63,431 nucleotides of DNA from Clostridia bacterium (lineage in GTDB: Bacteria; Bacillota; Clostridia; Christensenellales; Aristaeellaceae), in the NCBI GenBank assembly GCA_017429695.1, contig JAFROK010000056.1, positions 1 through 63,431 on the forward strand. The letters run 5' to 3'. Positions 1 to 63,431 of this stretch are shown one piece after another. The notes beneath the pieces are model-generated. The model did not search any database. It was not told where the DNA came from and saw only the letters and a list, made by a program, of their open reading frames with translations. Both the position numbers and the translations under genes were made by a program. Each line of letters begins with the position of its first letter. Positions within the stretch are counted from its first letter, which is position 1.

Positions 1-3000
1 GTGACGGACGGCTGGCTGAAGATCACCCCGGCGGAGATCGAGGTAGCGATCAGCGGCAACACGGGCACGGTGACATACAGCGGCAACACTGAACAGGTCA
101 ACGGCTTTGACTATACGGTGAGCGGCTCTGACGCTCAAAAGAGCAACGTGACAGTTGCCCTGGGCAGCGGAAAAACTGCACACGCGGAAGGCAAGGATGT
201 CAAGACAGCGGATGACGGCAAGTACATGATGGGACTTAAGCCGGACGGAAGCGACTTTACAGTGACGGCCGATGCGAACTATACAGTGAAGTCGGTCACA
301 GTGACGGACGGCTGGCTGAAGATCACCCCGATCAGCAGCAAGGTAACGGTGACAATTACCGAGAACAGCGACGAAGCGACGTATGACGGAGAAAATCATA
401 CGATTAGCGGATACAAGAGCATGGTGGCAGATAATCCGCTGTATGTAGTCGCAGATTCTGTAAACGAGACAAAAACCGATGACTGGACAGTGACTGAGAA
501 GGATGCCGGCACCTATGACATGGGTATCGTGGCGGCAGACTTCGCAAACAAGAACACGAACTTTACAAACGTTGAGTTCAAGGTGGTTGACGGCCAGCTG
601 CAGATCGGCAAGCGGACAGTGACACTGACGAGTGCAGACGGCAGGAAGATTTATGACGGTAAAGCACTGACCAAGAATGCCCAGACCGACGTGAAGGTAA
701 GCGGCGACGGATTTGTTAACGATGAAGGCGCGACATATGACATCACCGGCAGCCAGACGCTGGTTGGCAGCAGCGACAACGTGTTCACATATGAACTGAA
801 TGCGGGAACGTTGGCCGGCAACTATGAGATTAAGACTGTGTTTGGCACGCTGACTGTAACGGACGGTACCGGCGATGACGAAGAAGACGTACCGGACGAA
901 CTGGTTGTCACGAAGGACGACGGCAGCGACGAGGCCTACAAACTGGGCGACACGGTTGTATGGACCGTGACCGTAAAGAACATCTACAACGAAGTGAAGA
1001 GCCTGACGGTGACGGAAGCGGAAGGCATGGAGATTGAAGACGAAGTGCCCCAGACCCTCGATGCCGGACAGCAGATAACAATCACCGTAAAGCATGTCGT
1101 GACCGCAGCAGATGTGGCGGCAAAGAGCATCAAGAACGAAGTGACCGTGCAGATCGGCGACCTGGAGAAGAAGGGCGAGGATACCGTCGCGACCGATCCG
1201 ATTGCGATCGAAATCACGGCGAACTCCGCCAGCAAGGTGTATGACGGCAAAGCGTTAACGGACAGCGGATACAAACTGACAAGCGGCACGCTGAACACAG
1301 GCAATACCATTGAATCGGTGACCGTGGAAGGCAGCCAGATGCTGGTCGGAGAAAGCAAGAATGTCGCGAGCAGTGCGAAGATCGTGGATGCCAAGGGCAA
1401 CGATGTGACAGCGGGCTATGCGATCTCCTACGTGGAAGGCAAGCTGACGGTCACACCGGTAACCGACAAGGTAACGGTGACAATCACAGGGAACAGCGGC
1501 AACGCGACATACGACGGAACGGAAAAGACGGTTGAAGGCTATACGGTATCCATCGACAACGCGCTGTATACCGAAGCGGACTTCACCTTCAGCGGCACAG
1601 CGGCAGTGAAGGGCACCAACGCCGGCAACTACGACATGGCGCTGAAGGCGGATGACTTCGCGAACATCAGCAGGAACTTCACGAATGTGGCATTCGTCAT
1701 CGTGGACGGCAAGCTGGAGATTACGGCAGCTGTGGTGACTGTGAAGGTCGAAGGCAAGACGAAGACCTATGACAACAATCCGGAGACGGATCCCGAACTG
1801 ACGGCGGAAGTGACCGGCACGGTGGACGGCGAAACGATCAGCATGACACTGATCCGCGAACCCGGACAGAACGCCGGTGAATACGCCATTACCGTGGATG
1901 AAGGGTCCAACCCGAACTACAAGCTGGTCATTGAACCCGGCACATTTATGATCACGCCTGCGGCGGTTACGGTTAAGGCCGACAACAAGACGAAGGTTTA
2001 TGACAACAATCCGGAAACGGATCCTGAACTGACAGCGGCAGTGACCGGTACGGTGGCCGGCGACACGATCAGCTACACGCTGGGCCGTACACCCGGACAG
2101 AACGCCGGCGAATATCCCATTACCGTGACACCGGGCAGCAATCCGAACTACAAGGTGACGGTTGAAGCCGGTACGTTCACGATCACCCCGGCGGCCGTGA
2201 CGGTGAAGGTAACCGGAAATACAGGCACCGCGGTGTACAACGGCACCGAACAGACCGTCGGCGGCTACACGATTGAAACCAGCAATGAAATGTACACGGA
2301 GAATGACTTCGGATTCAACGGCAGCGCCATCGCGGCGGGCACCCTGGCCGGGACCTATCCGATGGTCCTGGACGGCGGAGAGTTCATCAACCGGAACCCG
2401 AACTTCACGGTGACATTCGAAATGGACACCGCGGAAAGCGGACTGGTGATTGAACCGGCTGAACTGATCATTACGGCCGGCAGCGCGGAGAAGGAATTCG
2501 ACGGAACCGAACTGACGGAGGACTCCTACACGGCGGAAGACCTGGCGGATGAAGATGTAATCGAATCCGTTACCATTACCGGTACCCAGACAGAAGCCGG
2601 CGAGAGTGACAACATCCCGAGCGACGCGGTTATCAGAAACGCGGCGGGCGAGGATGTTACAGAATCCTACCTGATTACCTACGTGAACGGTACGCTGACG
2701 GTCACTGCCCCGGTGCAGTACCGGCTGACCGTGCGCTACTGGATGGACCGGATCGGCGGCGGGGAGGCAGCGGAAACGTTTACCGCCCTGTATCATGCGG
2801 GAACGGAATATAACGTAACATCTCCGCTGATGGCCGGCTACAACGTAAGCATCGAGCGCGCAAGCGGCATCATCACGGAGGATACCACGCTGGATGTAGT
2901 GTATACGGTGAACGCATACGTGCTGACGATCAACTATGTTTACGCGAACGGTACGGAAGCGGCTCCGACATACCGGGTGACGCTGCCCTTCAACGCGGAA

Positions 3001-3186
3001 TACGCGGTGGACAGCCCGGCAATCGGCGGATACCTGAGAAGCCTTAACCGGGTGAACGGCAGGATGCCGGCCCAGAACGTGACCTATAATGTCACATACC
3101 TGCTGGACGGCGTGATCATCGATGACTATGATACACCTTTGGGACTGCCGAGCCTGAGCATGGCAACCGGCGAAAGCTACGAATAA
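1..3186 (+). CDS. Repetitive MBG/MucBP surface protein, 5'-truncated by window edge
   Basis: Extracellular repeat protein whose 5' end lies outside the window; the frame is open from base 1 and the first visible residues (DGWLKITP) recur about 100 residues later inside a repeat, so the GTG at base 1 is not a start. About nine MBG/YDG-type beta modules of 75-100 residues are visible, with the core 'YDG..' or 'YDNNPETDPELTA' and a closing 'G.LTVT' strand (starts near residues 113, 206, 403, 486, 578, 655, 733, 821). A DUF11-like module lies at about 298-395 and two MucBP-like repeats at about 906-1040. The C-terminus ends in an acidic 'IDDYDTPLG' tail without LPXTG or a membrane anchor. Likely an adhesin or surface-layer associated protein; its anchoring is unknown. 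Confidence 0.8.
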   Translation: MTDGWLKITPAEIEVAISGNTGTVTYSGNTEQVNGFDYTVSGSDAQKSNVTVALGSGKTAHAEGKDVKTADDGKYMMGLKPDGSDFTVTADANYTVKSVTVTDGWLKITPISSKVTVTITENSDEATYDGENHTISGYKSMVADNPLYVVADSVNETKTDDWTVTEKDAGTYDMGIVAADFANKNTNFTNVEFKVVDGQLQIGKRTVTLTSADGRKIYDGKALTKNAQTDVKVSGDGFVNDEGATYDITGSQTLVGSSDNVFTYELNAGTLAGNYEIKTVFGTLTVTDGTGDDEEDVPDELVVTKDDGSDEAYKLGDTVVWTVTVKNIYNEVKSLTVTEAEGMEIEDEVPQTLDAGQQITITVKHVVTAADVAAKSIKNEVTVQIGDLEKKGEDTVATDPIAIEITANSASKVYDGKALTDSGYKLTSGTLNTGNTIESVTVEGSQMLVGESKNVASSAKIVDAKGNDVTAGYAISYVEGKLTVTPVTDKVTVTITGNSGNATYDGTEKTVEGYTVSIDNALYTEADFTFSGTAAVKGTNAGNYDMALKADDFANISRNFTNVAFVIVDGKLEITAAVVTVKVEGKTKTYDNNPETDPELTAEVTGTVDGETISMTLIREPGQNAGEYAITVDEGSNPNYKLVIEPGTFMITPAAVTVKADNKTKVYDNNPETDPELTAAVTGTVAGDTISYTLGRTPGQNAGEYPITVTPGSNPNYKVTVEAGTFTITPAAVTVKVTGNTGTAVYNGTEQTVGGYTIETSNEMYTENDFGFNGSAIAAGTLAGTYPMVLDGGEFINRNPNFTVTFEMDTAESGLVIEPAELIITAGSAEKEFDGTELTEDSYTAEDLADEDVIESVTITGTQTEAGESDNIPSDAVIRNAAGEDVTESYLITYVNGTLTVTAPVQYRLTVRYWMDRIGGGEAAETFTALYHAGTEYNVTSPLMAGYNVSIERASGIITEDTTLDVVYTVNAYVLTINYVYANGTEAAPTYRVTLPFNAEYAVDSPAIGGYLRSLNRVNGRMPAQNVTYNVTYLLDGVIIDDYDTPLGLPSLSMATGESYE

Positions 3187-3298
3187 CCAACGGGCAATCC
3201 CGCCGTACGACTGCAGCCATGCGGCGGGCATTACAATTCAGCTGTGCATGATGTAAACTGATATCAATACAATGAAATCTGACAGGTCGGGGGATTGT

Positions 3299-5275
3299 AT
3301 GAAGAGAATACTTGCGATTCTGCTGATGGCAGCCATGATCCTTTCTGCCGCCTTTGCGGAAGAAATTCCCGGTGATGAGGCGCCGCAGGCCGCCATTCCG
3401 GAACCGGTTCACTATGACTATGACGAGCTGGTTGTCGGGAATGTGATGCCGATGTACGGCGCGTTCTCCCTGCGGAACTGGGGAAACTCCACCAGCGACA
3501 TAGACGTGCGGAAGCTGATACATGGGTACAACCTGGCCGAATGGAACCCGGCGGTCGGCGGATTCCGGATGGACCCGACCGTGGTCACCCTGGGAAGCGT
3601 GGTTACCCGGGATGAAGACGGCAACCATATTTACAACCTGACACTGTATGATGACCTGTACTATTCGGACGGTACGCAGATTACCGCATGGGATTACGCG
3701 TTTAGCTGGCTGCTGCGCACATCGCCGCTGATCAACGAAATCGGCGGAACGGCTGAGCAGGCGGATTTCCTGGTCGGATGGGACGAATACCAGGCAGGAG
3801 AGGTTCCGTACCTGGCGGGTATCCAGGTGACCGGTGAATATTCGCTGAGGATCGCGGTCAGCGCCGCGTATCTGCCGTATTTTTATGAGGTCGGCCTGCT
3901 GGACTGCTATCCGTGCCCGATCCAGGCCATCGCACCGGACTGTGAGGTTGCGGATGACGGAGAAGGTGTCTATATCCGCAACAGGGAGAATCCGGAGGGC
4001 GAAGCGCTGTTTACAGCAGACCTGCTGAAGAAAACGCTGCTGAACGAGACGGACGGCTACCTGAGTCATCCTTCAGTGGTGAGCGGCGCCTACCGGCTCG
4101 TATCATTTGACGGGACGGAAGCCCGGTTTGAACTGAATCCTTATTACAAGGGAAACGCAGACGGCCTGAAGCCGGTGATTCCGCGGATTGTCTTCAGGAC
4201 AGCCAACGCGGACACGATGGTTGACGAACTGCTGCAGGGTAGCTACGGCCTGCTGAACAAGGTGACGCGGGCGGATGTGGTCCAGGACGCGCTGACCCGG
4301 GCAATCGGCGGAGGAAATTACATCCAGGAGGCATATCCGCGCCCCGGCCTGAGCTTTGTCACATTCAACGGAAAGCGGCCTGCGACGGCAGATCCCGCGG
4401 TGCGCCAGGCGATGGCCCTGTGCATGGACAAAGAAAACCTGAAGAACGACTATGTGGGCGGATACGGTATCAAGGCGGACGGATTCTACGGGCTGGGGCA
4501 GTGGATGTTCCTGATGGTCAGCGGATCGATTGCCCAGGATCCGGATCCGGACATGACTGAAGCGGAAATTGAACAGATGCGGCAGGAATGGGAAACGGTA
4601 ACCCTGGACGGGCTGGAGACCTACGAATATGACACAGCCCGGGCGCAGGATATCCTGGATAAAGCCGGATGGACGCTGAACAGGGCCGGGGAAGCCTATG
4701 ACAGCAGCCGGGATGATGTGCGGTGCAGGGAAATCGACGGGGAGCTGGTGCCCCTGGAGCTGAAACTGGTGTATCCGGAAACCACGGATATCGGCGACGC
4801 ACTCATGAACCGGTTTGCAGCGCCGCTGAAAGAGGCCGGCATTGCGCTGAAACTGGAAGCCAGCGATGCAGTGCTTGCAATGTACTACGGCCAGGAAGAG
4901 GCGGACTATGACCTGCTGTACCTGGCTACCAATTTCGACGTTGCGTTCGATCCGTCGCCGATCTTTATGGAAGGCGGCGCGGTGAACGTGAACGGCATAA
5001 AGGACGAAGAACTGGTGAAGCTGGCGCAGGATATGCGGCAGACAGAACCGGGCGACCTGATTTCATACTGCAGGAAGTGGATCACTTTCCTGGAGAAGTT
5101 CGCTGAGACGGAACCGATTATTCCGGTTTATTCGAACGTGTATTATGACTTCCATCCGGAAGTGCTGCGGGGATACAAGATTAACCAGTTCACCGCATGG
5201 AGCGAAGCCATCGTCGGCAGCTATTTCAGCGACGTGCCGGAAGTGCCGGCGGAAGAAGCAGAACTGATGGATTGA
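3299..5275 (+). CDS. Peptide ABC transporter substrate-binding protein (SBP family 5)
   Basis: 658 residues. An N-terminal signal peptide (MKRILAILLMAAMILSAAFA) is followed by a family-5 solute-binding fold like OppA/DppA, with the early 'GTQITAWDYAFSWL' type helix and 'P.V.SGAYRL' region typical of the family. It would capture oligopeptides outside the membrane for an Opp-type permease, but no permease or ATPase gene is adjacent. The signal peptide lacks a lipobox cysteine, which is unusual for a Gram-positive binding protein. The ATG at 3299 is chosen because a G-rich SD (GGGGGA) lies just upstream; an in-frame ATG 27 bases earlier has no SD and would spoil the signal peptide. It is followed by a strong terminator. 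Confidence 0.85.
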   Translation: MKRILAILLMAAMILSAAFAEEIPGDEAPQAAIPEPVHYDYDELVVGNVMPMYGAFSLRNWGNSTSDIDVRKLIHGYNLAEWNPAVGGFRMDPTVVTLGSVVTRDEDGNHIYNLTLYDDLYYSDGTQITAWDYAFSWLLRTSPLINEIGGTAEQADFLVGWDEYQAGEVPYLAGIQVTGEYSLRIAVSAAYLPYFYEVGLLDCYPCPIQAIAPDCEVADDGEGVYIRNRENPEGEALFTADLLKKTLLNETDGYLSHPSVVSGAYRLVSFDGTEARFELNPYYKGNADGLKPVIPRIVFRTANADTMVDELLQGSYGLLNKVTRADVVQDALTRAIGGGNYIQEAYPRPGLSFVTFNGKRPATADPAVRQAMALCMDKENLKNDYVGGYGIKADGFYGLGQWMFLMVSGSIAQDPDPDMTEAEIEQMRQEWETVTLDGLETYEYDTARAQDILDKAGWTLNRAGEAYDSSRDDVRCREIDGELVPLELKLVYPETTDIGDALMNRFAAPLKEAGIALKLEASDAVLAMYYGQEEADYDLLYLATNFDVAFDPSPIFMEGGAVNVNGIKDEELVKLAQDMRQTEPGDLISYCRKWITFLEKFAETEPIIPVYSNVYYDFHPEVLRGYKINQFTAWSEAIVGSYFSDVPEVPAEEAELMD

Positions 5276-5300
5276 CCGGTGCTGTAACTTAATCTACTGT

Positions 5301-5330
5301 CCGGAGGCGAATGCCTCCGGTTTTCTTTTT
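5301..5330 (+). terminator. Rho-independent terminator after the peptide-binding protein
   Basis: Perfect 8-bp stem CCGGAGGC/GCCTCCGG with a 4-base loop (GAAT), followed by TTTTCTTTTT. Confidence 0.95.
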
Positions 5331-5371
5331 ACGGCCGTGAAAGAATAACGGTGTGCAGGCCCCAAACGGGG

Positions 5372-5400
5372 TTTACAAGCTGCCTGCCTTCAGGTACAAT
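5372..5400 (+). promoter_or_regulatory. Sigma-A type promoter for the esterase
   Basis: TTTACA, a 17-base spacer and TACAAT lie about 55 bases upstream of the start codon at 5457, directly after the preceding terminator. Confidence 0.75.
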
Positions 5401-5456
5401 TCACGCAGAAACACCGGACCGTAGATATAAAAAAGCACAGCGGGAGAGAACACGGG

Positions 5457-6110
5457 ATGCAGATTCATGAATTCGGGAATAAGGATGCGGAGACGCTTCT
5501 GATCCAGCTGGTGGATGATCACGACCTGGCGGTGATTGAGAGCGAGGTCGCGGCAATCCGGAAACTGGCCGGGGAGGATTTCTGCCTGAAGGCAGTCAAG
5601 GTGCAGCGGTGGAACCATGACCTGTCGCCCTGGAAAGCGCCGGCGGTTTTCGGAAACGAAGATTTCGGGGACGGTGCGGCGGAAATGCTGGCGGGGATCC
5701 TTTCGCTGGCAGAGGAAGGAAAGCGGATGGTTATCGGGGGATACTCCCTGGCCGGGCTGTTTGCCCTGTGGGCCGGTTATCAGACAGACGCTTTTTCAGA
5801 CATTGCGGCGGCGTCGCCTTCCGTATGGTTTCCGGGATTTACGGAATATATGGCGCAGCACAGGATACAGGCGCAACGGGTTTACCTGAGCCTGGGGGAC
5901 CGGGAGGAAAGAACCCGGAATCCGGTGATGGCCAGGGTCGGGGAATGTATCCGGGAAGCAAAAGACCTGCTGGAAGGGCAGGGGATTCCATGCTGCCTGG
6001 AATGGAACGAAGGGAATCATTTCAAAGATCCGGATATCCGGACTGCAAAAGCGTTTGCGTGGGTGATGCGAACCCATGACTCATCTGCATTTGATGTAAA
6101 TATAAAATAA
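5457..6110 (+). CDS. Alpha/beta hydrolase, esterase-like
   Basis: 217 residues, cytoplasmic (no signal peptide). The nucleophile elbow GGYSLAG places Ser97 as nucleophile, with Asp148 (SLGDREE) and His188 (EGNHF) as likely acid and base, so the triad looks complete. The fold is short, resembling the putative-esterase/EsD-like group of serine hydrolases that act on small acyl esters; the substrate cannot be read from sequence. It is monocistronic with its own promoter; a G-rich SD (GGGAGA) precedes the ATG. The next gene is a toxin-antitoxin module with its own promoter. Confidence 0.75.
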   Translation: MQIHEFGNKDAETLLIQLVDDHDLAVIESEVAAIRKLAGEDFCLKAVKVQRWNHDLSPWKAPAVFGNEDFGDGAAEMLAGILSLAEEGKRMVIGGYSLAGLFALWAGYQTDAFSDIAAASPSVWFPGFTEYMAQHRIQAQRVYLSLGDREERTRNPVMARVGECIREAKDLLEGQGIPCCLEWNEGNHFKDPDIRTAKAFAWVMRTHDSSAFDVNIK

Positions 6111-6120
6111 AGCAAAACGC

Positions 6121-6149
6121 TTTACAAAACAGGCTGGTTGTTGTATCAT
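6121..6149 (+). promoter_or_regulatory. Promoter of the relB/yoeB module
   Basis: TTTACA, a 17-base spacer and TATCAT, about 24 bases upstream of the antitoxin start codon. Antitoxin autoregulation at this site is expected for the family; no clear palindrome is visible. Confidence 0.65.
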
Positions 6150-6172
6150 GTTTAAGGGAGGGGGAATTGATT

Positions 6173-6433
6173 ATGTCGCAAGTACTGGTGAATTTTCGAA
6201 TGGATGAAGATGATAAAAAGGGAATGGAAGAGGTTTGCCATGAACTGGGAATGAGCATGACAACGGCCTTTACCATTTTTGCAAAGAAAATCAGGCGTGA
6301 GAAGCGGATCCCGTTTGACGTTTCAATAGATCCGTTTTATTCCGAAGCAAATATTCGCTATCTGAACAGAATCACATCCGAGATTGAATCCGGGGAAGCC
6401 AAGCTTGCGGAGCACAGTTTGCTGGAGGATTGA
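6173..6433 (+). CDS. RelB/DinJ-type antitoxin
   Basis: 86 residues. The N-terminus (SQVLVNFRMDEDDKKGME) followed by a helix with 'MSMTTAFTIFAKKI' is the ribbon-helix-helix arrangement of RelB/DinJ antitoxins, which bind the operator and, through a C-terminal tail, neutralise the partner toxin. The ATG at 6173 is preceded by a strong SD (AAGGGAGGGGG); a TTG six bases earlier is possible but lies on the SD itself. The toxin gene starts three bases after the stop, so the two are co-translated. The module is AT-richer than its neighbours, which fits acquisition by transfer. Confidence 0.88.
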   Translation: MSQVLVNFRMDEDDKKGMEEVCHELGMSMTTAFTIFAKKIRREKRIPFDVSIDPFYSEANIRYLNRITSEIESGEAKLAEHSLLED

Positions 6434-6436
6434 AAT

Positions 6437-6697
6437 ATGCGCCTGATGTGGCATGAGAAGGGATGGGAAGACTATTTATGGTGGCAAACTCAGGACAAAA
6501 AGACGCTGAAAAGGATCAATCTTTTGATAAAGGATATGCAGCGATCACCGTTTGATGGAATTGGGAAGCCTGAACCATTAAAAGAAAACCTCAGCGGATG
6601 GTGGAGCAGAAGAATTGATGATGAGAATCGTATCGTGTACCAAGTGGATGATGATGCGATCATAATTGCGAGCTGCAAAAATCATTATGATGAATGA
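6437..6697 (+). CDS. yoeB: YoeB-family mRNA interferase toxin
   Basis: 86 residues, the family's usual size. YoeB is a ribosome-dependent endoribonuclease that cleaves mRNA in the A site. The catalytic residues known for E. coli YoeB align at identical positions: Glu46, Arg65, His83 and Tyr84; the blocks 'GKPEPLKENLSGWWSRRI' and the C-terminal 'KNHY' are diagnostic. The toxin should therefore be active. Its partner here is a RelB/DinJ-like protein, not the YefM/Phd-fold antitoxin of E. coli. A terminator follows directly. Confidence 0.93.
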   Translation: MRLMWHEKGWEDYLWWQTQDKKTLKRINLLIKDMQRSPFDGIGKPEPLKENLSGWWSRRIDDENRIVYQVDDDAIIIASCKNHYDE

Positions 6698-6702
6698 ATA
6701 AA

Positions 6703-6737
6703 CTGACAGGGAGAGCTGTTTCCCTGTCAGTCTTTTT
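6703..6737 (+). terminator. Terminator of the relB/yoeB module
   Basis: 10-bp perfect stem CTGACAGGGA/TCCCTGTCAG, 8-base loop, then TCTTTTT. Confidence 0.93.
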
Positions 6738-6752
6738 GCTGGCAGTTGATGA

Positions 6753-6978
6753 TTAATTGTTATACCAGTAATTAATCCAATCCACTTCGACGGTTATCGT
6801 ATTTCCTTTAATGGAAATGACTTTTCCTTTGGCAGAGGCATGTGAGCCCGGCAATATAATGCGAGCTCTGCACTGTCCTGATAAAAAGATATCCCGGACA
6901 GGATGTTTATGGCTTCGGTGTAGTTGCCTTGCTTCATGGCATTCAGCGCATCATCATATGCTAAGGCACAGGAAATAA
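6753..6978 (-). pseudogene. Frameshifted remnant with a TPR-like segment and a C-terminal beta segment
   Basis: On the minus strand one frame reads a helical pair ending in 'MKQGNYTEAINILSGISFYQDS', a pattern common in clostridial TPR-like repeats. In the neighbouring frame, past about 6880-6900, the sequence continues as 'KGKVISIKGNTITVEVDWINYWYNN' up to a stop at 6753-6755. No start codon with SD is seen and the 5' side runs into the terminator of the next remnant. I read this as the decayed 3' end of a gene with one frameshift. A sequencing error could also explain the frame change. Confidence 0.5.
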
Positions 6979-7018
6979 AATACCGGATCCGCCTGGGAAA
7001 ACAGACAGATCCGGTATT
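6973..7018 (-). terminator. Terminator downstream of the alcohol dehydrogenase remnant
   Basis: 11-bp perfect stem AATACCGGATC/GATCCGGTATT read on the minus strand, with an 18-base loop, followed by TTATTT on the minus strand. Confidence 0.7.
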
Positions 7019-7048
7019 TGAACGCAGACGGCGGAAGCTGTTCCGCTG

Positions 7049-7241
7049 TCAGAGCATGAGGCGGTAGATTTTTTCGCAGTCTTCTTCGGTCAGGGTGACG
7101 AAGCCGGAGATGCTTCCCGGACGGCCGTCGCCCCGGCAGAGGACGTTGACCAGCGCGGGGATATCCTCTTCCTTTGCGCCGAGTTCGGCAAAGTTCTTCG
7201 GCATGCCGATGGAGGCCAGGAACGCGCGGAAGCCCTGCTGT
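7049..7241 (-). pseudogene. C-terminal fragment of an iron-containing alcohol dehydrogenase
   Basis: About 63 codons ending at 7049 read 'FRAFLASIGMPKNFAELGA', then 'PALVNVLCRGDGRPGSISGFVTLTEEDCEKIYRLML'. This matches the extreme C-terminal helices of group III (iron-dependent) alcohol dehydrogenases, where a 'LR.F...IGLP..L.ELG' helix precedes the final 'L...D...I' helix. Some 300 upstream residues, including the NAD and metal sites, are missing: the sequence runs straight into the stop codon of a small membrane-protein gene at 7242. The fragment has no start of its own and is a deletion remnant. It keeps its terminator. Confidence 0.75.
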
Positions 7242-7421
7242 TTACTGCTTAAAACGGTCGGCCAGGTTTTCGTCTTGTGAGGCGCCCCGGGCCATCCGTT
7301 TCCGGTTGTCCCGCTCTTCAGCGGCTTTCCCGGCTTTTTTGCGGACCCGGCTGATGACGAATTCACCGGCCAGAACGACGACGGCCGCAATTCCGATCAG
7401 GATCCATCCTTCTGTGCTCAT
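7242..7421 (-). CDS. Small single-pass membrane protein (59 residues)
   Basis: Begins MSTEGWILIGIAAVVVLAGE, an N-terminal transmembrane helix, followed by a highly charged cytoplasmic tail (VRKKAGKAAEERDNRKRMARG). The ATG (7421-7419) has a GGAG SD about 12 bases upstream. The family is not recognised. It sits 25 bases downstream of a lipoprotein gene on the same strand, so it may belong to that transcript. Its stop codon abuts the alcohol dehydrogenase remnant. Confidence 0.6.
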   Translation of the reverse strand: MSTEGWILIGIAAVVVLAGEFVISRVRKKAGKAAEERDNRKRMARGASQDENLADRFKQ

Positions 7422-7446
7422 GGTTTATCCGCTCCGTTCATCCGGA

Positions 7447-8376
7447 TCAGGCGTCCGTGGCGTGGAAGGATTTCGGTTCCGTATGCACCTGGGTGTTGGG
7501 GTCCAGGCTGAGGAACATCTTTTCCACGGCGGTTTCCACCATGTTCATGGCGAGCTCGTCGTCCGGCTTGCCGCTACGGCTGGTGGATTTCCAGCTGGTG
7601 AATTCAAAGCTGTAGACGGTCTTTTCCGTATCCGCCTGCCGGCAGGTCAGGTCCGCGGCCCATGATGTTCCGGGGCCTCCGTGGAAGCTGACTGTTTTTC
7701 CGGTGTTGCCTTTCAGGGCCAGCTTAAGCTCGGCAGAGAGGGCTTTGAGCGGCTCCGTGATCTGGCTGGGACTGATCGGGCTGAGGGTGAAAACTTCGGC
7801 GTTCTTGTAAAATTCCTTATCCCGGTAAACAATTTTGCCCTGGTCCCGGAGCTTACCTTCCTTTTTCAGGGAGAAGAATTTGCCCAGGATGAGCAGAACC
7901 ACCACCACGCCGAGCACGATATAAACCCAGGTCGGGATGCCGTTGAAGAAACCGATGACGACCTTGTTCCAGAAGTCAGACCGTTCGAGGACGAACGTGC
8001 TCTGGTACCGTTTTGCGGTGATCTTCTTGCCGTCGGAGGAAAGCTTCAGGGTGACGGTGTCCGTTCCGCTGATGTTGTGTTTGGCCTTGAAGGTGATTAC
8101 GGTATCGTCACGCCTGACATCCGAGACAGCGTAGCTTGATCCGCTTTCGGTATACTTGATGTCCGTGCCCTTGATTTCGATTTCGCACATCGTGGACACC
8201 ACGCCGGAACGCTCAATCAATGCGGCGTCCGATGCGGACAGCATCCCATATGTGGGGATTTCAGCTTCGATACAGTTCCAGGAACCGTCGAAGCCCTTGG
8301 CGGCACAGCCGGTGAGCAGCACCAGGGCGAGCCCCAGCAGAAGGATGAGACTGAATATTTTTCGCGTCTTTTTCAT
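7447..8376 (-). CDS. Lipoprotein with a central transmembrane helix
   Basis: 309 residues. The signal peptide ends in a lipobox LLTGC, so Cys24 is the predicted lipidated residue. A 120-residue external domain is followed by a central hydrophobic helix at about 145-168 (TWVYIVLGVVVVLLILGKF) and a 140-residue domain that would be cytoplasmic. The external part resembles lipocalin-like or DUF-type beta domains with 'GSWNCIEAE'; no enzyme motif is seen. The ATG at 8376 follows a perfect SD (AGGAGGGG, 7-base spacing); a TTG six bases upstream is less likely. The gene is 14 bases downstream of another small membrane-protein gene, in one minus-strand unit. Confidence 0.7.
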   Translation of the reverse strand: MKKTRKIFSLILLLGLALVLLTGCAAKGFDGSWNCIEAEIPTYGMLSASDAALIERSGVVSTMCEIEIKGTDIKYTESGSSYAVSDVRRDDTVITFKAKHNISGTDTVTLKLSSDGKKITAKRYQSTFVLERSDFWNKVVIGFFNGIPTWVYIVLGVVVVLLILGKFFSLKKEGKLRDQGKIVYRDKEFYKNAEVFTLSPISPSQITEPLKALSAELKLALKGNTGKTVSFHGGPGTSWAADLTCRQADTEKTVYSFEFTSWKSTSRSGKPDDELAMNMVETAVEKMFLSLDPNTQVHTEPKSFHATDA

Positions 8377-8390
8377 TGCCAAACCCCTCC

Positions 8391-8645
8391 TTACTCAGGC
8401 TTTGTTTTGTTTTCGTGATGCTTCCGGTATGCGTTGGTAATGGCGTCGCCGGCTTTTTCGGTGACCTTCTCCGCGCCTTTGGAGATCAGGTTTTCAATAA
8501 ATCCCCAGAGGATATAGGCCACGATGCCTGCAATGACTGCGGCGGCGATGGTCAGCACGGTGCTTGCTTTCCTGGAATACAGTATCGCACCGACGGCAAC
8601 GGCCGCCAGGGCGGCAATGGTAGGTTTTGCGGTTACCCTTCTCAT
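8391..8645 (-). CDS. Small two-helix membrane protein (84 residues)
   Basis: Two hydrophobic segments (about 8-23 and 29-50) separated by a basic turn, followed by an amphipathic tail ending KHHENKTKPE. A G-rich SD (GGGGGGA) precedes the ATG. No known family is recognised. It is co-directional with the lipoprotein gene that starts 14 bases downstream, suggesting an envelope-related operon of three small genes (this one, the lipoprotein and the 59-residue protein). Confidence 0.65.
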   Translation of the reverse strand: MRRVTAKPTIAALAAVAVGAILYSRKASTVLTIAAAVIAGIVAYILWGFIENLISKGAEKVTEKAGDAITNAYRKHHENKTKPE

Positions 8646-8696
8646 GATTCAATCCCCCCGTCAATATTCATTTGCTTAAGGCTGGCCATATTATAT

Positions 8697-8730
8697 GGTG
8701 GTCCGTATGCGTTTCGCAATACGGACCACC
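8697..8730 (-). terminator. Long hairpin between the SGNH hydrolase and the small-protein operon
   Basis: 12-bp stem GGTGGTCCGTAT pairing with ATACGGACCACC, extended inside by GCG/CGC with one bulged base. There is no T-run on either side, so termination is uncertain. On the minus strand it is followed immediately by TATAAT (8691-8696), a plausible -10 for the gene starting at 8645. Confidence 0.5.
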
Positions 8731-8777
8731 AGGTGGAGATGGTACTTTTTCTGTCTTTTCGATGAATTGTGGTCGTT

Positions 8778-9809
8778 TCACTCGGCTTCAAGTTCGTCGA
8801 TCAGGGCCTGGACGCAGCGGGCGTAGGCTTCGACGCCTTTTTTGTTGGGATGCATGGAGACCATGTTGACCATGGAGAAGGAGTTCAGGTCCTGGGGGCC
8901 TGCGCCGATGGTGACCGGGTTGACATAGGGATCATCGGAATAGGCTTCATGGCCTTCAAAGGCTTCCGCAACGGAAACAAAATGGATATTGATGCCTTTT
9001 CCGCGGCATTCTTCCACGATGCTGCGGAGTTCTTCTTCCATCAGGTTTCCGGCGGCGTTCATAATCTGCGAAGATTCCGCGCTGAAGCCTCCTTCGCTTC
9101 CTTCCCCGGTCAACAGCTGCGGGTATCCGGCCAGGATAATGCAGGCCTGGCTGCCGGCCCGGGCAGCGATATCGGAGAGCGCGCGGGTGATATTGGCGCG
9201 TATGCCCTTGTCTGTATACCAGGTCTGAAACAGGCTCGCTGCTTTTTCCTCCGGTGTGTTGCCCGGCTGGTAGGCGAGGCCGCCTGTAATGCCCATGGTG
9301 ACGAGCGTCGGGAAGCCGATGTCGTTACCGCCGACGGTGAGGAGGACGTAATCCGCCTTCAGGCCTTTTGCGTCCAGTTCGTCAAAGATATCCAGCTGTG
9401 GGACCAGCATCGTGGTGCCGGAAACGCCGTCCCGGTTATACTTTTTTTCCTGCTCCGCACTCATTCCCGCCGCCTTTTCCTCATCGGTCAGCAGGAACAT
9501 ATGCTCGGACGTCGCGCCGGAGGCGGAGGCAAAGAACCAGTTTGTGCCCCGGTGGTCCTTCATGGGGCCGTCCACGGCGGGCAGGGTCAGCATGCCGGGC
9601 CAGTTGATTTCGGAACGGTGGGCCAGCCAGTCCTGGTTCAGGCAGCGTTCCTCCATGGGCAGGTCCTGGCCGTAGTAGGGCTCGTTGCCCTCACCGGATG
9701 TGTAGGAATCGCCGAGGGCGACGATGACGGTGCTGCCGGCGGCTTCCGCGAAGGGCATGCAGCACAGGCAGAGAAGCAGGGCCAGCAACGGCAGGAAATG
9801 CTTTTTCAT
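8778..9809 (-). CDS. Secreted SGNH/GDSL-type lipase or esterase
   Basis: 343 residues with an N-terminal signal peptide (MKKHFLPLLALLLCLC). SGNH blocks are in order: block I GDSYTSGEGN with Ser35 as nucleophile, a Gly in the 'ASASGA' block II, GGND in block III (LLTVGGNDIGF), and a C-terminal His in 'MHPNKKG' in block V. It resembles the SEST-like esterases, which hydrolyse short-chain esters outside the cell. The ATG at 9809 has a perfect SD (AAGGAGGT); an ATG 15 bases earlier would overlap that SD. The gene follows the M20 peptidase by 17 bases and may be co-transcribed with it. Confidence 0.85.
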   Translation of the reverse strand: MKKHFLPLLALLLCLCCMPFAEAAGSTVIVALGDSYTSGEGNEPYYGQDLPMEERCLNQDWLAHRSEINWPGMLTLPAVDGPMKDHRGTNWFFASASGATSEHMFLLTDEEKAAGMSAEQEKKYNRDGVSGTTMLVPQLDIFDELDAKGLKADYVLLTVGGNDIGFPTLVTMGITGGLAYQPGNTPEEKAASLFQTWYTDKGIRANITRALSDIAARAGSQACIILAGYPQLLTGEGSEGGFSAESSQIMNAAGNLMEEELRSIVEECRGKGINIHFVSVAEAFEGHEAYSDDPYVNPVTIGAGPQDLNSFSMVNMVSMHPNKKGVEAYARCVQALIDELEAE

Positions 9810-9826
9810 GTTGACCTCCTTCATGG

Positions 9827-11263
9827 TTAAGGGATGGCTTTGATCAGATTTTTATAAAAATCAACAGCGCCGGGGAGGCAGGAAATTTCGATGTTTTCAT
9901 TGAGGCCGTGCATGCCTTTCATCTGTTCCGGGCCGTAGATGACCGGGGCAAAGCGGAAGACATGGTCACAGATATCCTGGTAGAAGCGGGCATCGGTGGC
10001 GCCGGCCATGACATAGGGGCTGAAGGGGCAGCCGGGGAAGGTTTTCGTGACGACGCCGGTCAGCAGCTTCCAGGCTTCCCCGTTCAGGTCCGCGGGGGGC
10101 GTATAGTCCGAGGCAGAGAGGACTTCCATGGTCAGGCTGTGCTTTTTCGCACGCTTTTCGATGACTTCCAGGCTTTCCTGCATGCCCTGGTGGGGAATGA
10201 AGCGCATATTGGCGCTGACGGTGGCTTCACGGGGTATGACGTTGCATGCGGCGGAACCGGTCTGCATCGTAAAGGCAATGGTGGTGCGGATCATGGCGCC
10301 GGCCTGGGCGCTGATCATCGGCAGCACCTGCAGCAGCAGGGGGCGGAACAGCCAGAGATTGCCGAGGATCCACTTCATGGGGAAGGAGGTATAAGACGCC
10401 AGGACTTCGAACATGGCGGCGACAGCCTTCGGCAGGCGGCGCCGGAAGACCCGGCGGGTTTCGACTTCGTTGACAAAGGCGGCAAGGTTCGCAATGGGGG
10501 AATGCTTTTTCGGCGTACTGGCATGGCCGCCGTCGGAGCGGGCGGTGAAGCGGACGTCCGCCTTGCCCTTTTCAAAGACGCCGATCATGGCAAAATTGCC
10601 ATGGATGCCGCCCATGGGTTCGTCAATGATGCCGCCGCCCTCATCGCAGACCAGGTACGGCCGGACGCCGCGCCTTTTCAGTTCCGCGACGATTTTCGGG
10701 CAGCCGTCTCCGGCCCATTCCTCCGTGCAGGAGGAGGAAAGGTATACGTCGTTTTCCGGCACATAGTTTTCCGCCAGCAGCTCTTCCACCGCCTGGAAGA
10801 AGGCCATGACGGAACATTTTGTGTCCGAGGCACCGCGGCCCCAGACTTTGCCTTCCGCGATGGCGCCGGAGAAAGGCGGATATTTCCATTCTCCTTCGGC
10901 GGGCACCACATCCTGGTGGCTCATGAGCACAAGGGGCTTATCCGCGCTTCTGCCCGGCCAGCGGAAGAGCAGGCTTCCGTCGATTTCCGTTTTCTCCAGT
11001 TTCGCGTGAACGAGGGGAAAGAGGTTTTCCAGCTCCCGGTGGAAGGCGAGGAATTTTTCCCGCTGATCTTCACCGGGAACGGAGACCGTTTCCACACGGA
11101 TCATACGGGAAAGCTTTTCCGCATAGGCGTCCGCCCGGGCGGGATCCGGCGCGGGAACATATTCCGACTTCAGGGAGGGCATCATCAGGGTGCGGACCAG
11201 GGAAACGATGATTGCCAGCAGGAGCAGGCCGATCAGGATCAGCAGAATCAGGCCGACAGGCAT
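9827..11263 (-). CDS. Membrane-anchored M20 family metallopeptidase
   Basis: 478 residues. An N-terminal transmembrane helix (residues 4-25) precedes an M20 fold like PM20D1/carboxypeptidase S. Metal and catalytic residues are visible: His116 and Asp118 (SHQDVVP), Asp147 (RGASDTK), Glu181/Glu182 (CTEEWAG), Asp207 (VCDEGG) and a late His (GMHGLNE). A dimerisation domain lies between about residues 230 and 380. It would cleave N-acyl amino acids or dipeptides, probably with the catalytic domain tethered to the membrane. It is 3 bases downstream of a membrane-protein gene which overlaps DUF5058, so the three probably act together, for example in uptake or processing of an amidated substrate (inference). 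Confidence 0.85.
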   Translation of the reverse strand: MPVGLILLILIGLLLLAIIVSLVRTLMMPSLKSEYVPAPDPARADAYAEKLSRMIRVETVSVPGEDQREKFLAFHRELENLFPLVHAKLEKTEIDGSLLFRWPGRSADKPLVLMSHQDVVPAEGEWKYPPFSGAIAEGKVWGRGASDTKCSVMAFFQAVEELLAENYVPENDVYLSSSCTEEWAGDGCPKIVAELKRRGVRPYLVCDEGGGIIDEPMGGIHGNFAMIGVFEKGKADVRFTARSDGGHASTPKKHSPIANLAAFVNEVETRRVFRRRLPKAVAAMFEVLASYTSFPMKWILGNLWLFRPLLLQVLPMISAQAGAMIRTTIAFTMQTGSAACNVIPREATVSANMRFIPHQGMQESLEVIEKRAKKHSLTMEVLSASDYTPPADLNGEAWKLLTGVVTKTFPGCPFSPYVMAGATDARFYQDICDHVFRFAPVIYGPEQMKGMHGLNENIEISCLPGAVDFYKNLIKAIP

Positions 11264-11266
11264 GGA

Positions 11267-11947
11267 TCAGGCGTCCCCTTTCTTTTCCCGGCGATATTTC
11301 AGCCAGCTCAGGCCGATGGCGATGGCGCCGCTGGGGATGATCATGAAACTGGCGGAGCCCGTGAGGGACGGCACCAGGATGAACAGCACGGTCATAATGG
11401 TCATGGGGACCAAGGCCAGCTTCAGGTCTTTCCGGAAATACTGGCAGGCCATGGCGCCGAAGAGCGCCGCCACCACGTTGTCAAAGCCGGGGCGGAGGAC
11501 TTCGCTGTCCAGCACCGGACGGAGGGGGATCATCAGGACGACGCCCAGGGCCAGCACCAGGATCGTGACCAGGGAGGAGGTGGCGATGGACAGGGTGGAG
11601 ATGACCTCGTTTTCAGCGGTGCCGGTTTTGGCGCCGGTCAGTTCCCGCGCATTGACGGCGCAGGGAATTTTCATATTGATCAGGTTACCGGTGATGAAGG
11701 CCAGGTAGCTGCCGCCGGCACCCAGCATCGGGGTGTAGACCAGGTATTCCACAATGCCGGAGCCCATCCAGATCAGGCCGACGGTGATTATACCTTTTCC
11801 GGCAGCGGCCAGGTCCGGCATGGAACCGAGGATGCCGCCGATGACAAACGGCGCGCCGATGAGCATGATCAGCACCGTAACGGAGAAGATCCGCCCGAGC
11901 CAGTGGGTCCGGGTCATATACGCGTCATAGGAAAATGTGTTTTTCAT
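11267..11947 (-). CDS. Polytopic membrane protein, partner of DUF5058
   Basis: 226 residues with about five or six transmembrane helices (e.g. 21-42, 50-75, 120-150, 180-212). No soluble domain or enzyme motif. Its start codon overlaps the DUF5058 stop by 4 bases (ATGA type), indicating translational coupling and a fixed stoichiometry. The polar motif 'YLVYTPMLGAGGSYLAFITGNLINMKIPCA' in the first half is likely part of a permeation path. I propose that it forms a two-subunit transporter with DUF5058; no direct evidence exists in the sequence for the substrate. Confidence 0.65.
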   Translation of the reverse strand: MKNTFSYDAYMTRTHWLGRIFSVTVLIMLIGAPFVIGGILGSMPDLAAAGKGIITVGLIWMGSGIVEYLVYTPMLGAGGSYLAFITGNLINMKIPCAVNARELTGAKTGTAENEVISTLSIATSSLVTILVLALGVVLMIPLRPVLDSEVLRPGFDNVVAALFGAMACQYFRKDLKLALVPMTIMTVLFILVPSLTGSASFMIIPSGAIAIGLSWLKYRREKKGDA

Positions 11948-12783
11948 ACGGGCTGGCCTCCTTTCAGCAGACTGACAAGCACCGCGGCCAGCATGCCGAC
12001 CAGCATGCTGCCGGCTATGGCAAAGTTCTCCAGCCAGCCGAGGTTTTTCTTTTCCTTCAGCCAGAGGAAGACGGCCATGGCGGCCGCGGCGGCCGCCGCC
12101 GCAACCAGCGGCGTCCAGTCACCCAGGAAGGAGAAGCGGGCGGTTGCATAGTTAACCTGGGTTACGCCTTCGGCAATTTCTTTGACGCCGTCCGGTTTCA
12201 GGCTGACGAAGGCGCCGATATAGCTGCCCAGGTACGCGCTGACCAGGCCGATGAACATGGCGATCATTGCCCGGTCGCCGAAGCCGCCAGACGATTTCGA
12301 CAGGTCCTGTCCGGCCGGGTTCTTTGCCTGCAGGCGCTTCAGATAGCGCTTTGTAAAAAACACGGACAGGATCATGCCGACGACGATGCACAGGCTCATC
12401 AGGAGGGCAACGGTCGGGAAGGCTTCGGTGGTCATGGTTTCCGCGCTCAGTTTATGGCCGGTGACCATTTCTGCTGCGCCGGAGGCCACGGTGGTTTCAT
12501 AGTGCAGGGCGCCGATGACGCTCAGGCGCAGCCAGGGCCACGGGGTGCCGAGGCTGCCGCTGAGGGCGAGGACGCCGAGCAGGATGCCGATGCTGGGCAG
12601 GATGGAGAAGGTGGCGCTGGACGTGACCGCGCGGCGAAGGCGCACGGGGTCCATGCCCAGGGCCTTGCCGGCCCGCCAGGCGCGGATCATGAAGATCACG
12701 CATGCGGCGGCGATAAAGGCAACGATGACGCCGCAGACGAGCCAGATGCTGCCGGCATTGAGTTGGGTCTGGACTGAGTTCAT
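11944..12783 (-). CDS. DUF5058 family membrane protein
   Basis: 279 residues with about six transmembrane helices (e.g. 14-34, 55-75, 130-155, 180-205, 228-245, 252-272). The block 'RRAVTSSATFSILPSIGILLGVLALSGSLGTPWPWLRLS' near residues 50-88 and the later 'GGFGDRAMIAMFIGLVSAYLGSYIGAF' are what I recognise of the DUF5058 family; the function of this family is unknown. It is the first gene of a three-gene unit with the 226-residue membrane protein and the M20 peptidase. Upstream lies a period-7 repeat. Confidence 0.7.
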   Translation of the reverse strand: MNSVQTQLNAGSIWLVCGVIVAFIAAACVIFMIRAWRAGKALGMDPVRLRRAVTSSATFSILPSIGILLGVLALSGSLGTPWPWLRLSVIGALHYETTVASGAAEMVTGHKLSAETMTTEAFPTVALLMSLCIVVGMILSVFFTKRYLKRLQAKNPAGQDLSKSSGGFGDRAMIAMFIGLVSAYLGSYIGAFVSLKPDGVKEIAEGVTQVNYATARFSFLGDWTPLVAAAAAAAAMAVFLWLKEKKNLGWLENFAIAGSMLVGMLAAVLVSLLKGGQPV

Positions 12784-12801
12784 GGCAGTGTCCTCCGGAG
12801 G

Positions 12802-12829
12802 TTAGTGGTTAGTGATTAGTTTTCAGTTG
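12802..12829. repeat. Period-7 intergenic repeat (copy 1)
   Basis: Four heptamers: TTAGTGG, TTAGTGA, TTAGTTT, TCAGTTG. It separates DUF5058 from the first zinc-ribbon gene. Confidence 0.8.
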
Positions 12830-12836
12830 CCAGGTG

Positions 12837-13757
12837 TCAGAGGGAGATGGGGGGAAGGGTTGGTTCCGGGGCAGCGGGCAGTGCTTCGGGGGTGAGGAGG
12901 GGAAGCGTGGAATCCGGCGGGGCGGCGGACGGGGCGAGGCTTGTCAGGCTGAGCTCCGTGAGGTTGACCGCCGGAATGACCAGGGCCAGCAGGACCAGCA
13001 GGACTCCCCAGATGATGAACGTGGTCAGGAGCGGCGTCAGGGCGCTCCGATTCATGTTGTAGGGCCTGCCGCCCATGGCGAGCCACAGCAGCAGGGACAG
13101 GCAGGCCAGGCCGCCACCGGCCAGCATGATTTTATCCGCATATGCGGCAAGCTGCAGGATATTCCACCGGGCCCGGAACTGAATGCCGGCGGCCCGGGAA
13201 ATGGCTTCCGTATAATAGGCGGCGTCTTCCCGGATCAGGGCGGCGGCGCCGGAATGCAGGTCTGTGTATTTCCGGGCGGCTGTCAGGGCGGCTTCTGCAT
13301 CACCGGCGGCGAGGGCACGCAGGAATTCCCGGTCTTCCTGTTTCCGGGCGGGTGTGAGCGCGGTATCGATATGCTCGGTTTTCCGGTATGCTTCCACCGA
13401 ACGGTCGACATATCGTCCGGAATAAATGGTGCAGGCCAGGCCGAGGAAAACCGCCAGCAGGCCCAACGCAAACAGGAAGGAAAGGAAGCGCAGGCCGCCT
13501 CCATGGCGCAGCGGCGGTTTCCGGACCGGATGGGTATAGCGGTTGCTGCCGGACTGGGGACGGTAGGACGGAGCCGCCGGGCGGGGCGGGGAAGATTCGC
13601 TGCCGAAAGCCGGGCGGGGACGCTCGGAAACGTCGTACACCGGACGGGATGCCTGCGGCGGTGCAGGGAAAACGGCGGAATGCGCCTTAGCGCCGCATCT
13701 TGTGCAAAAACGGGCTCCTTCCTGCAGCGGCGTACCGCAGCGGGAACATATGGTCAT
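12837..13757 (-). CDS. Zinc-ribbon membrane protein A
   Basis: 306 residues. An N-terminal zinc ribbon (CSRCGTPLQEGARFCTRCGA: CxxC...CxxC) is followed by a Pro/Arg/Ser-rich linker, a transmembrane helix at about 90-112, an external helical domain of about 90 residues and two further helices (about 205-225 and 240-265), then a Pro-rich tail. The ATG at 13757 has an SD (GGGAGGG). It shares architecture and several phrases ('LRFLSFLFALGLLAVFLGLACTIY') with the two genes upstream, so the three are tandem paralogues. The function is unknown; the cytoplasmic ribbon could sense or recruit, and the external domain could contact the envelope. Confidence 0.7.
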   Translation of the reverse strand: MTICSRCGTPLQEGARFCTRCGAKAHSAVFPAPPQASRPVYDVSERPRPAFGSESSPPRPAAPSYRPQSGSNRYTHPVRKPPLRHGGGLRFLSFLFALGLLAVFLGLACTIYSGRYVDRSVEAYRKTEHIDTALTPARKQEDREFLRALAAGDAEAALTAARKYTDLHSGAAALIREDAAYYTEAISRAAGIQFRARWNILQLAAYADKIMLAGGGLACLSLLLWLAMGGRPYNMNRSALTPLLTTFIIWGVLLVLLALVIPAVNLTELSLTSLAPSAAPPDSTLPLLTPEALPAAPEPTLPPISL

Positions 13758-13844
13758 TCCGATCCCTCCCGAATTATCCGGATGATGCTGAAGCAATGCT
13801 GCTTCAGACTGGGAATATCGTAAATCAAACAGGAATGAAAATCA

Positions 13845-13875
13845 ATACAAAAACACGCCGGCTGGGGACCGGCGT
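13845..13875 (-). terminator. Terminator downstream of zinc-ribbon gene B
   Basis: Read on the minus strand: 7-bp stem ACGCCGG/CCGGCGT, 7-base loop, then GTTTTTGTATT. Confidence 0.85.
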
Positions 13876-13896
13876 GATGGAAAAACAATGGGATGA

Positions 13897-15162
13897 TCAG
13901 TTCAGGGAAATGGGCAGGGAATTCAGGTTCAGGTATGTCGACAGCTCCGGATATTTCTGCAGGACGGAAGAGGCGGCCTGGAGGAGCAGCGACTGGTGCT
14001 TCTGGATCACATTGCCGATATTGGTGCCCGTTTTGTCCGTGAGTTCGTTGATCTCCGCCTGCTTTGCTTCGGACCAGCTCATGGCGCCTTCTTTGGACAA
14101 TGCGGTCCGGATTTCGGGGAAGGTGACCGGATCGATCACGAACAGCGAAACCGCAATGATAGCAGCGGCCAGGAGGAGGGCGATGACCAGCATCGGAACG
14201 AACCAGCTGCGGGCGGCGCCGGCGGAAGGTCCGTGAAGGATGAGCCAGAGCAGGAAGCAGAGGAGGGCCAGTCCGCCGCCGATCATGACAACCAGCAGCG
14301 AGCGGGCGCCCACCTGCAGCATCAGCCAGCGGAAGCCGAATTCCTGGCTGCATTCCTTATTGAACTCTTTTGCGTATTCCAGGATCAGCCGGTCTTCAAC
14401 GCTGTCCGCAAGATCGCTGACGAAGGTTTTGATATCGTCGGAATTGGCGGAATAGATTTCGGACAGTTCGTCCGTATCCCGGATGACATCGATGAGCGTG
14501 TTTTTCAGCGCGGTTTTCAGGCCTTTCGGATCCTCGCGGACCATGGCGGCGATCAGGCTGCGGATGTCCGCCTTGTTTCTGGCGACAACTTTGTCATCGA
14601 TGGAATTGACAACTTCGGTGTTCTGTTCGCTGTCTTTATATGTTTCCCTGATTTCGGCCAGCGCGCTGTCGTGGATTTTATCATAGGACCGGTCGAAATA
14701 GAGCTGGCAGCCGATGCCGACAGCCGCGGCGATCAGGCCGAGGGCGAACAGGACCGACAGGAGGCGCAGGAGGCCAAGGTGCCGCACGGGCTTTTCGGGC
14801 GGTGTGGGGCGCTGCCAGCCGTTGTCGCCGGCGCCGTACTGCCGGGGCTGCTGGTACTGTTGCTGCGGATACTGCTGCGGGTACTGCTGCTGATACTGTT
14901 GCTGCTGCCAGCCGTAATTCTGCTGCCGGGGCTGCTGGTATTGCTGCTGCGGATACTGCGGCGCATAACCGCCTGTCTGCTGCATTTGGAACTGCTGGGT
15001 GTTATAGCTGCCGGTCTGCTGCCGGTACTGCGGGGCATAGCTGCCCGTCTGTTGCTGCTGGAACTGGCCGGCGGCCGGGGCGGAAGCAATCGGCGCGCCG
15101 CAGATACCGCAGAACCGCGCGTTATCCGGAAGCTGGGCGCCGCATTTGGGGCAATAGGACAT
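13897..15162 (-). CDS. Zinc-ribbon membrane protein B with Gln-rich linker
   Basis: 421 residues. Zinc ribbon at residues 4-21 (CPKCG...CGICG), then a low-complexity Gln/Tyr/Pro linker (about 33-115) with repeated 'QQTGSYAPQY' and 'QYPQQ' units. A transmembrane helix at about 130-150 leads to an external alpha-helical domain of about 140 residues (many Asp/Glu/Lys), then two transmembrane helices (about 290-312 and 322-345) and a second external domain rich in 'LQKYPELSTYLNL'. An SD (AAGGAGGT) precedes the ATG. It is the central member of the tandem trio, closely related to genes A and C. Confidence 0.72.
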   Translation of the reverse strand: MSYCPKCGAQLPDNARFCGICGAPIASAPAAGQFQQQQTGSYAPQYRQQTGSYNTQQFQMQQTGGYAPQYPQQQYQQPRQQNYGWQQQQYQQQYPQQYPQQQYQQPRQYGAGDNGWQRPTPPEKPVRHLGLLRLLSVLFALGLIAAAVGIGCQLYFDRSYDKIHDSALAEIRETYKDSEQNTEVVNSIDDKVVARNKADIRSLIAAMVREDPKGLKTALKNTLIDVIRDTDELSEIYSANSDDIKTFVSDLADSVEDRLILEYAKEFNKECSQEFGFRWLMLQVGARSLLVVMIGGGLALLCFLLWLILHGPSAGAARSWFVPMLVIALLLAAAIIAVSLFVIDPVTFPEIRTALSKEGAMSWSEAKQAEINELTDKTGTNIGNVIQKHQSLLLQAASSVLQKYPELSTYLNLNSLPISLN

Positions 15163-15205
15163 GAATGATACCTCCTTTACCGGGCTGAAAGCCGGGGACT
15201 GAAAC

Positions 15206-15226
15206 GCGCCGGCAGAACGCCGGCGC
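15206..15226 (-). terminator. Hairpin between zinc-ribbon genes C and B
   Basis: Perfect 8-bp stem GCGCCGGC/GCCGGCGC with a 5-base loop, followed on the minus strand by GTTTC only. It may be a partial terminator or a processing/attenuation element within the trio. Confidence 0.5.
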
Positions 15227-15243
15227 AGGAAATGACGCTGATT

Positions 15244-16221
15244 TTATTTGTAGAGCATGCTGCTGCTGATCCGGACATCGGAGGCGTACTGCGTGAAATA
15301 GACGGGCGCAAAAACCAGGCAGAGGAACAGCAGCAGGACGAAGAAACCGCACACGCCGTAGAGCGCGGGCATCACCGCGTTCTGCCTGAGGGTGGCGATC
15401 CGGCCGCCCATAAACCACCAGGCCGCGCCGGACAGGATTCCGATGATGGCGCCGAGCCAGATGAACACACCGCTGCGGAGACCCATCTGCAGGAAGAACC
15501 AGTTGAGTCCGCCGAACTTTTTCTTTACCTGGGTCAGCGAATTTTCAAGGGAGGTTTTAATTTCAGCATCCCTGTCAGTATCAGCGGTCTTTTCCTTGAA
15601 TTCATAAGTGTAGGAGCGCCGTTCGGTCAATTTACGTTCTGCCCTTTCAGCATTACGGACGGCCTGCGGACTCGTTCCGACCTGCAGGTATTGGGCGATA
15701 ATCGCTTTTTCGGATCCGCTTTGTGCGCTGGCACCGGATTCGTTATAGCAGCGGTTGCTGTAGATGCCGGTGGCGATGCCGATGGACAGCAGCAGCATGC
15801 CCACGGCGAAAATGAGGGACACAATCCGCAGCAGGCCGCTGTTGACGGGCTTGCCGGGGGCTGCTTTGTATTTGTCGCCGAAGCCCTTGACCTTTTTGCC
15901 GAAATCGGCAATGCCGGCCCGGGGATTCGCCTGGGCCCCGTAGCCCTGGGGGGCGCCGAAGGTCGGCTGGGTGCCGTAGTTCTGCTGCTGGGGAGCGCTG
16001 TACTGCTGGGGAGCATACCCCTGCTGCTGGGGCTGCTGGGGCTGCTGAGGTGCGTAACCCTGCTGCTGGGGTTGCTGGGGCTGCTGCCCGTAGCGCTGCT
16101 GGGAACGGCGGTAGCCGCCTGCCGGCTGCTGGGCCGGGGCCACGGGCAGCGGGGCGCCGCAATTGTTGCAGAACTGCAGGCCATCCGGCATGTTCGCGCC
16201 GCAATTTGCACAAATAGCCAT
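15244..16221 (-). CDS. Zinc-ribbon membrane protein C with Gln-rich linker
   Basis: 325 residues. Zinc ribbon MAICANCGANMPDGLQFCNN with two CxxC knuckles, a Gln/Pro/Gly linker (about 35-115; repeated 'QQQGYAPQQ'), transmembrane helices at about 140-160, 232-255 and 275-300, and an external helical domain of about 60 residues. The ATG at 16221 has an excellent SD (AAAAGGAGGA) and begins at the ribbon; an upstream in-frame ATG has none. It is the first gene of the trio and presumably drives the unit. No promoter with both boxes was recognised for it. Confidence 0.72.
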   Translation of the reverse strand: MAICANCGANMPDGLQFCNNCGAPLPVAPAQQPAGGYRRSQQRYGQQPQQPQQQGYAPQQPQQPQQQGYAPQQYSAPQQQNYGTQPTFGAPQGYGAQANPRAGIADFGKKVKGFGDKYKAAPGKPVNSGLLRIVSLIFAVGMLLLSIGIATGIYSNRCYNESGASAQSGSEKAIIAQYLQVGTSPQAVRNAERAERKLTERRSYTYEFKEKTADTDRDAEIKTSLENSLTQVKKKFGGLNWFFLQMGLRSGVFIWLGAIIGILSGAAWWFMGGRIATLRQNAVMPALYGVCGFFVLLLFLCLVFAPVYFTQYASDVRISSSMLYK

Positions 16222-16314
16222 AATCGAAGTCCTCCTTTTTACTGAACCGGTATGGGGAAAGATGGTTGATATTGTATACATCATATACGAAACAGGATGA
16301 AAAGACAATAGTTG

Positions 16315-16349
16315 TTCAGTGATCAGTTATCAGTTTTCAGTTATCAGTT
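16315..16349. repeat. Period-7 intergenic repeat (copy 2, ATCAGTT variant)
   Basis: Five heptamers: TTCAGTG, ATCAGTT, ATCAGTT, TTCAGTT, ATCAGTT. It lies in the divergent gap between zinc-ribbon gene C and the small membrane protein. Confidence 0.8.
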
Positions 16350-16372
16350 GGTGCGAAGGAGAAGGGAAAGTG

Positions 16373-16401
16373 TTGAAAGAATGCACAGAATAGGATATAA
16401 T
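16373..16401 (+). promoter_or_regulatory. Promoter of the small membrane protein gene
   Basis: TTGAAA, a 17-base spacer and TATAAT, about 50 bases upstream of the start codon. Confidence 0.85.
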
Positions 16402-16450
16402 CTGTTTTGTTTGAGATCCGGGCGATAACTGAATAGAAGGGAAGATGGGT

Positions 16451-16786
16451 ATGGCAAGGTACGGAGAAAGCGGATATATGGGCGCGTGGAGCTATGTATG
16501 GCTTGAAATTCTGTATTGTATTCCGGTGATCGGCTGGATTTTCCTGATCATTCACTGTTTCACATCTTCCAATGAAAACAGGATGCATTTCGCGCGTTCC
16601 TTTTTCGCCAAACTGGTGCTGGCCATCATCATCATGGCGATTACTGCGCTGGTGCTGTACCTGACGGTGGGTCGGCAGTATTTTGAGCACCAGGTGGAAG
16701 TGGACCGGGCGCTGAGGGACTACACGGATCAGTACAATGAGATTACCAGGCAATTTACCGAAAGGATACAGAATATCTTCCGTTAA
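16451..16786 (+). CDS. Small membrane protein with charged C-terminal helix
   Basis: 111 residues. Two hydrophobic segments (about 15-38 and 53-74) are followed by an amphipathic tail (about 75-111). The N-terminal 'MARYGESGYMGAWSYV' and 'NENRMHFARSFFA' between the helices look like a conserved small family, but I do not recognise a name. Start choice: the SD AAGGGA lies 8 bases before the ATG at 16451, but only 2 before an in-frame ATG at 16445, so 16451 is preferred. It has its own sigma-A promoter. Confidence 0.68.
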   Translation: MARYGESGYMGAWSYVWLEILYCIPVIGWIFLIIHCFTSSNENRMHFARSFFAKLVLAIIIMAITALVLYLTVGRQYFEHQVEVDRALRDYTDQYNEITRQFTERIQNIFR

Positions 16787-16881
16787 GCGGCTTTACCCCG
16801 GAAGGGGAACAAAATAAAGCAATCCTTCGTTATATAAAGCGAAGGGGAAAGGGAAGGCCTTTTCGGCCGGAGGAGAAGAAT

Positions 16882-17274
16882 ATGCAGGAAGTTTACGAGT
16901 TTCTGAAGAAGTGCGGCGTTTACTATCTGGCGACAGCGGACGGGGAACAGCCCCGGGTGCGGCCCTTCGGCACCCAGGACATCTTTGAGGGAAAGCTGTA
17001 TATCCAGACCGGCAAGTCCAAGGCGGTATCCCGTCAGATCCAGGCGAATCCGAACGTGGAAATCTGCGCGTTTGCAGACGGCCAATGGGTGCGGATTACC
17101 GGCCGACTGGTGCGGGACGACCGGATTGAAGCGAAACAGCATATGCTGGATGCCCATCCCCAGCTGAAGGGCATGTATTCGGCCGAGGATGACAACACCG
17201 AGGTGCTGTACTTCGAAAACGCGGAGGCGACATTCGCCAGCTTCGGCGGCGCGCCGCGGACCGTACGCTTCTGA
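16882..17274 (+). CDS. Pyridoxamine 5'-phosphate oxidase-fold flavin-binding protein
   Basis: 130 residues, a single split-barrel domain. The opening 'EVYEFLKKCGVYYLATADGEQPRVRPFG' and later 'NPNVEICAFADGQWVRITG' are typical of the PNPOx-like proteins of clostridia that bind FMN or F420-like cofactors and reduce small molecules. It is shorter than true PdxH and lacks the C-terminal substrate-binding Arg-x-His region, so pyridoxal-phosphate synthesis is unlikely. A strong SD (GGAGGAG) precedes the ATG. The next gene, an SH3 protein, starts 31 bases downstream. Confidence 0.8.
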   Translation: MQEVYEFLKKCGVYYLATADGEQPRVRPFGTQDIFEGKLYIQTGKSKAVSRQIQANPNVEICAFADGQWVRITGRLVRDDRIEAKQHMLDAHPQLKGMYSAEDDNTEVLYFENAEATFASFGGAPRTVRF

Positions 17275-17305
17275 GCTAAAGGAGCAACCGAAGGAGGAAA
17301 AAGCA

Positions 17306-18403
17306 ATGAAGAAGTTCCTGGCGGTTCTGCTGGCGGCCCTGCTTTTGTGCGGCATCACGACAGCGCTGGCGTGGGAAACGGACAGCTATGTGATGACATA
17401 CGGCGCAATCAATGACCAGCAGCTGTATTATGGCACATGGCAGCAGGCATACCTGCAGATCCTGAACAACCATAATTCCGGGATTCACGCATACCAGAAC
17501 CGGACGCTGAGCTATTATAATAACAATAATTATGTCCAGGTTCCGTGCAAGCCGGTGGCGCTGACGGATATCACGGGGGACGGGATTCCGGAACTGCTGT
17601 TCCTGGAAATTGTAAGCAGACAGGACGGCAACCTGCGTGGCGACCTTTATATCTATTCTTCCGACGGAAACGCAGCGAAGTGCGTTCTCTTCGTGCCGGC
17701 AATTACCCGGCCGGGATATGACGATGTGGGCCTGGGATTCAACATTTACCAGTCCTCGGCAAACGGCGGTCGGCTGGTGATGGAATACTTCGAATATGAA
17801 TGGCCGTGGCTCGTGGAAACGGCGCCGGGCACGGACGGCCGGTATGGGCTGAAAGGATACCTGGCGGCGGCTTACGACAATTCCGGCGAGGGAAATGGTA
17901 CCTATTGGTGGAGTGGAAAAACCATCAGCCAGGAAGAATATCTTTCCAGGCTGCAGGCGATCCAGAACGGCCGGACGGTGACAATTTCCGATTACTACGC
18001 GGATGACTACAGTTTCTATGGCCTGATGCTGGATTATGAAACGACGGTTTCCATGCTCAACGGGTTCACCCAGCCGACGGGCCAGACGAATCTGCCGACG
18101 GTTCCGGATTCCCAGAACAACCAGGGCGGCCAGACGACATACAACAACGAAATATGGGGGCTGACGATCGACAAGCTGGCGACCCGGAAGGGACCGGGCA
18201 CCCAGTATGACGGCGGCGGTACCTACAGCGTGAAGAACCAGTATATCAAGATCCTGGCCAGGGCCTGGGACAAGCGGAACGGAATCTGGTGGGTCAAGTG
18301 TGAGATTCCGTATCACGGGGAGATCCGGGTGCTGTGGACCGGGTGGAAACGGTTTGACCATTCCACGGTCAATCTGGAAGAAATTCCGGAAGAAACCTGG
18401 TGA
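17306..18403 (+). CDS. Secreted protein with C-terminal SH3-like domain
   Basis: 365 residues with a cleavable signal peptide (MKKFLAVLLAALLLCGITTALA). The middle (about 25-265) looks like a calcium-free globular domain with a beta-rich 'TDITGDGIPELLFLE' segment resembling FG-GAP/VCBS-like repeats. The C-terminal 70 residues ('TRKGPGTQYDGGGTYSVKNQYIKIL...WWVKCEI') form an SH3b-like domain of the kind that targets peptidoglycan or serves as a cell-wall module. The ATG at 17306 has the SD AAGGAGG. No enzyme motif is seen. Confidence 0.7.
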   Translation: MKKFLAVLLAALLLCGITTALAWETDSYVMTYGAINDQQLYYGTWQQAYLQILNNHNSGIHAYQNRTLSYYNNNNYVQVPCKPVALTDITGDGIPELLFLEIVSRQDGNLRGDLYIYSSDGNAAKCVLFVPAITRPGYDDVGLGFNIYQSSANGGRLVMEYFEYEWPWLVETAPGTDGRYGLKGYLAAAYDNSGEGNGTYWWSGKTISQEEYLSRLQAIQNGRTVTISDYYADDYSFYGLMLDYETTVSMLNGFTQPTGQTNLPTVPDSQNNQGGQTTYNNEIWGLTIDKLATRKGPGTQYDGGGTYSVKNQYIKILARAWDKRNGIWWVKCEIPYHGEIRVLWTGWKRFDHSTVNLEEIPEETW

Positions 18404-18457
18404 GGAGAAAGCCCTTCGGGGAAAATGCTTCCCTGGGAAAAACCGATAAGAAGAAAA

Positions 18458-18487
18458 TTGACAAGAAGCGGCTGCGCGAGGTAAAAT
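18458..18487 (+). promoter_or_regulatory. purA promoter overlapping a terminator
   Basis: TTGACA (18458-18463), an 18-base spacer and TAAAAT (18482-18487). The spacer contains the left arm of the preceding terminator, so transcription of purA should begin between the two arms. Confidence 0.7.
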
Positions 18488-18513
18488 AACCGGTAGTGCA
18501 GCCGCGTTTTTTT
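18468..18513 (+). terminator. Terminator of the SH3 protein gene
   Basis: Perfect 8-bp stem GCGGCTGC/GCAGCCGC separated by 22 bases, followed by G and seven T. The long loop holds the purA -10 box. Confidence 0.75.
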
Positions 18514-18538
18514 GTGTGAACAGGAAGGGGGAACTGCC

Positions 18539-19816
18539 GTGTCTTGTACAGCAATTGTTGGCATCAACTGGGGCGACGAAGGCAAGGGCCGGATGGTGGA
18601 CCTGCTGACGGAAAGCTTCGATGTGGTGGTCCGTTTTCAGGGCGGAACCAATGCCGGGCATAAGGTCATCAACGAAAACGGCACTTTCACGCTGCACCTG
18701 CTTCCTTCAGGTGTATGCCGCAAGGGCGTGATGAACGTGCTGGGCAACGGCGTGGCCCTGGATCCGGAAAAGCTGGTGGAGGAAATTGAAGACCTGAAAG
18801 CCAAAGGGATCCAGATTTCCCCGGACAACCTGATGATCAGCGACCGGGCGTCCCTGCTCCTGCCGTGGCACCGGAAAATGGACGAGCTGGAGGAATCCCG
18901 CCTGGACGACAAAAAGTTCGGTTCCACCAAGCGGGGTATCGCACCGTTCTATTCCGACAAACACCTGAAAAAAACCGTGATGGCCGGCGAGCTGTTTTAT
19001 CCGGATGTGATCAAACAGCGGCTGAAGGGCCTGCGCGAATGGAAAAACCTGGAGCTGACCGGCGTGTACGGCGCCGAAGCGGTGACGGAAAAAGCGGTCA
19101 ACGCCTGGCTGAAGGATTCCTGTGAAAAGCTCAAGCCGTATATCCGGGATGTGCGGAGCTACCTGCGGGAGGCGCAGGAGGATGACAAGCGCATCCTCTT
19201 TGAGGCGCAGCTGGGCGCCCTGCGGGACCTGGACTACGGCACCTATCCCTACACCACCTCCTCCAACGTGCTCACGGCGTACGCGCCGCTGGGTTCCGGC
19301 CTGCCCGGGGCACAGATTGACCACGTGATCGGCGTGGTGAAGGCCTATTCCTCCTGCCTGGGCGAAGGCCCCTTCGTCTGCGAGATGAAAGGCGCGGAGG
19401 CAGACCGGCTGCGGGAGCTGGGCGGCGAGTTTTCAGAGAAGGACGGGCATCCCTACCGCGTCGGCCCCATTGACCTGGTGGCGACGAAATACGGCGTGCA
19501 GGTGCAGACGGCTACCGAAATCGCCCTGACCAAGCTGGATATCCTCGGCGCGCTGGACCAGATTCCGGTGTGCGTCAGGTACCGGCTGAACGGCCAGGAA
19601 ATTGAAGAATTCCCCTTCCCGGCAGCGCTTCCCCAATGCGAACCGGTGATTGAATACATGCCCGGCTGGAAGTGCGACATTTCCGACGTCCGGGACTGGT
19701 GGGACCTGCCGGAAGAAGCCAAGGCCTATGTGAACCGGATCGAGCGGTCCGTCGGGCGCGTGGTGCGCTGGATTTCCGTCGGCCCGGAACGGCACAGCAT
19801 CATCCGCCGCGGATGA
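18539..19816 (+). CDS. purA: Adenylosuccinate synthetase
   Basis: 425 residues. PurA joins IMP and aspartate using GTP to give adenylosuccinate, the first step from IMP to AMP. Visible family motifs: the N-terminal phosphate-binding loop GDEGKG (residues 12-17), 'GGTNAGH', the 'TKRGIAP' region, 'YPYTTSSN', '[11 protein letters not shown]' and the C-terminal 'ISVGPER'. The loop 'STKRGIAP' differs from the usual 'TTGRGIGP', and the length is close to the usual 425-430, so it looks functional. The GTG at 18539 is preceded by AGGAAGGGGG at proper spacing. Confidence 0.93.
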
Positions 19817-19874
19817 TCCCCAATCAGCGATCAATTCATTGATCATATATTATTTTGTCGAAGGAGAAAAAAGG

Positions 19875-21539
19875 ATGAATCTTTCACCACTGCAGAAGGC
19901 AAGATATGCGTACACCCCCAAGCTGCCCGGCATGCTCCGCGGCGGCATTTCCGAGATCAGCGTCAAGGTCGGCGCGCCCACAGAGAGCGTAGCGGACCAG
20001 GACAAGATCAAGGCACTTTTCCCCAACACCTACGGCAAGAATGAAATCACTTTCGTCAAGGGCAGCAATACCTCTGCGGCCAAAAAGCAGGTGGTGGGCG
20101 TGATCCTTTCCGGCGGCCAGGCCCCCGGCGGACACAACGTGATCTGCGGCCTGTATGACGCCATCAAGGCGACGGACAAGAACAACGTGCTGCTGGGCTT
20201 CAAGGGCGGCCCCTCCGGACTGATTGACGACAGCTATATCGAGTTTGACGACGAATACATCAACGCCTACCGGAACACCGGCGGCTTCGACATCATCGGT
20301 TCCGGCCGGACGAAGCTGGAAACGGAAGAACAGTTCAAAATCGTGACCGAAGTGGCGAAGAAGCACGGCCTGACCGCCATTGTGATCATAGGCGGCGACG
20401 ACTCCAACACCAACGCGGCGGTGCTGGCCGAATATATGGCGGCACACAACACCGGCGTCCAGGTGATCGGCTGCCCGAAGACCATCGACGGCGACCTGAA
20501 GAACGAAGACATTGAGGCGTCCTTCGGTTTCGACACCGCGACGAAGACCTATTCCGAGCTGATCGGCAATATCGAGCGGGACGCGAACTCCGCCAAGAAG
20601 TACTGGCACTTCGTCAAGGTTATGGGCCGTTCCGCCTCCCACGTGGCGCTGGAATGCGCGCTGGAAACCCAGCCGAACATCTGCCTGATCGGCGAAGAAG
20701 TGGCGGCGAAGAAGATGTCCATTGCGGACATTACGGGCTATATTGCTGATTCCGTTGAAAAGCGCGGCAACAACGGCGAAAACTTCGGCGTGGCCATCAT
20801 TCCCGAAGGCATCGTGGAATTCGTGCCCGAGTTCTCCAAGCTGATTGCGGAAATCAACGAGCTGCTGGCCGGCAAAAAGACCGAGGAATTCAACGCCCTG
20901 CCGGACTGGGACGCCAAGTACACCTTCATTAAGAAGGGCCTGAGCGGCGAATCCTTCGCGGTGTTTGATATCCTGCCGCAGTTTGTGCAGCAGCAGCTGT
21001 TCCTCGAACGGGATCCCCACGGCAACGTGCAGGTTTCCCTGATCGAGTCCGAAAAGCTGTTTGCCGAAACCGTGAAGACCGAACTGGCGAAGCGGAAGGC
21101 TGCCGGCACCTATAAGGGCAAGTTCGGCACCCAGCATCACTTTTTCGGCTATGAAGGCCGCTGTGCGTTCCCGTCCAACTTCGACGCGGACTACTGCTAC
21201 TCCCTGGGCTACAATGCCTTTATGCTGATCCAGTACGGCTACACCGGATACCTGTCCAAGGTGAGTAACATCTCCCGCCCCGCGGAAGAGTGGGTGGCCG
21301 GCGGCATGCCCATCACAAAGATGATGAACATGGAACGGAGAAACGGCGAGGACAAGCCCGTGATCCGCAAAGCGCTGGTGGAACTGGACGGCGCTCCCTT
21401 CAAGTATTTCGAAGCGCACAGGGACGAGTGGGCCGTGAAGACCAGCTTCACCTATCCCGGCGCGATCCAGTATTACGGACCCGCGGAAGTATGCGACCTG
21501 ACCACCCGGACCCTTGCCCTGGAAAAAGGCCAGGCCTGA
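19875..21539 (+). CDS. pfp: Diphosphate--fructose-6-phosphate 1-phosphotransferase
   Basis: 554 residues, the long PPi-PFK subtype. It phosphorylates fructose 6-phosphate with pyrophosphate, reversibly, in glycolysis and gluconeogenesis. Visible motifs: GGQAPGGHN in the N-terminal domain, '[10 protein letters not shown]' (the GGDD with the second Asp that is typical for PPi users rather than the ATP-type GGDG), 'CPKTIDGDL' and 'MGRSASH'. The ATG at 19875 has the SD AAGGAGAAAAAAGG. Its own terminator follows. The upstream neighbour purA has a separate promoter, so co-transcription is possible but not needed. Confidence 0.9.
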
Positions 21540-21561
21540 TTTCAGGCAAAACCAAATACAG

Positions 21562-21583
21562 CCACCCTTCGGGGTGGTTTTTT
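21562..21583 (+). terminator. Terminator of the PPi-phosphofructokinase gene
   Basis: 6-bp stem CCACCC/GGGTGG with a TTCG loop, followed by six T. Confidence 0.9.
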
Positions 21584-21597
21584 CGTGTATTTAACTG

Positions 21598-21627
21598 TTT
21601 ACAGATAACGCATGTTTAGGGTACAAT
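21598..21627 (+). promoter_or_regulatory. Promoter of the EAL protein gene
   Basis: TTTACA, an 18-base spacer and TACAAT, about 70 bases before the start codon at 21698. Confidence 0.7.
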
Positions 21628-21697
21628 ATTACAAACTAACCATCTTTAACCCAGAATGCCATGAAATCAGAACGACACCGTAAGGGGAAATGCGGAT

Positions 21698-24676
21698 ATG
21701 GCGGAAAGATACCAGTATACGGAGCAGGAACTGAGGACGATTGAGGGCCTTCAGATCCCGTTTGCTGTTTACCAGTTTATCAACAAACGGGTGGTCACAT
21801 TGGCCCTGTCTGACGGTTTCTGCCGGCTGCTCGGGTATGAGGACCGGGCACAGGCGGTCTACGACATGGATCACGATATGTACAGGGACACGCATCCGGA
21901 TGACGTGAACCGGATTGCCAATGCTGCCGTACGCTTTGCGACGGAGGGCGGCACGTACGACGTGGTTTACCGGTCGAAGGTGCCGAACGGCGCAGGGTAC
22001 AGGATGATCCATGCCCGGGGCGAGCATGTGATGACGCCCAATGGAACCCGCCTGGCGCATGTGTGGTATTTTGACGAGGGTGCCTATGATGAAGGCGTGG
22101 ATCAGGCCGGCGGGCCGGGCATGGCGTTGAACGAGGCGCTGAACAATGCCCTGCACGAGGAGAGCATCCTGAAAGCCAACCGCTACGATATGCTGACCGG
22201 ACTGCCCAACCTGAACTATTTCTTTGAACTGGCGGAAGCCGGAAAGGCTGCGATTGTTTCTGGCGGAGACACGGCCGTGATGCTCTACATGGACCTGAAC
22301 GGCATGAAATATTTCAACCACCGGAACGGGTTTGCAGAAGGCGACCGGCTGCTGAAAAGCATTGCCCGGATCCTGAAAAAAACATTCAGCAATGAGAACT
22401 GCTGCCATATCAGTGCAGACCGTTTTGCGGTTTTCACGAAAGCGGCCGGGCTGGAGGACGTGCTGCAGCGCTTTTTTGAAGAAGTCAGCGGCATTGACGA
22501 GGTGAAGACCCTGCCGGTGCGGGTCGGTATTTATGTTGCAGGTGTTGAAAACCTGCCGGCCGGCTATGCTTTTGACCGGGCCAAAATTGCCTGCGACAGC
22601 GTGCTGAAATCCGACATATCGGGATTCCGGTATTACGATGAGGAACTACAGGACGACCTGAAACGGCGGCAATATATCCTGACGCATATTGACGAAGCCA
22701 TTGAAAACGGATGGATCCGGGTGTATTACCAGCCGATCGTGCGGGCCATGAACGAGCGGGTCTGCGACGAGGAAGCCCTGGCCCGGTGGATTGACCCGGC
22801 GGAAGGCTTCCTGAGCCCGGCAGAGTTTATTCCGTACCTGGAGCAGGGCGGGTTGATTTACAAGCTGGACCTGTATATTGTCGAGCAGGTGCTCGAAAAG
22901 CTCAGGATGCAAGAAGAGGCCGGGCTGTTCCTTGTTCCGCAGTCGGTTAACCTGAGCCGGTCCGATTTTGACGCGTGCGATATTGTGGAAGAAATCCGGC
23001 TGCGGGTAGATGCGGCGGGCGTCAGCCGGAAGCTGATCACCATCGAGATTACAGAAAGCATGATCGGCACCGACTTCGATTTCATGAAGGAACAGGTGGA
23101 ACGCTTCCGGGCGCTGGGATTCCCGGTGTGGATGGATGACTTTGGCAGCGGGTATTCCTCGCTGGATGTGCTGCAGAGCCTCCGGTTTGACCTGATCAAG
23201 TTTGACATGAGCTTCATGCGGAAGCTGGATGAGGGCGAGAACGGCAAAATCATCCTGACCGAATTGATGAAGATGGCCACATCCCTGGGCGTGGACACGG
23301 TCTGCGAAGGCGTGGAGACGGAAAACCAGGTCCATTTCCTACAGGAAATCGGCTGCTCCAAGCTACAGGGCTACTATTACTGCAAGCCCATTCCGCTGGA
23401 AACCATCCTGGAACGGTACCGGACAGGCAAACAGATCGGGTTTGAAAACCCGGATGCGTCTGCCTACTATGAGGCAGTCGGCCGGGTGAACCTGTACGAC
23501 CTGGGCGTCATTGCCTCCGGGGACGAAGATTCGCTGGAGCACGCGTTCAACACGCTGCCGATGGGCATTATCGAAATCCGGGACAACACGGCGCGGTTTG
23601 TGCGGAGCAACCCAAGCTACCGGGAATTTATCCGGCAGGCTTTCGGAATTGACATGTCGGCAGCCTTCAACAAGGAATTTATCAAATTCAACACGCCCTT
23701 TATGAGGAATATTGTACAGGCCTGCAGCGAACAGGGCGCCCGTACATTCTTTGATGATAAGCTGCCGAACGGTTCGGTGGTTCATACCTTTGCCCGCAGG
23801 ATCAGTGCCAACCCGGTGACGGGCAGTGTGGCGGTGGTGGCCGCGGTGCTGAGCGTATCGCAGCCGGACGGGAACATGACCTATGCGGAGATTGCCCGGG
23901 CCCTGGCGACGGACTACTACAACATTTACGTGGTGGACCTGGATACGGAGGAATATACCGAGTTTTCCTCCCCAATGGGGAAGGATGAGCTGGCGGTGGA
24001 ACGCCGCGGAACGGATTTCTTTGCATCGGCGAAGCGGGATACGATGACGCGGATCTACACGGCCGACCGGGAACTGTTCCTGGAATGGTTCAACAAGGAG
24101 AATATTATCCGGGAGTTGGATGCGCACGGCGTATTCACCAGTACCTACCGGCTGATTGACAGCGGCGAACCGATCTATGTCAACATGAAAATTATCCGGA
24201 TGCAGGGCGGAAACCGGATTATCATCGGTGTCAGCATCATTGATTCCCAGATGAAACAGCGGGAGGCCATCCAGCATATCCGGAAGGAACGGGACGCACT
24301 GGCCCGGGTTATGGCGATTGCGGAGGACTACATCAGCATCTATTCCGTGGATCCGAAAAGCGGCGAATATGTCGAATATAACTCCTCCGAGGAATACAAG
24401 AGCCTGGGCCTGACGCGGGAAGGCCGGGATTTCTTCGAGGACGGCCTGGAGAGCGGTAAAACCGTGATCCATCCGGATGACCAGCGGATGTACATGGCCC
24501 GGTTTAACCGGGATGTGATTATGCGGGAGATCTGGCGGGACGGCGTATTCCGGATGCATTACCGGCTGATGTTCCGCGGCGGGCCCAAAGACGTGACCCT
24601 GAAGATTGTATCCATCAGCGACGGGGAAAACGAACGGCTGCTGGCCGGCGTGCGGGCATGGAAAGAAAGACAGTGA
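21698..24676 (+). CDS. PAS-GGDEF(degenerate)-EAL-PAS protein, probable c-di-GMP phosphodiesterase
   Basis: 992 residues, soluble. A PAS-like domain (about 15-125) precedes a GGDEF-fold domain (about 175-310) whose active motif is replaced by SADRF near residue 240, so cyclase activity should be lost; it may bind GTP or act as a scaffold. The EAL domain (about 325-575) keeps all catalytic residues: E of EEALARW, N of VNLSR, E of EITES, DD of DDFGSGYSSL, K of IKFDM, E of EGVET and Q of QGYYYCKP. Two further PAS-like repeats follow (about 735-860 and 870-985). This protein should hydrolyse c-di-GMP to pGpG. It starts a block of five GGDEF/EAL genes; an AAGGGGAAA SD precedes the ATG. Confidence 0.85.
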   Translation: MAERYQYTEQELRTIEGLQIPFAVYQFINKRVVTLALSDGFCRLLGYEDRAQAVYDMDHDMYRDTHPDDVNRIANAAVRFATEGGTYDVVYRSKVPNGAGYRMIHARGEHVMTPNGTRLAHVWYFDEGAYDEGVDQAGGPGMALNEALNNALHEESILKANRYDMLTGLPNLNYFFELAEAGKAAIVSGGDTAVMLYMDLNGMKYFNHRNGFAEGDRLLKSIARILKKTFSNENCCHISADRFAVFTKAAGLEDVLQRFFEEVSGIDEVKTLPVRVGIYVAGVENLPAGYAFDRAKIACDSVLKSDISGFRYYDEELQDDLKRRQYILTHIDEAIENGWIRVYYQPIVRAMNERVCDEEALARWIDPAEGFLSPAEFIPYLEQGGLIYKLDLYIVEQVLEKLRMQEEAGLFLVPQSVNLSRSDFDACDIVEEIRLRVDAAGVSRKLITIEITESMIGTDFDFMKEQVERFRALGFPVWMDDFGSGYSSLDVLQSLRFDLIKFDMSFMRKLDEGENGKIILTELMKMATSLGVDTVCEGVETENQVHFLQEIGCSKLQGYYYCKPIPLETILERYRTGKQIGFENPDASAYYEAVGRVNLYDLGVIASGDEDSLEHAFNTLPMGIIEIRDNTARFVRSNPSYREFIRQAFGIDMSAAFNKEFIKFNTPFMRNIVQACSEQGARTFFDDKLPNGSVVHTFARRISANPVTGSVAVVAAVLSVSQPDGNMTYAEIARALATDYYNIYVVDLDTEEYTEFSSPMGKDELAVERRGTDFFASAKRDTMTRIYTADRELFLEWFNKENIIRELDAHGVFTSTYRLIDSGEPIYVNMKIIRMQGGNRIIIGVSIIDSQMKQREAIQHIRKERDALARVMAIAEDYISIYSVDPKSGEYVEYNSSEEYKSLGLTREGRDFFEDGLESGKTVIHPDDQRMYMARFNRDVIMREIWRDGVFRMHYRLMFRGGPKDVTLKIVSISDGENERLLAGVRAWKERQ

Positions 24677-24697
24677 TTCATCAGGGGAGATGAACAT

Positions 24698-26611
24698 ATG
24701 ATATCCGGAAAACGAAAGACGATCGGCGTGTTCCTGTGCAAGGCATACTCGCTGTTTGACAACGCAGTATATGCTGCTCTGGAACGGGAGGCAAGGCGGC
24801 TGGACTATGATATCATCATCTTTACGACGGTGGGGTATTTTGCCAGCCAGAATGATTACGACGCCCAGGAACTGGGCATGTTTGACTTTGCGCCGATTGA
24901 GAAGCTGGACGGGATTATCGTTGCGCCGGACACTTATGAGATCGATGGATTCCGGGACAGGCTTCGCGGGGAGATCATGAAGCGGGCCAAGTGCCCGGTG
25001 GTGGCGATCCGGCACCGGACAGACGAAATTGCCTGCGTTTATACGGATGAGGACCGGGCCTTCCGTCCCCTGATCCGGCACCTGCTGGACCACCACGGGC
25101 TGAAAAGAATCGCCTTCCTGGCTGGCTATGAGGGGCATGCGGACAGTGACAAGCGCCTGCAGGTATACCGGGAGGAAATGGCGGCCCACGGACTGGCAGT
25201 GGACGAAGAAAAGGATATCTGCCACGGCAACATGTGGTATAACTGCGGCCCGGATGCGTATGAACACTTCTTCCGGGAGGGCGGGGAACATCCGGAGGCG
25301 ATCGCCTGCGCCAACGACTATATGGCGGTGGGCATGATCCGCGCGCTGATGGCACACGGATACCGGGTGCCACAGGATGTGATTGTGACCGGCTTCGACA
25401 ACGTGCCCAGCGTGGCCATGGATGAACCGACGATGACGACGGTTGAGCAGGACTTTGAAGGGATGGCCCTGGCGGCCATGGAGAAACTGGACCGCCTGAT
25501 CCGCCAAGGGGACAAAGACCGGTGGGAGAAGATTCCGGTCGGCGCAAAACTGATCCTTGGGGAAAGCTGCGGATGTGGCGACCGGGGAGAAAATTACTAC
25601 CTGCAGGTGGCGCTGGACAAGAACAGGGACCTGGAACGCATGAGTACGCGGGAGGTCGGCATGACCTACCTGACGATTGAAATGAATGCCTGCGAGGACC
25701 TGCAGGAGATGCACCGGGTGCTGATTGACAAGCTGGATGACACGATGCAGCTGCGGGATTTCTACCTGTGCCTGTTTACAGCGGAAGACGGCCCGGACGG
25801 GGAACCGGTATTTGCCGAGGAAACAACGGACCGCGCCTGCCTGGTGCACGCGGTGCGCGACCACCGGGACCACGGCATGCCGATGATTACCTTTGACCGC
25901 CGGCTCCTGCTGCCGGAAATGGCGGAACGGCGGGACACGCCCCAGGTGTTCTACCTGATGCTGCTGCATCAGCGGGAGAATGCCTACGGCTATGCCATGG
26001 TCCACTTTGAGGACGGATTTTTACCGAGCAACTTTTTCCAGCACTGGTACGTGATTCTTTCCGGCGCCCTGAGCAACATGCACAAACGGAATGAACTGAT
26101 GGTGCTGTATGAGGAACGGCGGCTGTCGAGCATTACGGACGTGATGACACGGCTTTTGAACCGCCGCGGCCTGGAGGAACAGCTGACGCCGGTATGGAGC
26201 CGGATGTGTTCCCGGCAGGAGCAGGTGGCGTTTGTCAGCTTTGACCTGGACGGGCTGAAGCGGATTAATGATACCTACGGGCACCAGGCGGGCGACTTCG
26301 CGATCCGGCTGGTGGCCGAAGCCATCCGGAAAGCCGCTCCGCAGAACGCCCTGGCCGCCCGCATGGGCGGGGATGAGTTCCTGGCGGTGCTGCCGCGGGC
26401 CGGACAGGCGGCGGCGGATAAGTTTATTGCGGATTTCCACAGCTGGCTGAAGAACCTGAACCGGGAGGAAGACCGGGCGTTTCAGGCGGAAGCCAGCGCC
26501 GGGGCAGCCGTGTTCCGGCTGAACGAAATGACGACGATTGAGAGCTGCCTCCAGAAGAGTGACGAGATTATGTACCATGAGAAGGATGAACATCACGCCG
26601 GGCGGAGTTAG
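24698..26611 (+). CDS. LacI-type sensor fused to an intact GGDEF diguanylate cyclase
   Basis: 637 residues. The N-terminal 285 residues have the two-lobe periplasmic-binding fold of LacI/GalR regulators ('GVFLCKAYSLFDNAVYAALE' start, 'GFDNVPSVAMDEPTMTTVEQ' near 230-250) but lack the helix-turn-helix. A middle region of about 165 residues is unidentified (GAF-like length). The GGDEF domain (about 465-630) has an intact RMGGDEF at 555-561 and no RxxD inhibition site. It should therefore make c-di-GMP in response to a cytoplasmic small molecule, perhaps a sugar. An in-frame TAG within a period-7 repeat ends it. Confidence 0.85.
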   Translation: MISGKRKTIGVFLCKAYSLFDNAVYAALEREARRLDYDIIIFTTVGYFASQNDYDAQELGMFDFAPIEKLDGIIVAPDTYEIDGFRDRLRGEIMKRAKCPVVAIRHRTDEIACVYTDEDRAFRPLIRHLLDHHGLKRIAFLAGYEGHADSDKRLQVYREEMAAHGLAVDEEKDICHGNMWYNCGPDAYEHFFREGGEHPEAIACANDYMAVGMIRALMAHGYRVPQDVIVTGFDNVPSVAMDEPTMTTVEQDFEGMALAAMEKLDRLIRQGDKDRWEKIPVGAKLILGESCGCGDRGENYYLQVALDKNRDLERMSTREVGMTYLTIEMNACEDLQEMHRVLIDKLDDTMQLRDFYLCLFTAEDGPDGEPVFAEETTDRACLVHAVRDHRDHGMPMITFDRRLLLPEMAERRDTPQVFYLMLLHQRENAYGYAMVHFEDGFLPSNFFQHWYVILSGALSNMHKRNELMVLYEERRLSSITDVMTRLLNRRGLEEQLTPVWSRMCSRQEQVAFVSFDLDGLKRINDTYGHQAGDFAIRLVAEAIRKAAPQNALAARMGGDEFLAVLPRAGQAAADKFIADFHSWLKNLNREEDRAFQAEASAGAAVFRLNEMTTIESCLQKSDEIMYHEKDEHHAGRS

Positions 26612-26642
26612 TGATTAGTGGTTAGTGGTTAGTGATTAGTGA
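26608..26642. repeat. Period-7 intergenic repeat (copy 3)
   Basis: Five heptamers: TTAGTGA, TTAGTGG, TTAGTGG, TTAGTGA, TTAGTGA. The first unit supplies the TAG stop codon (26609-26611) of the upstream GGDEF gene. Confidence 0.85.
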
Positions 26643-26670
26643 GGCGGCCGGTTGCAGGATACCGGCCGCC
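26643..26670 (+). other. Strong GC-rich hairpin
   Basis: Perfect 10-bp stem GGCGGCCGGT/ACCGGCCGCC with an 8-base loop, directly after the repeat. No T-run follows (GGTGTTATG), so termination is uncertain. Confidence 0.5.
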
Positions 26671-26705
26671 GGTGTTATGATGGCCCCGGAAGGAGATGGT
26701 TTTGG

Positions 26706-28055
26706 GTGGTCCTGGAAAAGATCAGGGATATCCTGATGATTGCGGTGTTCGGATCGAGCAGTACCGAGATCGTGAGCCTTGTGCTGGCGGTAACGTATGT
26801 GGTCGGGCTGTGGAAGATTTTTGAAAAATGCGGGGTCAAAGGCTGGTGGGTGCTGGTTCCGGTTGCCCGGGTTTACAAGCTGAGCCTGTGCGCGGACCGG
26901 GAGATTGAAGGGCGGACACTGTCGATCCTGGAAGGCGTGATGACCCTGATAAATATCAGCAGGAAATTTGTGGATGCTGAATCAACCGCGGGTGACGTGC
27001 TGGCGGTGGCCATGCTGATGATCGGGCTGGTTTATATGGTTTACAGCATCCGGGTATACCTGGGACTGATCCAGGTGTTTGACCAGCAGAAAGTATGGGT
27101 GATCCTCTGGATCGTTGCCGGCGGGCTTCCGGCCATGCTGTGGGGATTCCAGAAGAAGTACCAGCCGCTGTGGCAGGCGGAGGAAATCCGGAATGACGCC
27201 GATGCTTTCTTTTCCGGCAACAAGGCCGCTGTGCTGGACCAGGGACTGACGGTCAACCTGGAAGAGCGGACGGCGAAGGAATTCTTTAAAAAGAAGACGC
27301 TGCTGCGGGATATCCATATGTATGTGCAGCCGGGGCACATGGTACTGCTGCTGGGCGGCTCCGGCGCCGGCAAGACCACCTTTGTCAACGCCGTGAACGG
27401 ATACGAACCCGCCAAGGCTGAAATCATGATCAACGGCAAAAACATGTACAAAAACTACAAGTCGATGCAGTACGACATCGGCTTCGTACCGCAGCTGGAC
27501 CTGATGCGCGGGAGCGACAGCGTTTACCGCACGCTGACAGACGCCGCGGCGCTGAGACTGCCCAGCAGCTTCTCCAAGCCGGAACGGCTGGCCCGGGTGG
27601 AAGAGGTGATGGACATCTTCGGCCTGGCGCCGGTGAAGGATAACCTGGTATCCAAGCTGTCAGGCGGACAGCGGAAACGGCTGTCCATCGCGATGGAATT
27701 CATTTCAAACCCGACGCTGTTTATCCTGGATGAGCCGGATTCAGGCCTGGACGGCGTCATGGCCCGGGAGCTGTTTGAACAGCTGCGCCATATTGCGGAC
27801 CAGGGCAAGATCATCATCGTGATTACGCACACGCCGGACCGGGTGATCGACCTGTTTGACGACGTGATTGTGCTGGCCAAGGACGCGCAGCGTACCGGGC
27901 GGCTGGCGTGGTTCGGGCCCATCGCGGAAGCCCGGGAATTCTTCGGCAAGGAACGGATGGAGGATATTGTCAAATCCGTGAACCGCGAGGAAGAGGGCGG
28001 CGAAGGCCGGGCGGACGAGTTTGTGATGAAGTACGCGGAGGTGCAGCATGCCTGA
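26706..28055 (+). CDS. ABC transporter ATPase with N-terminal DUF5684-like membrane domain
   Basis: 449 residues. The first about 170 residues are a polytopic region resembling DUF5684 (the phrase 'LWKIFEKCGVKGWWVLVPVARVYKLSLCA'), joined to an ABC domain: Walker A GGSGAGKTT (about 217-225), signature LSGGQRKRLSIA (about 317-328), Walker B LFILDEPDSGLDG (about 338-350) and an H-loop ITHTPDRV. The nucleotide-binding domain is of the ABCG/ABC-2 exporter type. It probably powers the permease encoded next, which overlaps by 8 bases. The GTG start at 26706 follows a GGAAGGAGA SD; an earlier ATG lies inside the hairpin and has no SD. Confidence 0.8.
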   Translation: MVLEKIRDILMIAVFGSSSTEIVSLVLAVTYVVGLWKIFEKCGVKGWWVLVPVARVYKLSLCADREIEGRTLSILEGVMTLINISRKFVDAESTAGDVLAVAMLMIGLVYMVYSIRVYLGLIQVFDQQKVWVILWIVAGGLPAMLWGFQKKYQPLWQAEEIRNDADAFFSGNKAAVLDQGLTVNLEERTAKEFFKKKTLLRDIHMYVQPGHMVLLLGGSGAGKTTFVNAVNGYEPAKAEIMINGKNMYKNYKSMQYDIGFVPQLDLMRGSDSVYRTLTDAAALRLPSSFSKPERLARVEEVMDIFGLAPVKDNLVSKLSGGQRKRLSIAMEFISNPTLFILDEPDSGLDGVMARELFEQLRHIADQGKIIIVITHTPDRVIDLFDDVIVLAKDAQRTGRLAWFGPIAEAREFFGKERMEDIVKSVNREEEGGEGRADEFVMKYAEVQHA

Positions 28056-29262
28056 AGTTGTTGAAAACGAAAAGCACAGGGAGCGGGAATACCGCCATCG
28101 CGGGCGGACCGCCCAGATTCCGATTTACCTGGGAAAGCAGCTGCGGTTCTTCATCAACGAAAGCGACTGGAAGGTACTGCCGATGGCCGCGGTGATCGCG
28201 GCGCTGGTGAGCCTGGTGGTGCGGGGCAAAGTATTCGTCAACATGGAAGGCACGCTGATGGGCGCTTTTGCCATTACCTGCGTTGCCATCTGGAACGGCT
28301 GTTTCAATTCGATCCAGGCCGTGTGCCGGGAACGGGCGATCATCAAGCGGGAGCACCGCTCCGGCATGCATATTTCCTCATATGTTGCCGCGCACATGAT
28401 CTACCAGTTCCTGCTGTGCCTGATGCAGACGGTGGTGTCCATCTATGTGATGCAGCTGACGGACATCGGGTTTGAACGGATGGCCGGGTTCATGACGCCC
28501 TGGATGATGGTGGATATCGGCATCAGCATGCTGCTGGTCTCCTATGCGGCGGATATGCTGAGCCTGCTGATTTCCAGCATTTCCCGGACCACGACCGGCG
28601 CAATGACCGTGATGCCGTTTATCCTGATTTTCCAGCTGGTGTTCTCCGGAAGCCTGATTCCGCTGCCGGAATGGATCCGGCCCCTGTCGAACTGCACGAT
28701 TTCCACCTACGGCATCCGGGCGATTGCCTCCCAGTGCGCATATAACGAACTGCCGCTGGATACGGTGTGGAAGACCCTCAACGACATGCGGGACAGCGAG
28801 CTTGAGGAAACCGTGACAGTGGGGCGGTTGCTGGAACTGACGGACAGCAGCATTGTATCACGCTACCGGGAGGAGACCATTATTCCGGCTGTGACTGCGG
28901 GGGAGGCAGCGGAATTCCTGAATATCCGGCTGCCGGAGGAGACGGATAAGGACCTGATCCTGAGCGACCCGGTATCCCTCGGGGAGATCCTGGACCTGCT
29001 GGCAAACAGCGAATTCGTGCAGGCGAATAAGGATAAAGGCGTGACGCTGAAGGCTACCATGGGCGAACTGATTGATGCGTTCGGCGAGGAAAAGGTGAAG
29101 GACTTCGTGATGAAGAAGACCGCCGATGCCGGATACAAGGAGGAGTATGTCCGGACCAACCGGAACATTATCGGCAACTGGCTGATGATCGGCCTGTTTA
29201 TTGTGCTGTTTGCGGTACTGTCCATGGTGGTGCTGGAGTTTATTGACAAGGACAAACGATAG
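28048..29262 (+). CDS. ABC-2 type permease with large soluble insertion
   Basis: 404 residues. A cytoplasmic N-terminus is followed by about five transmembrane helices (42-60, 70-90, 115-140, 155-180, 185-210), then a soluble stretch of about 120 residues (about 245-375) with two similar helical segments ('LGEILDLLANSEFVQ' and 'TLKATMGELIDAFGEEKVKDFV'), and a last helix (about 375-398). This matches the ABC-2/ABCG permease layout, though the insertion is larger than usual. With the ATPase (8-base overlap) it should form an exporter of unknown cargo. Confidence 0.78.
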   Translation: MPEVVENEKHREREYRHRGRTAQIPIYLGKQLRFFINESDWKVLPMAAVIAALVSLVVRGKVFVNMEGTLMGAFAITCVAIWNGCFNSIQAVCRERAIIKREHRSGMHISSYVAAHMIYQFLLCLMQTVVSIYVMQLTDIGFERMAGFMTPWMMVDIGISMLLVSYAADMLSLLISSISRTTTGAMTVMPFILIFQLVFSGSLIPLPEWIRPLSNCTISTYGIRAIASQCAYNELPLDTVWKTLNDMRDSELEETVTVGRLLELTDSSIVSRYREETIIPAVTAGEAAEFLNIRLPEETDKDLILSDPVSLGEILDLLANSEFVQANKDKGVTLKATMGELIDAFGEEKVKDFVMKKTADAGYKEEYVRTNRNIIGNWLMIGLFIVLFAVLSMVVLEFIDKDKR

Positions 29263-29279
29263 TTGTGCGCATCAATGCA

Positions 29280-29317
29280 CCGGCCCGGATCGTGATGATC
29301 CGGGCCGGCTGGTTTTT
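29280..29317. terminator. Terminator between the ABC permease and merR
   Basis: Perfect 12-bp stem CCGGCCCGGATC/GATCCGGGCCGG, 5-base loop, then CTGGTTTTT on the plus strand. It may also terminate the convergent merR transcript. Confidence 0.85.
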
Positions 29318-29322
29318 CAGGT

Positions 29323-29718
29323 TTATTCGGTTTTGGCTTCTTCGGCCTTGCGGGCTTCGTAGGCTTTGAGCTTTTCCGAGAAAAAGTTCAGCTTCCAGTT
29401 GACCTTGTCCAGGTGCTGCTGCATTTCCGCCATGCGCTCCAGCACGCGATCCCGGTGGGCGCGGAGGAGTTCCACCCGTTCCTCCAGGGTCTTCTCGCCT
29501 TCGCGGGTGAGCTGGACAAAACGGGAGATCTCCTTAATGGACATGCCGGTGTTCTTGAGGCAGCGGATGAGGCCGAGGCGCTCCAGGTCCTCGTCCGTAT
29601 ACTGGCGGAAACCGCCCTGGGTCCGTTCAACGCCGGAAATCAGGCCTTCCTTTTCATAATAACGGAGCGTATGGGCGGTAAGGCCGGTTTTTTCACTGAC
29701 ATCCTGGATTGTGTACAT
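29323..29718 (-). CDS. MerR family transcriptional regulator
   Basis: 131 residues. The N-terminal winged helix (MYTIQDVSEKTGLTAHTLRYYEKEGLI, with the GFRQYTDEDLERL wing) is typical MerR, followed by a coiled-coil dimerisation helix. There is no metal-binding Cys and no large effector domain, as in the AdhR/YfmP-like group. It probably senses a small electrophile or drug. An SD (AGGAGGAT) precedes the ATG. The promoter just upstream carries a palindrome over the transcribed leader, consistent with self-repression. It is convergent with the ABC pair and divergent from a diguanylate cyclase. Confidence 0.88.
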   Translation of the reverse strand: MYTIQDVSEKTGLTAHTLRYYEKEGLISGVERTQGGFRQYTDEDLERLGLIRCLKNTGMSIKEISRFVQLTREGEKTLEERVELLRAHRDRVLERMAEMQQHLDKVNWKLNFFSEKLKAYEARKAEEAKTE

Positions 29719-29740
29719 CGGATCCTCCTGCGGCGTTAAC

Positions 29741-29756
29741 TTAGATTGAACTCTAA
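29741..29756 (-). promoter_or_regulatory. Probable MerR operator
   Basis: Imperfect inverted repeat TTAGATTGAACTCTAA (six of eight pairs at the ends), similar to the AGAGT/ACTCT palindromes bound by MerR-family proteins. It lies between the -10 box and the merR start codon. Confidence 0.55.
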
Positions 29757-29768
29757 CTGCCGGGGGAT

Positions 29769-29798
29769 ATTATAACGGAAAAAACGCCTGTGTGTCAA
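29769..29798 (-). promoter_or_regulatory. merR promoter
   Basis: On the minus strand: TTGACA (29798-29793), 18-base spacer, TATAAT (29774-29769); consensus boxes. Confidence 0.85.
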
Positions 29799-29877
29799 TG
29801 AAAGGGATAGACGATATTGCATGATTTGTGATAATATGTATGGAAACAGACAAACAAAACAGAAACGAGGCAAAAAC

Positions 29878-31245
29878 GTGAGCATCGATAAAAACGGCAA
29901 ACCGGCCAGAAAACACGCGGGGATCCGCCTGAATTACCTGAATCTGGTGTTGATCTGTATCGGCATTATTATCACGGTATTACTGGTATTCAGCACGTAC
30001 CGGACCACGAGCCGCGTCGAGGAGATTGTGGACATTACGAACAATTACCTGAACAGCCAGCAGACCGGCGGTATGATCCGGGATTTTACGGAGCAGCTGG
30101 GGGAGCAGGCTAAAATGTTTGTCACAACCCCGGACGTGGGAACAGCCAAGGGATATGAAGCCCAGCTGGAAGTGATCAACGCGCAGATTACTTCTTATGA
30201 TCCGAAAGAATCCATCAGCGAAGCGGCCAATTCGGCAATGGTCAGCGCAACGTCCGCCTTCCGGGCGCGGAATACCATCGAGACGCATGCGATGCGTCTG
30301 GCGGCGGGCGTGCTGCCTGAGGCGGCATTCCAGGCGCTGCCCGCATTCATCCAGGAGGAACCGCTGAACGAGGAAGAAATGCAGATGAACCCCGGGCAGA
30401 TGAAGGAGGCGGCGATCGCGCTGCTTGAAGCGGAAACCTATACCGAATATGTTAAAACGGTTCGGACCAACGTGAACGCCAGCCACCGGCTGTCCTCTGA
30501 AGTGGGCATGCAGCAGGCCCAAAGCACATTCGGCCAGGTGAACGATATCGTGACCGGCCAGAAAATCATGGTATACCTGTTTATCGCCCTTGCGGTGGCG
30601 GCGTTGTTCATCAACCATTTCCTGATTATTTCCCCGATTCAGAAAAGCGTCGGCAACCTGGACCGACGGGAGCCGATTCCGGTCAAGGGCAGCTATGAGG
30701 TGCGCCATATGGCGGAAACCTATAACGCTTTGCTGGAGGAAAACGAGACGAAAACGAGGGAGCTTTCCTATACCGCAACCCACGACGCACTGACCGACAC
30801 GCTGAACCGGGCAGCCTTTGACAAGGCCTACAGGGAATCGGAGAGCGGGCAGATCGCGCTGCTGATTGCAGACGTTGACCATTTCAAACAGTACAACGAT
30901 GAATTCGGCCACGACATCGGCGACAAGGTACTCCAGACAACGGCGGACGCCCTGAAACATCATTTCCGGACCGAGGACCTGATCTGCCGGATCGGCGGGG
31001 ATGAGTTTTGCGTCATTATGCCGGGTATCTGCCAGAGCCGCGCCGGGAACATCCGGGACCGGATTGAACGGATTAACGCGGAACTGGCACAGACCGCTGC
31101 CCACCTGCCGCCGATTACGCTGAGCGCCGGCGTGGCCTGCTGGGACCGGCCGAACCCGAAGGGCAGCCTGTTTACAGACGCGGACCATGTGCTGCTGGAA
31201 CTGAAAAAGACCCGGGATACCTGCTGTGCAATCTACCAGGGATAA
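29878..31245 (+). CDS. Membrane-bound diguanylate cyclase with extracellular sensor
   Basis: 455 residues. Two transmembrane helices (about 18-38 and 238-258) flank a 200-residue extracytoplasmic helical sensor. After a HAMP-like linker, the GGDEF domain (about 295-450) has intact RIGGDEF preceded five residues earlier by RTED, the RxxD product-inhibition site, so it should be a self-limiting c-di-GMP synthase. The GTG at 29878 is chosen because an ACGAGG-type SD lies 7 bases upstream; ATG codons upstream (29836) lack one. It is 18 bases before an EAL gene. Confidence 0.85.
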   Translation: MSIDKNGKPARKHAGIRLNYLNLVLICIGIIITVLLVFSTYRTTSRVEEIVDITNNYLNSQQTGGMIRDFTEQLGEQAKMFVTTPDVGTAKGYEAQLEVINAQITSYDPKESISEAANSAMVSATSAFRARNTIETHAMRLAAGVLPEAAFQALPAFIQEEPLNEEEMQMNPGQMKEAAIALLEAETYTEYVKTVRTNVNASHRLSSEVGMQQAQSTFGQVNDIVTGQKIMVYLFIALAVAALFINHFLIISPIQKSVGNLDRREPIPVKGSYEVRHMAETYNALLEENETKTRELSYTATHDALTDTLNRAAFDKAYRESESGQIALLIADVDHFKQYNDEFGHDIGDKVLQTTADALKHHFRTEDLICRIGGDEFCVIMPGICQSRAGNIRDRIERINAELAQTAAHLPPITLSAGVACWDRPNPKGSLFTDADHVLLELKKTRDTCCAIYQG

Positions 31246-31263
31246 CGGAAGGACCGGAATGAG

Positions 31264-33681
31264 ATGAGCAAAAAGTACGAATGGCTGATCCGGCAGGAGG
31301 ATATCGACCGGTGCCGGGAGAGCATCCGGCAGGGGAACCGTTCTGCCATCCGCCTGATGGCCACGCTGGGAACGATGCTGAGCGCGGTGAACCTGGCGGC
31401 CCAGATGGTGGTGACGAATTTCACCATGCCGGTTTTCCGCAGCTCCCTGCTGCTGGCTTATTTCACGCTGCTGCTTTTTATGGACCGGGTGCTCCTGCCG
31501 GAAAAAAGGCCCGTGGAGACCTGGATGCTGTATGTGTTACAGGTCCCGGTGATGGCGATTTCACTGCTGCTGGGAACGGTGTGGGATCCTGAAAACGTGG
31601 CGACCACATTCCTGATGTTTATGGTGGTTGCTCCGGCGTTTATCATGGACCATCCGAACCACTCGCTGGGTGTTACGGCCCTGTGGTGCGCAGTATTCCT
31701 GGTGGTGGATTCCCAGGTGAAATCCGCCGCGCTTTTCCGGATGGACCTGATGGACACCCTGGAATTCTTTGTGGCGGCAACGGCGGTGACCTATGCCGTG
31801 CTGCGGGTGAGGCTGCGGCTGATGAACAGCATTGAAACCGTGCAGTACAACCTGCGGCATGACCGGGCAACGGACTGCCTGAACCGGAACGCTTTGGATG
31901 AGAAAATCGAGGACTACCTGGGAAAACCGCTGGTGGCGCTGATCGGCGATATTGACCAGCTGACGATGTACAGTGATTTTTACGGCAAATCCATGGGGGA
32001 CGCGATCCTGCACAGCTACACGCGCACCATGATGAAACACTACGGCGAAAACAATACTTATACCAACGGGAGCGATGAAATCCTCGTTCTGACCCAGGAC
32101 ATGGGCATGGTGGACTGCCTGGAGAAGGCGGCGGCCTGCCGGAAGGATACCCATGCCTTCAAGCATGAGGGAATCGAGATTGCGCTGACATTCGCGCTGG
32201 GCTGTGTGTCCGGCCAACCGGAGAGCTACGAAGAACTGGAAAACATGATCCAGATGGCAGTGGTCTTCTGCCACAAGGCCAAGAGCATCGGCCGGGACCA
32301 GACCTGGAGCGGCGTCTATTCGCCGGACGCGTTCCGGAAGGCTGTGGCGGAACGGAATACATCCGCCCATCATGCGATGCCGCATGAGATCAGCCAGCTG
32401 ACCGGACTGCCGCGGCTGTCCTACTTTACCGTGCGGGCGGACGAGATGCTGCGGAACGTACTGAACCCGGCAAACCATCCGGTGATCGGCCATATCAAGC
32501 TGACCAAACTGAAGGATTACAACGATGAATACGGCTATGTACAGGGCGACCAGCTGATTTCCGCCACGGCGCACAAACTGCGGGAAGTGTTTGAAAACCG
32601 GCATTTGTGCCATATCACGGCCGGGCAGTTCTGCGTGATGTGTTACCGCGGTGAGGTGGAGGAACGCATGGAAGCTATGATCCACTGGCTGGAGCAGACG
32701 CGGAAGGGATATATCGTCAGCCTGAAGGCCGGCTTTGCCGAATATACGGGCATGGAAAGCGCCAGTGAACTGATTGATAAGGCGCGGTTTGCCGAACGGA
32801 GCATTATCCAGCGGCCGGATGTGGATTACTGTTTCTACGACGCGGAACTGGACGAGGAGCAGCGCTTCAGCCAGTATGTCGTGAACCATGTGGACGACGC
32901 GATCGCCGGGGAATGGCTGCAGGTTTATTACCAGCCGATCGTCCGGGCGAAAACCGGGCATGTCTGCGGCGAGGAAGCCCTGAGCCGCTGGAATGACCCG
33001 AAACACGGATTCCTGATGCCGTTCCGGTTTATTCCGCCGCTGGAAGAGGCCGGGATGATGCACAAGGTAAACCTGTATGTGGTGGAGCGGGTGCTGAAGG
33101 ATTTCCGGCGCAAGGAGGAACTGGGCATCACCGTGGCCCCGGTATCCGTAAACCTGAGCCGGAAGGACTTCCAGCAGTGCGACATGGTGGAGGAAATCAC
33201 CCGGCGGGTGGCGGCCTCCGGCTATTCCCGGGACCTGATCCGGATCGAGATTACCGAATCCGCCTTCATGGGGGACCAGGAGCTGCTGCGGCGTGAGGTG
33301 CGGCGGTTCCGGGAGAACGGATTCAAGGTCTGGATGGACGATTTCGGCAGCGAGTATTCCACGCTGAACCTGCTGCAGGACATCGATTTCGACATGATCA
33401 AGATCGACATGAAATTCATGCGGAACCTGATGCCGGGCGAAAAGAACTACATCATCGTATCCAGCGTGATCCGGATGGCCCGGGAGATGGGCATTACCAC
33501 GCTGATGGAGGGCATCGAAACAGAAGACCAGCGGGATCTGCTGGTGAACCTCGGATGCGACATGCTGCAGGGATACCTGTACAGCAAGCCGCAATCCTTT
33601 GACGCACTGCTGGAACGGATTCACGAAGGACACGCCATTCCGTTTGAACAGCCTGAAGAGCGGGAGGGATCGGCAGAATGA
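31264..33681 (+). CDS. Membrane protein with two degenerate GGDEF domains and an EAL domain
   Basis: 805 residues. An N-terminal membrane sensor of about five helices (30-190) is followed by two GGDEF-fold domains in tandem (about 200-345 and 385-520). The first has NGSDE, the second TAGQF, in place of GGDEF, so neither should make c-di-GMP. The EAL domain (about 530-790) retains E (EEALSRW), N (VNLSR), E (EITES), DD (DDFGSEYSTL), K (IKIDM), E (EGIET) and Q (QGYLYSKP). Loop 6 has a Gly-to-Glu change (GSE for GSG), which could lower activity. Probable membrane-bound c-di-GMP phosphodiesterase. It is co-transcribed with the flanking cyclases. Confidence 0.83.
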   Translation: MSKKYEWLIRQEDIDRCRESIRQGNRSAIRLMATLGTMLSAVNLAAQMVVTNFTMPVFRSSLLLAYFTLLLFMDRVLLPEKRPVETWMLYVLQVPVMAISLLLGTVWDPENVATTFLMFMVVAPAFIMDHPNHSLGVTALWCAVFLVVDSQVKSAALFRMDLMDTLEFFVAATAVTYAVLRVRLRLMNSIETVQYNLRHDRATDCLNRNALDEKIEDYLGKPLVALIGDIDQLTMYSDFYGKSMGDAILHSYTRTMMKHYGENNTYTNGSDEILVLTQDMGMVDCLEKAAACRKDTHAFKHEGIEIALTFALGCVSGQPESYEELENMIQMAVVFCHKAKSIGRDQTWSGVYSPDAFRKAVAERNTSAHHAMPHEISQLTGLPRLSYFTVRADEMLRNVLNPANHPVIGHIKLTKLKDYNDEYGYVQGDQLISATAHKLREVFENRHLCHITAGQFCVMCYRGEVEERMEAMIHWLEQTRKGYIVSLKAGFAEYTGMESASELIDKARFAERSIIQRPDVDYCFYDAELDEEQRFSQYVVNHVDDAIAGEWLQVYYQPIVRAKTGHVCGEEALSRWNDPKHGFLMPFRFIPPLEEAGMMHKVNLYVVERVLKDFRRKEELGITVAPVSVNLSRKDFQQCDMVEEITRRVAASGYSRDLIRIEITESAFMGDQELLRREVRRFRENGFKVWMDDFGSEYSTLNLLQDIDFDMIKIDMKFMRNLMPGEKNYIIVSSVIRMAREMGITTLMEGIETEDQRDLLVNLGCDMLQGYLYSKPQSFDALLERIHEGHAIPFEQPEEREGSAE

Positions 33682-35078
33682 AAGCAGTCCGGAAACCGCT
33701 GAAAAAGAGCATCCTGAAAGGCATCGGCCTGTTTGTGATTATGCTGTGCGTGGTGCTGGTGAGCGTACAGTATTTCTTCCTGCGCAATACGCTCTATACC
33801 CAGTACCAGAACCGGATGCGGAATATCCTGGGCTATGCGGAAAGCGTGATTGACGCGGACGACCTGGCACAGTGCATCCGGAACAATGAAAAATCCGGCC
33901 GGTATTTCGCGACGCAACAGGAACTGAACGAGATCAAGAACCGGACCGGCGTCCACTACCTGTATGTGCTGATTCCCCTGAACACGAAGCCGGTGGACAA
34001 TATCCGGAACGTGATTGCCGCCGTATCGGATCAGGAAAAGGATGATCCGGACGCCTATGTGGAACTGAACGGGCTGACCGGGAATGACTATACGCCCGAA
34101 GCGGCCCGGAAATACCTGGAAGCCTACGACCGGGACGGCATCACATTCTTTGAGAACGTGACGGAATTCGGGGATGAATATACCGGCATGCTGGTGCTGC
34201 GGGACCGGGAAGGGAACCGGGTGGCGGCGCTGTGCGTGGATTTCGCGGTGGATGAGATCCGTGACCAGGTGCGGGAAAGCCTGCTGGATATCCTGATTGT
34301 TGTGGTGATCCTGGGCCTCCTGTTTGCCACGGTCTTTATGATCTGGGCGGACCGGCATATCATCAAACCCATCCACACGGTGGAGAAGGATGTGGCGGAA
34401 CTGGCCCGGAAGAGCCATACCAGCCGGAATCCGGACGCGATGGTATACAGCGCGGAAGGCATCAGAACGGGCAACGAAGTGGAAACCCTGGCCCGCGCGG
34501 TGGAGCAGATGAGCCTGGATATGCGGGACTATGTCAAGAACCTGGTGGACCAGGAGAAGGAACTGGTGCGGCTCAGTTCCGCAGTGAACCGGGACGCGCT
34601 GACCCACGTCGGCAACCGGAACGCCTACGAGCAGTATGCGGAAAGCCTGCAGCTGAAGATGACAGAGGGCCACCTGGAATATGGAATCCTGCTGGCGGAT
34701 ACGAACGGACTGAAGAAAATCAACGACGAATACGGCCACGACAAGGGCGATATGTATCTGCAGAAGGCGTGCCGCGTGATCTGCGAAGTATTCCACCATT
34801 CGCCGGTTTTCCGGATCGGCGGGGACGAATTTGCGGTGATGCTGGTGAGCGAGGACTACATCAACCGGGAAGCGCTGGTTGACCAGATGCAGACGATTTT
34901 CTACAAATCGGCGGCAGAAGAAACAACGCCGCCCTGGGAAAAGGTCAGCGTGACATACGGGCTTGCCGAATATGACGAGATGAAGGACCGGACGGTCCGG
35001 AACGTTTATGACCGGGCGGAGGACGGCATCCGCGGCAAGAGAGACTGGCTGGCGGAGCATGGTTCACCCGGGAAATAA
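33678..35078 (+). CDS. HAMP-GGDEF diguanylate cyclase
   Basis: 466 residues. A transmembrane helix (about 15-36), an extracytoplasmic sensor (about 36-200, dCache/CHASE-like size), a second helix (about 202-222), HAMP linker (about 222-290) and GGDEF domain (about 300-460) with intact FRIGGDEFAVM. There is no RxxD site at the usual position. It should synthesise c-di-GMP in response to an external signal. The ATG overlaps the EAL gene stop by 4 bases (ATGA), so the antagonistic enzymes are translationally coupled. Confidence 0.85.
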   Translation: MKAVRKPLKKSILKGIGLFVIMLCVVLVSVQYFFLRNTLYTQYQNRMRNILGYAESVIDADDLAQCIRNNEKSGRYFATQQELNEIKNRTGVHYLYVLIPLNTKPVDNIRNVIAAVSDQEKDDPDAYVELNGLTGNDYTPEAARKYLEAYDRDGITFFENVTEFGDEYTGMLVLRDREGNRVAALCVDFAVDEIRDQVRESLLDILIVVVILGLLFATVFMIWADRHIIKPIHTVEKDVAELARKSHTSRNPDAMVYSAEGIRTGNEVETLARAVEQMSLDMRDYVKNLVDQEKELVRLSSAVNRDALTHVGNRNAYEQYAESLQLKMTEGHLEYGILLADTNGLKKINDEYGHDKGDMYLQKACRVICEVFHHSPVFRIGGDEFAVMLVSEDYINREALVDQMQTIFYKSAAEETTPPWEKVSVTYGLAEYDEMKDRTVRNVYDRAEDGIRGKRDWLAEHGSPGK

Positions 35079-35105
35079 AGCATTGAAAAGACGGAATATA
35101 AACGA

Positions 35106-35131
35106 TCAGGGGAGTCAGTTGACTCCCCTGA
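35106..35131. terminator. Bidirectional hairpin between converging genes
   Basis: 12-bp perfect stem TCAGGGGAGTCA/TGACTCCCCTGA with a 2-base loop. It includes the stop codon of the minus-strand yitT gene. On the plus strand it is followed by ATCCTTTTCC, a weak T-tract. Confidence 0.6.
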
Positions 35132-35978
35132 ATCCTTTTCCGATGATTTCGGTGCTGGAGGTAATGATCAGGAAGGCGGAAGGATCGTTCTTTCGGATAA
35201 AGTTGCGCAGGAGCACCGCCTCGTGGCGGGAAACAACGGTCAGCAGGATCGTTTTCCCTTCGTGGGAATAGACGCCCTCGCCGTGGAGCTGGGTGGCGCC
35301 CCGGTGCAGGGTGCCGGTGATGAAGTCCTCAATCGGCTGCGGGGCGGAAGTGATGATCTGGAAGCATTTTTTGATCATCAGGTTGTCCATGACCACATCC
35401 ATGAACAGGGACTTGATAATCAGGCCCAGGACGGAAAAAAGCCCGGTTTCCATGCCGAAGGCAAAACAGGCGGAGACGGTGATGATGATATCACTGCACA
35501 AAAGGGCGATGCCGATATTCAGGGAGGTATACTTCCGGAGAATCATGGCAATGATATCCGTTCCGCCGGAGGAGGCGTCCAGGTTGAACAGGATCGCGGA
35601 ACCGACAGCCGGCAGGCCGACGGCGAACATGAGCTCCACCAGCGGCTGGGAGGTCATCGGCTGATCCATCGGAACGATGGCTTCCAGCAGCTGCAGCGTA
35701 CCGGACATCAGCAGGGAGGCATAGACCGTTCGGATGCCGAAGGATTTGCCGAAAACCGCAAAGCCGATAATCAGCAGGACCACGTTGATGATGGTGACCA
35801 GCGTGCCCGGGGTAATGGATGGAATATAGTGGCCCAGAACGATAGCGATGCCGGTGACGCCGCCGGTGGAAAAATGATTCGGGAATTTGAAGAAATAGAC
35901 ACCGACGGTCAGGATCAGGATACCGGCGGTGATGAGCAGCCATTCGCGGAGGGGGTTCTGTTTCTTTTCTGATGCCAT
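35115..35978 (-). CDS. YitT family membrane protein (DUF161/DUF2179)
   Basis: 287 residues. Five to six transmembrane helices in the first 200 residues (motif 'FKFPNHFSTGGVTGIAIVLGHYIP' and 'LNLDASSGGTDIIAMIL') followed by a cytoplasmic DUF2179 domain ('HRGATQLHGEGVYSHEGKTILLTVVSRHE...FLIITSSTEIIGKGF'). YitT proteins are widespread in Firmicutes; their transport role is not established. The AAGAAGG SD precedes the ATG. It is flanked by a period-7 repeat upstream and is convergent with the cyclase gene. Confidence 0.9.
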   Translation of the reverse strand: MASEKKQNPLREWLLITAGILILTVGVYFFKFPNHFSTGGVTGIAIVLGHYIPSITPGTLVTIINVVLLIIGFAVFGKSFGIRTVYASLLMSGTLQLLEAIVPMDQPMTSQPLVELMFAVGLPAVGSAILFNLDASSGGTDIIAMILRKYTSLNIGIALLCSDIIITVSACFAFGMETGLFSVLGLIIKSLFMDVVMDNLMIKKCFQIITSAPQPIEDFITGTLHRGATQLHGEGVYSHEGKTILLTVVSRHEAVLLRNFIRKNDPSAFLIITSSTEIIGKGFRGVN

Positions 35979-35997
35979 TTTCGGGACCTTCTTCAGA

Positions 35998-36025
35998 TTA
36001 GTGATAGGTGGTTAGTGGTCAGTGA
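35998..36025. repeat. Period-7 intergenic repeat (copy 4)
   Basis: Four heptamers: TTAGTGA, TAGGTGG, TTAGTGG, TCAGTGA. It lies in the divergent gap between yitT and the giant adhesin. Confidence 0.75.
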
Positions 36026-36143
36026 TTTGCTTTCCTGTTTCCGGTGATCAGTTTATTACGGTTTCGGGAATAAGTAAAGGGTCGGATAATTGACAGTAAA
36101 AATATTACAGATGGGTTAAATAAATCATATATTTTGATGACAA

Positions 36144-36174
36144 TTCACATAAAAAATACGATATCTGGTATAAT
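36144..36174 (+). promoter_or_regulatory. Adhesin promoter with extended -10
   Basis: TATAAT at 36169-36174 preceded by TGG (extended -10); the best -35 is TTCACA at 36144-36149 with a long 19-base spacer. The 250-base gap is AT-rich and also has TTGACA at 36090-36095 without an obvious -10. Confidence 0.65.
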
Positions 36175-36230
36175 ACAATGATTTTGTATACCAAATCCCT
36201 GGGGAATCTGAATGACCGGAGGGAACCGAT

Positions 36231-39200
36231 ATGAACCTGCTTCACCTGATCAGGAAAAAATGGATCATCGTGATCCTGCTGGCGCTGTGCGCAATGGCAA
36301 TCCTGCTGCCCGCTTCTTCGCTGGCGGACGGAAAAGGCGCGACATTCAGCGGGGACGGATGGTACGGAGCGGTCGGCGATGTGGATATTTCCTCATTTGA
36401 GGTCATTCCGGAGTTCAAGCTGGACGTCGAAACCAAATGGAAAGTGATTCCGGTGGGCGTCAGCCTCAAAATGAACTTTACGATCCGGATCGGCGTAAAG
36501 GGCAATTTTGACGTGACTTTTGAAAAGGCCAACCTGCCGGAAAGCACCACGCTCGCCACGAAAATCATTGCCCAGCGGGGCGACCTGTATCAGTACAAGC
36601 TGGGAGATACCCTGTTTGACAATATTCCGAATGTCGGGCTGGTCGGGCTCGATATGAACATGACCATGCTGGGAGGCGCCACCCAGCCGGCCCGGGTGAA
36701 AGGCTCGTTTACAAATTACATTCAGCTGAAGGTCGGAACAGACGGTGCCAGCGCGGACCAGAAAGCGGATTTCACGTTCCATTCCATCGAACCGGAAGCG
36801 GCGAACAAAAGAACGGTGGTTTTCATCGGCGCCAATGTGGCTGAGAAATTCGAAGCAGGTAAAGTCGGCTGGAAACGGTTTTCCTTCGGACCGTTCCTGA
36901 CCGTCGATATGAACTTCATGTCGGGCGGACAGGCGGAAGCGGTGCTGCAGAAAGACGAATGGGGAACATCCGGCGAGGCCTATTATGTTCCGCAGGCCGG
37001 CGGCGATCCGGAACCGGACAGCCTCCATATCTGCACAGAAAACGGAAAGGACGGATGCGTTTCCGGCCAGACCGCGACGATTGAAAATCTCGGGGGCACG
37101 GTTTCGGCACACCTGACGGCACTCGGATTTACCGTTCTCAACAAGGACTGGAGCCTCGGGAACCGCTACATAAAGCGGAATATCCGGGATTTTGTCCAGT
37201 CGCTGACATACGGGGACGGCCTGAAATACAAAAGCGAATGCGATCATATGCTCTACCGGGTGCCGGTCCAGGTGTGGGCGGATTATGCGCATACCGTTGC
37301 CCTGCCTGATGTGCTGATCGGGGTGCCGGGCGTCAGCAGTGAAAACCGGTCGGACGTGGTGAAAACCGGCACGGCAGCCCGGGATGACGCCGTGAGCGAA
37401 GCAGATTTACAACGCTTTTTCCGGGGCTATACCGGATCCAACCCCTACCTGGTAACCCTGTATCCCGGGGATGTGCCGGAAGAGAATGGCAAAGGACGGT
37501 ACAATCTTTACCTGCCCTGGAAGAACGGAAAATACAGCATTGCCACCGACAACTCCGAAAGTGCCGAATACCGGGGCATGGAGGGCAGCGCGCTCCAGCC
37601 GTCCGACATGAAGCGCGGCGCGAACGAAACGGTGCATATCGTGCTGGATTCCGACCAGATGGTTTCCGTTTCTGTAGACAAGAAGTGGCACATTGATTTT
37701 GAGGACAAGGACCGTCCGGACCATGTGGACGTGCTCCTGCAGAAGTGCTCCTATAACGAGACGATGCAGAGCGAATATTTCCGCTGGACCGGCGTGGAAA
37801 AAGCCACCCTGAACGAAGCAAACGGCTGGAAGTATACTTTCAGTGACCTGCCGCAGTACGAAATGGACAGCCAGGGTAAAATGCGGGAAATCAAATACCG
37901 GGTGCGTGAACTGCGTCCGGAGGAGTCGGGCGACGCGATTGCGGACGCGGTCTACATGGCGGAAGCCAATACAATCCAGGTGGCCCAGGGGATCCTGGGC
38001 ATTGACATGGGTGCATATGCCAAAGACAGCCTGCGCGTGGTGAGCGACAAGAAGGACCTGGACAATATCAATATCGCCGGCGCGATCAGGGACGCCGTTT
38101 CTTTGGACGGCCTCTGGAAAATCTGCCAGGATCCGTCGGATTACCTGGATACCTTCGGCAAGAAGATTAAGGAAGTTGACCCGACGGTGGTTTATCCGGT
38201 TGAGGAATATACGTCTGTTACCGGGGAAACCGTTGAAAAACACAACACCAAATACCGGGTGGAGTACAAGACCGAGGAAGGCACGGAAACCCGGCAGGAC
38301 GACAAAATCGTCAAGACCATCCGGACGACCATCAGTAACACGGCCATCCTGGAAATGTCCCTGTACAAGCGGTGGCTGATGTTCGGTGACGCGGAAAAGC
38401 CGGAGGAAGTCTACCTGGCGCTTTGCTACCGGGTGAAGGAAGATTACCGGGATGCGATTCCCGATCCGTCCGGCATGGTGGAAAAGTTCGGCGGGACCTG
38501 GATTCCGGTGCTGAAGCCCCTGGAAGGAAAGAAGATCAACATCCTGGAAGCGCTGGGCCTGGATATTCTTTCACAGTTTGACATTTCAAGCCTGGCGGAC
38601 GTTCCGTTTGCGATTACGAAGGTGGAAGCGCCGAAGGAAGACGATAATCCGCTGACCGCCTGGAACGCGAAGTTCGTTGTGAAAAAATACGACTACCTGG
38701 GCATCGAAGGAATTCCGGTGGAATTCGAAGCGGCGGAATTCTCCAGCGTGATCCTGCAGGACGCGGTGAAGCTGGCAACCGGGTTTGACCTGCCAATTTC
38801 CACTTCCATTATCGATTTCTTCAAGGGAAAACCGTACATCACCGTTCCCGGGAAAATGTACTGCCTCCCGGTGATCGACAACGACTGGGAACTGACCGGC
38901 AACGTGATCAACACCTGGTATGACGGAAGCACCGACAACGAAAACACAACGGCCGTCGGCGGCACCAAGTACTGGGCCAACGACAAAGAGGAGGACCGTC
39001 CGGATACGCTGGATATTACGGTTACCGGAATACCGGCCGGCGGCGCTGGAACTTCCTTCAGCAAGGTCATTACGCTGAAAAAGGCCGATTATAAAGGACT
39101 CAGCGACTGGCCGTGGGCCCTGAAGAGCTCCGATGCGGACGTGAAGGCCTGGCTGGCAGCGAACGGCCTGCCTGAGGATTCGGACCTGAACGGCGGGCAG

Positions 39201-42200
39201 TTCATCTGGACGGTATCTGAAACGGTGCCTGCCGGATATTCCGGCGCTTCAGACGGAACCAACCTGGTCAACACCAGGGGCGACAGTCCGAAGATCCGGA
39301 TTGTCAAGAAGTTTGCGGATATGATTCCCACAACGGAAGCGGCAAACTGTGCATTCGACCTGTATATCACCGATCCAGACGGGAACAGGACCCACCTGAA
39401 ACAGGTGACGGGCGACGCGGCCCGCGGTGCGGAAGGAACGATCACATACACCTGTCCGGATACCACGCTGCCCATTGCCGGAAAAGATATCAGCAGGTTC
39501 AAAGTAACGGAGGAACCGGTTGACACCGGTTCGGAATTCGCCTGGGCATACCAGGTATCCGGCCCCGTCATCACGACGGAAGGCGGCAGCCCGGTGTATA
39601 TCTTCACCGTTACCAACCGCTACCGGAAGAGCACGGCTGAGGTGACCGTCCGGAAGGAATGGCAGAACGACGACGAATCCGGCCGGCCGGCCAGCCTGGA
39701 CGTGGCGCTGAAGCAGGACGGCAAAGTCATCCGGACGCTTACCCTGACGAAAGCTTCCGGCTGGGAAACCAGGGTAGCGGATCTGCCGGCAGTTGATACG
39801 TCCACGGGGAAAGCTATTTCCTACAGCGTCAGCGAAGTGAACGTGCCGGAAGGCTATGCCTGCACCGGCATGAAGGTATCCTCCGGCAGGGAAGGCAGCG
39901 TGACGAAGGTCCTGATTACGGTGACCAACGAAGCGGCCGGCAGCGGCAGTTTCGTGACCCTGGAAGGCACCAAGACCTGGGATGACAAGGATTCTGCCAA
40001 CCGGCCCGGGAAGCTGATGATCTCCGTGGCGCAGAAAGGCGGACGGATCGTCGGGCAGCCGTTGGAAACAAACGCCGGAAAAGGCTGGAAGTGGCGGTTT
40101 ACGAACCTGCCCCGTTACGACGCAGATGGAAATGAAATTGAATACCAGGTTTTCGAAAATATGGACAGCGGCTCTGCCTACAATGTGAATTACCATACGC
40201 CTGTCTTCAATGAAGCCGCGAAGACATGGACCGCGGATATCACCAACAGCACGGAGACGGTCAATATCGGCGTGCGCAAGGTGTGGCAGGATGAAAACAA
40301 CCGCTACGGCAAACGGCCGGAACAGGTGATGGTATACCTGCTCCGGTATACCAAGGACTCGGATGGAAACATCATCGATTTCGAAGCTGTTGACGTGGCA
40401 GTGCTGGACGAAGCCTGCGGCTGGGACCACAACTTCAGGGGCCTGCCGAAGACGGACGGCAAAGGAAACACATATGCCTACTTTATCGACGAAGATCCGG
40501 CGAACGGATACGATTCCGCGCTCAGCCCGGAAGAACCCATTACCGAAGGCGGATTTACCCTGACCAACACACTGACGGAAAAATATGTCAACATCCGGGT
40601 GAAGAAAACCTGGGAAGGGGATGATGCGGTTCAGCAGGCACGGCCGGTGTATGTGACCGTACGGCTGACCCGGATCATGGACGGGAAAGAAGTGCCGGTG
40701 GCTGAAACCGGTGAAGACGGGCAGGAACACCAGGCGATCCTGATCCTGCGGGCCGCGGACAACTGGGAAGGCGTATTCAGGGGCCTGCCTGCGTCAGATG
40801 AAAACGGGAAGCCCATCACCTATTCCGTGGACGAAGACCCGGTGAGCGGATACAGCGATGAGACGGTCAGCGGCGACCAGGAACATGGATTTGTGATTAC
40901 CAACAAATTCGATAACCAGATCATCATCCGGGTGAATAAAGTATGGGACGACGCCGGACTGGCGGATGTGAAGCATCCGGAATCCATCGGGTATGAAGTG
41001 ACCGCGGCGGGCGGAACAGCCAGAATCGGCACCCTTGACGGGGACAGCGCATGGACTGATGAATTCAAGGCGGACAAATTTGACAGCCAGAAGCAGATCA
41101 TCAACTACCAGATCCGGGAAACCACAGACCTTTCAGGAGACTATGCGGTCAGCTGCACGAAGCAGGAATCCGACACGGGAATCGTATTCACCATTACGAA
41201 CCGCCGGCTCTACCGGGACCTGACGATTACCAAGGTATGGGATGACCATTCCGACCTGCTGAAAAACCGTCCCGCAGACGGTGCCGTTGAAATTGACGTG
41301 TACGCCGACGCTGCAAAGCTCACGGGCGAAGGATTCCCGGTGCGCATTGTGACGGAGGCCGGAAAGAACGAAGGGTCCGTAACGGTGCGGCTGCCCATCC
41401 GGGACGAAAACGGCAACGTGATCCCCTATTTCGTGGAGGAAAGCACGAAGCTGAAAGGCTATACGGCATCCGTCAGCGGCAGCATGACCCAGGGCTATAC
41501 CGTGACCAATACCCTGGAAAGAACGGATATCACCGTGAAAAAACGGTGGGACGACGATCAGAACGCCGCCGGCATGCGGCCGGAAAGCGTCAATATCCGG
41601 CTGGAAGCGGCCAGCGGCGGGGAAAAGACCACCATCGATACAGTGCGGCTTAACGAGGATAACGGATGGACATATACCTTTACCGACAAGGGTACCTGGA
41701 TGAACGGCGAGCCGTGCACCTATACGGTGGAAGAGGACCCGGTAAACGGCTATTCCCCGACGATGACCGAAAAGCAGCAATATGATTTTGTGATCACGAA
41801 TGAAGCGGGCCGGAAGGAAATGACCATTACCAAGGTATGGGGAACCGGATATATCGGAAACACCTATACGGACGGCAGCCAGAAGATTCCGGACAGCGTG
41901 ACGATTGAGATCCTGCGCAGGGTTAAGGGCGAGGAATCCTATACGCCTTTCCAGAAGGTGACGATGACGGAAGGGGACCTGCTGAAGGGTTCAGATGGAA
42001 AACCGATCCTGTCGGTGCATGAGCACTACCAGTGGCAGGTTCGCTGTGCAGTACAGGAATACAATGAAAAAGGCGAAAAATACGAATACACCGTGCGGGA
42101 GCCGAAGCTTCCGGACGGCGGCAGCGCCCAGGTAAGGCGCAATGGCCCGTATGACTTCAGCGTGGTGAACCAGATCGGCAAACGGAACAGCAACTATATC

Positions 42201-45200
42201 CTGGTGAACGTGGTATGGGAGGATATGGAGAACCGCTACAACCTGCGGCCCACATTCGTGACACCTGATATCATCTTTATGGACAAGGCAGGGGACGATC
42301 ACCTGTCGGTGGACGAAAGTGAAGAATGGCGCGCGGTTTATGAAACGGAGCGGAAGGTAGCCGGCGTTGCCGCGGATACGGTGAAGCAGTATTCCAGCCG
42401 CGTCGTTCAGGAAGACGAAAAGGTATATACGATTTACTACACCCTGACGCCGCCGGAAATGACCAACCTGATTGTGACCAAGGTATGGAACGACGGGGGA
42501 GACGCAAACCACAGGCGGCCGGAAAGCATCACCGTGGGGCTGTACCGGCAGGCTTCAAACGAAAAAGCGGCGCAGCTGATCCGGACCCACAAACTGACAG
42601 AAGAGGATCAGTGGACGTATATCTTTGAGGACCTGCTGACCCGGGAAGCGGGCGACAGCGAAAGCCGGTATACGTATTCCGTTCAGGAACTGAACGTACC
42701 GGACGGATATACCGCTGAGGTCAAAGCCGGAAAGGAATCCACCAGCCAGCAGGGCAATACTTACCGGAGCTGGACGATTACCGATACCTTCCCGCTGACT
42801 GAAGTCACGGTGACCAAGGAATGGGATGACAGCGGCGTGGCTGAATATACAAGGCCCGAAGCTGTTGAAATCCGGCTCCTGGCGGACGGGGAGATGTGGG
42901 ATCGTTACGTTTTGACCGAGGACGAAAAATGGACCTGTACGTTCCGGAATCTCCCGAAACTGCGGAATGACGGAACCGAAATTGAATATACCGTGGCCGA
43001 AAACCGGATTCCCGGTTATGAGGAACCGGTGATCAGCGGCAGTGCGAAGGACGGTTTCACTGTGAAAAACACGGCGGATGTGCAGGACATCACCGTAACG
43101 AAAGTATGGGAAGACAACGGTGATAAGTGGCAGGCGCGTCCGGAAAGCGTGAAGATCACCCTGAAGGGCGACGGCACTGAGATGGGGAGCTTTGAAGCCA
43201 AAGACGGGCAGCTGAAGCACACCTTTACGGATCTGCCGGTCTGCCGGCCGGACGGAAGCGAGATCCGCTACAGCGTGGAAGAGGAAACGGTTCCCGACGG
43301 CTACAAGGTGGATTATTCCGGCTCTGCGGAAGCCGGGTTCACGGTGACCAACCGCTACGCGCTGACGGATATCACGGTGACAAAAGTATGGGACGATGAG
43401 GATGAGAACGGCCAGGTTTCCCAGTACAGGCCGGCTGAAATAACCGTATACCTGCTGTCCGACGCGAAGACAGAAGGACAGATGGAACAGGTGATGAACG
43501 GTACGGAACCCCTCAGCCTGACGATCCGGGCGGATGCCGGCGGCAGCTGGAAAGGCGCCTTTAAGGACGTACCGGTCTATGCCAAAGGAAACCGGCTGAT
43601 CGAATACAGCCTGGAGGAAGACGAAAAAGGACTCGGGCAGTATGCTGAGCCGATGATTATGGGCACGGGATACGATTTCACGGTCTTCAACTGGCTGCTG
43701 AATGAACAGACCGTCATCATTGTTGACAAGGAATGGGTGCGGGATGATGCGGGCGACCGTCCGGAATCCGTGGCGTTTAAGCTGCTGCAGAATGGCGGAG
43801 ATTTTATTAACGAAACAATTTCGGCCAATCCGGTGATTACGGACGACCTGAAGAGCCTGTCAAAGCCGTGGCGTACGGTGATCATTGCCAACCGTTATGA
43901 CAACGACGGGGAGATCTATGACTACAGCGTCCAGGAAACGCCGGTGAACGGATATGTGACGAAGGTGGTTGAAAATTCGGACGACGGAGAAGGATCCTGG
44001 CATCACTTTACCATCACCAATACCGCCAAATCGGCCCCGGTGACCATTACGGGCACCAAGACGCTGACCGGCCGCGAAAAGACGGACGAAGATGTGTTTG
44101 CCTTCGGCCTGTATGATGAGGCAGGCAATGAAATTGCCACGGCTGAAAGCGACCGGAACGGCCGGTTCAGCTTCCCGGAATTCAGGCGGTTTACCGAAGC
44201 AGATGCCGGCAGGACCTTCACCTATACCCTGAAGGAAATCAGCGAAGCTGAAAACGGCATCATTCCTGATCCGACCGTATATACCATCACCGTTACGGTG
44301 ACGGCGGACAGCGACGGATTCGTGACAGCGGCGCTGAGCGAAAACGCGGAGAAATTGACCTTCACCAACCGGTATGAAGCCAAAGGATCGGTCACATTTG
44401 CGGGAACCAAGACCATTGCCGGCCGCGAACGGAACGACAGCGATATCTATTCCTATGAGATTACCGAACCGGATACCGGTAAAACCTGGACGGTGAAGAA
44501 CGATACGGCCGGAAAGATCCTTTATCCGGAGATATCCTATGTGCTGAATGACAAAACAAACGATACGGGCCTGCATACTTACGAGGTGCGGGAACTTGCC
44601 ACCGGCCGGGATGACGTTATGAAGGACGAGACCGTCTATACGGTGACGGTGAACGTAACGGATGACGGCGAAGGCCGCCTGAAGGCGGAGGCAGGCGAAA
44701 ACGCCGCGAAACTGGACTTTACCAATGAAGCCGGGTCCAGCGTGACGGTCACATTTGCCGGAACGAAGCGCGTGATCGGCCGGGAAATGGACGACGAGGA
44801 TATCTATATCTTTGATGTTTCGGAGGTCGGTACGGAGAACCGGTGGACCGTACAGAACGATGCCCAGGGCAAAATCCTGTATCCGGAGATCACTTATTTC
44901 ATGGGCGTTACACAGGATGATACCGGGATCCATACCTACAAAATCCGGGAAGATGACACAGATGAGGATGGCGTGACCATTGACCGGACCGTATATACCG
45001 TGCGGGTGGAAGTGGCGCCGGACGAAACCGGAAAGCTGCAGGCGAAGGTCAGCAACAACGCCGACGCCCTGGACTTCGTCAACACATACGGCGTTTCGAC
45101 CAGCGTCACCTTCCGCGGCACCAAGACGGTGACCGGACGCGACTGGGCGGAGGATGACATCTATACGTTCGAAGTGTCCGAGGCCGGCACGGAGAACAAA

Positions 45201-47141
45201 TGGACGGTTCAGAACGACAGCTCGGGCAAAATCCTGTATCCGACCATCTACTATGTAAAGAACCAGGAACAGGACGATACGGGCATCCATACCTACCGGG
45301 TGCGGGAAGATGACACGGACGGCGACGGCGTGACCGTTGACACCCGCGAGTATACGGTGATCGTTGAAGTGACGGACGACGGATGGGGGAACCTGACCGC
45401 TGAGCCCAGCGGCGACGCCTGGGAACTGGACTTTGTGAATATTTACGGCGCTTCCGGAAGCCTGACCTTTGAGGGAACCAAGACGGTAACCGGCCGGGCG
45501 TGGAAGGAAGACGACCTGTATGTCTTCACGATCCGGGAGAAGGGCAACGGCAGCCACAACCAGTGGACGGTCCTGAACGACAAAAACGGAAAAATCCAGT
45601 ATCCGACCATTCAGTATTCGCTGGCGGACCTGGGCGTGCACGTGTACGAGGTACAGGAAACGGATGCGGACCGGGACGGCCTCCGGACTGACCGGACGGT
45701 ATATACCGTGGTGGTGGATGTGGAAGACGATGAATGGGGACACCTGGTCATTACTCCCACGGAGAATGCGAAGGCGCTGAACTTTGTGAACCGCTATGGT
45801 TCAACGGGCAGCATTACATTCCAGGGAACCAAGTACATTGCCGGGCGCGAAATGGACAGCGATGATGTCTTCAAGTTTGAGATCCTGGAGAAGGATACGC
45901 TGGAGAGATGGCCGGCGGAGAACGACAGCACCGGAAAGATCCGCTTCCCGGAAATTGACTACGTGGTGGACGGCGAAACGGACGATACAGGCATTCATAC
46001 CTATTACGTGCGGGAAATCAATTCGGACGTGGAGCAGATCGGAACGGACAACCGCCTGTATGAGGTGACCGTTGAGGTAACGGACAACGGGGATGGAACA
46101 CTGGCGGTGAAAGCCAGCGACAACGCCAAAGCCCTGAATTTTGAAAACCAGTTCGGCGCCACCGGCAGCTTCTACTTCAGCGGCGTCAAGACGATTGAAG
46201 GACGGGATATCCGGGAGGACGATATCTTCCTGTATGAGATTGCGGAAACCGGCACGGACAACAAGTGGTACTTTACCAACAACGGGGAAGGCCGGATTGT
46301 TTATCCGAGAATCGGGTTTGTGAAGAACGCCAGGGTGGATGAGACGGGCAAGCACACCTATACGGTGCGGGAAGTGAAAACCGACCGGAACGATATGGTG
46401 TTTGATGAAACCGTGTATACGACCACCGTGGAGGTTTCCGAAGGCAAGGACCAGACCCTGGTGATCAAAACCGGCGACGAGGTTAAACAGGCGAATTTCA
46501 GCAATGTGCCGATCTATACGATTACATATGATCCCAACGGCGGCACAATCGACGGACAGACGACGCCCGTGACGGAAAAGCACATGTACGGAACGGTGAT
46601 CACCATCCGGAAAGCGCCGGTACGGTCCGGGTATGATTTCCTGTACTGGCAGGGCTCGGCATACCAGCCCGGGGACAAGTATACCGTAACCGGAGACCAT
46701 ACGTTCACGGCCCAGTGGGAGGAACATGAGTCCCCGCAGCCGTCTCCGGACTACAGGTTTACCTTTACCAAAAAGTGGTCCGGCGGGCATGAGGACAGTA
46801 TCGACTGGACGCTGTACAAGGAAGACGGGACGACAGCCCACAAGAAATTCAACAAAAAGATCGTCAGTGACAGCCTGTGGGAGTATGAAGCCTGGTTTGA
46901 ATCTGATCAGGACTACTACATTATCGAGAATGTGCCGAAGGGATACCAGGTCCGCTACGAAAATGTCGGCGCGTACGCGGGCGTCACCGATCGCTGCTAC
47001 AACGGCGGCACGATCATCAACTCCAGAACGCCCAAAACCGGCGACAATACGCATACACTCCTGTGGGTGGTATGCACGGTGCTCGGACTGGCCGGTATCA
47101 CAGCGTTTGTGATCATCCGGAAACGGCGGTCCGGAAAATAA
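36231..47141 (+). CDS. Giant isopeptide-domain cell-wall adhesin, sortase substrate
   Basis: 3636 residues. Signal peptide (MNLLHLIRKKWIIVILLALC), a unique N-terminal domain to about 470, then about 19 Cna-B type domains (signature V.KxW.D....RP..v.v.L), most between about 477 and 2600. Seven regular Spy0128/FctA-like domains of about 118 residues follow (starts near 2602, 2721, 2840, 2958, 3078, 3195, 3314; motif GTKT..GR.). An InlB-type repeat (3429-3500) and a final Cna-B (from about 3508) precede the sorting signal TPKTGD (about 3600), a hydrophobic helix and a basic tail (RKRRSGK). Many Lys/Asn pairs suit isopeptide bonds. This should be a long, rigid wall-anchored fibre. The sortase gene follows by 67 bases. 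Confidence 0.92.
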   Translation: MNLLHLIRKKWIIVILLALCAMAILLPASSLADGKGATFSGDGWYGAVGDVDISSFEVIPEFKLDVETKWKVIPVGVSLKMNFTIRIGVKGNFDVTFEKANLPESTTLATKIIAQRGDLYQYKLGDTLFDNIPNVGLVGLDMNMTMLGGATQPARVKGSFTNYIQLKVGTDGASADQKADFTFHSIEPEAANKRTVVFIGANVAEKFEAGKVGWKRFSFGPFLTVDMNFMSGGQAEAVLQKDEWGTSGEAYYVPQAGGDPEPDSLHICTENGKDGCVSGQTATIENLGGTVSAHLTALGFTVLNKDWSLGNRYIKRNIRDFVQSLTYGDGLKYKSECDHMLYRVPVQVWADYAHTVALPDVLIGVPGVSSENRSDVVKTGTAARDDAVSEADLQRFFRGYTGSNPYLVTLYPGDVPEENGKGRYNLYLPWKNGKYSIATDNSESAEYRGMEGSALQPSDMKRGANETVHIVLDSDQMVSVSVDKKWHIDFEDKDRPDHVDVLLQKCSYNETMQSEYFRWTGVEKATLNEANGWKYTFSDLPQYEMDSQGKMREIKYRVRELRPEESGDAIADAVYMAEANTIQVAQGILGIDMGAYAKDSLRVVSDKKDLDNINIAGAIRDAVSLDGLWKICQDPSDYLDTFGKKIKEVDPTVVYPVEEYTSVTGETVEKHNTKYRVEYKTEEGTETRQDDKIVKTIRTTISNTAILEMSLYKRWLMFGDAEKPEEVYLALCYRVKEDYRDAIPDPSGMVEKFGGTWIPVLKPLEGKKINILEALGLDILSQFDISSLADVPFAITKVEAPKEDDNPLTAWNAKFVVKKYDYLGIEGIPVEFEAAEFSSVILQDAVKLATGFDLPISTSIIDFFKGKPYITVPGKMYCLPVIDNDWELTGNVINTWYDGSTDNENTTAVGGTKYWANDKEEDRPDTLDITVTGIPAGGAGTSFSKVITLKKADYKGLSDWPWALKSSDADVKAWLAANGLPEDSDLNGGQFIWTVSETVPAGYSGASDGTNLVNTRGDSPKIRIVKKFADMIPTTEAANCAFDLYITDPDGNRTHLKQVTGDAARGAEGTITYTCPDTTLPIAGKDISRFKVTEEPVDTGSEFAWAYQVSGPVITTEGGSPVYIFTVTNRYRKSTAEVTVRKEWQNDDESGRPASLDVALKQDGKVIRTLTLTKASGWETRVADLPAVDTSTGKAISYSVSEVNVPEGYACTGMKVSSGREGSVTKVLITVTNEAAGSGSFVTLEGTKTWDDKDSANRPGKLMISVAQKGGRIVGQPLETNAGKGWKWRFTNLPRYDADGNEIEYQVFENMDSGSAYNVNYHTPVFNEAAKTWTADITNSTETVNIGVRKVWQDENNRYGKRPEQVMVYLLRYTKDSDGNIIDFEAVDVAVLDEACGWDHNFRGLPKTDGKGNTYAYFIDEDPANGYDSALSPEEPITEGGFTLTNTLTEKYVNIRVKKTWEGDDAVQQARPVYVTVRLTRIMDGKEVPVAETGEDGQEHQAILILRAADNWEGVFRGLPASDENGKPITYSVDEDPVSGYSDETVSGDQEHGFVITNKFDNQIIIRVNKVWDDAGLADVKHPESIGYEVTAAGGTARIGTLDGDSAWTDEFKADKFDSQKQIINYQIRETTDLSGDYAVSCTKQESDTGIVFTITNRRLYRDLTITKVWDDHSDLLKNRPADGAVEIDVYADAAKLTGEGFPVRIVTEAGKNEGSVTVRLPIRDENGNVIPYFVEESTKLKGYTASVSGSMTQGYTVTNTLERTDITVKKRWDDDQNAAGMRPESVNIRLEAASGGEKTTIDTVRLNEDNGWTYTFTDKGTWMNGEPCTYTVEEDPVNGYSPTMTEKQQYDFVITNEAGRKEMTITKVWGTGYIGNTYTDGSQKIPDSVTIEILRRVKGEESYTPFQKVTMTEGDLLKGSDGKPILSVHEHYQWQVRCAVQEYNEKGEKYEYTVREPKLPDGGSAQVRRNGPYDFSVVNQIGKRNSNYILVNVVWEDMENRYNLRPTFVTPDIIFMDKAGDDHLSVDESEEWRAVYETERKVAGVAADTVKQYSSRVVQEDEKVYTIYYTLTPPEMTNLIVTKVWNDGGDANHRRPESITVGLYRQASNEKAAQLIRTHKLTEEDQWTYIFEDLLTREAGDSESRYTYSVQELNVPDGYTAEVKAGKESTSQQGNTYRSWTITDTFPLTEVTVTKEWDDSGVAEYTRPEAVEIRLLADGEMWDRYVLTEDEKWTCTFRNLPKLRNDGTEIEYTVAENRIPGYEEPVISGSAKDGFTVKNTADVQDITVTKVWEDNGDKWQARPESVKITLKGDGTEMGSFEAKDGQLKHTFTDLPVCRPDGSEIRYSVEEETVPDGYKVDYSGSAEAGFTVTNRYALTDITVTKVWDDEDENGQVSQYRPAEITVYLLSDAKTEGQMEQVMNGTEPLSLTIRADAGGSWKGAFKDVPVYAKGNRLIEYSLEEDEKGLGQYAEPMIMGTGYDFTVFNWLLNEQTVIIVDKEWVRDDAGDRPESVAFKLLQNGGDFINETISANPVITDDLKSLSKPWRTVIIANRYDNDGEIYDYSVQETPVNGYVTKVVENSDDGEGSWHHFTITNTAKSAPVTITGTKTLTGREKTDEDVFAFGLYDEAGNEIATAESDRNGRFSFPEFRRFTEADAGRTFTYTLKEISEAENGIIPDPTVYTITVTVTADSDGFVTAALSENAEKLTFTNRYEAKGSVTFAGTKTIAGRERNDSDIYSYEITEPDTGKTWTVKNDTAGKILYPEISYVLNDKTNDTGLHTYEVRELATGRDDVMKDETVYTVTVNVTDDGEGRLKAEAGENAAKLDFTNEAGSSVTVTFAGTKRVIGREMDDEDIYIFDVSEVGTENRWTVQNDAQGKILYPEITYFMGVTQDDTGIHTYKIREDDTDEDGVTIDRTVYTVRVEVAPDETGKLQAKVSNNADALDFVNTYGVSTSVTFRGTKTVTGRDWAEDDIYTFEVSEAGTENKWTVQNDSSGKILYPTIYYVKNQEQDDTGIHTYRVREDDTDGDGVTVDTREYTVIVEVTDDGWGNLTAEPSGDAWELDFVNIYGASGSLTFEGTKTVTGRAWKEDDLYVFTIREKGNGSHNQWTVLNDKNGKIQYPTIQYSLADLGVHVYEVQETDADRDGLRTDRTVYTVVVDVEDDEWGHLVITPTENAKALNFVNRYGSTGSITFQGTKYIAGREMDSDDVFKFEILEKDTLERWPAENDSTGKIRFPEIDYVVDGETDDTGIHTYYVREINSDVEQIGTDNRLYEVTVEVTDNGDGTLAVKASDNAKALNFENQFGATGSFYFSGVKTIEGRDIREDDIFLYEIAETGTDNKWYFTNNGEGRIVYPRIGFVKNARVDETGKHTYTVREVKTDRNDMVFDETVYTTTVEVSEGKDQTLVIKTGDEVKQANFSNVPIYTITYDPNGGTIDGQTTPVTEKHMYGTVITIRKAPVRSGYDFLYWQGSAYQPGDKYTVTGDHTFTAQWEEHESPQPSPDYRFTFTKKWSGGHEDSIDWTLYKEDGTTAHKKFNKKIVSDSLWEYEAWFESDQDYYIIENVPKGYQVRYENVGAYAGVTDRCYNGGTIINSRTPKTGDNTHTLLWVVCTVLGLAGITAFVIIRKRRSGK

Positions 47142-47208
47142 GAAAACAGCATGGTCAGGCCTTGCCGGAAAGCCGACAGGGCCTGATTTCATCAGACGGA
47201 GGAGACCT

Positions 47209-48195
47209 ATGAATCAGCAGCAATGGAGCGGCAGGCCGCATTCCCACCCGAAGCGGAAACTGCGGGGCGGGGAGATTGCCCTGCTGGCGGTATCCGTTCT
47301 GCTGCTGGCTGCCGGAATCATCGGCCTTACCGGCGTATTCCGGGATCATCGGGCCGCCGAGGAGACGAACCGGGAACAGCGGGAAATCTACTATGCGGAA
47401 CCGGAGAATTCGGAAGCGCCGGAGAACACCGAAGAGCCGGACAGCGCCCTGCCGGAACCTTCCGCAGGGATGGCATCCGGAACAACGGCCGGGGAAACGA
47501 AAGCGCCCGATAACGGGACGCCGGCCTTTCCGGTGGATGAAAACCTGCCGCCGGTGCCGTATCCCGGCAACCCGTCCCTGGCCGTCAGCGACCGGTTTCA
47601 GCGGCTGAAAGCGGAAAACCCGGACATTATCGGATGGATCCGGATCGGGAAGATGCTGGACGAAGCCGTGGTGCAACGCAACAATACGTTCTACATGGAC
47701 CACGATTCCTCCGGGCGGCAGAACGTCAACGGCGCGGTTTTCCTGGATGAAGCCATTTCCCTGGAGACACGACCGTATACCCTGATCCTTTACGGGCACA
47801 ACATGAAGAGCGGCGCCCGGTTCGGATGCCTGCGCAACTATGAGAACACCGGCTTCTACACCAGTTATCCCTTCATTATATTCAACACCCGGTATGAGGA
47901 CGGGGAATATGTCGTCTTTTCCGCCTGCGTAGTCCGGACGGAAACAGGGGAACCGCAGTATCTGGATCTGTTCCGCGCGTATTCCCGCAGCACGGAGGAA
48001 CGCCGGCAGGCCATTGAACTGCTGAAAGCGGAATCCCGGATTCCGGCCAGGATTGACGTTCGGCCGGAGGACCAGCTCCTGCTGCTGGTGACCTGCGTGG
48101 AAAGCGATGAGGAGCGGCGGGTGGTGGCCGCCAGGAGAATCCGGGACGGCGAGAACAGGGAAACCCTGCTGGAGCAGATTCAGGCGGACCGGTAA
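47209..48195 (+). CDS. Class B sortase
   Basis: 328 residues. An N-terminal transmembrane helix (about 22-45) and a Pro/Glu-rich stalk (about 50-120) precede the catalytic domain. The class B block 'PDIIGWIRIGKMLDEAVVQRNNTFYMDH' is followed by His197 (YGHNM), Cys296 (LLVTC) and Arg303/Arg304, completing the triad. Sortases cleave a sorting signal between Thr and Gly and attach the protein to peptidoglycan or to another subunit. Gene order makes the giant adhesin (TPKTGD) its natural substrate. The SD is GGAGGAG. A terminator follows. Confidence 0.9.
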   Translation: MNQQQWSGRPHSHPKRKLRGGEIALLAVSVLLLAAGIIGLTGVFRDHRAAEETNREQREIYYAEPENSEAPENTEEPDSALPEPSAGMASGTTAGETKAPDNGTPAFPVDENLPPVPYPGNPSLAVSDRFQRLKAENPDIIGWIRIGKMLDEAVVQRNNTFYMDHDSSGRQNVNGAVFLDEAISLETRPYTLILYGHNMKSGARFGCLRNYENTGFYTSYPFIIFNTRYEDGEYVVFSACVVRTETGEPQYLDLFRAYSRSTEERRQAIELLKAESRIPARIDVRPEDQLLLLVTCVESDEERRVVAARRIRDGENRETLLEQIQADR

Positions 48196-48218
48196 CAGAC
48201 AAGGGAAGACAGAAATGC

Positions 48219-48267
48219 CAGGGGGACATTTCCAGGCAGCATGAGGCCGGGAAACGTCCCCCTGTTT
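48219..48267 (+). terminator. Terminator of the adhesin-sortase unit
   Basis: Stem CAGGGGGAC/GTCCCCCTG (9 bp), extended inside by further pairing (TTTCC/GGGAAA), followed by TTTCAT; the T-tract is weak. Confidence 0.7.
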
Positions 48268-48277
48268 CATGCTGTCC

Positions 48278-48344
48278 GATTAAGAAATGGTTAAGGATTG
48301 CGCAAGGGTCGGGTTAAGACTTTCAGGAATGAATGGTTTATGAT
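48278..48344 (+). promoter_or_regulatory. Direct-repeat response-regulator box and -10 upstream of the ABC exporter
   Basis: Three direct repeats GATTAAG (48278-48284), GGTTAAG (48289-48295) and GGTTAAG (48312-48318), spaced 11 and 23 bases (about one and two helical turns). A TATGAT -10 (48339-48344) begins 20 bases after the last repeat. This is the layout of OmpR-type activator sites; the likely binder is the regulator at 54607 (inference). Confidence 0.6.
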
Positions 48345-48386
48345 AGGAGCGTAACAAGGGCAAGGACTGACCGGAGGAGATTGAAG

Positions 48387-49193
48387 ATGGATAAGAACGT
48401 GATCCTGACAGCAAAAGATTTATCCAAGACGTTTTCAAACGCGTCCCAGCAGCAGCATGTGCTGAAGAACCTGAACCTGGACATTTACCGGCGCGACTTC
48501 ACCGTGATCATGGGGAACTCCGGATCCGGCAAAAGCACACTGCTCTATGCGCTGAGCGGAATGGACCGGCCGTCGCTGGGTACCATTACCTATAAGGGTA
48601 CCGGCGCGGAAACGGAGATATCGAAGTTTACCAACGATCAGCTGGCAAAATTCCGCCGCAACCACTGCGGATTCGTGTTCCAGCAGAATTACCTGAACGA
48701 CAGCATGAGCGCGCTGGACAACGTGATGGTGAGCGGACTGCTGCTGACAAAGGACCGGAAGGCGCTGGCGGCGCGGGCCCAAAGCCTGCTGGAAAAGGTG
48801 GAGATCGGGAAAGACGACTGGAACAAGTTTCCGGCCCAGATGTCCGGCGGCATGCAGCAGCGGGTTGCGGTGGTCCGCGGGGTCATCAACAAACCGGAAA
48901 TCCTTTTTGCCGATGAACCCACCGGCGCGCTGAATTCCCAGAACACGAACAACGTACTGGAAATCCTGAGCGGGCTGAACAATGAAGGCCAGAGCATCGT
49001 GATGGTGACCCATACGGTGCGTGCGGCGGAGCGGGGCAACCGGATCCTGTACCTGGCGGACGGGGTGATCGTGGACGAGATCGACCTGGGGCCGTTCCTG
49101 GGGGATTACAAGGATGAAACGAACCCGCATCTGGCGCAGGCCCAGGAAAGGCACCGGAAGCTGAAAGATTTCCTGGCGGCGATGGGATGGTAA
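48387..49193 (+). CDS. ABC exporter ATPase (MacB/Bce-like)
   Basis: 268 residues. Walker A GNSGSGKST (about 42-50), signature MSGGMQQRVAVVR (about 151-163), Walker B ILFADEPTGALN (about 172-183) and a VMVTHT H-loop. The 'GALNSQNT' after Walker B is typical of ATPases that pair with FtsX-like permeases (MacB, LolD, BceA) in mechanotransmission or antibiotic-peptide resistance. The ATG at 48387 has a GGAGGAG SD. It is followed 106 bases later by its permease. Confidence 0.9.
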   Translation: MDKNVILTAKDLSKTFSNASQQQHVLKNLNLDIYRRDFTVIMGNSGSGKSTLLYALSGMDRPSLGTITYKGTGAETEISKFTNDQLAKFRRNHCGFVFQQNYLNDSMSALDNVMVSGLLLTKDRKALAARAQSLLEKVEIGKDDWNKFPAQMSGGMQQRVAVVRGVINKPEILFADEPTGALNSQNTNNVLEILSGLNNEGQSIVMVTHTVRAAERGNRILYLADGVIVDEIDLGPFLGDYKDETNPHLAQAQERHRKLKDFLAAMGW

Positions 49194-49222
49194 TAATCGG
49201 GGGGCTTTCCGATCGAATCCAA

Positions 49223-49245
49223 CGCAGGCCGCACTGTGGCCTGCG
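49223..49245 (+). other. Hairpin between ATPase and permease genes
   Basis: Perfect 8-bp stem CGCAGGCC/GGCCTGCG with a 7-base loop and outer pairing of flanking G- and C-runs (CGGGGGGC with GCCCCCGAG). No T-run. It may set the ratio of ATPase to permease mRNA. Confidence 0.45.
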
Positions 49246-49299
49246 CCCCCGAGCCCCCTTCGGACGGAATATTGTTTAGTTGCTTAGAGGAGATACACC

Positions 49300-51690
49300 A
49301 TGTATAAGCTGTTTTTTATCGCACGGAACAATATGAAAAAGCAAAAGGGCGATATGATTACCTTCTTCGTCCTGACGCTGTTTGCGGCTTTCCTGATTTT
49401 TGACGCGGCCAATGCGATTCTCGGCGTCGGCAACGTGCTGCAGGACCGGTTTGCGGAAACCAACAGCCCGCATATGCTCCTGATTACCGGCGACAGCCCG
49501 GAGGAAGCGGAATGCGCACGGGAAGCCATTGCCGGAAATCCGCATGTGAAGGCTTTTGAAGCGACGCCTGCGCTGTATACCAACTTCAGGTACCGGAACG
49601 CGAAGGATGCAGACTGGGAAGAGTATGAATTCCTGGTTGAAAGCGCGGATGTCCGGAAGCAGATGATGGTGCATGAGGCGGAGGATACGCAGCTGGCCGG
49701 ATACGAAATCTGCGTTCCGATGTACCTGCGCGGCCGGTTTGCCGTGGGCGATACGCTGCAGGTCGGTATCGGAAACGATGTATATGATTTCAGCGTGGCC
49801 GGATATATGGAGGATCCGTATTTCTCCAGCTCCATGAACATCACGGTGTACTATTGCTACATGGGCCGGGAAGCATACGATGCCATCATTGCGGAGCATC
49901 CGGAAACGGCGAAGCGGCAGCGCCTCATCAACAAGGGACAGATGGGAACAAACGGTGCCGGGTTTACCAGCGTTGACCTGGAAAAGGCGGTGACCGACCG
50001 TTACAAGGAGCTGATTGCGCCTTTCGGCGCGGCCAATCCGGAGGTTAATTACCTGAATTACCTGTCCGTATGCTGGGACAACATGAAGGGCGGCGCCTCC
50101 TTCCTGCCGATGATTATCTGCGCGATCATCATGCTGTTTGCGGTGATTATCATGGTCATTGCGATGATCATCATCACCTTCAGCATCCGTAACTTTATCC
50201 ATCGCAGCATGAAGGATACCGGCGCGCTGGAGGCCGGCGGATACACCGTGAGGGAGCTTCGCGGCGCGCTGACGGTCCAGATTGCGTCGGCGGCCCTGGC
50301 GGGCAGCCTGACGGGCGTGCTGCTGGGCATTGCGACATTCGGCGTATTCGGCCGGATGGTCAGCGGCGTCCTGGGCCTGAGCTGGAACCAGCCGGTTAAT
50401 ATCCTGACAGCGTTGGTCACAGTGGCTGCACTGACCGGGCTCATGATCCTGATTGTCCGCCTGGTCAGCCGGATGTTTAAGAAATTCACGGTGCTGGACG
50501 CACTGCGGGGCGGCATCAATACCCATAACTACCGGAAGAACCACATCCGCCTGGACCGGACGAAGCTGCCGGTACCAGCGGCGCTGAGCCTGAAGGACAC
50601 GCTGGGAAATCCCGGCCGGAACATCGTGCTGGCGATCATTGCCTGCATCCTGACCATCGCCATGCTGATGGGCTTCGGCATGTATGACAACTTCGGCAGG
50701 AACACCGGGCGCATGGTGGAAATCCTGGGCTTTGAAGCCGGGGAAATCCAGGTGGACGGCAGCCGGGAACTGGGCGAAGCACTCCGGAAGATGGACGGTC
50801 TGGAGAACGTGCTGGGCCAGTACGGCTTTGAACCGACCTATTCCTTTAACGGCCGCGAAGCCACCCACCGGATGTATGCCGTGGACGACATGGAGAACAC
50901 GACGAACACGATTATTATTGAAGGCAGAATGCCGAAACACGAGAACGAAATCATGCTGACATCCACGCTGGCCCGGGACCTGGGCGCCAAAGTGGGCGAT
51001 GTGATTACGGTGACCTTCGGCACCCGCAGCGCGGAATACCTGCTGACCGGCACCAACCAGCGGATGCAGGAGATGGGCCGGACCGGCAACCTGACCTTCG
51101 AAGGCGCGGAACGGATTGTTCCGAACCTGAACATGGCGAGCTATAACGTAACCGGAAAAGACGGGGTGACCTATGACGACCTGAAGGTGAAAGTGGACGC
51201 GCTGGCAGCGGAACGGGGAGAAACCGTGCGCACGCTGGATATCTGGAAAACGACGGAAAGCACCATCGGCACGATGGCGGCCGCCATGAAGGCGCTGTGC
51301 ATTGTGATCGCGGCCATCACGATCCTGGTGGTTATCTTCGTCGAAGCCCTGATTATCCGGGCCAAGATCATCCGCGAATGGCGCGGCATGGGCATCAGCA
51401 AAGCCCTGGGCATGACCTCCGGCGGACTGATCGTGCAGATTATGCTCTCGAACATTCCGGCGATTGCGACGGGTATCATTGCTGGGATCCTGCTGGCCCC
51501 GATGTCCGGCAGCCGGCTGACGATTGCCATTCTTTCCCTGTTCGGCATTGAGAAGATTCCTTTCCACATCCCGGCGGGCTACATGGTATTCACCGGCGCA
51601 GCGATCCTGGCAGTGGCGTTGGCGACGGCCGGCCTCCTGGGCCTCCGGGTCCGCAGGATCAATCCGGTGGAAATGATTACCGAGGAATAA
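49300..51690 (+). CDS. FtsX-like ABC exporter permease
   Basis: 796 residues. First transmembrane helix (18-40), a 220-residue extracytoplasmic domain (MacB-PCD like, about 45-265), three helices (about 270-300, 325-350, 365-390), a linker, then a second half with a helix (about 440-460), a second external domain (about 470-650) and three helices (about 660-690, 710-740, 760-785). This duplicated layout is that of BceB-like or MacB-type permeases that do not move substrates through the membrane but relay force or extract envelope compounds. With the ATPase upstream it should form a two-gene exporter. Confidence 0.87.
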   Translation: MYKLFFIARNNMKKQKGDMITFFVLTLFAAFLIFDAANAILGVGNVLQDRFAETNSPHMLLITGDSPEEAECAREAIAGNPHVKAFEATPALYTNFRYRNAKDADWEEYEFLVESADVRKQMMVHEAEDTQLAGYEICVPMYLRGRFAVGDTLQVGIGNDVYDFSVAGYMEDPYFSSSMNITVYYCYMGREAYDAIIAEHPETAKRQRLINKGQMGTNGAGFTSVDLEKAVTDRYKELIAPFGAANPEVNYLNYLSVCWDNMKGGASFLPMIICAIIMLFAVIIMVIAMIIITFSIRNFIHRSMKDTGALEAGGYTVRELRGALTVQIASAALAGSLTGVLLGIATFGVFGRMVSGVLGLSWNQPVNILTALVTVAALTGLMILIVRLVSRMFKKFTVLDALRGGINTHNYRKNHIRLDRTKLPVPAALSLKDTLGNPGRNIVLAIIACILTIAMLMGFGMYDNFGRNTGRMVEILGFEAGEIQVDGSRELGEALRKMDGLENVLGQYGFEPTYSFNGREATHRMYAVDDMENTTNTIIIEGRMPKHENEIMLTSTLARDLGAKVGDVITVTFGTRSAEYLLTGTNQRMQEMGRTGNLTFEGAERIVPNLNMASYNVTGKDGVTYDDLKVKVDALAAERGETVRTLDIWKTTESTIGTMAAAMKALCIVIAAITILVVIFVEALIIRAKIIREWRGMGISKALGMTSGGLIVQIMLSNIPAIATGIIAGILLAPMSGSRLTIAILSLFGIEKIPFHIPAGYMVFTGAAILAVALATAGLLGLRVRRINPVEMITEE

Positions 51691-51701
51691 CTGTTTTCAG
51701 T

Positions 51702-51720
51702 TGTCTACTGCCGGTAGACA
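51702..51720. other. Short inverted repeat after the permease
   Basis: 7-bp perfect arms TGTCTAC/GTAGACA with a 5-base loop and no T-run; may be a weak hairpin or operator for the next gene. Confidence 0.4.
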
Positions 51721-51840
51721 GGGGCAGGGGAAAGTCATGGTAAGATGGCACTGTCGAAAGGGGAACGGAAAAAGCGGAACCCGGCAGACGGAACGAAACA
51801 AAAAATCAAATGAATAAAAATGATGAAGGAGGAACCCACC

Positions 51841-52254
51841 ATGACGAACAAGATCTACACCCTGCCCGAAGGAAAGAACGTAAACGAGATGGCCCATTCG
51901 ATCCAGATGTACCTGATGAACAGCGAGAGCATGAACGTGCAGGTCCTGACAACCGAAGCCGGCCAGTACATCATCCAGGCCCGTGCCCAGAACGGCAATG
52001 TCGGCCAGTGGTTCGGCCTGGACAAGGCGATCCAGGTGACCATCACGCCCTGCGGAAACAATGTGGTAACCGTAGCCATCGGCAACGGCGAATGGCTGAA
52101 GAAGTCCCTGACCATGGCGACGAGCATGGTGGTGCTCTGGCCCCTGGCGGTTACCTCCACAGTCGGCATGGTGAAGCAGGGCAAACTGCCGAACAAGATC
52201 GACCATGCGATCCAGATGTACCTGGCAGGGCTGAGCGTTCCGGTTGCATGCTGA
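51841..52254 (+). CDS. Unknown protein with C-terminal hydrophobic helix
   Basis: 137 residues. The first about 90 residues are soluble, with strands such as 'QYIIQARAQNGNVGQWFGLDKAIQVTITPCGNNVVTVAIG'; a hydrophobic segment follows (about 96-118, 'MATSMVVLWPLAVTSTVGMV'). The 'WLKKS...VLWPLAVT..G....LP.KI' region looks conserved in proteins of unknown function in clostridia, but I cannot name the family. An excellent SD (AAGGAGGA) precedes the ATG at 51841. It lies between an ABC exporter and a toxin-antitoxin module and has its own terminator. Confidence 0.6.
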   Translation: MTNKIYTLPEGKNVNEMAHSIQMYLMNSESMNVQVLTTEAGQYIIQARAQNGNVGQWFGLDKAIQVTITPCGNNVVTVAIGNGEWLKKSLTMATSMVVLWPLAVTSTVGMVKQGKLPNKIDHAIQMYLAGLSVPVAC

Positions 52255-52300
52255 ATGGGATCATGATATTAAATCAGTATAAATACAGCAAATGATCAAG

Positions 52301-52325
52301 GCTCCTGCTGACGCAGGGGCTTTTT
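52301..52325 (+). terminator. Terminator of the unknown-protein gene
   Basis: Stem GCTCCTGC/GCAGGGGC (one G-T pair), TGAC loop, then TTTTT. Confidence 0.85.
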
Positions 52326-52415
52326 CTCAGGGTGTACAGATTGTAAATGAAATATCATTTGCTGTTTCCTGCCGAACATTCTTTCTAAAACATTTTGCAA
52401 TGGATAATGCAGTTC

Positions 52416-52444
52416 TTTACATTCTTTATAGTATATACTATAAT
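52416..52444 (+). promoter_or_regulatory. Toxin-antitoxin promoter with overlapping palindromic operator
   Basis: TTTACA (52416-52421), 17-base spacer, TATAAT (52439-52444). A perfect 16-bp palindrome TATAGTATATACTATA (52427-52442) covers the spacer and the -10 box, a natural site for an RHH antitoxin that represses its own operon. Confidence 0.85.
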
Positions 52445-52467
52445 GACCGTGACAGGAGGTGTCTGCG

Positions 52468-52737
52468 ATGGCAGTAAAAGCTTTAAATTTTAAAATGGAA
52501 GAGTCTGAGATCCTTGCCATGAAGGAAGTTGCGGAAGTCTTTCATATATCCATGACAGATATTGTCCGGAACGGCGTGCGTGAATACATAGCGGAATTGA
52601 AAAAAGATCCTTTTTACCGCCTGACGGCGAATGTTCGGGATGCATCGGAAGAAGAATCTGCAGAGGTTCTCTCTGCAATAGCCGATTTGTCTGATGATGA
52701 CCTTTCCATTTCCTCCGCAAAGACATTTACGCTCTGA
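52468..52737 (+). CDS. RHH-type antitoxin (RelB-like)
   Basis: 89 residues. The 'MAVKALNFKMEESEILAMKEVAEVFHISMTDIVRNGVREYIAELKKD' N-terminus fits a ribbon-helix-helix antitoxin that binds DNA as a dimer, followed by an acidic Glu/Asp-rich tail for toxin binding. The ATG at 52468 has an AGGAGGTG SD with 6-base spacing. A palindrome over its promoter fits autorepression. The toxin starts 15 bases downstream. The module is AT-richer than its neighbours. Confidence 0.83.
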   Translation: MAVKALNFKMEESEILAMKEVAEVFHISMTDIVRNGVREYIAELKKDPFYRLTANVRDASEEESAEVLSAIADLSDDDLSISSAKTFTL

Positions 52738-52752
52738 TCCGGGAGGAAAGCA

Positions 52753-53040
52753 ATGATTCAGTATGAGATCCAATACACAAAAGCTGCGGATAAGTTCCTG
52801 AAAGAACATGAATCGCTCCGAAGCCGCTATGAGAATGCATTACGGGAACTGATGACCGGTGATCATCCGGAAAGCATCGATGTGAAGCGGATTCAGGGCA
52901 AACACAATCCCTATTACAGGATCCGCCTGGGTGATTATCGCATCGTATATACGATTATCAATCAAAGAATCGTTGTGATTTGCACACTTCTTGCCGGGCC
53001 CAGGGGAGATGTATATAAAAAAATGCAGGGGCTCAGGTGA
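52753..53040 (+). CDS. RelE/ParE-family toxin
   Basis: 95 residues. The beta-strand core 'YYRIRLGDYRIVYTIINQRIVVICTLLAGPRGDVYKK' is the RelE superfamily pattern (R.R.GDYRIvY......v.v). In RelE/YafQ-like toxins such residues contact the ribosome and mRNA; ParE members target gyrase, and the sequence does not tell which applies. The C-terminal 'GPRGDVYKKMQ' is typical of RelE/StbE. It pairs with the antitoxin immediately upstream, with an SD (GGGAGG) before the ATG. Confidence 0.85.
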   Translation: MIQYEIQYTKAADKFLKEHESLRSRYENALRELMTGDHPESIDVKRIQGKHNPYYRIRLGDYRIVYTIINQRIVVICTLLAGPRGDVYKKMQGLR

Positions 53041-53100
53041 CCGGTTGGGAACATATGGGCAGTGATGAATGACTGCCGGGCAGACAGGAGACAGCAGGAA

Positions 53101-53784
53101 ATGGAACATATCGAAAAGGTGACCGTGAACGGCGTTGTCCTGCATTATGCGGTGGCAGGGGAAGGTAAGCCGGTTGTGCTGGTACACGGAAACGGCGAGG
53201 ACCATCATCTGTTTGATGTGGAAATCGGTCAGCTGGTATCGGCCGGATACAAAGTCTATGCGCCGGATTCCCGGGGACACGGCTTAAATCCGCCACTGAA
53301 GGAATACCACTATGCGGACATGGCTGAGGACATGTATCAGTTGATTCAGAAGCTCGGGCTCGGAAAACCGGCTTTCTACGGTTTCAGCGACGGCGGTATC
53401 ATTGGTCTGATGCTAATCCTGGGCCATCCGGGCTGCCTGAGCGCATTGGCTATCAGTGGAACCAACCTTACGCCGGAAGGGATTGTTCCTTCGTTTATCG
53501 AAGAATTTACTGCGATTAACGCGGAAAACCCCAATCCGCTGGTGACCCTGATGCTGACGGAGCCGCATATCGATCCGGGAAAGCTGGGGGACATTGCCAT
53601 TCCGGTGCTGGTGACCGCAGGCGAAAACGACCTGATTCTGCCGTCTGAAACAGAAAAGATTGCTGAAATGATTCCGGGAGCAGCTCTTAGAATTGTTGAA
53701 GGGCACGACCACGGAAGCTATATCGCCGGCAGTGAAATCATGGGAGAAATGCTGATTGAATTCCTGAAAGAAAAATATCAATAA
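53101..53784 (+). CDS. Alpha/beta hydrolase
   Basis: 227 residues, cytoplasmic. An HGNGEDHHLF oxyanion loop follows strand 3, nucleophile elbow GFSDGG with Ser96, acid near Asp178 (GENDLILP) and His203 or His205 (GHDHGSY). It resembles proline iminopeptidase/epoxide hydrolase-like hydrolases; the substrate is unknown. The ATG at 53101 is preferred over one 39 bases earlier because AGGAGACAGCAGG supplies an SD. It is 27 bases before a ferulic-ester hydrolase-like gene, probably in one operon. Confidence 0.78.
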   Translation: MEHIEKVTVNGVVLHYAVAGEGKPVVLVHGNGEDHHLFDVEIGQLVSAGYKVYAPDSRGHGLNPPLKEYHYADMAEDMYQLIQKLGLGKPAFYGFSDGGIIGLMLILGHPGCLSALAISGTNLTPEGIVPSFIEEFTAINAENPNPLVTLMLTEPHIDPGKLGDIAIPVLVTAGENDLILPSETEKIAEMIPGAALRIVEGHDHGSYIAGSEIMGEMLIEFLKEKYQ

Positions 53785-53811
53785 GTTCGGAAAAACGGAG
53801 GAGTGTGCCAT

Positions 53812-54573
53812 ATGTTTACGATCATGGACGACGGGATTGCGCTTCAGGCGGAACTGGACATGCCGGAAAAGGCAGAGGGGAAAATGCCGGTGGCGGTCCT
53901 GATGCACGGGTTTACGGGATATAAGGAGGAGTGGCACATCCTGGCGGTTTCCAAAGCCCTGACGGAAGCCGGGTATGCGGTGCTGCGGGCGGATATGTTC
54001 GGCCACGGGAAAAGCGGCGGTGAGTTCCGGAATCACACGCTTTTCAAATGGATGGGGAACGCGATGACCCTGATCGACTATGCCCGGAACCTGGATTTTG
54101 CTTCGGAAATCTATATCTGCGGCCATTCCCAGGGCGGACTGACCGCCATGCTGGCGGCGGCGCTGAAAAGGGACCAGATCAGCGGGATGATCGCGCTTTC
54201 CCCGGCCTGGATGATTCCGGAACTGGCCCGGAAGGGCAACCTGCTCGGGCTGGATTTTGATCCGGTGCATATTCCGGACGAGCTTCCGGCCTGGAACAAC
54301 AATGTGCTGGACGGAAACTATGTCCGCGCGGCCCAGACGATTCACGTGGAGGAATACATTGACCGGTATGACGGGCCGGTACTGATCGTTCACGGCGACA
54401 ACGACGGGGCGGTGCCGGTGGAATACGGTATCAAGGCTGCTGAACGGTATCAGAACAGCAAACTGGTTGTGATTCCCGGGGACGACCACTGCTACGCATT
54501 CCACCTGGACCAGGTGGTGAAGGCTGTAAAGGACTGGGCCGTGGAACAGAAAAAAGCCCGGGCAGGTGCCTGA
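53812..54573 (+). CDS. Cinnamoyl/feruloyl ester hydrolase
   Basis: 253 residues, no signal peptide. Nucleophile Ser106 in GHSQGG, Asp198 in HGDNDGA and His226 in GDDHCY make the triad. The stretch 'HTLFKWMGNAMTLIDYARNL' and 'DELPAWNNNVLDGNYVRAAQ' with 'QTIHVEEYIDRYDGPVLIVH' resembles, from memory, Butyrivibrio Est1E, an enzyme that releases ferulic acid from plant cell-wall arabinoxylan oligosaccharides. That would fit a rumen or gut fibre-degrader. It could also be a general bacterial carboxylesterase. SD GGAGGAG. It precedes a two-component system by 33 bases. Confidence 0.82.
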   Translation: MFTIMDDGIALQAELDMPEKAEGKMPVAVLMHGFTGYKEEWHILAVSKALTEAGYAVLRADMFGHGKSGGEFRNHTLFKWMGNAMTLIDYARNLDFASEIYICGHSQGGLTAMLAAALKRDQISGMIALSPAWMIPELARKGNLLGLDFDPVHIPDELPAWNNNVLDGNYVRAAQTIHVEEYIDRYDGPVLIVHGDNDGAVPVEYGIKAAERYQNSKLVVIPGDDHCYAFHLDQVVKAVKDWAVEQKKARAGA

Positions 54574-54606
54574 CAACCGACAACGCTGTTTTCCGGAGGG
54601 AAACCC

Positions 54607-55326
54607 ATGCATTATAACTGCCTGATTGTGGATGATGAGGAAGCGCTGGCCGGAATGACGGCCGAATACTTCCGGATGTTTGACGTGAGCACGGAATACG
54701 TGACTTCCGGAGAAGGATGCTTTGCGTTCCTGAAGGAGCATACGGCGGACCTGATCCTGCTGGATATCAATCTGGGGGACGGGAGCGGCTTTGACGTCTG
54801 CAAGCGGCTGCGGGAGGAAGCACAGTTGCCGATCCTGTTTATCAGCGCACGGCAGAGCGATGACGACGTGCTGGTGGCACTGAGCATCGGCGGGGATGAC
54901 TATATCAAGAAACCCTACAGCCTTTCCGTGCTGCTGGCCAAAGTAAAAGTGAACCTCAAGCGGGTTGAACAGCTGAAGGCGACGGGGAGCAGCCGGGATG
55001 CGGGGAGCAGCTCCCTGTCTCCGCTGGTGCTGGACGAAGCGACGATGTCCGCGGTGCTGAACGGGAAGCGGATCGCGCTGAAGGCCAAGGAATTCGCACT
55101 GTTGCAGTGCCTGTATCAGCACCGGAACACGATTGTGAAAAAGGACCAGCTGTTTGAGGAAGTATGGGGCGATACCTTCTTCAGCGACGGCACGCTGAAC
55201 GTGCATGTGCGCAAGCTGCGGGAGAAGCTGGAGGAGGATCCAAACAATCCGAAAATGCTGAAAACCGTCTGGGGCACGGGATATATGCTGGAACTGGCAT
55301 CCGGCGGAAACGGCGGGCAGGCATGA
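54607..55326 (+). CDS. OmpR-family response regulator
   Basis: 239 residues. Receiver domain (about 5-118) with phosphoacceptor Asp53 (LLDINL), the acidic pair at 9-11 (VDDEE), Thr/Ser-like S79 (FISARQ) and Lys101-102 (DDYIKKPYS). A C-terminal winged helix (about 140-232) ends in 'LKTVWGTGYMLE'. It overlaps the kinase gene by 4 bases (ATGA). It is the natural candidate to bind the direct repeats at 48278 that precede the ABC exporter 6 kb away. Confidence 0.9.
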   Translation: MHYNCLIVDDEEALAGMTAEYFRMFDVSTEYVTSGEGCFAFLKEHTADLILLDINLGDGSGFDVCKRLREEAQLPILFISARQSDDDVLVALSIGGDDYIKKPYSLSVLLAKVKVNLKRVEQLKATGSSRDAGSSSLSPLVLDEATMSAVLNGKRIALKAKEFALLQCLYQHRNTIVKKDQLFEEVWGDTFFSDGTLNVHVRKLREKLEEDPNNPKMLKTVWGTGYMLELASGGNGGQA

Positions 55327-56591
55327 AACAGATCCGAATCATGGCCGTCGTTTTCACGCTGCTGATGGCGCTGGCCCTGGCTGGCGGGATGCTGTTCCTG
55401 AACGGGATGGAATACCGCGGGCGGGATGTCAGCCGGTATAACGATATGATCCACCGGATCAGCGACGGCTACGCGGCGGGCATACCGGCGGAAGAACTGG
55501 AAAAGGCATACGGCTGCGATATCATCCTGAGCCGGGATTTGGTGGACGCGGAGCTGACGAAATACTATGCGGCCGGCGCGCTGGTGCTGGACTTTGCCCC
55601 GGGCGGGGAAGCCATCGGGAAAGTGGTGTGGAATGACCGGCAGGAAGCCTTTACGGCGCAGAAAACACAGCTGCGGAATGTGCTGCTGGGATGTTGGGTG
55701 CTGATTGCGGTATCCGGATACCTGTTCCTGCTGGTGATCTACCGGACGGTGGTGAAACCGATCCGTGAGTTCGAAGGTTTTGCGGAGGCCATAGCCAGGG
55801 GACGGCTGGATGTGCAGCTGCCGAGGCGGAGGCTGAACCTGTTCGGGAACTTTACGGAGAGCTTCGATATCATGCGGGAGGAGCTCCGGGTTGCCCGGGA
55901 ACGGGAAGTGGAAGCCAACCGGGCCAAACGGGAGATGGTTGCCGGGTTGAGCCATGATATTAAGACGCCGGTGGCAACGATCCAGGCAGCATGCGAGGTG
56001 CTGGAGGCAAAATATCCGGACGAAGCGGATATGCGGGAAAAGACAGCGGTGATTTCCGCCAAGACAAATACGATTAACCAGCTGGTGAACAACCTGTTCC
56101 ACACCACCCTGGAGGAGCTGGAATCGCTGCCGGTGAATCCAGCGGAGGTGTCCGCAAAGAAGATTGAAGGCTTTTTCCGGGATATGAACCAGCAGGGCGA
56201 TATTATCCTGGACAATCCCATTCCGGAATGCCTGGTGCGGATCGATCCGATCCGGATGGAGCAGGCGGTGGACAACGTGGTCAGCAATTCCCGGAAGTAT
56301 GCCGGGACCGATATCCACGTATCCTTTGACGAAGTCGAAGGTGTCGGCGGCGAGGACGGGAAGCCGGTCCGGTACATCCGGGTTACTGTGCGGGACGCGG
56401 GCCCCGGCGTTCCGGAGGAGGAACTGGGCCGGATTACCGAAAAGTATTTCCGCGGCGCGAACACTGCCGGCCGTGACGGCTACGGCCTGGGCATGTACCT
56501 GGTGAAGTGGTACATGGAAAAACAGGGCGGCGGCCTGGAATACTACAACGACAACGGCTTTGTGGTGGAACTGCTGGTGAAAAAGGTATAA
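55323..56591 (+). CDS. Sensor histidine kinase
   Basis: 422 residues. Two transmembrane helices (about 5-27 and 118-140) flank a small extracytoplasmic sensor of about 90 residues. A HAMP linker leads to HisKA with His211 (GLSHDIKTP) and a HATPase_c domain with N-box (NVVSNSRKYA), G1 (DAGPGVP) and G2 (GYGLGMYL). It should autophosphorylate and pass phosphate to the co-encoded regulator. The compact sensor resembles antimicrobial-peptide or cell-wall-stress kinases that work with FtsX-type exporters, such as the one at 48387-51690. Confidence 0.88.
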   Translation: MKQIRIMAVVFTLLMALALAGGMLFLNGMEYRGRDVSRYNDMIHRISDGYAAGIPAEELEKAYGCDIILSRDLVDAELTKYYAAGALVLDFAPGGEAIGKVVWNDRQEAFTAQKTQLRNVLLGCWVLIAVSGYLFLLVIYRTVVKPIREFEGFAEAIARGRLDVQLPRRRLNLFGNFTESFDIMREELRVAREREVEANRAKREMVAGLSHDIKTPVATIQAACEVLEAKYPDEADMREKTAVISAKTNTINQLVNNLFHTTLEELESLPVNPAEVSAKKIEGFFRDMNQQGDIILDNPIPECLVRIDPIRMEQAVDNVVSNSRKYAGTDIHVSFDEVEGVGGEDGKPVRYIRVTVRDAGPGVPEEELGRITEKYFRGANTAGRDGYGLGMYLVKWYMEKQGGGLEYYNDNGFVVELLVKKV

Positions 56592-56604
56592 TCGCCTGCA
56601 TTCG

Positions 56605-56633
56605 TTGACAAACCTTGCTGAAACAGGGATAAT
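56605..56633 (+). promoter_or_regulatory. trmB promoter
   Basis: TTGACA, a 17-base spacer and GATAAT, about 45 bases upstream of the start codon. Confidence 0.8.
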
Positions 56634-56677
56634 ATTGCCCGGAAATCCTGTATTTTTACTGGAGTGGTTCTGCGGTT

Positions 56678-57427
56678 ATGCACATGAGGAAGAAGAAATG
56701 GGCCCGGCCGGAGTTGGCTGCGTGCCCGTTTTATACGAACGGCGGGGAGGAATACCGGAACACATGGCGGAGCCGGTTTCCGGAACCGGAACACCCGCTG
56801 CACCTGGAAATGGGCTGCGGCAAGGGCGTCAGCACGGCGGCCATGGTGAAGGACAATCCCGGCATTAACTTCGTGGCCTGCGACATGAGTCCGGATGTGC
56901 TGGGAGTGGCCCGGCGGAACATGGCCGGGGATAGCGGGGAGGACCCGCGGAATATCCAGCTGGTGCGGACCGATATCTGCTTTATCAGCCGGCTGTTCGG
57001 GCCGGAGGACGGGGCGGAACGGATCTATATTCATTTTCCGAACCCGTGGACCGAGCACCCCAAACACGCGAAACGCAGGCTGACCCATCCACGGCAGCTG
57101 ATGCAGTACCGGGAGATGCTGAAGCCCGGCGGGGAGATCTGGTTCAAGACCGACGACGATACGCTGTTTCAGGATTCGCTGGTATACTTCGACCTGTGTG
57201 GGTTTGAGACAGTGTACCTGACCCACGACCTGCACGCAGCCGGATTCAAACCGAACTACATCAGCGAACATGAGGCGAAGTTTACGGCGCAGGGGATACC
57301 GATCAAGGCCGGGATCTTCCGCATGAAAGAAGCGGGGCCGGATTTCGACCCGACAAGGTACCGGCTGACCCCAGGTGTCCGGGCCAAAGCGCTGGAAAGA
57401 CTGGACAGGGAGACAGAACGAAAATGA
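56678..57427 (+). CDS. trmB: tRNA (guanine-46-N7)-methyltransferase
   Basis: 249 residues. SAM-dependent enzyme that methylates N7 of G46 in the tRNA variable loop. The SAM-binding motif is LEMGCGKG (about 43-50), and the catalytic/tRNA-binding block 'YIHFPNPWTEHPKHAKRRL' (about 125-143) is diagnostic. A second ATG six bases later (MRKKKW) is also possible; the first is kept. It is translationally coupled by ATGA overlap to the M15 peptidase downstream, a combination without clear functional link. Confidence 0.92.
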   Translation: MHMRKKKWARPELAACPFYTNGGEEYRNTWRSRFPEPEHPLHLEMGCGKGVSTAAMVKDNPGINFVACDMSPDVLGVARRNMAGDSGEDPRNIQLVRTDICFISRLFGPEDGAERIYIHFPNPWTEHPKHAKRRLTHPRQLMQYREMLKPGGEIWFKTDDDTLFQDSLVYFDLCGFETVYLTHDLHAAGFKPNYISEHEAKFTAQGIPIKAGIFRMKEAGPDFDPTRYRLTPGVRAKALERLDRETERK

Positions 57428-58101
57428 GCTTATTGACAAAACTGGCATCGCTGGGCGCGGCGGGACTGATGCTGCTGTCGGTGCCGCTGGATACCGCGGC
57501 GCCCCAGAATGACGTGGACGGTACGCTGTTCCTGGTGAACCGCCAGTGGATGGTAACGGAAAGCTATGAACCGTCGGACCTGCGGCAGGCGGAGGTACCT
57601 GGCTCGGTGCGCCAGATGCGGGATGAGGCGGCCTCGGCGCTGGAGGAAATGTTTGCCGCCTGCAAGGAGGAAACCGGCGTGACGCTGATTTCCGTCAGCG
57701 GATACCGGGCCTACGTCCGGCAGTACAACATCTACCACCGGAAGCTGCGGTCCGTGAAGGGAAATGAAGCAAAAGCACAGGAGTATGTGGCGCCGCCGGG
57801 GGCCAGTGAACACCAGCTGGGGCTGGCGATGGATATCGGCCAGCGGAACAAGCCGCACCTGAACGACAAGTTTGCGGATACGCCCGGCGGAAAGTGGGCC
57901 CAGGAAAACTGCTGGCGGTTCGGGTTTATTCTCCGCTACGGCAAGGAATGGGAAGAAGTGACCGGTTACAAGTATGAATCGTGGCACTTCCGGTATGTCG
58001 GGAAGGAAAAGGCAAAGGAAATCCATGAAGCGAATATTCCTTATGAAACATGGATGATCGGCTACCGGACGAAGCTGCTGGAACGGCTGATGAGTGATTA
58101 G
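57424..58101 (+). CDS. M15 family D-alanyl-D-alanine carboxypeptidase (VanY-like)
   Basis: 225 residues. A signal peptide (residues 1-25) is followed by the M15 fold: SGYRAY, the zinc-binding 'SEHQLGLAMD' (HxxxxxxD) and the catalytic 'ESWHFRYVG' (ExxH). These enzymes remove the terminal D-Ala of peptidoglycan stem peptides. The gene ends with a TAG that belongs to a period-7 repeat, so its natural C-terminus may have been changed. It is the first of two adjacent M15 genes. Confidence 0.88.
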   Translation: MSLLTKLASLGAAGLMLLSVPLDTAAPQNDVDGTLFLVNRQWMVTESYEPSDLRQAEVPGSVRQMRDEAASALEEMFAACKEETGVTLISVSGYRAYVRQYNIYHRKLRSVKGNEAKAQEYVAPPGASEHQLGLAMDIGQRNKPHLNDKFADTPGGKWAQENCWRFGFILRYGKEWEEVTGYKYESWHFRYVGKEKAKEIHEANIPYETWMIGYRTKLLERLMSD

Positions 58102-58118
58102 TGGTTAGTGATTAGTGG
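58091..58118. repeat. Period-7 intergenic repeat (copy 5)
   Basis: Four heptamers: TGAGTGA, TTAGTGG, TTAGTGA, TTAGTGG. The second unit supplies the TAG stop (58099-58101) of the upstream M15 gene. Confidence 0.85.
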
Positions 58119-58140
58119 GTTCCGGGAAGGAGTAGTTGGA

Positions 58141-58989
58141 TTGAAATTCAGAAATGTTTTTGCTGCCCTGCTGGTGCTGGGGATGCTTTTCAGCGGGTCC
58201 GGGCTGGCGGAAGAGGATTTCAGCATTACAGAGGTCATGCAGGAGATTGACCTGGACGCGCCGGTATACGGGGACGTGGCGTGGACTTTTCCCGTGGCGC
58301 TGGAGGATATGCAGCCGGAGTTTGTGGTGCTGGCAAACAAGCATTACCTGCTGGATTCCAAATTTGTGGTGACCCCCCTGAAGAAGATTAAGAGCATGTC
58401 CCTGAACAAGGACGGCAGCAAAAAGAGCGGGGATATGTATGTGGTTTCCAAGGGTATGGAGCTCAACGAAACCTGCGCCGATGCCCTGATCGCCCTGTCC
58501 GACGCGGCCCGGGCGGACGGCTATAAGCTGTACCTGAAAAGCGCCTACCGCTCCTACCAGACCCAGAAGACGATGTACTACAACCGCCTGAAGAAAAACA
58601 AGGGCAAGGATGACGGATGGGTATCCCTGCCCGGCGCCAGCGACCACCAGACGGGCCTGGGATGCGACGTGGTGCCCCGTTCCTGGAAGGATAAGTCCAT
58701 GAACGGGAAAATGGGGAAGGAGCCGGAATGCATCTGGATGGCGGAGCACTGCCAGGAATTCGGATTTGTGATCCGGTATCCGGAAGACAAGCAGGAAGAG
58801 ACGGAAATCAATTACGAGCCGTGGCACCTGAGGTATGTGGGGGTGCCGGCGGCAACCTATATCATGGAAAACGGAATGTGCCTGGAGGAGTTCAATGCGG
58901 AACTGCAGGCGGCCATCCGGGAATTCATTGACGCCGGGGGAGACCCGGCGCTGGTGGAAGCATTTATCCAGGAAAGCACGGACGAGTAA
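58141..58989 (+). CDS. M15 family D-alanyl-D-alanine carboxypeptidase, second copy
   Basis: 282 residues. A signal peptide (MKFRNVFAALLVLGMLF), then a 60-residue N-terminal extension and the M15 fold: SAYRSY, zinc-binding SDHQTGLGCD, and EPWHLRYVG. A TTG start at 58141 with an upstream GGAAGGAG SD is chosen; a GTG inside the repeat at 58108 has none. It differs considerably from the preceding M15 protein, so it is not a recent duplicate. It lies directly before an OmpR/HK pair, an arrangement reminiscent of VanY with VanR/VanS, though vanHAX ligase genes are absent. Confidence 0.86.
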   Translation: MKFRNVFAALLVLGMLFSGSGLAEEDFSITEVMQEIDLDAPVYGDVAWTFPVALEDMQPEFVVLANKHYLLDSKFVVTPLKKIKSMSLNKDGSKKSGDMYVVSKGMELNETCADALIALSDAARADGYKLYLKSAYRSYQTQKTMYYNRLKKNKGKDDGWVSLPGASDHQTGLGCDVVPRSWKDKSMNGKMGKEPECIWMAEHCQEFGFVIRYPEDKQEETEINYEPWHLRYVGVPAATYIMENGMCLEEFNAELQAAIREFIDAGGDPALVEAFIQESTDE

Positions 58990-59004
58990 GAAAGGAAAAC
59001 GGCC

Positions 59005-59676
59005 ATGAAATTACTGATCGTGGATGACGAACAGCGGATCAGGTCCCTGATTGCCAAATATGCCTCCTTCGAAGGATATGAGACCGCGGAGGCGGCGGAC
59101 GGGATGCAGGCAGTGGAAATGTGCCGGGATACGCGGTACGACCTGATTATCATGGACGTAATGATGCCGGAACTGGACGGGTTTTCCGCGGTGCGGGAAA
59201 TCCGGAAGCATTCGGACACGCCGGTGATCATGCTTTCCGCCCGGGGCGAGGAATATGACCGGATTCACGGATTTGAACTGGGCATTGACGATTATGTGGT
59301 CAAACCCTTCTCCCCGAAGGAACTGATGATGCGCGTGGCGGCGGTGCTCAAGCGCAGCGGCGGGGAAAAGGCAGCGGAAAGCGACGTACTCACATTCGAC
59401 GGACTGACGATTGACTTTACCGCCCGGCGGGTGACCATTGACGGGCAGGAACTGGACCTGAGCCCGAAGGAATATGAGCTGCTGTTCTACATGGTGCGGA
59501 ACCGGGGCATTGCCCTGAGCCGGGAAAAGCTGATCAGCGACGTATGGGGCTATGACTTCTTTGGCGACGACCGCACGCTGGATACGCATATCAAGCTGCT
59601 GCGGAAGCAGCTGGGACCTTACGCGGACCGGATAACCACGCTCAGAGGGGTGGGGTATCGCTTTGAAAAGGAATAA
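59005..59676 (+). CDS. OmpR-family response regulator (second system)
   Basis: 223 residues. Receiver domain with VDDE at 6-9, phosphoacceptor Asp51 (IIMDVMMPELDG) and Lys at about 100 (DDYVVKPFSPKEL). The winged-helix domain ends in 'LRGVGYRFE'. It overlaps the kinase start by 14 bases. An SD (AAGAAAGG) sits before the ATG. It follows the second M15 gene by only 15 bases, so it may be read from that transcript. Confidence 0.9.
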   Translation: MKLLIVDDEQRIRSLIAKYASFEGYETAEAADGMQAVEMCRDTRYDLIIMDVMMPELDGFSAVREIRKHSDTPVIMLSARGEEYDRIHGFELGIDDYVVKPFSPKELMMRVAAVLKRSGGEKAAESDVLTFDGLTIDFTARRVTIDGQELDLSPKEYELLFYMVRNRGIALSREKLISDVWGYDFFGDDRTLDTHIKLLRKQLGPYADRITTLRGVGYRFEKE

Positions 59677-60892
59677 GCGCGGCGCGCTGGCTTTCCGGGA
59701 AACGTTCCTGGCAGGCCGGCTGGGCATCCGGCGGAAGATCCTGATCTACCTGCTGGTGCTGGCGGGATTCATCATCTCGATGGTCTGGCTGTTCCAGAAT
59801 GCGCTGCTGTTTTATGTTTACCGGGGACCGGAGTTCCTGCGGGGCGGCCCGGCACCGGTTGTGGTGATCGAAGGGGAAACAGGTGGGCAGGAGGACGCCG
59901 GAAGCGCGGAGAACCTGCCGGAAACCCGGGAGGGCCGGAGTATCAATACGCTGCGGCTGGACGCGATTACCCGGTGGGAATTCCTGGTGATCGTCATCGC
60001 GATCCTGCTGGCCACCGGCGTGGTCGGCTACAGCATGGCCCGGAGCATTTCCCAGCCGATTATTGAGACGAACGAGGCGGCCCGGGAACTGAGCCGGGCC
60101 CGGTACGAACGGCCCGCCCACAGCGGCGGATACCGGGAGATTGCCCAGCTGAACGATACGCTGGTGCAGACGGCGGAGGACCTGCGCAAGGTGGAGGACC
60201 TGCAGCGGGAACTGATTGCCAACATCTCCCACGATCTGCGGACACCCCTGACGATGATTGAGGGCTATGCCGAGGCCATGCGGGACATGCCGGACGAAGT
60301 GACGCCGGAAAACATGCAGATTATAATCGACGAGACAGAACGCCTGAGCCGGATGGTGAACGAAGTGCTGGACTTCAGCCGGCTGCGGACCGGAAGCCTT
60401 GAAATGAACAAGGCGCCCTTCAACCTGACGGACGCCGTCCGGAAAACCGTGGAGCGGATTGCCCGGATGACTGCCGGGGAAGGATATACCGTTACTTTTT
60501 CGGCGGAAAAGGATATTACCGTCAACGCGGACAGCGGGCGGATCAGCCAGGTGATCTATAACCTGATCGGCAACGCGCTGACCTACACCGGGGTGGATAA
60601 GACCGTCCGGGTGGCCCAGGAAGACCGGGGCAGGGCGGTGCGTATTTCCATTTCCGACAGCGGGGAGGGAATCGCGCCGGATGAGTTGCCCTATATCTGG
60701 GACCGGTATTACCGGAGCCGGGAAAACCATAAGCGCGCGGTGATCGGCAGCGGGCTGGGCCTGAATATCTGCCGGGGCATCCTGGAGAACCATGATGCGC
60801 CGTACGGGGCGGAATGCCCGCCGGAAGGCGGCACGGTTTTCTGGTTTGAACTGCCGAAAGATGAAAAAGTGACAGGGGAGGCAACCGTATGA
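59663..60892 (+). CDS. Sensor histidine kinase (second system)
   Basis: 409 residues. Transmembrane helices at about 24-45 and 106-125 flank a short Pro/Gly/Glu-rich external segment. HAMP region (about 126-180), HisKA with His190 (NISHDLRTPLTM), HATPase_c with N-box (NLIGNALTYTG), G1 (DSGEGIAP) and G2 (GSGLGLNI). The TTG at 59663 is preceded by AGGGGTGGGG; this start overlaps the regulator by 14 bases. It is coupled to the next gene by ATGA. Confidence 0.88.
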   Translation: MKRNKRGALAFRETFLAGRLGIRRKILIYLLVLAGFIISMVWLFQNALLFYVYRGPEFLRGGPAPVVVIEGETGGQEDAGSAENLPETREGRSINTLRLDAITRWEFLVIVIAILLATGVVGYSMARSISQPIIETNEAARELSRARYERPAHSGGYREIAQLNDTLVQTAEDLRKVEDLQRELIANISHDLRTPLTMIEGYAEAMRDMPDEVTPENMQIIIDETERLSRMVNEVLDFSRLRTGSLEMNKAPFNLTDAVRKTVERIARMTAGEGYTVTFSAEKDITVNADSGRISQVIYNLIGNALTYTGVDKTVRVAQEDRGRAVRISISDSGEGIAPDELPYIWDRYYRSRENHKRAVIGSGLGLNICRGILENHDAPYGAECPPEGGTVFWFELPKDEKVTGEATV

Positions 60893-61167
60893 TTACTATC
60901 CTGAACCGGGCCAGGCTGCTGGCGGATTCCGACAGCGAGGAAGCGGCCAGAGTGAAGGAGACCCTGAAGGCTGCCGGGATTTCGTATGATGTGCGCACCG
61001 TGCAGAACCATACGGCGCTGGGTAAGGCGATTCACTCAGGAGTTGGCGTCGGCGTATACGGGGGCGGAATGTCCGCGTCTTCATTCAGCGACCAGAGCAC
61101 CTATATCTATATGATTTATGTGCGCAGGAAGGACCTGGAAAAGGCAAAGGAAGTCTGCCACCTGTAA
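60889..61167 (+). CDS. Small DUF2007-like protein
   Basis: 92 residues. Beginning 'MITILNRARLLADSDSEEAARVKETLKAAGISYDVRT', with a glycine-rich centre and a final 'YMIYVRRKDLEKAKEVCHL', this fits the small ferredoxin-like fold of the DUF2007/signal-transducing group, where members may bind nucleotides or partners; I am not certain. It overlaps the kinase stop by 4 bases, so it is produced with the two-component system. It could modulate the kinase (inference). Confidence 0.65.
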   Translation: MITILNRARLLADSDSEEAARVKETLKAAGISYDVRTVQNHTALGKAIHSGVGVGVYGGGMSASSFSDQSTYIYMIYVRRKDLEKAKEVCHL

Positions 61168-61224
61168 CAGGCGGCGGACTGTTTTATACGGTTCCGGAAC
61201 AGACATGAACGGAGTGATCAGGAT

Positions 61225-61866
61225 ATGAGGATTATTACGGTCAGCCGGCAGTTCGGCAGCGGCGGGCGGGAACTGGGGAAACGCCTGGCGGATCTGCTGG
61301 GATGGGACTATTATGACCGGGAAATCATCCAGGCACTGGCGGAAGACCAGGGTATGAGTCCGGAATACCTGCACAAGGTGCTGAGCGGCCACGGATGGCA
61401 CCAGTACCAGCTGACCTACCGCAACAGCTTCCGCCAGCCGATGGCCGGCGCCTGGAAGCATACGGAGGTGCTGGTGCGCCAGCGGGAAATCCTGCAGGAG
61501 ATTGCCGCTGCCGGAAACGACTGTGTGATTGTGGGCCGGGACGCGGACGTGATCCTGCAGGAATATCATCCCTTCCGGATCTATGTGTGCGCGGATATGC
61601 CCAGCCGCCTGGCGCGCTGCATGCGCTATGAGGAAAAAAAGGAACCGGAAGAACGCCTGACGGAAAAGGAAATCCTGCGGAACATCCGCAGCATTGACCG
61701 GAATCGCCGGCAGATCCGGGAAATCCTGACGGGGAAAAAGGCCGGGGACGGCAGTTCGTTTGACCTGACCGTCAATGCGGCTGAATGGGAGATTAAGGAA
61801 CTGACGGAAGCGGTGGCGGCTTTTGCCGGACGGTGGTTTGAGAGGTCGGGTGCGGAAGGAAAATGA
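61225..61866 (+). CDS. Cytidylate kinase-like protein
   Basis: 213 residues. N-terminal P-loop in 'SRQFGSGGRELGKRLADLLGWDYYDREII', then 'CVIVGRDADVIL' and 'IYVCADMPSRLARCMR', which is the pattern of the cytidylate-kinase-like (Cmk2) P-loop family common in Firmicutes. Authentic Cmk enzymes phosphorylate CMP; this family's substrate is usually not proven. A G-rich 'CAGGAT' SD precedes the ATG. It is coupled by ATGA overlap to the MATE transporter gene. Confidence 0.85.
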   Translation: MRIITVSRQFGSGGRELGKRLADLLGWDYYDREIIQALAEDQGMSPEYLHKVLSGHGWHQYQLTYRNSFRQPMAGAWKHTEVLVRQREILQEIAAAGNDCVIVGRDADVILQEYHPFRIYVCADMPSRLARCMRYEEKKEPEERLTEKEILRNIRSIDRNRRQIREILTGKKAGDGSSFDLTVNAAEWEIKELTEAVAAFAGRWFERSGAEGK

Positions 61867-63224
61867 GAAACCAGAAAGCAAAGACTGACCTGACAACCGG
61901 CACGGTATGGAAAAGGCTGCTGGTCTTCTTCCTCCCGATTGCGGCGGGCACGATTATTCAACAGCTCTATAACGCGGCGGACGGGCTGATTGTCGGCCGT
62001 TTTGTGGGAACGAATGCCCTGGCTGCGGTGGGCGGAAGCTCAGCGCAGATTATCAACGTCCTGGTGGGCTTCTTTGTAGCGATGACAGCCGGGGCCTCCG
62101 TGGTCATCGGACAGATCTACGGCGCCGGCCGGAAGGAAGACCTGAACCGGGCCATCGGCAATGCCGTGGCGGCGATGGGAATTGCCGGCATCGGGCTGGC
62201 GGCGGTCGGGCTGGTGGCGTCCCCGGGACTGCTCCGGCTCCTGAATACGCCGGATGAGACGATGGACGGCGCGGTGCTCTACCTGCGCATTTATTTCCTG
62301 GGCGTTCCGTTTGTGATGATCCTGAATATCGAATCCAGCATCCTGCGGGCGCTGGGGGATTCCTTCCATCCGTTCCTGTACATGGTCATCGGATGCGTGA
62401 TGAACATCGTGCTGGACGTGGTGTTTGTGATCGTGTTCGGATGGGATATCGCCGGGGTTGCCATCGCAACGGTGCTGGCCCAGGTGGTGAACGCGGCGCT
62501 GCTGACCCGGAAGCTAGCGAAGGGAACGGATGAATACCGGCTGTCGGTCCGCCAGCTCAAGCTGAGGGGCGTTTACCTGGTCAATATGCTCAGGCTTGGC
62601 GTTCCGGCAGGCCTGCAGTCCTCCATGTACAGCATTTCCAACGTGATTATCCAGGTGGCGGTCAATTCCCTGGGGACGATCGTCGTGGCCTCCTGGGCGA
62701 TGAGCGGGAAGACCGACGGGCTCTTCTGGGCGGTCACCAACGCGATGGGCGCCGCCATTACCAGCTTTATTGCCCAGAATTACGGCGCGGGAAAGACGGA
62801 CCGGGTGAAACAGTGCGTCCGGCAGGGCCTGGTGATGCACTTTATCATCACAATTGCCCTGAGTGCTGCGCTGATGCTGACCGCAATTCCGCTGCTGCGG
62901 ATCCTGACGCCGGATGAAGACGTGGTGCAGACGACCTACACGATCATGGCCTATTTCGTGCCGTACTACTTTACATGGGTGTTGGTGGAAGTGCTGAGCG
63001 CCGTGCTCAGGGGCGTGGGAGACGCGGTATATCCCGTGGTGATTATCGGACTCGGGATCTGCCTGTTCCGGGTGATCTGGATCCTGACGGTGTTTGCCCA
63101 CTTCGGGACGCTGCTGTCCCTCTGCCTGTCCTACACGGTATCCTGGACGATTACCAGCATTGCCCTGGTAATCTACTACCGGAAAGGCGGATGGATGAAC
63201 CGGCGCCGGCTTGTGGACCATTAG
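61863..63224 (+). CDS. MATE family efflux transporter
   Basis: 453 residues with about 12 transmembrane helices in two six-helix halves. The opening 'LLVFFLPIAAGTIIQQLYNAADGLIVGRFVGTNALAAVGGSSAQI' and mid-protein 'GVPAGLQSSMYSISNVIIQVAVNSLG' are characteristic of the NorM/DinF group, which exports drugs or metabolites using Na+ or H+. The partner cytidylate-kinase-like gene overlaps it by 4 bases. A bidirectional terminator follows. Confidence 0.92.
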   Translation: MRNQKAKTDLTTGTVWKRLLVFFLPIAAGTIIQQLYNAADGLIVGRFVGTNALAAVGGSSAQIINVLVGFFVAMTAGASVVIGQIYGAGRKEDLNRAIGNAVAAMGIAGIGLAAVGLVASPGLLRLLNTPDETMDGAVLYLRIYFLGVPFVMILNIESSILRALGDSFHPFLYMVIGCVMNIVLDVVFVIVFGWDIAGVAIATVLAQVVNAALLTRKLAKGTDEYRLSVRQLKLRGVYLVNMLRLGVPAGLQSSMYSISNVIIQVAVNSLGTIVVASWAMSGKTDGLFWAVTNAMGAAITSFIAQNYGAGKTDRVKQCVRQGLVMHFIITIALSAALMLTAIPLLRILTPDEDVVQTTYTIMAYFVPYYFTWVLVEVLSAVLRGVGDAVYPVVIIGLGICLFRVIWILTVFAHFGTLLSLCLSYTVSWTITSIALVIYYRKGGWMNRRRLVDH

Positions 63225-63255
63225 GAACGGGCGGTTTCCCGGTCATCAAAAGAAA

Positions 63256-63281
63256 GCAGGGCTGCAAAAGCCCTGCTTTTT
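63256..63281. terminator. Bidirectional terminator between the MATE gene and tRNAs
   Basis: 8-bp perfect stem GCAGGGCT/AGCCCTGC, GCAAA loop, then TTTTT on the plus strand; on the minus strand it is followed by TTTCTTTT, serving the tRNA operon. Confidence 0.93.
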
Positions 63282-63292
63282 CCATAAAAAAG

Positions 63293-63363
<71 letters not shown>

Positions 63364-63366
63364 AAA

Positions 63367-63431
63367 TGGAGCGGTAGACGGGACTCGGACCCGCGACATC
63401 CACCTTGGCAAGGTGGCACTCTACCAACTGA
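63367..63431 (-). tRNA. tRNA-Gly (anticodon GCC), 5' end beyond the window
   Basis: Minus-strand tRNA with anticodon stem CCACC/GGTGG and loop TTGCCAA (GCC), T-loop GTCCGAGTC, acceptor strand CTACCGC and an encoded CCA end (63369-63367). The 5' acceptor strand lies outside the window. Confidence 0.93.

Follow-up and report, generated by a model that had tools for sequence, protein, structure and literature searches.

A candidate giant adhesin built of Cna-B and FctA domains and encoded beside a class B sortase in a gut Clostridia bacterium

Organization of the locus

The window, i.e. the whole stretch of 63,431 nucleotides that was analysed, makes up a single contig in a draft genome of 3.03 Mb with 88% completeness and 0.98% contamination. 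Its forward strand carries an open reading frame of 3636 aa (36231-47141) with an ATG start preceded by a good ribosome-binding site, as judged by eye, followed by a frame encoding a class B sortase (Table 1). Both the 3636-residue candidate adhesin and the sortase have exactly the coordinates given in a preliminary description of this DNA. That description had the sortase, with its Pro/Glu stalk, following immediately; class and stalk are as described, and the sortase frame starts 67 bases past the adhesin stop codon. Base composition is uniform over the adhesin gene and its near flanks. A YitT-like gene lies upstream on the opposite strand, and an ABC transporter lies downstream, past the strong hairpin that probably marks the end of the two-gene unit. 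This hairpin is absent from the calls of the terminator consensus scan, and scans for promoter and terminator consensus sequences matched no more often than chance. No pilin-like or signal-peptidase-like protein was found among the ten scanned neighbours.

Table 1. Features of the adhesin and sortase genes. Positions refer to the window and residues to the adhesin.
Feature	Positions	Strand	Basis
Signal peptide and start of the open reading frame	36231..36326	+	By eye: basic start, hydrophobic stretch, ASSLA
N-terminal head, residues ~33-475	36327..37655	+	Alignment; without known family
Neck (residues 478-1133) of four Cna-B-like stretches that are irregular or carry insertions; 480-563 is firm	37662..39629	+	Profile, pattern
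Fourteen regular Cna-B domains, residues 1135-2602	39633..44036	+	Pfam, own profile, triad pattern
Seven tandem FctA (Spy0128-like) domains, residues 2603-3426	44037..46508	+	Pfam, profile, triads
Listeria-Bacteroides (InlB-type) repeat, residues 3428-3500	46512..46730	+	Pfam Flg_new
Terminal Cna-B-like anchor domain, residues 3504-3599	46740..47027	+	Alignments, AlphaFold2 (by model), VIA-align
Sorting motif TPKTGD, residues 3600-3605	47028..47045	+	Sequence; LPXTG_anchor TIGR01167 above cut-off
Membrane-spanning stretch, basic tail, stop codon	47046..47141	+	Sequence
Intergenic hairpin between adhesin and sortase	47153..47188	+	-24.6 kcal/mol for 47142-47208, z -3.1
Class B sortase, 328 aa	47209..48195	+	Pfam, NCBIfam, PDB alignment, catalytic residues
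Strong hairpin 3' of the sortase	48208..48276	+	-39.2 kcal/mol for 48196-48285, z -5.4

GGDEF/EAL genes lie upstream of the locus, and substrates of Clostridioides difficile SrtB are described as being under c-di-GMP riboswitch control (PMC4591827, excerpt). Such control was rejected as a conserved feature, since no riboswitch was found over the Rfam threshold in the window, or at E 10 in the interval 35900-36300, and GGDEF/EAL matches occur in 5 of the 88 loci examined, window included.

Domain structure of the adhesin

Pfam detects Cna_B (E=1.4e-190, 13 stretches), FctA (E=1.5e-73, 7 stretches) and Flg_new, the Listeria-Bacteroides or InlB-type repeat (E=1.3e-10), and NCBIfam adds strep_pil_rpt in 7 stretches. 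When the protein was searched with a profile of its own domains, 15 good Cna-B domains appeared within residues 480-2599, each scoring at least 47 bits. Among the irregular neck stretches within 709-1133, the same profile gives 4.0 bits for residues 912-958, -2.7 bits for 1085-1130 and no match for 709-907. The terminal domain scores -3.1 bits, and its structure model supports counting it as Cna-B-like. The preliminary count of about 19 Cna-B domains thus comprises 15 firm ones, and is reached only with the three weak neck stretches, counted by eye, and the terminal domain. Residues 601-899 match a relative from roe deer rumen (L024) with E=3.6e-66. The seven evenly spaced FctA domains were recovered by Pfam and by the own-domain profile, in which the motif starts at residues 2608, 2725, 2844, 2963, 3082, 3199 and 3318, with start-to-start spacings of 117, 119, 119, 119, 117 and 119 residues. 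The InlB repeat is present as well, in an order that had to be corrected: the last Cna-B-like domain sits C-terminal of it.

Lysine, glutamate and asparagine (or aspartate) triads were recognized by sequence in 22 of the 23 scored domains, a count that covers the 15 regular Cna-B domains, the 7 FctA domains and the terminal domain and omits the three irregular neck stretches. In FctA the residues K8, E67 and N111 are invariant in all seven domains of the window. Among the regular Cna-B domains, 13 of 15 carry Lys/Glu/Asn and 14 of 15 a triad by pattern; an Asp replaces the Asn in domain 2079-2187, domain 1990-2070 is without a triad, and in the insertion-bearing domain 478-710 the triad Glu is ambiguous (560 or 659). 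These results bear out the isopeptide-domain stalk that had been proposed. The Cna-B profile aligns its K, E and N onto the B domains of Staphylococcus aureus Cna (1d2p). The FctA profile matches FCT-region pilins (FctB-type and T-antigen, best E=6e-6) over the middle part of the profile only, so that the Lys and Asn fall outside these alignments. Cna_B and FctA are described as two families of one CnaB-like fold and clan with a Lys-Glu-Asn triad (PMC12617251, excerpt); the two isopeptide classes of the preliminary description are thus two families of one fold, both of them present here.

The head shares 35% and 37% identity with two relatives, and its cysteines 268, 276 and 337 are kept in all three aligned homologues. 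It matches no family in Pfam up to E 10 (3 members) or in NCBIfam up to E 1. A three-sequence profile of the head gave a best E of 0.057 against the PDB, and the three rows returned (viral protease and polymerase entries) were taken as chance. The single-sequence AlphaFold2 model has a pLDDT of 32.9 and gave no usable fold. Judged on its sequence, the head is new here: it is without known family in the libraries searched and was found in 8 of 308 family genomes, including that of the window, some of the matches being partial.

The class B sortase

The sortase comprises a membrane anchor and a Pro/Glu-rich linker, both assigned by eye, followed by the catalytic domain. It scores 28.4 bits with Pfam PF04203 (cut-off 26.6) and 102.7 bits with the NCBIfam model sortase_srtB (TIGR03064), which is under the equivalog cut-off of 153.75; by these scores it is kin to SrtB, outside the core equivalog. 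The NCBI model for LPKTxAVK-specific sortases gives 55.5 against a cut-off of 200. In the alignment with S. aureus SrtB, residues H197, C296 and R304 fall on the catalytic His, Cys and Arg. This S. aureus enzyme is the nearest PDB sequence (E=7.5e-17) among 15 matches. Twelve of these bear the name sortase B or C60B, the remainder being BA4783, Lmo2181 and a hypothetical exported protein; 3psq, presumably SrtC1 (Spy0129), ranks last of the 15. Relatives of the window sortase were found in 62 of 80 family genomes, and for its 27 closest named relatives (L024-L050), 11 record titles name a ruminant gut site.

Sorting motif and terminal anchor module

The TPKTGD motif precedes a hydrophobic stretch and then a basic tail, and the LPXTG_anchor model TIGR01167 scores 18.2 bits against a cut-off of 15.9. 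The sorting signal is thus where it had been placed, and with its LPXTG-like motif and a signal peptide, recognized by eye, the protein has the sequence features of a sortase substrate. The departure from LPXTG in the first residue is real and also ordinary, V and I being usual in relatives: 23 readable sequences including the window have V (15), I (6), L (1) or T (1) at this position. The class B sortase SrtB of C. difficile is reported to cleave SPKTG and PPKTG (PMC4155245, excerpt). In the closest relative, L024, the motif reads PPKTRD, which may be either an error of the draft sequence or a lost signal.

The terminal domain carries K3514, E3566 and N3597 together with a conserved C3589, and all four residues are invariant in the seven aligned sequences. 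The conserved Cys is without a partner inside the window's own terminal domain. AlphaFold2 models the domain with a pLDDT of 89.3 and a CnaB-like strand order. The best rows of VIA-align for this model are isopeptide pilin domains, with modest Z, and Foldseek returned no match for it at E < 0.001. The predicted fold of this domain is thus CnaB-like by model only. Sequence comparison indicates that the combination of CnaB-like domain, conserved Cys and PxTGD forms a C-terminal anchor module, new here, that is found under Cna-B, mainly-FctA or mixed stalks. The module is well defined, and we recognized no description of it in the open-licence literature, which was searched without the module's letters as a query. 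A bolder proposal is that the module, as a CnaB-like bead fused to [VITL]PxTGD, makes up a lineage-specific docking cassette together with its sortase clade. The sortase would read the folded bead along with the motif, the Cys would join neighbouring fibres at the wall, and entire blocks of Cna-B or FctA domains would be swapped above a lasting cassette; we regard this as rather improbable.

Mixed stalks and their variation among relatives

FctA was found in 25 of 151 genomes of the order, window genome included. Cna_B occurs in 11 of the 24 other FctA-bearing genomes, and also in 22 of the 46 FctA frames from these 24 genomes (nine genomes), frames being paired through contig and open-frame length, without comparing frame coordinates. 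Three collagen-binding proteins of Streptococcus parasanguinis all have B repeats, and SpaA and FctA domains occur among them, the bearer of FctA being unspecified in the excerpt of PMC7565896. The mixture of Cna-B and FctA, which had been called unusual, is therefore common in this order.

Domain layouts were compared using one set of profiles (C, Cna-B; F, FctA). The window protein reads head-15C-7F-InlB-anchor. The genome of L024 encodes head-26C-InlB-anchor in a 3643-residue frame with an adjacent sortase (L182). Related heads are also found in L213, with 9C and 1F, InlB and anchor and an adjacent sortase, and in L181, with 17C and 1F, InlB and anchor, where no sortase was found nearby. 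L214 reads 2C-15F-2C-anchor with an adjacent sortase and no head found, and L215 combines mixed C and F domains with the anchor, no sortase being found within the sequenced stretch examined. These sequences suggest that among relatives the anchor module stays, often with a sortase, while the bricks of the stalk differ and are locally multiplied.

In the domain tree, six of the seven FctA domains of the window group together (local support 98), the first having its closest kin among the FctA domains of another protein (L038). FctA domains cluster by protein, with 2 tree changes against 6.6 on shuffling, whereas the Cna-B domains of the window show no such clustering (13 against 13.2) and are 29% identical within the protein versus 27-30% between proteins. 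The simplest reading of these trees is that one FctA domain entered a Cna-B stalk and was then multiplied. Recent amplification of the window stalk at the DNA level was rejected, as Tandem Repeats Finder found one short row in 36200-48200, in the sortase linker, and none within the adhesin gene. The L182 and window proteins have related heads and anchors, with stalks of 26 Cna-B domains in one species (3643-aa frame) and of 15 Cna-B and 7 FctA domains in the other (3636 aa), and would provide a natural series for the effects of stalk composition at nearly equal length; this near-equality concerns one pair only and may be chance.

Association of sortases with xPxTGD-type proteins

The preliminary description had suggested a search of related genomes for TPKTG-type signals beside class B sortases. 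Among 59 distinct full-length sortases (exact duplicates and fragments excluded), 27 adjoin an xPxTGD-type protein and 30 do not, flanking sequence being absent for 2. A single PPKTRD and a single VLQTGD also pass the rule, and in one case the partner is downstream. Seven of the 27 paired sortases are biased because they were fetched through the anchor module, and without them 20 of 50 sortases, counting that of the window, are paired. For rough comparison, a more stringent signal rule fits 77 of 4684 six-frame open reading frames of at least 100 aa in the loci examined. On the sortase tree the pairing label requires 8 changes versus a shuffled mean of 19.8, with none of 500 shuffles as low, in a quick tree that has many weak forks and includes the seven biased rows. 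Sequence comparison thus suggests a likely sortase-adhesin linkage that is not exclusive. It points, among uncultured Clostridia of the gut, to a large set of xPxTGD substrates with class B sortases linked to them, and the set should be useful for mapping recognition by class B sortases beyond the pentapeptide.

Proposed function

The domain order, triads, sorting signal, enzyme family and gene linkage can all be read from the DNA. We take them as the parts of what is probably a giant fibrillar adhesin, secreted and anchored to the wall, whose gene is linked to that of a class B sortase. Beyond these features we infer that the bonds form, that this particular sortase cleaves and anchors the protein, and that the fibre adheres to a ligand, as follows. 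The adhesin would be secreted, and each triad-bearing Cna-B or FctA bead would form one intramolecular Lys-Asn (or Lys-Asp) bond, giving a long and stiff cross-linked stalk that resists stretching and proteases. The membrane-held sortase would cut TPKTGD between T and G and join the chain to peptidoglycan. In the terminal CnaB-like bead the Asn that would form the bond precedes the motif by three residues, so pulling force may pass straight to the wall. Binding would be done by the distal head of about 440 residues.

How exclusive the anchoring is can be weighed in the genome of the window, which encodes three sortases (C2, C6, C54), all matching that of the window, and carries sorting signals on at least six contigs, including C6, C29, C37, C42 and C57; six is a lower bound, since the pattern sees only PKTGD- and TKTGD-type motifs. 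These numbers would suit shared anchoring, in which the three class B-type sortases are interchangeable housekeeping enzymes and anchor all VPKTGD, LPPTGD and TPKTGD proteins, adjacency being gene history. A single C. difficile SrtB is likewise reported to serve several motifs (PMC4155245, excerpt). A sortase lies directly downstream of 11 of the 23 strong anchor-module genes; among the 12 without one, L205 has a flank of only 307 bases, and a weaker sortase-like frame lies upstream in both L204 and L205. In a same-genus relative with the anchor module, no sortase was found within 4.35 kb downstream. Against shared anchoring, pairing is clustered on the sortase tree, and the window sortase belongs to a clade with L024 and L200 (support 95), each of the three being next to an adhesin of one and the same kind. 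C6, the second paired sortase of this genome, falls in another branch, and the similarity of its neighbour to the anchor module is confined to the sorting signal. We thus regard shared anchoring as the less probable account, though one with a substantial claim. The dedicated pair of the preliminary description survives as a likely linkage and only possibly as specificity, with 11 of 23 genes paired and more signals than sortases; the underlying observation was sound, and its interpretation overstated both rarity and exclusivity.

It is also conceivable, if unlikely, that the protein is not an adhesin, its head being an enzyme or a matrix component and its cross-linked chain a protective or scaffolding fibre. 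The head matches no searched domain family, as such a reading would allow, but fibrillar adhesins have been described with just this arrangement of a unique distal head, a long stalk of stalk-domain families and an anchor in the wall (PMC8286594 and PMC9210967, excerpts). Polymerisation of the adhesin by the sortase, either into a pilus (the SrtC1-FctA case of group A Streptococcus) or into ladders (the SrtB-AbpA case), would draw on the FctA domains adjoining a class B sortase, on the reported polymerisation of FctA by SrtC1 (PMC7900414, excerpt) and on AbpA ladders made by SrtB in vitro (PMC4974636, excerpt). It is very improbable here: a pilus cluster would have several pilin genes and a pilin sortase, whereas this unit has an adhesin and a sortase only, none of the ten scanned neighbours is pilin- or signal-peptidase-like, and the single chain is already giant. 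The PDB ranking, with S. aureus SrtB first and the presumed SrtC1 entry last, also speaks against it.

Comparison with known systems

Neither the parts of this system nor the way they are combined is of a new kind, and since each component class has published precedent, the discovery is modest. The open-licence literature that we searched yielded no recognizable account of this family, nor any of giant adhesins accompanied by class B sortases in rumen Clostridia. Like S. aureus Cna, the window adhesin has a stalk of isopeptide beta-sandwiches, with K, E and N aligned to 1d2p, a secretion signal and a sorting signal. It differs in the absence of a Pfam-detected collagen-binding A domain, in its head without known family, its 3636 residues and the class B sortase next door. 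The collagen-binding proteins of S. parasanguinis share B repeats and an LPXTG anchor, and SpaA and FctA domains are reported among them; they are however of 724, 932 and 1642 aa, have a collagen-binding A domain, and no linked class B sortase is mentioned for them in the excerpt (PMC7565896).

A parallel in gene order is AbpA-SrtB of oral streptococci, where the adhesin gene is directly upstream of a class B sortase gene and display of AbpA on the wall needs SrtB (PMC4974636, excerpt). AbpA is, in contrast, a small protein; its signal is LPKTS and its AVK tail is short. The LPKTxAVK-specific model, which fits this tail, is the one that stays far under its cut-off for the window sortase. In C. 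difficile, the class B sortase SrtB acts on PPKTG and SPKTG signals of wall-anchored putative adhesins, CD2831 and CD3246, and anchors CD2831 (PMC4155245 and PMC4591827, excerpts). There, a single sortase serves several substrates, and c-di-GMP riboswitches are present, of which none was found here. The group A Streptococcus FctA/SrtC1 system has domains of the FctA family and a sortase of class B as well (PMC7900414, excerpt), but builds a pilin polymer with accessory pilins and SipA instead of one giant chain. Finally, the giant adhesin of Mobiluncus mulieris (7651 aa) is likewise one giant chain, in which cross-linked domains of several kinds occur (PMC10619420, excerpt).

An invariant tail on other Cna-B proteins

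The genome carries further Cna-B proteins, two of them giant, on contigs C30 (loci L104 and L105) and C40 (L107), and these lack an LPXTG signal. Their tail is nearly invariant and reads [DE][DE]Yx[TV][PA]L, followed further on by INHVGDCFD and the stop codon. The INHVGDCFD-type tail is positioned after a last Cna-B-like domain. It is present in 15 of 150 genomes of the family, including this one, in frames that reach 10303 residues. The tail-bearing set comprises loci L229-L248 together with those on C30 and C40. The exact INHVGDCFD end was observed in 18 of the 20 loci listed, with INHVGDCYE and INNVGDTFD in one locus each. No membrane stretch was seen in the tail by eye, no NCBIfam model scored over its cut-off against the L105 tail, and a literature search with the tail letters found no paper containing them. 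The tail is a candidate C-terminal sorting or attachment signal of no recognised type, and is perhaps of greater novelty than the adhesin-sortase finding. Two other Cna-B proteins of this genome, encoded on contig C59 (L106), both end at EDY[ED]TPL; this stop falls inside the region where the INHVGDCFD-type tail starts.

Features located in the window and on contig C59
Feature	Sequence	Coordinates
Five genes of GGDEF/EAL (c-di-GMP) type, 5' of the adhesin	window	21665-35078
FctA block	window	44037-46508
Strong hairpin between adhesin and sortase	window	47153-47188
Strong hairpin after sortase	window	48208-48276
Cna-B protein ORFs (L106)	C59	1-2556; 2560-6618

The adhesin and its surroundings

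Six of the seven FctA domains of the adhesin fall in one clade, and the nearest relatives of the first are FctA domains of another protein. This phylogeny suggests a single entry with multiplication afterwards.

GGDEF/EAL genes were matched in only 5 of 88 loci, the window among them, and a c-di-GMP riboswitch was sought in the window without success. The hairpin preceding the sortase gene could tune the ratio of adhesin to sortase product.

The closest relative of the adhesin (L024/L182, one genome) has the C-terminal motif PPKTRD, with Arg replacing the Gly of the sorting motif, and adjoins a sortase 50% identical to that of the window. The anchor domains of the related loci L028, L027 and L035 have two additional cysteines occurring jointly (CYVIE/CYVVE and DRCC); the corresponding segments read YYIIE and DRCY in L024, in L033 and in the window. 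This joint occurrence is not a strict rule, since L025 combines CYVVE with DRCY.
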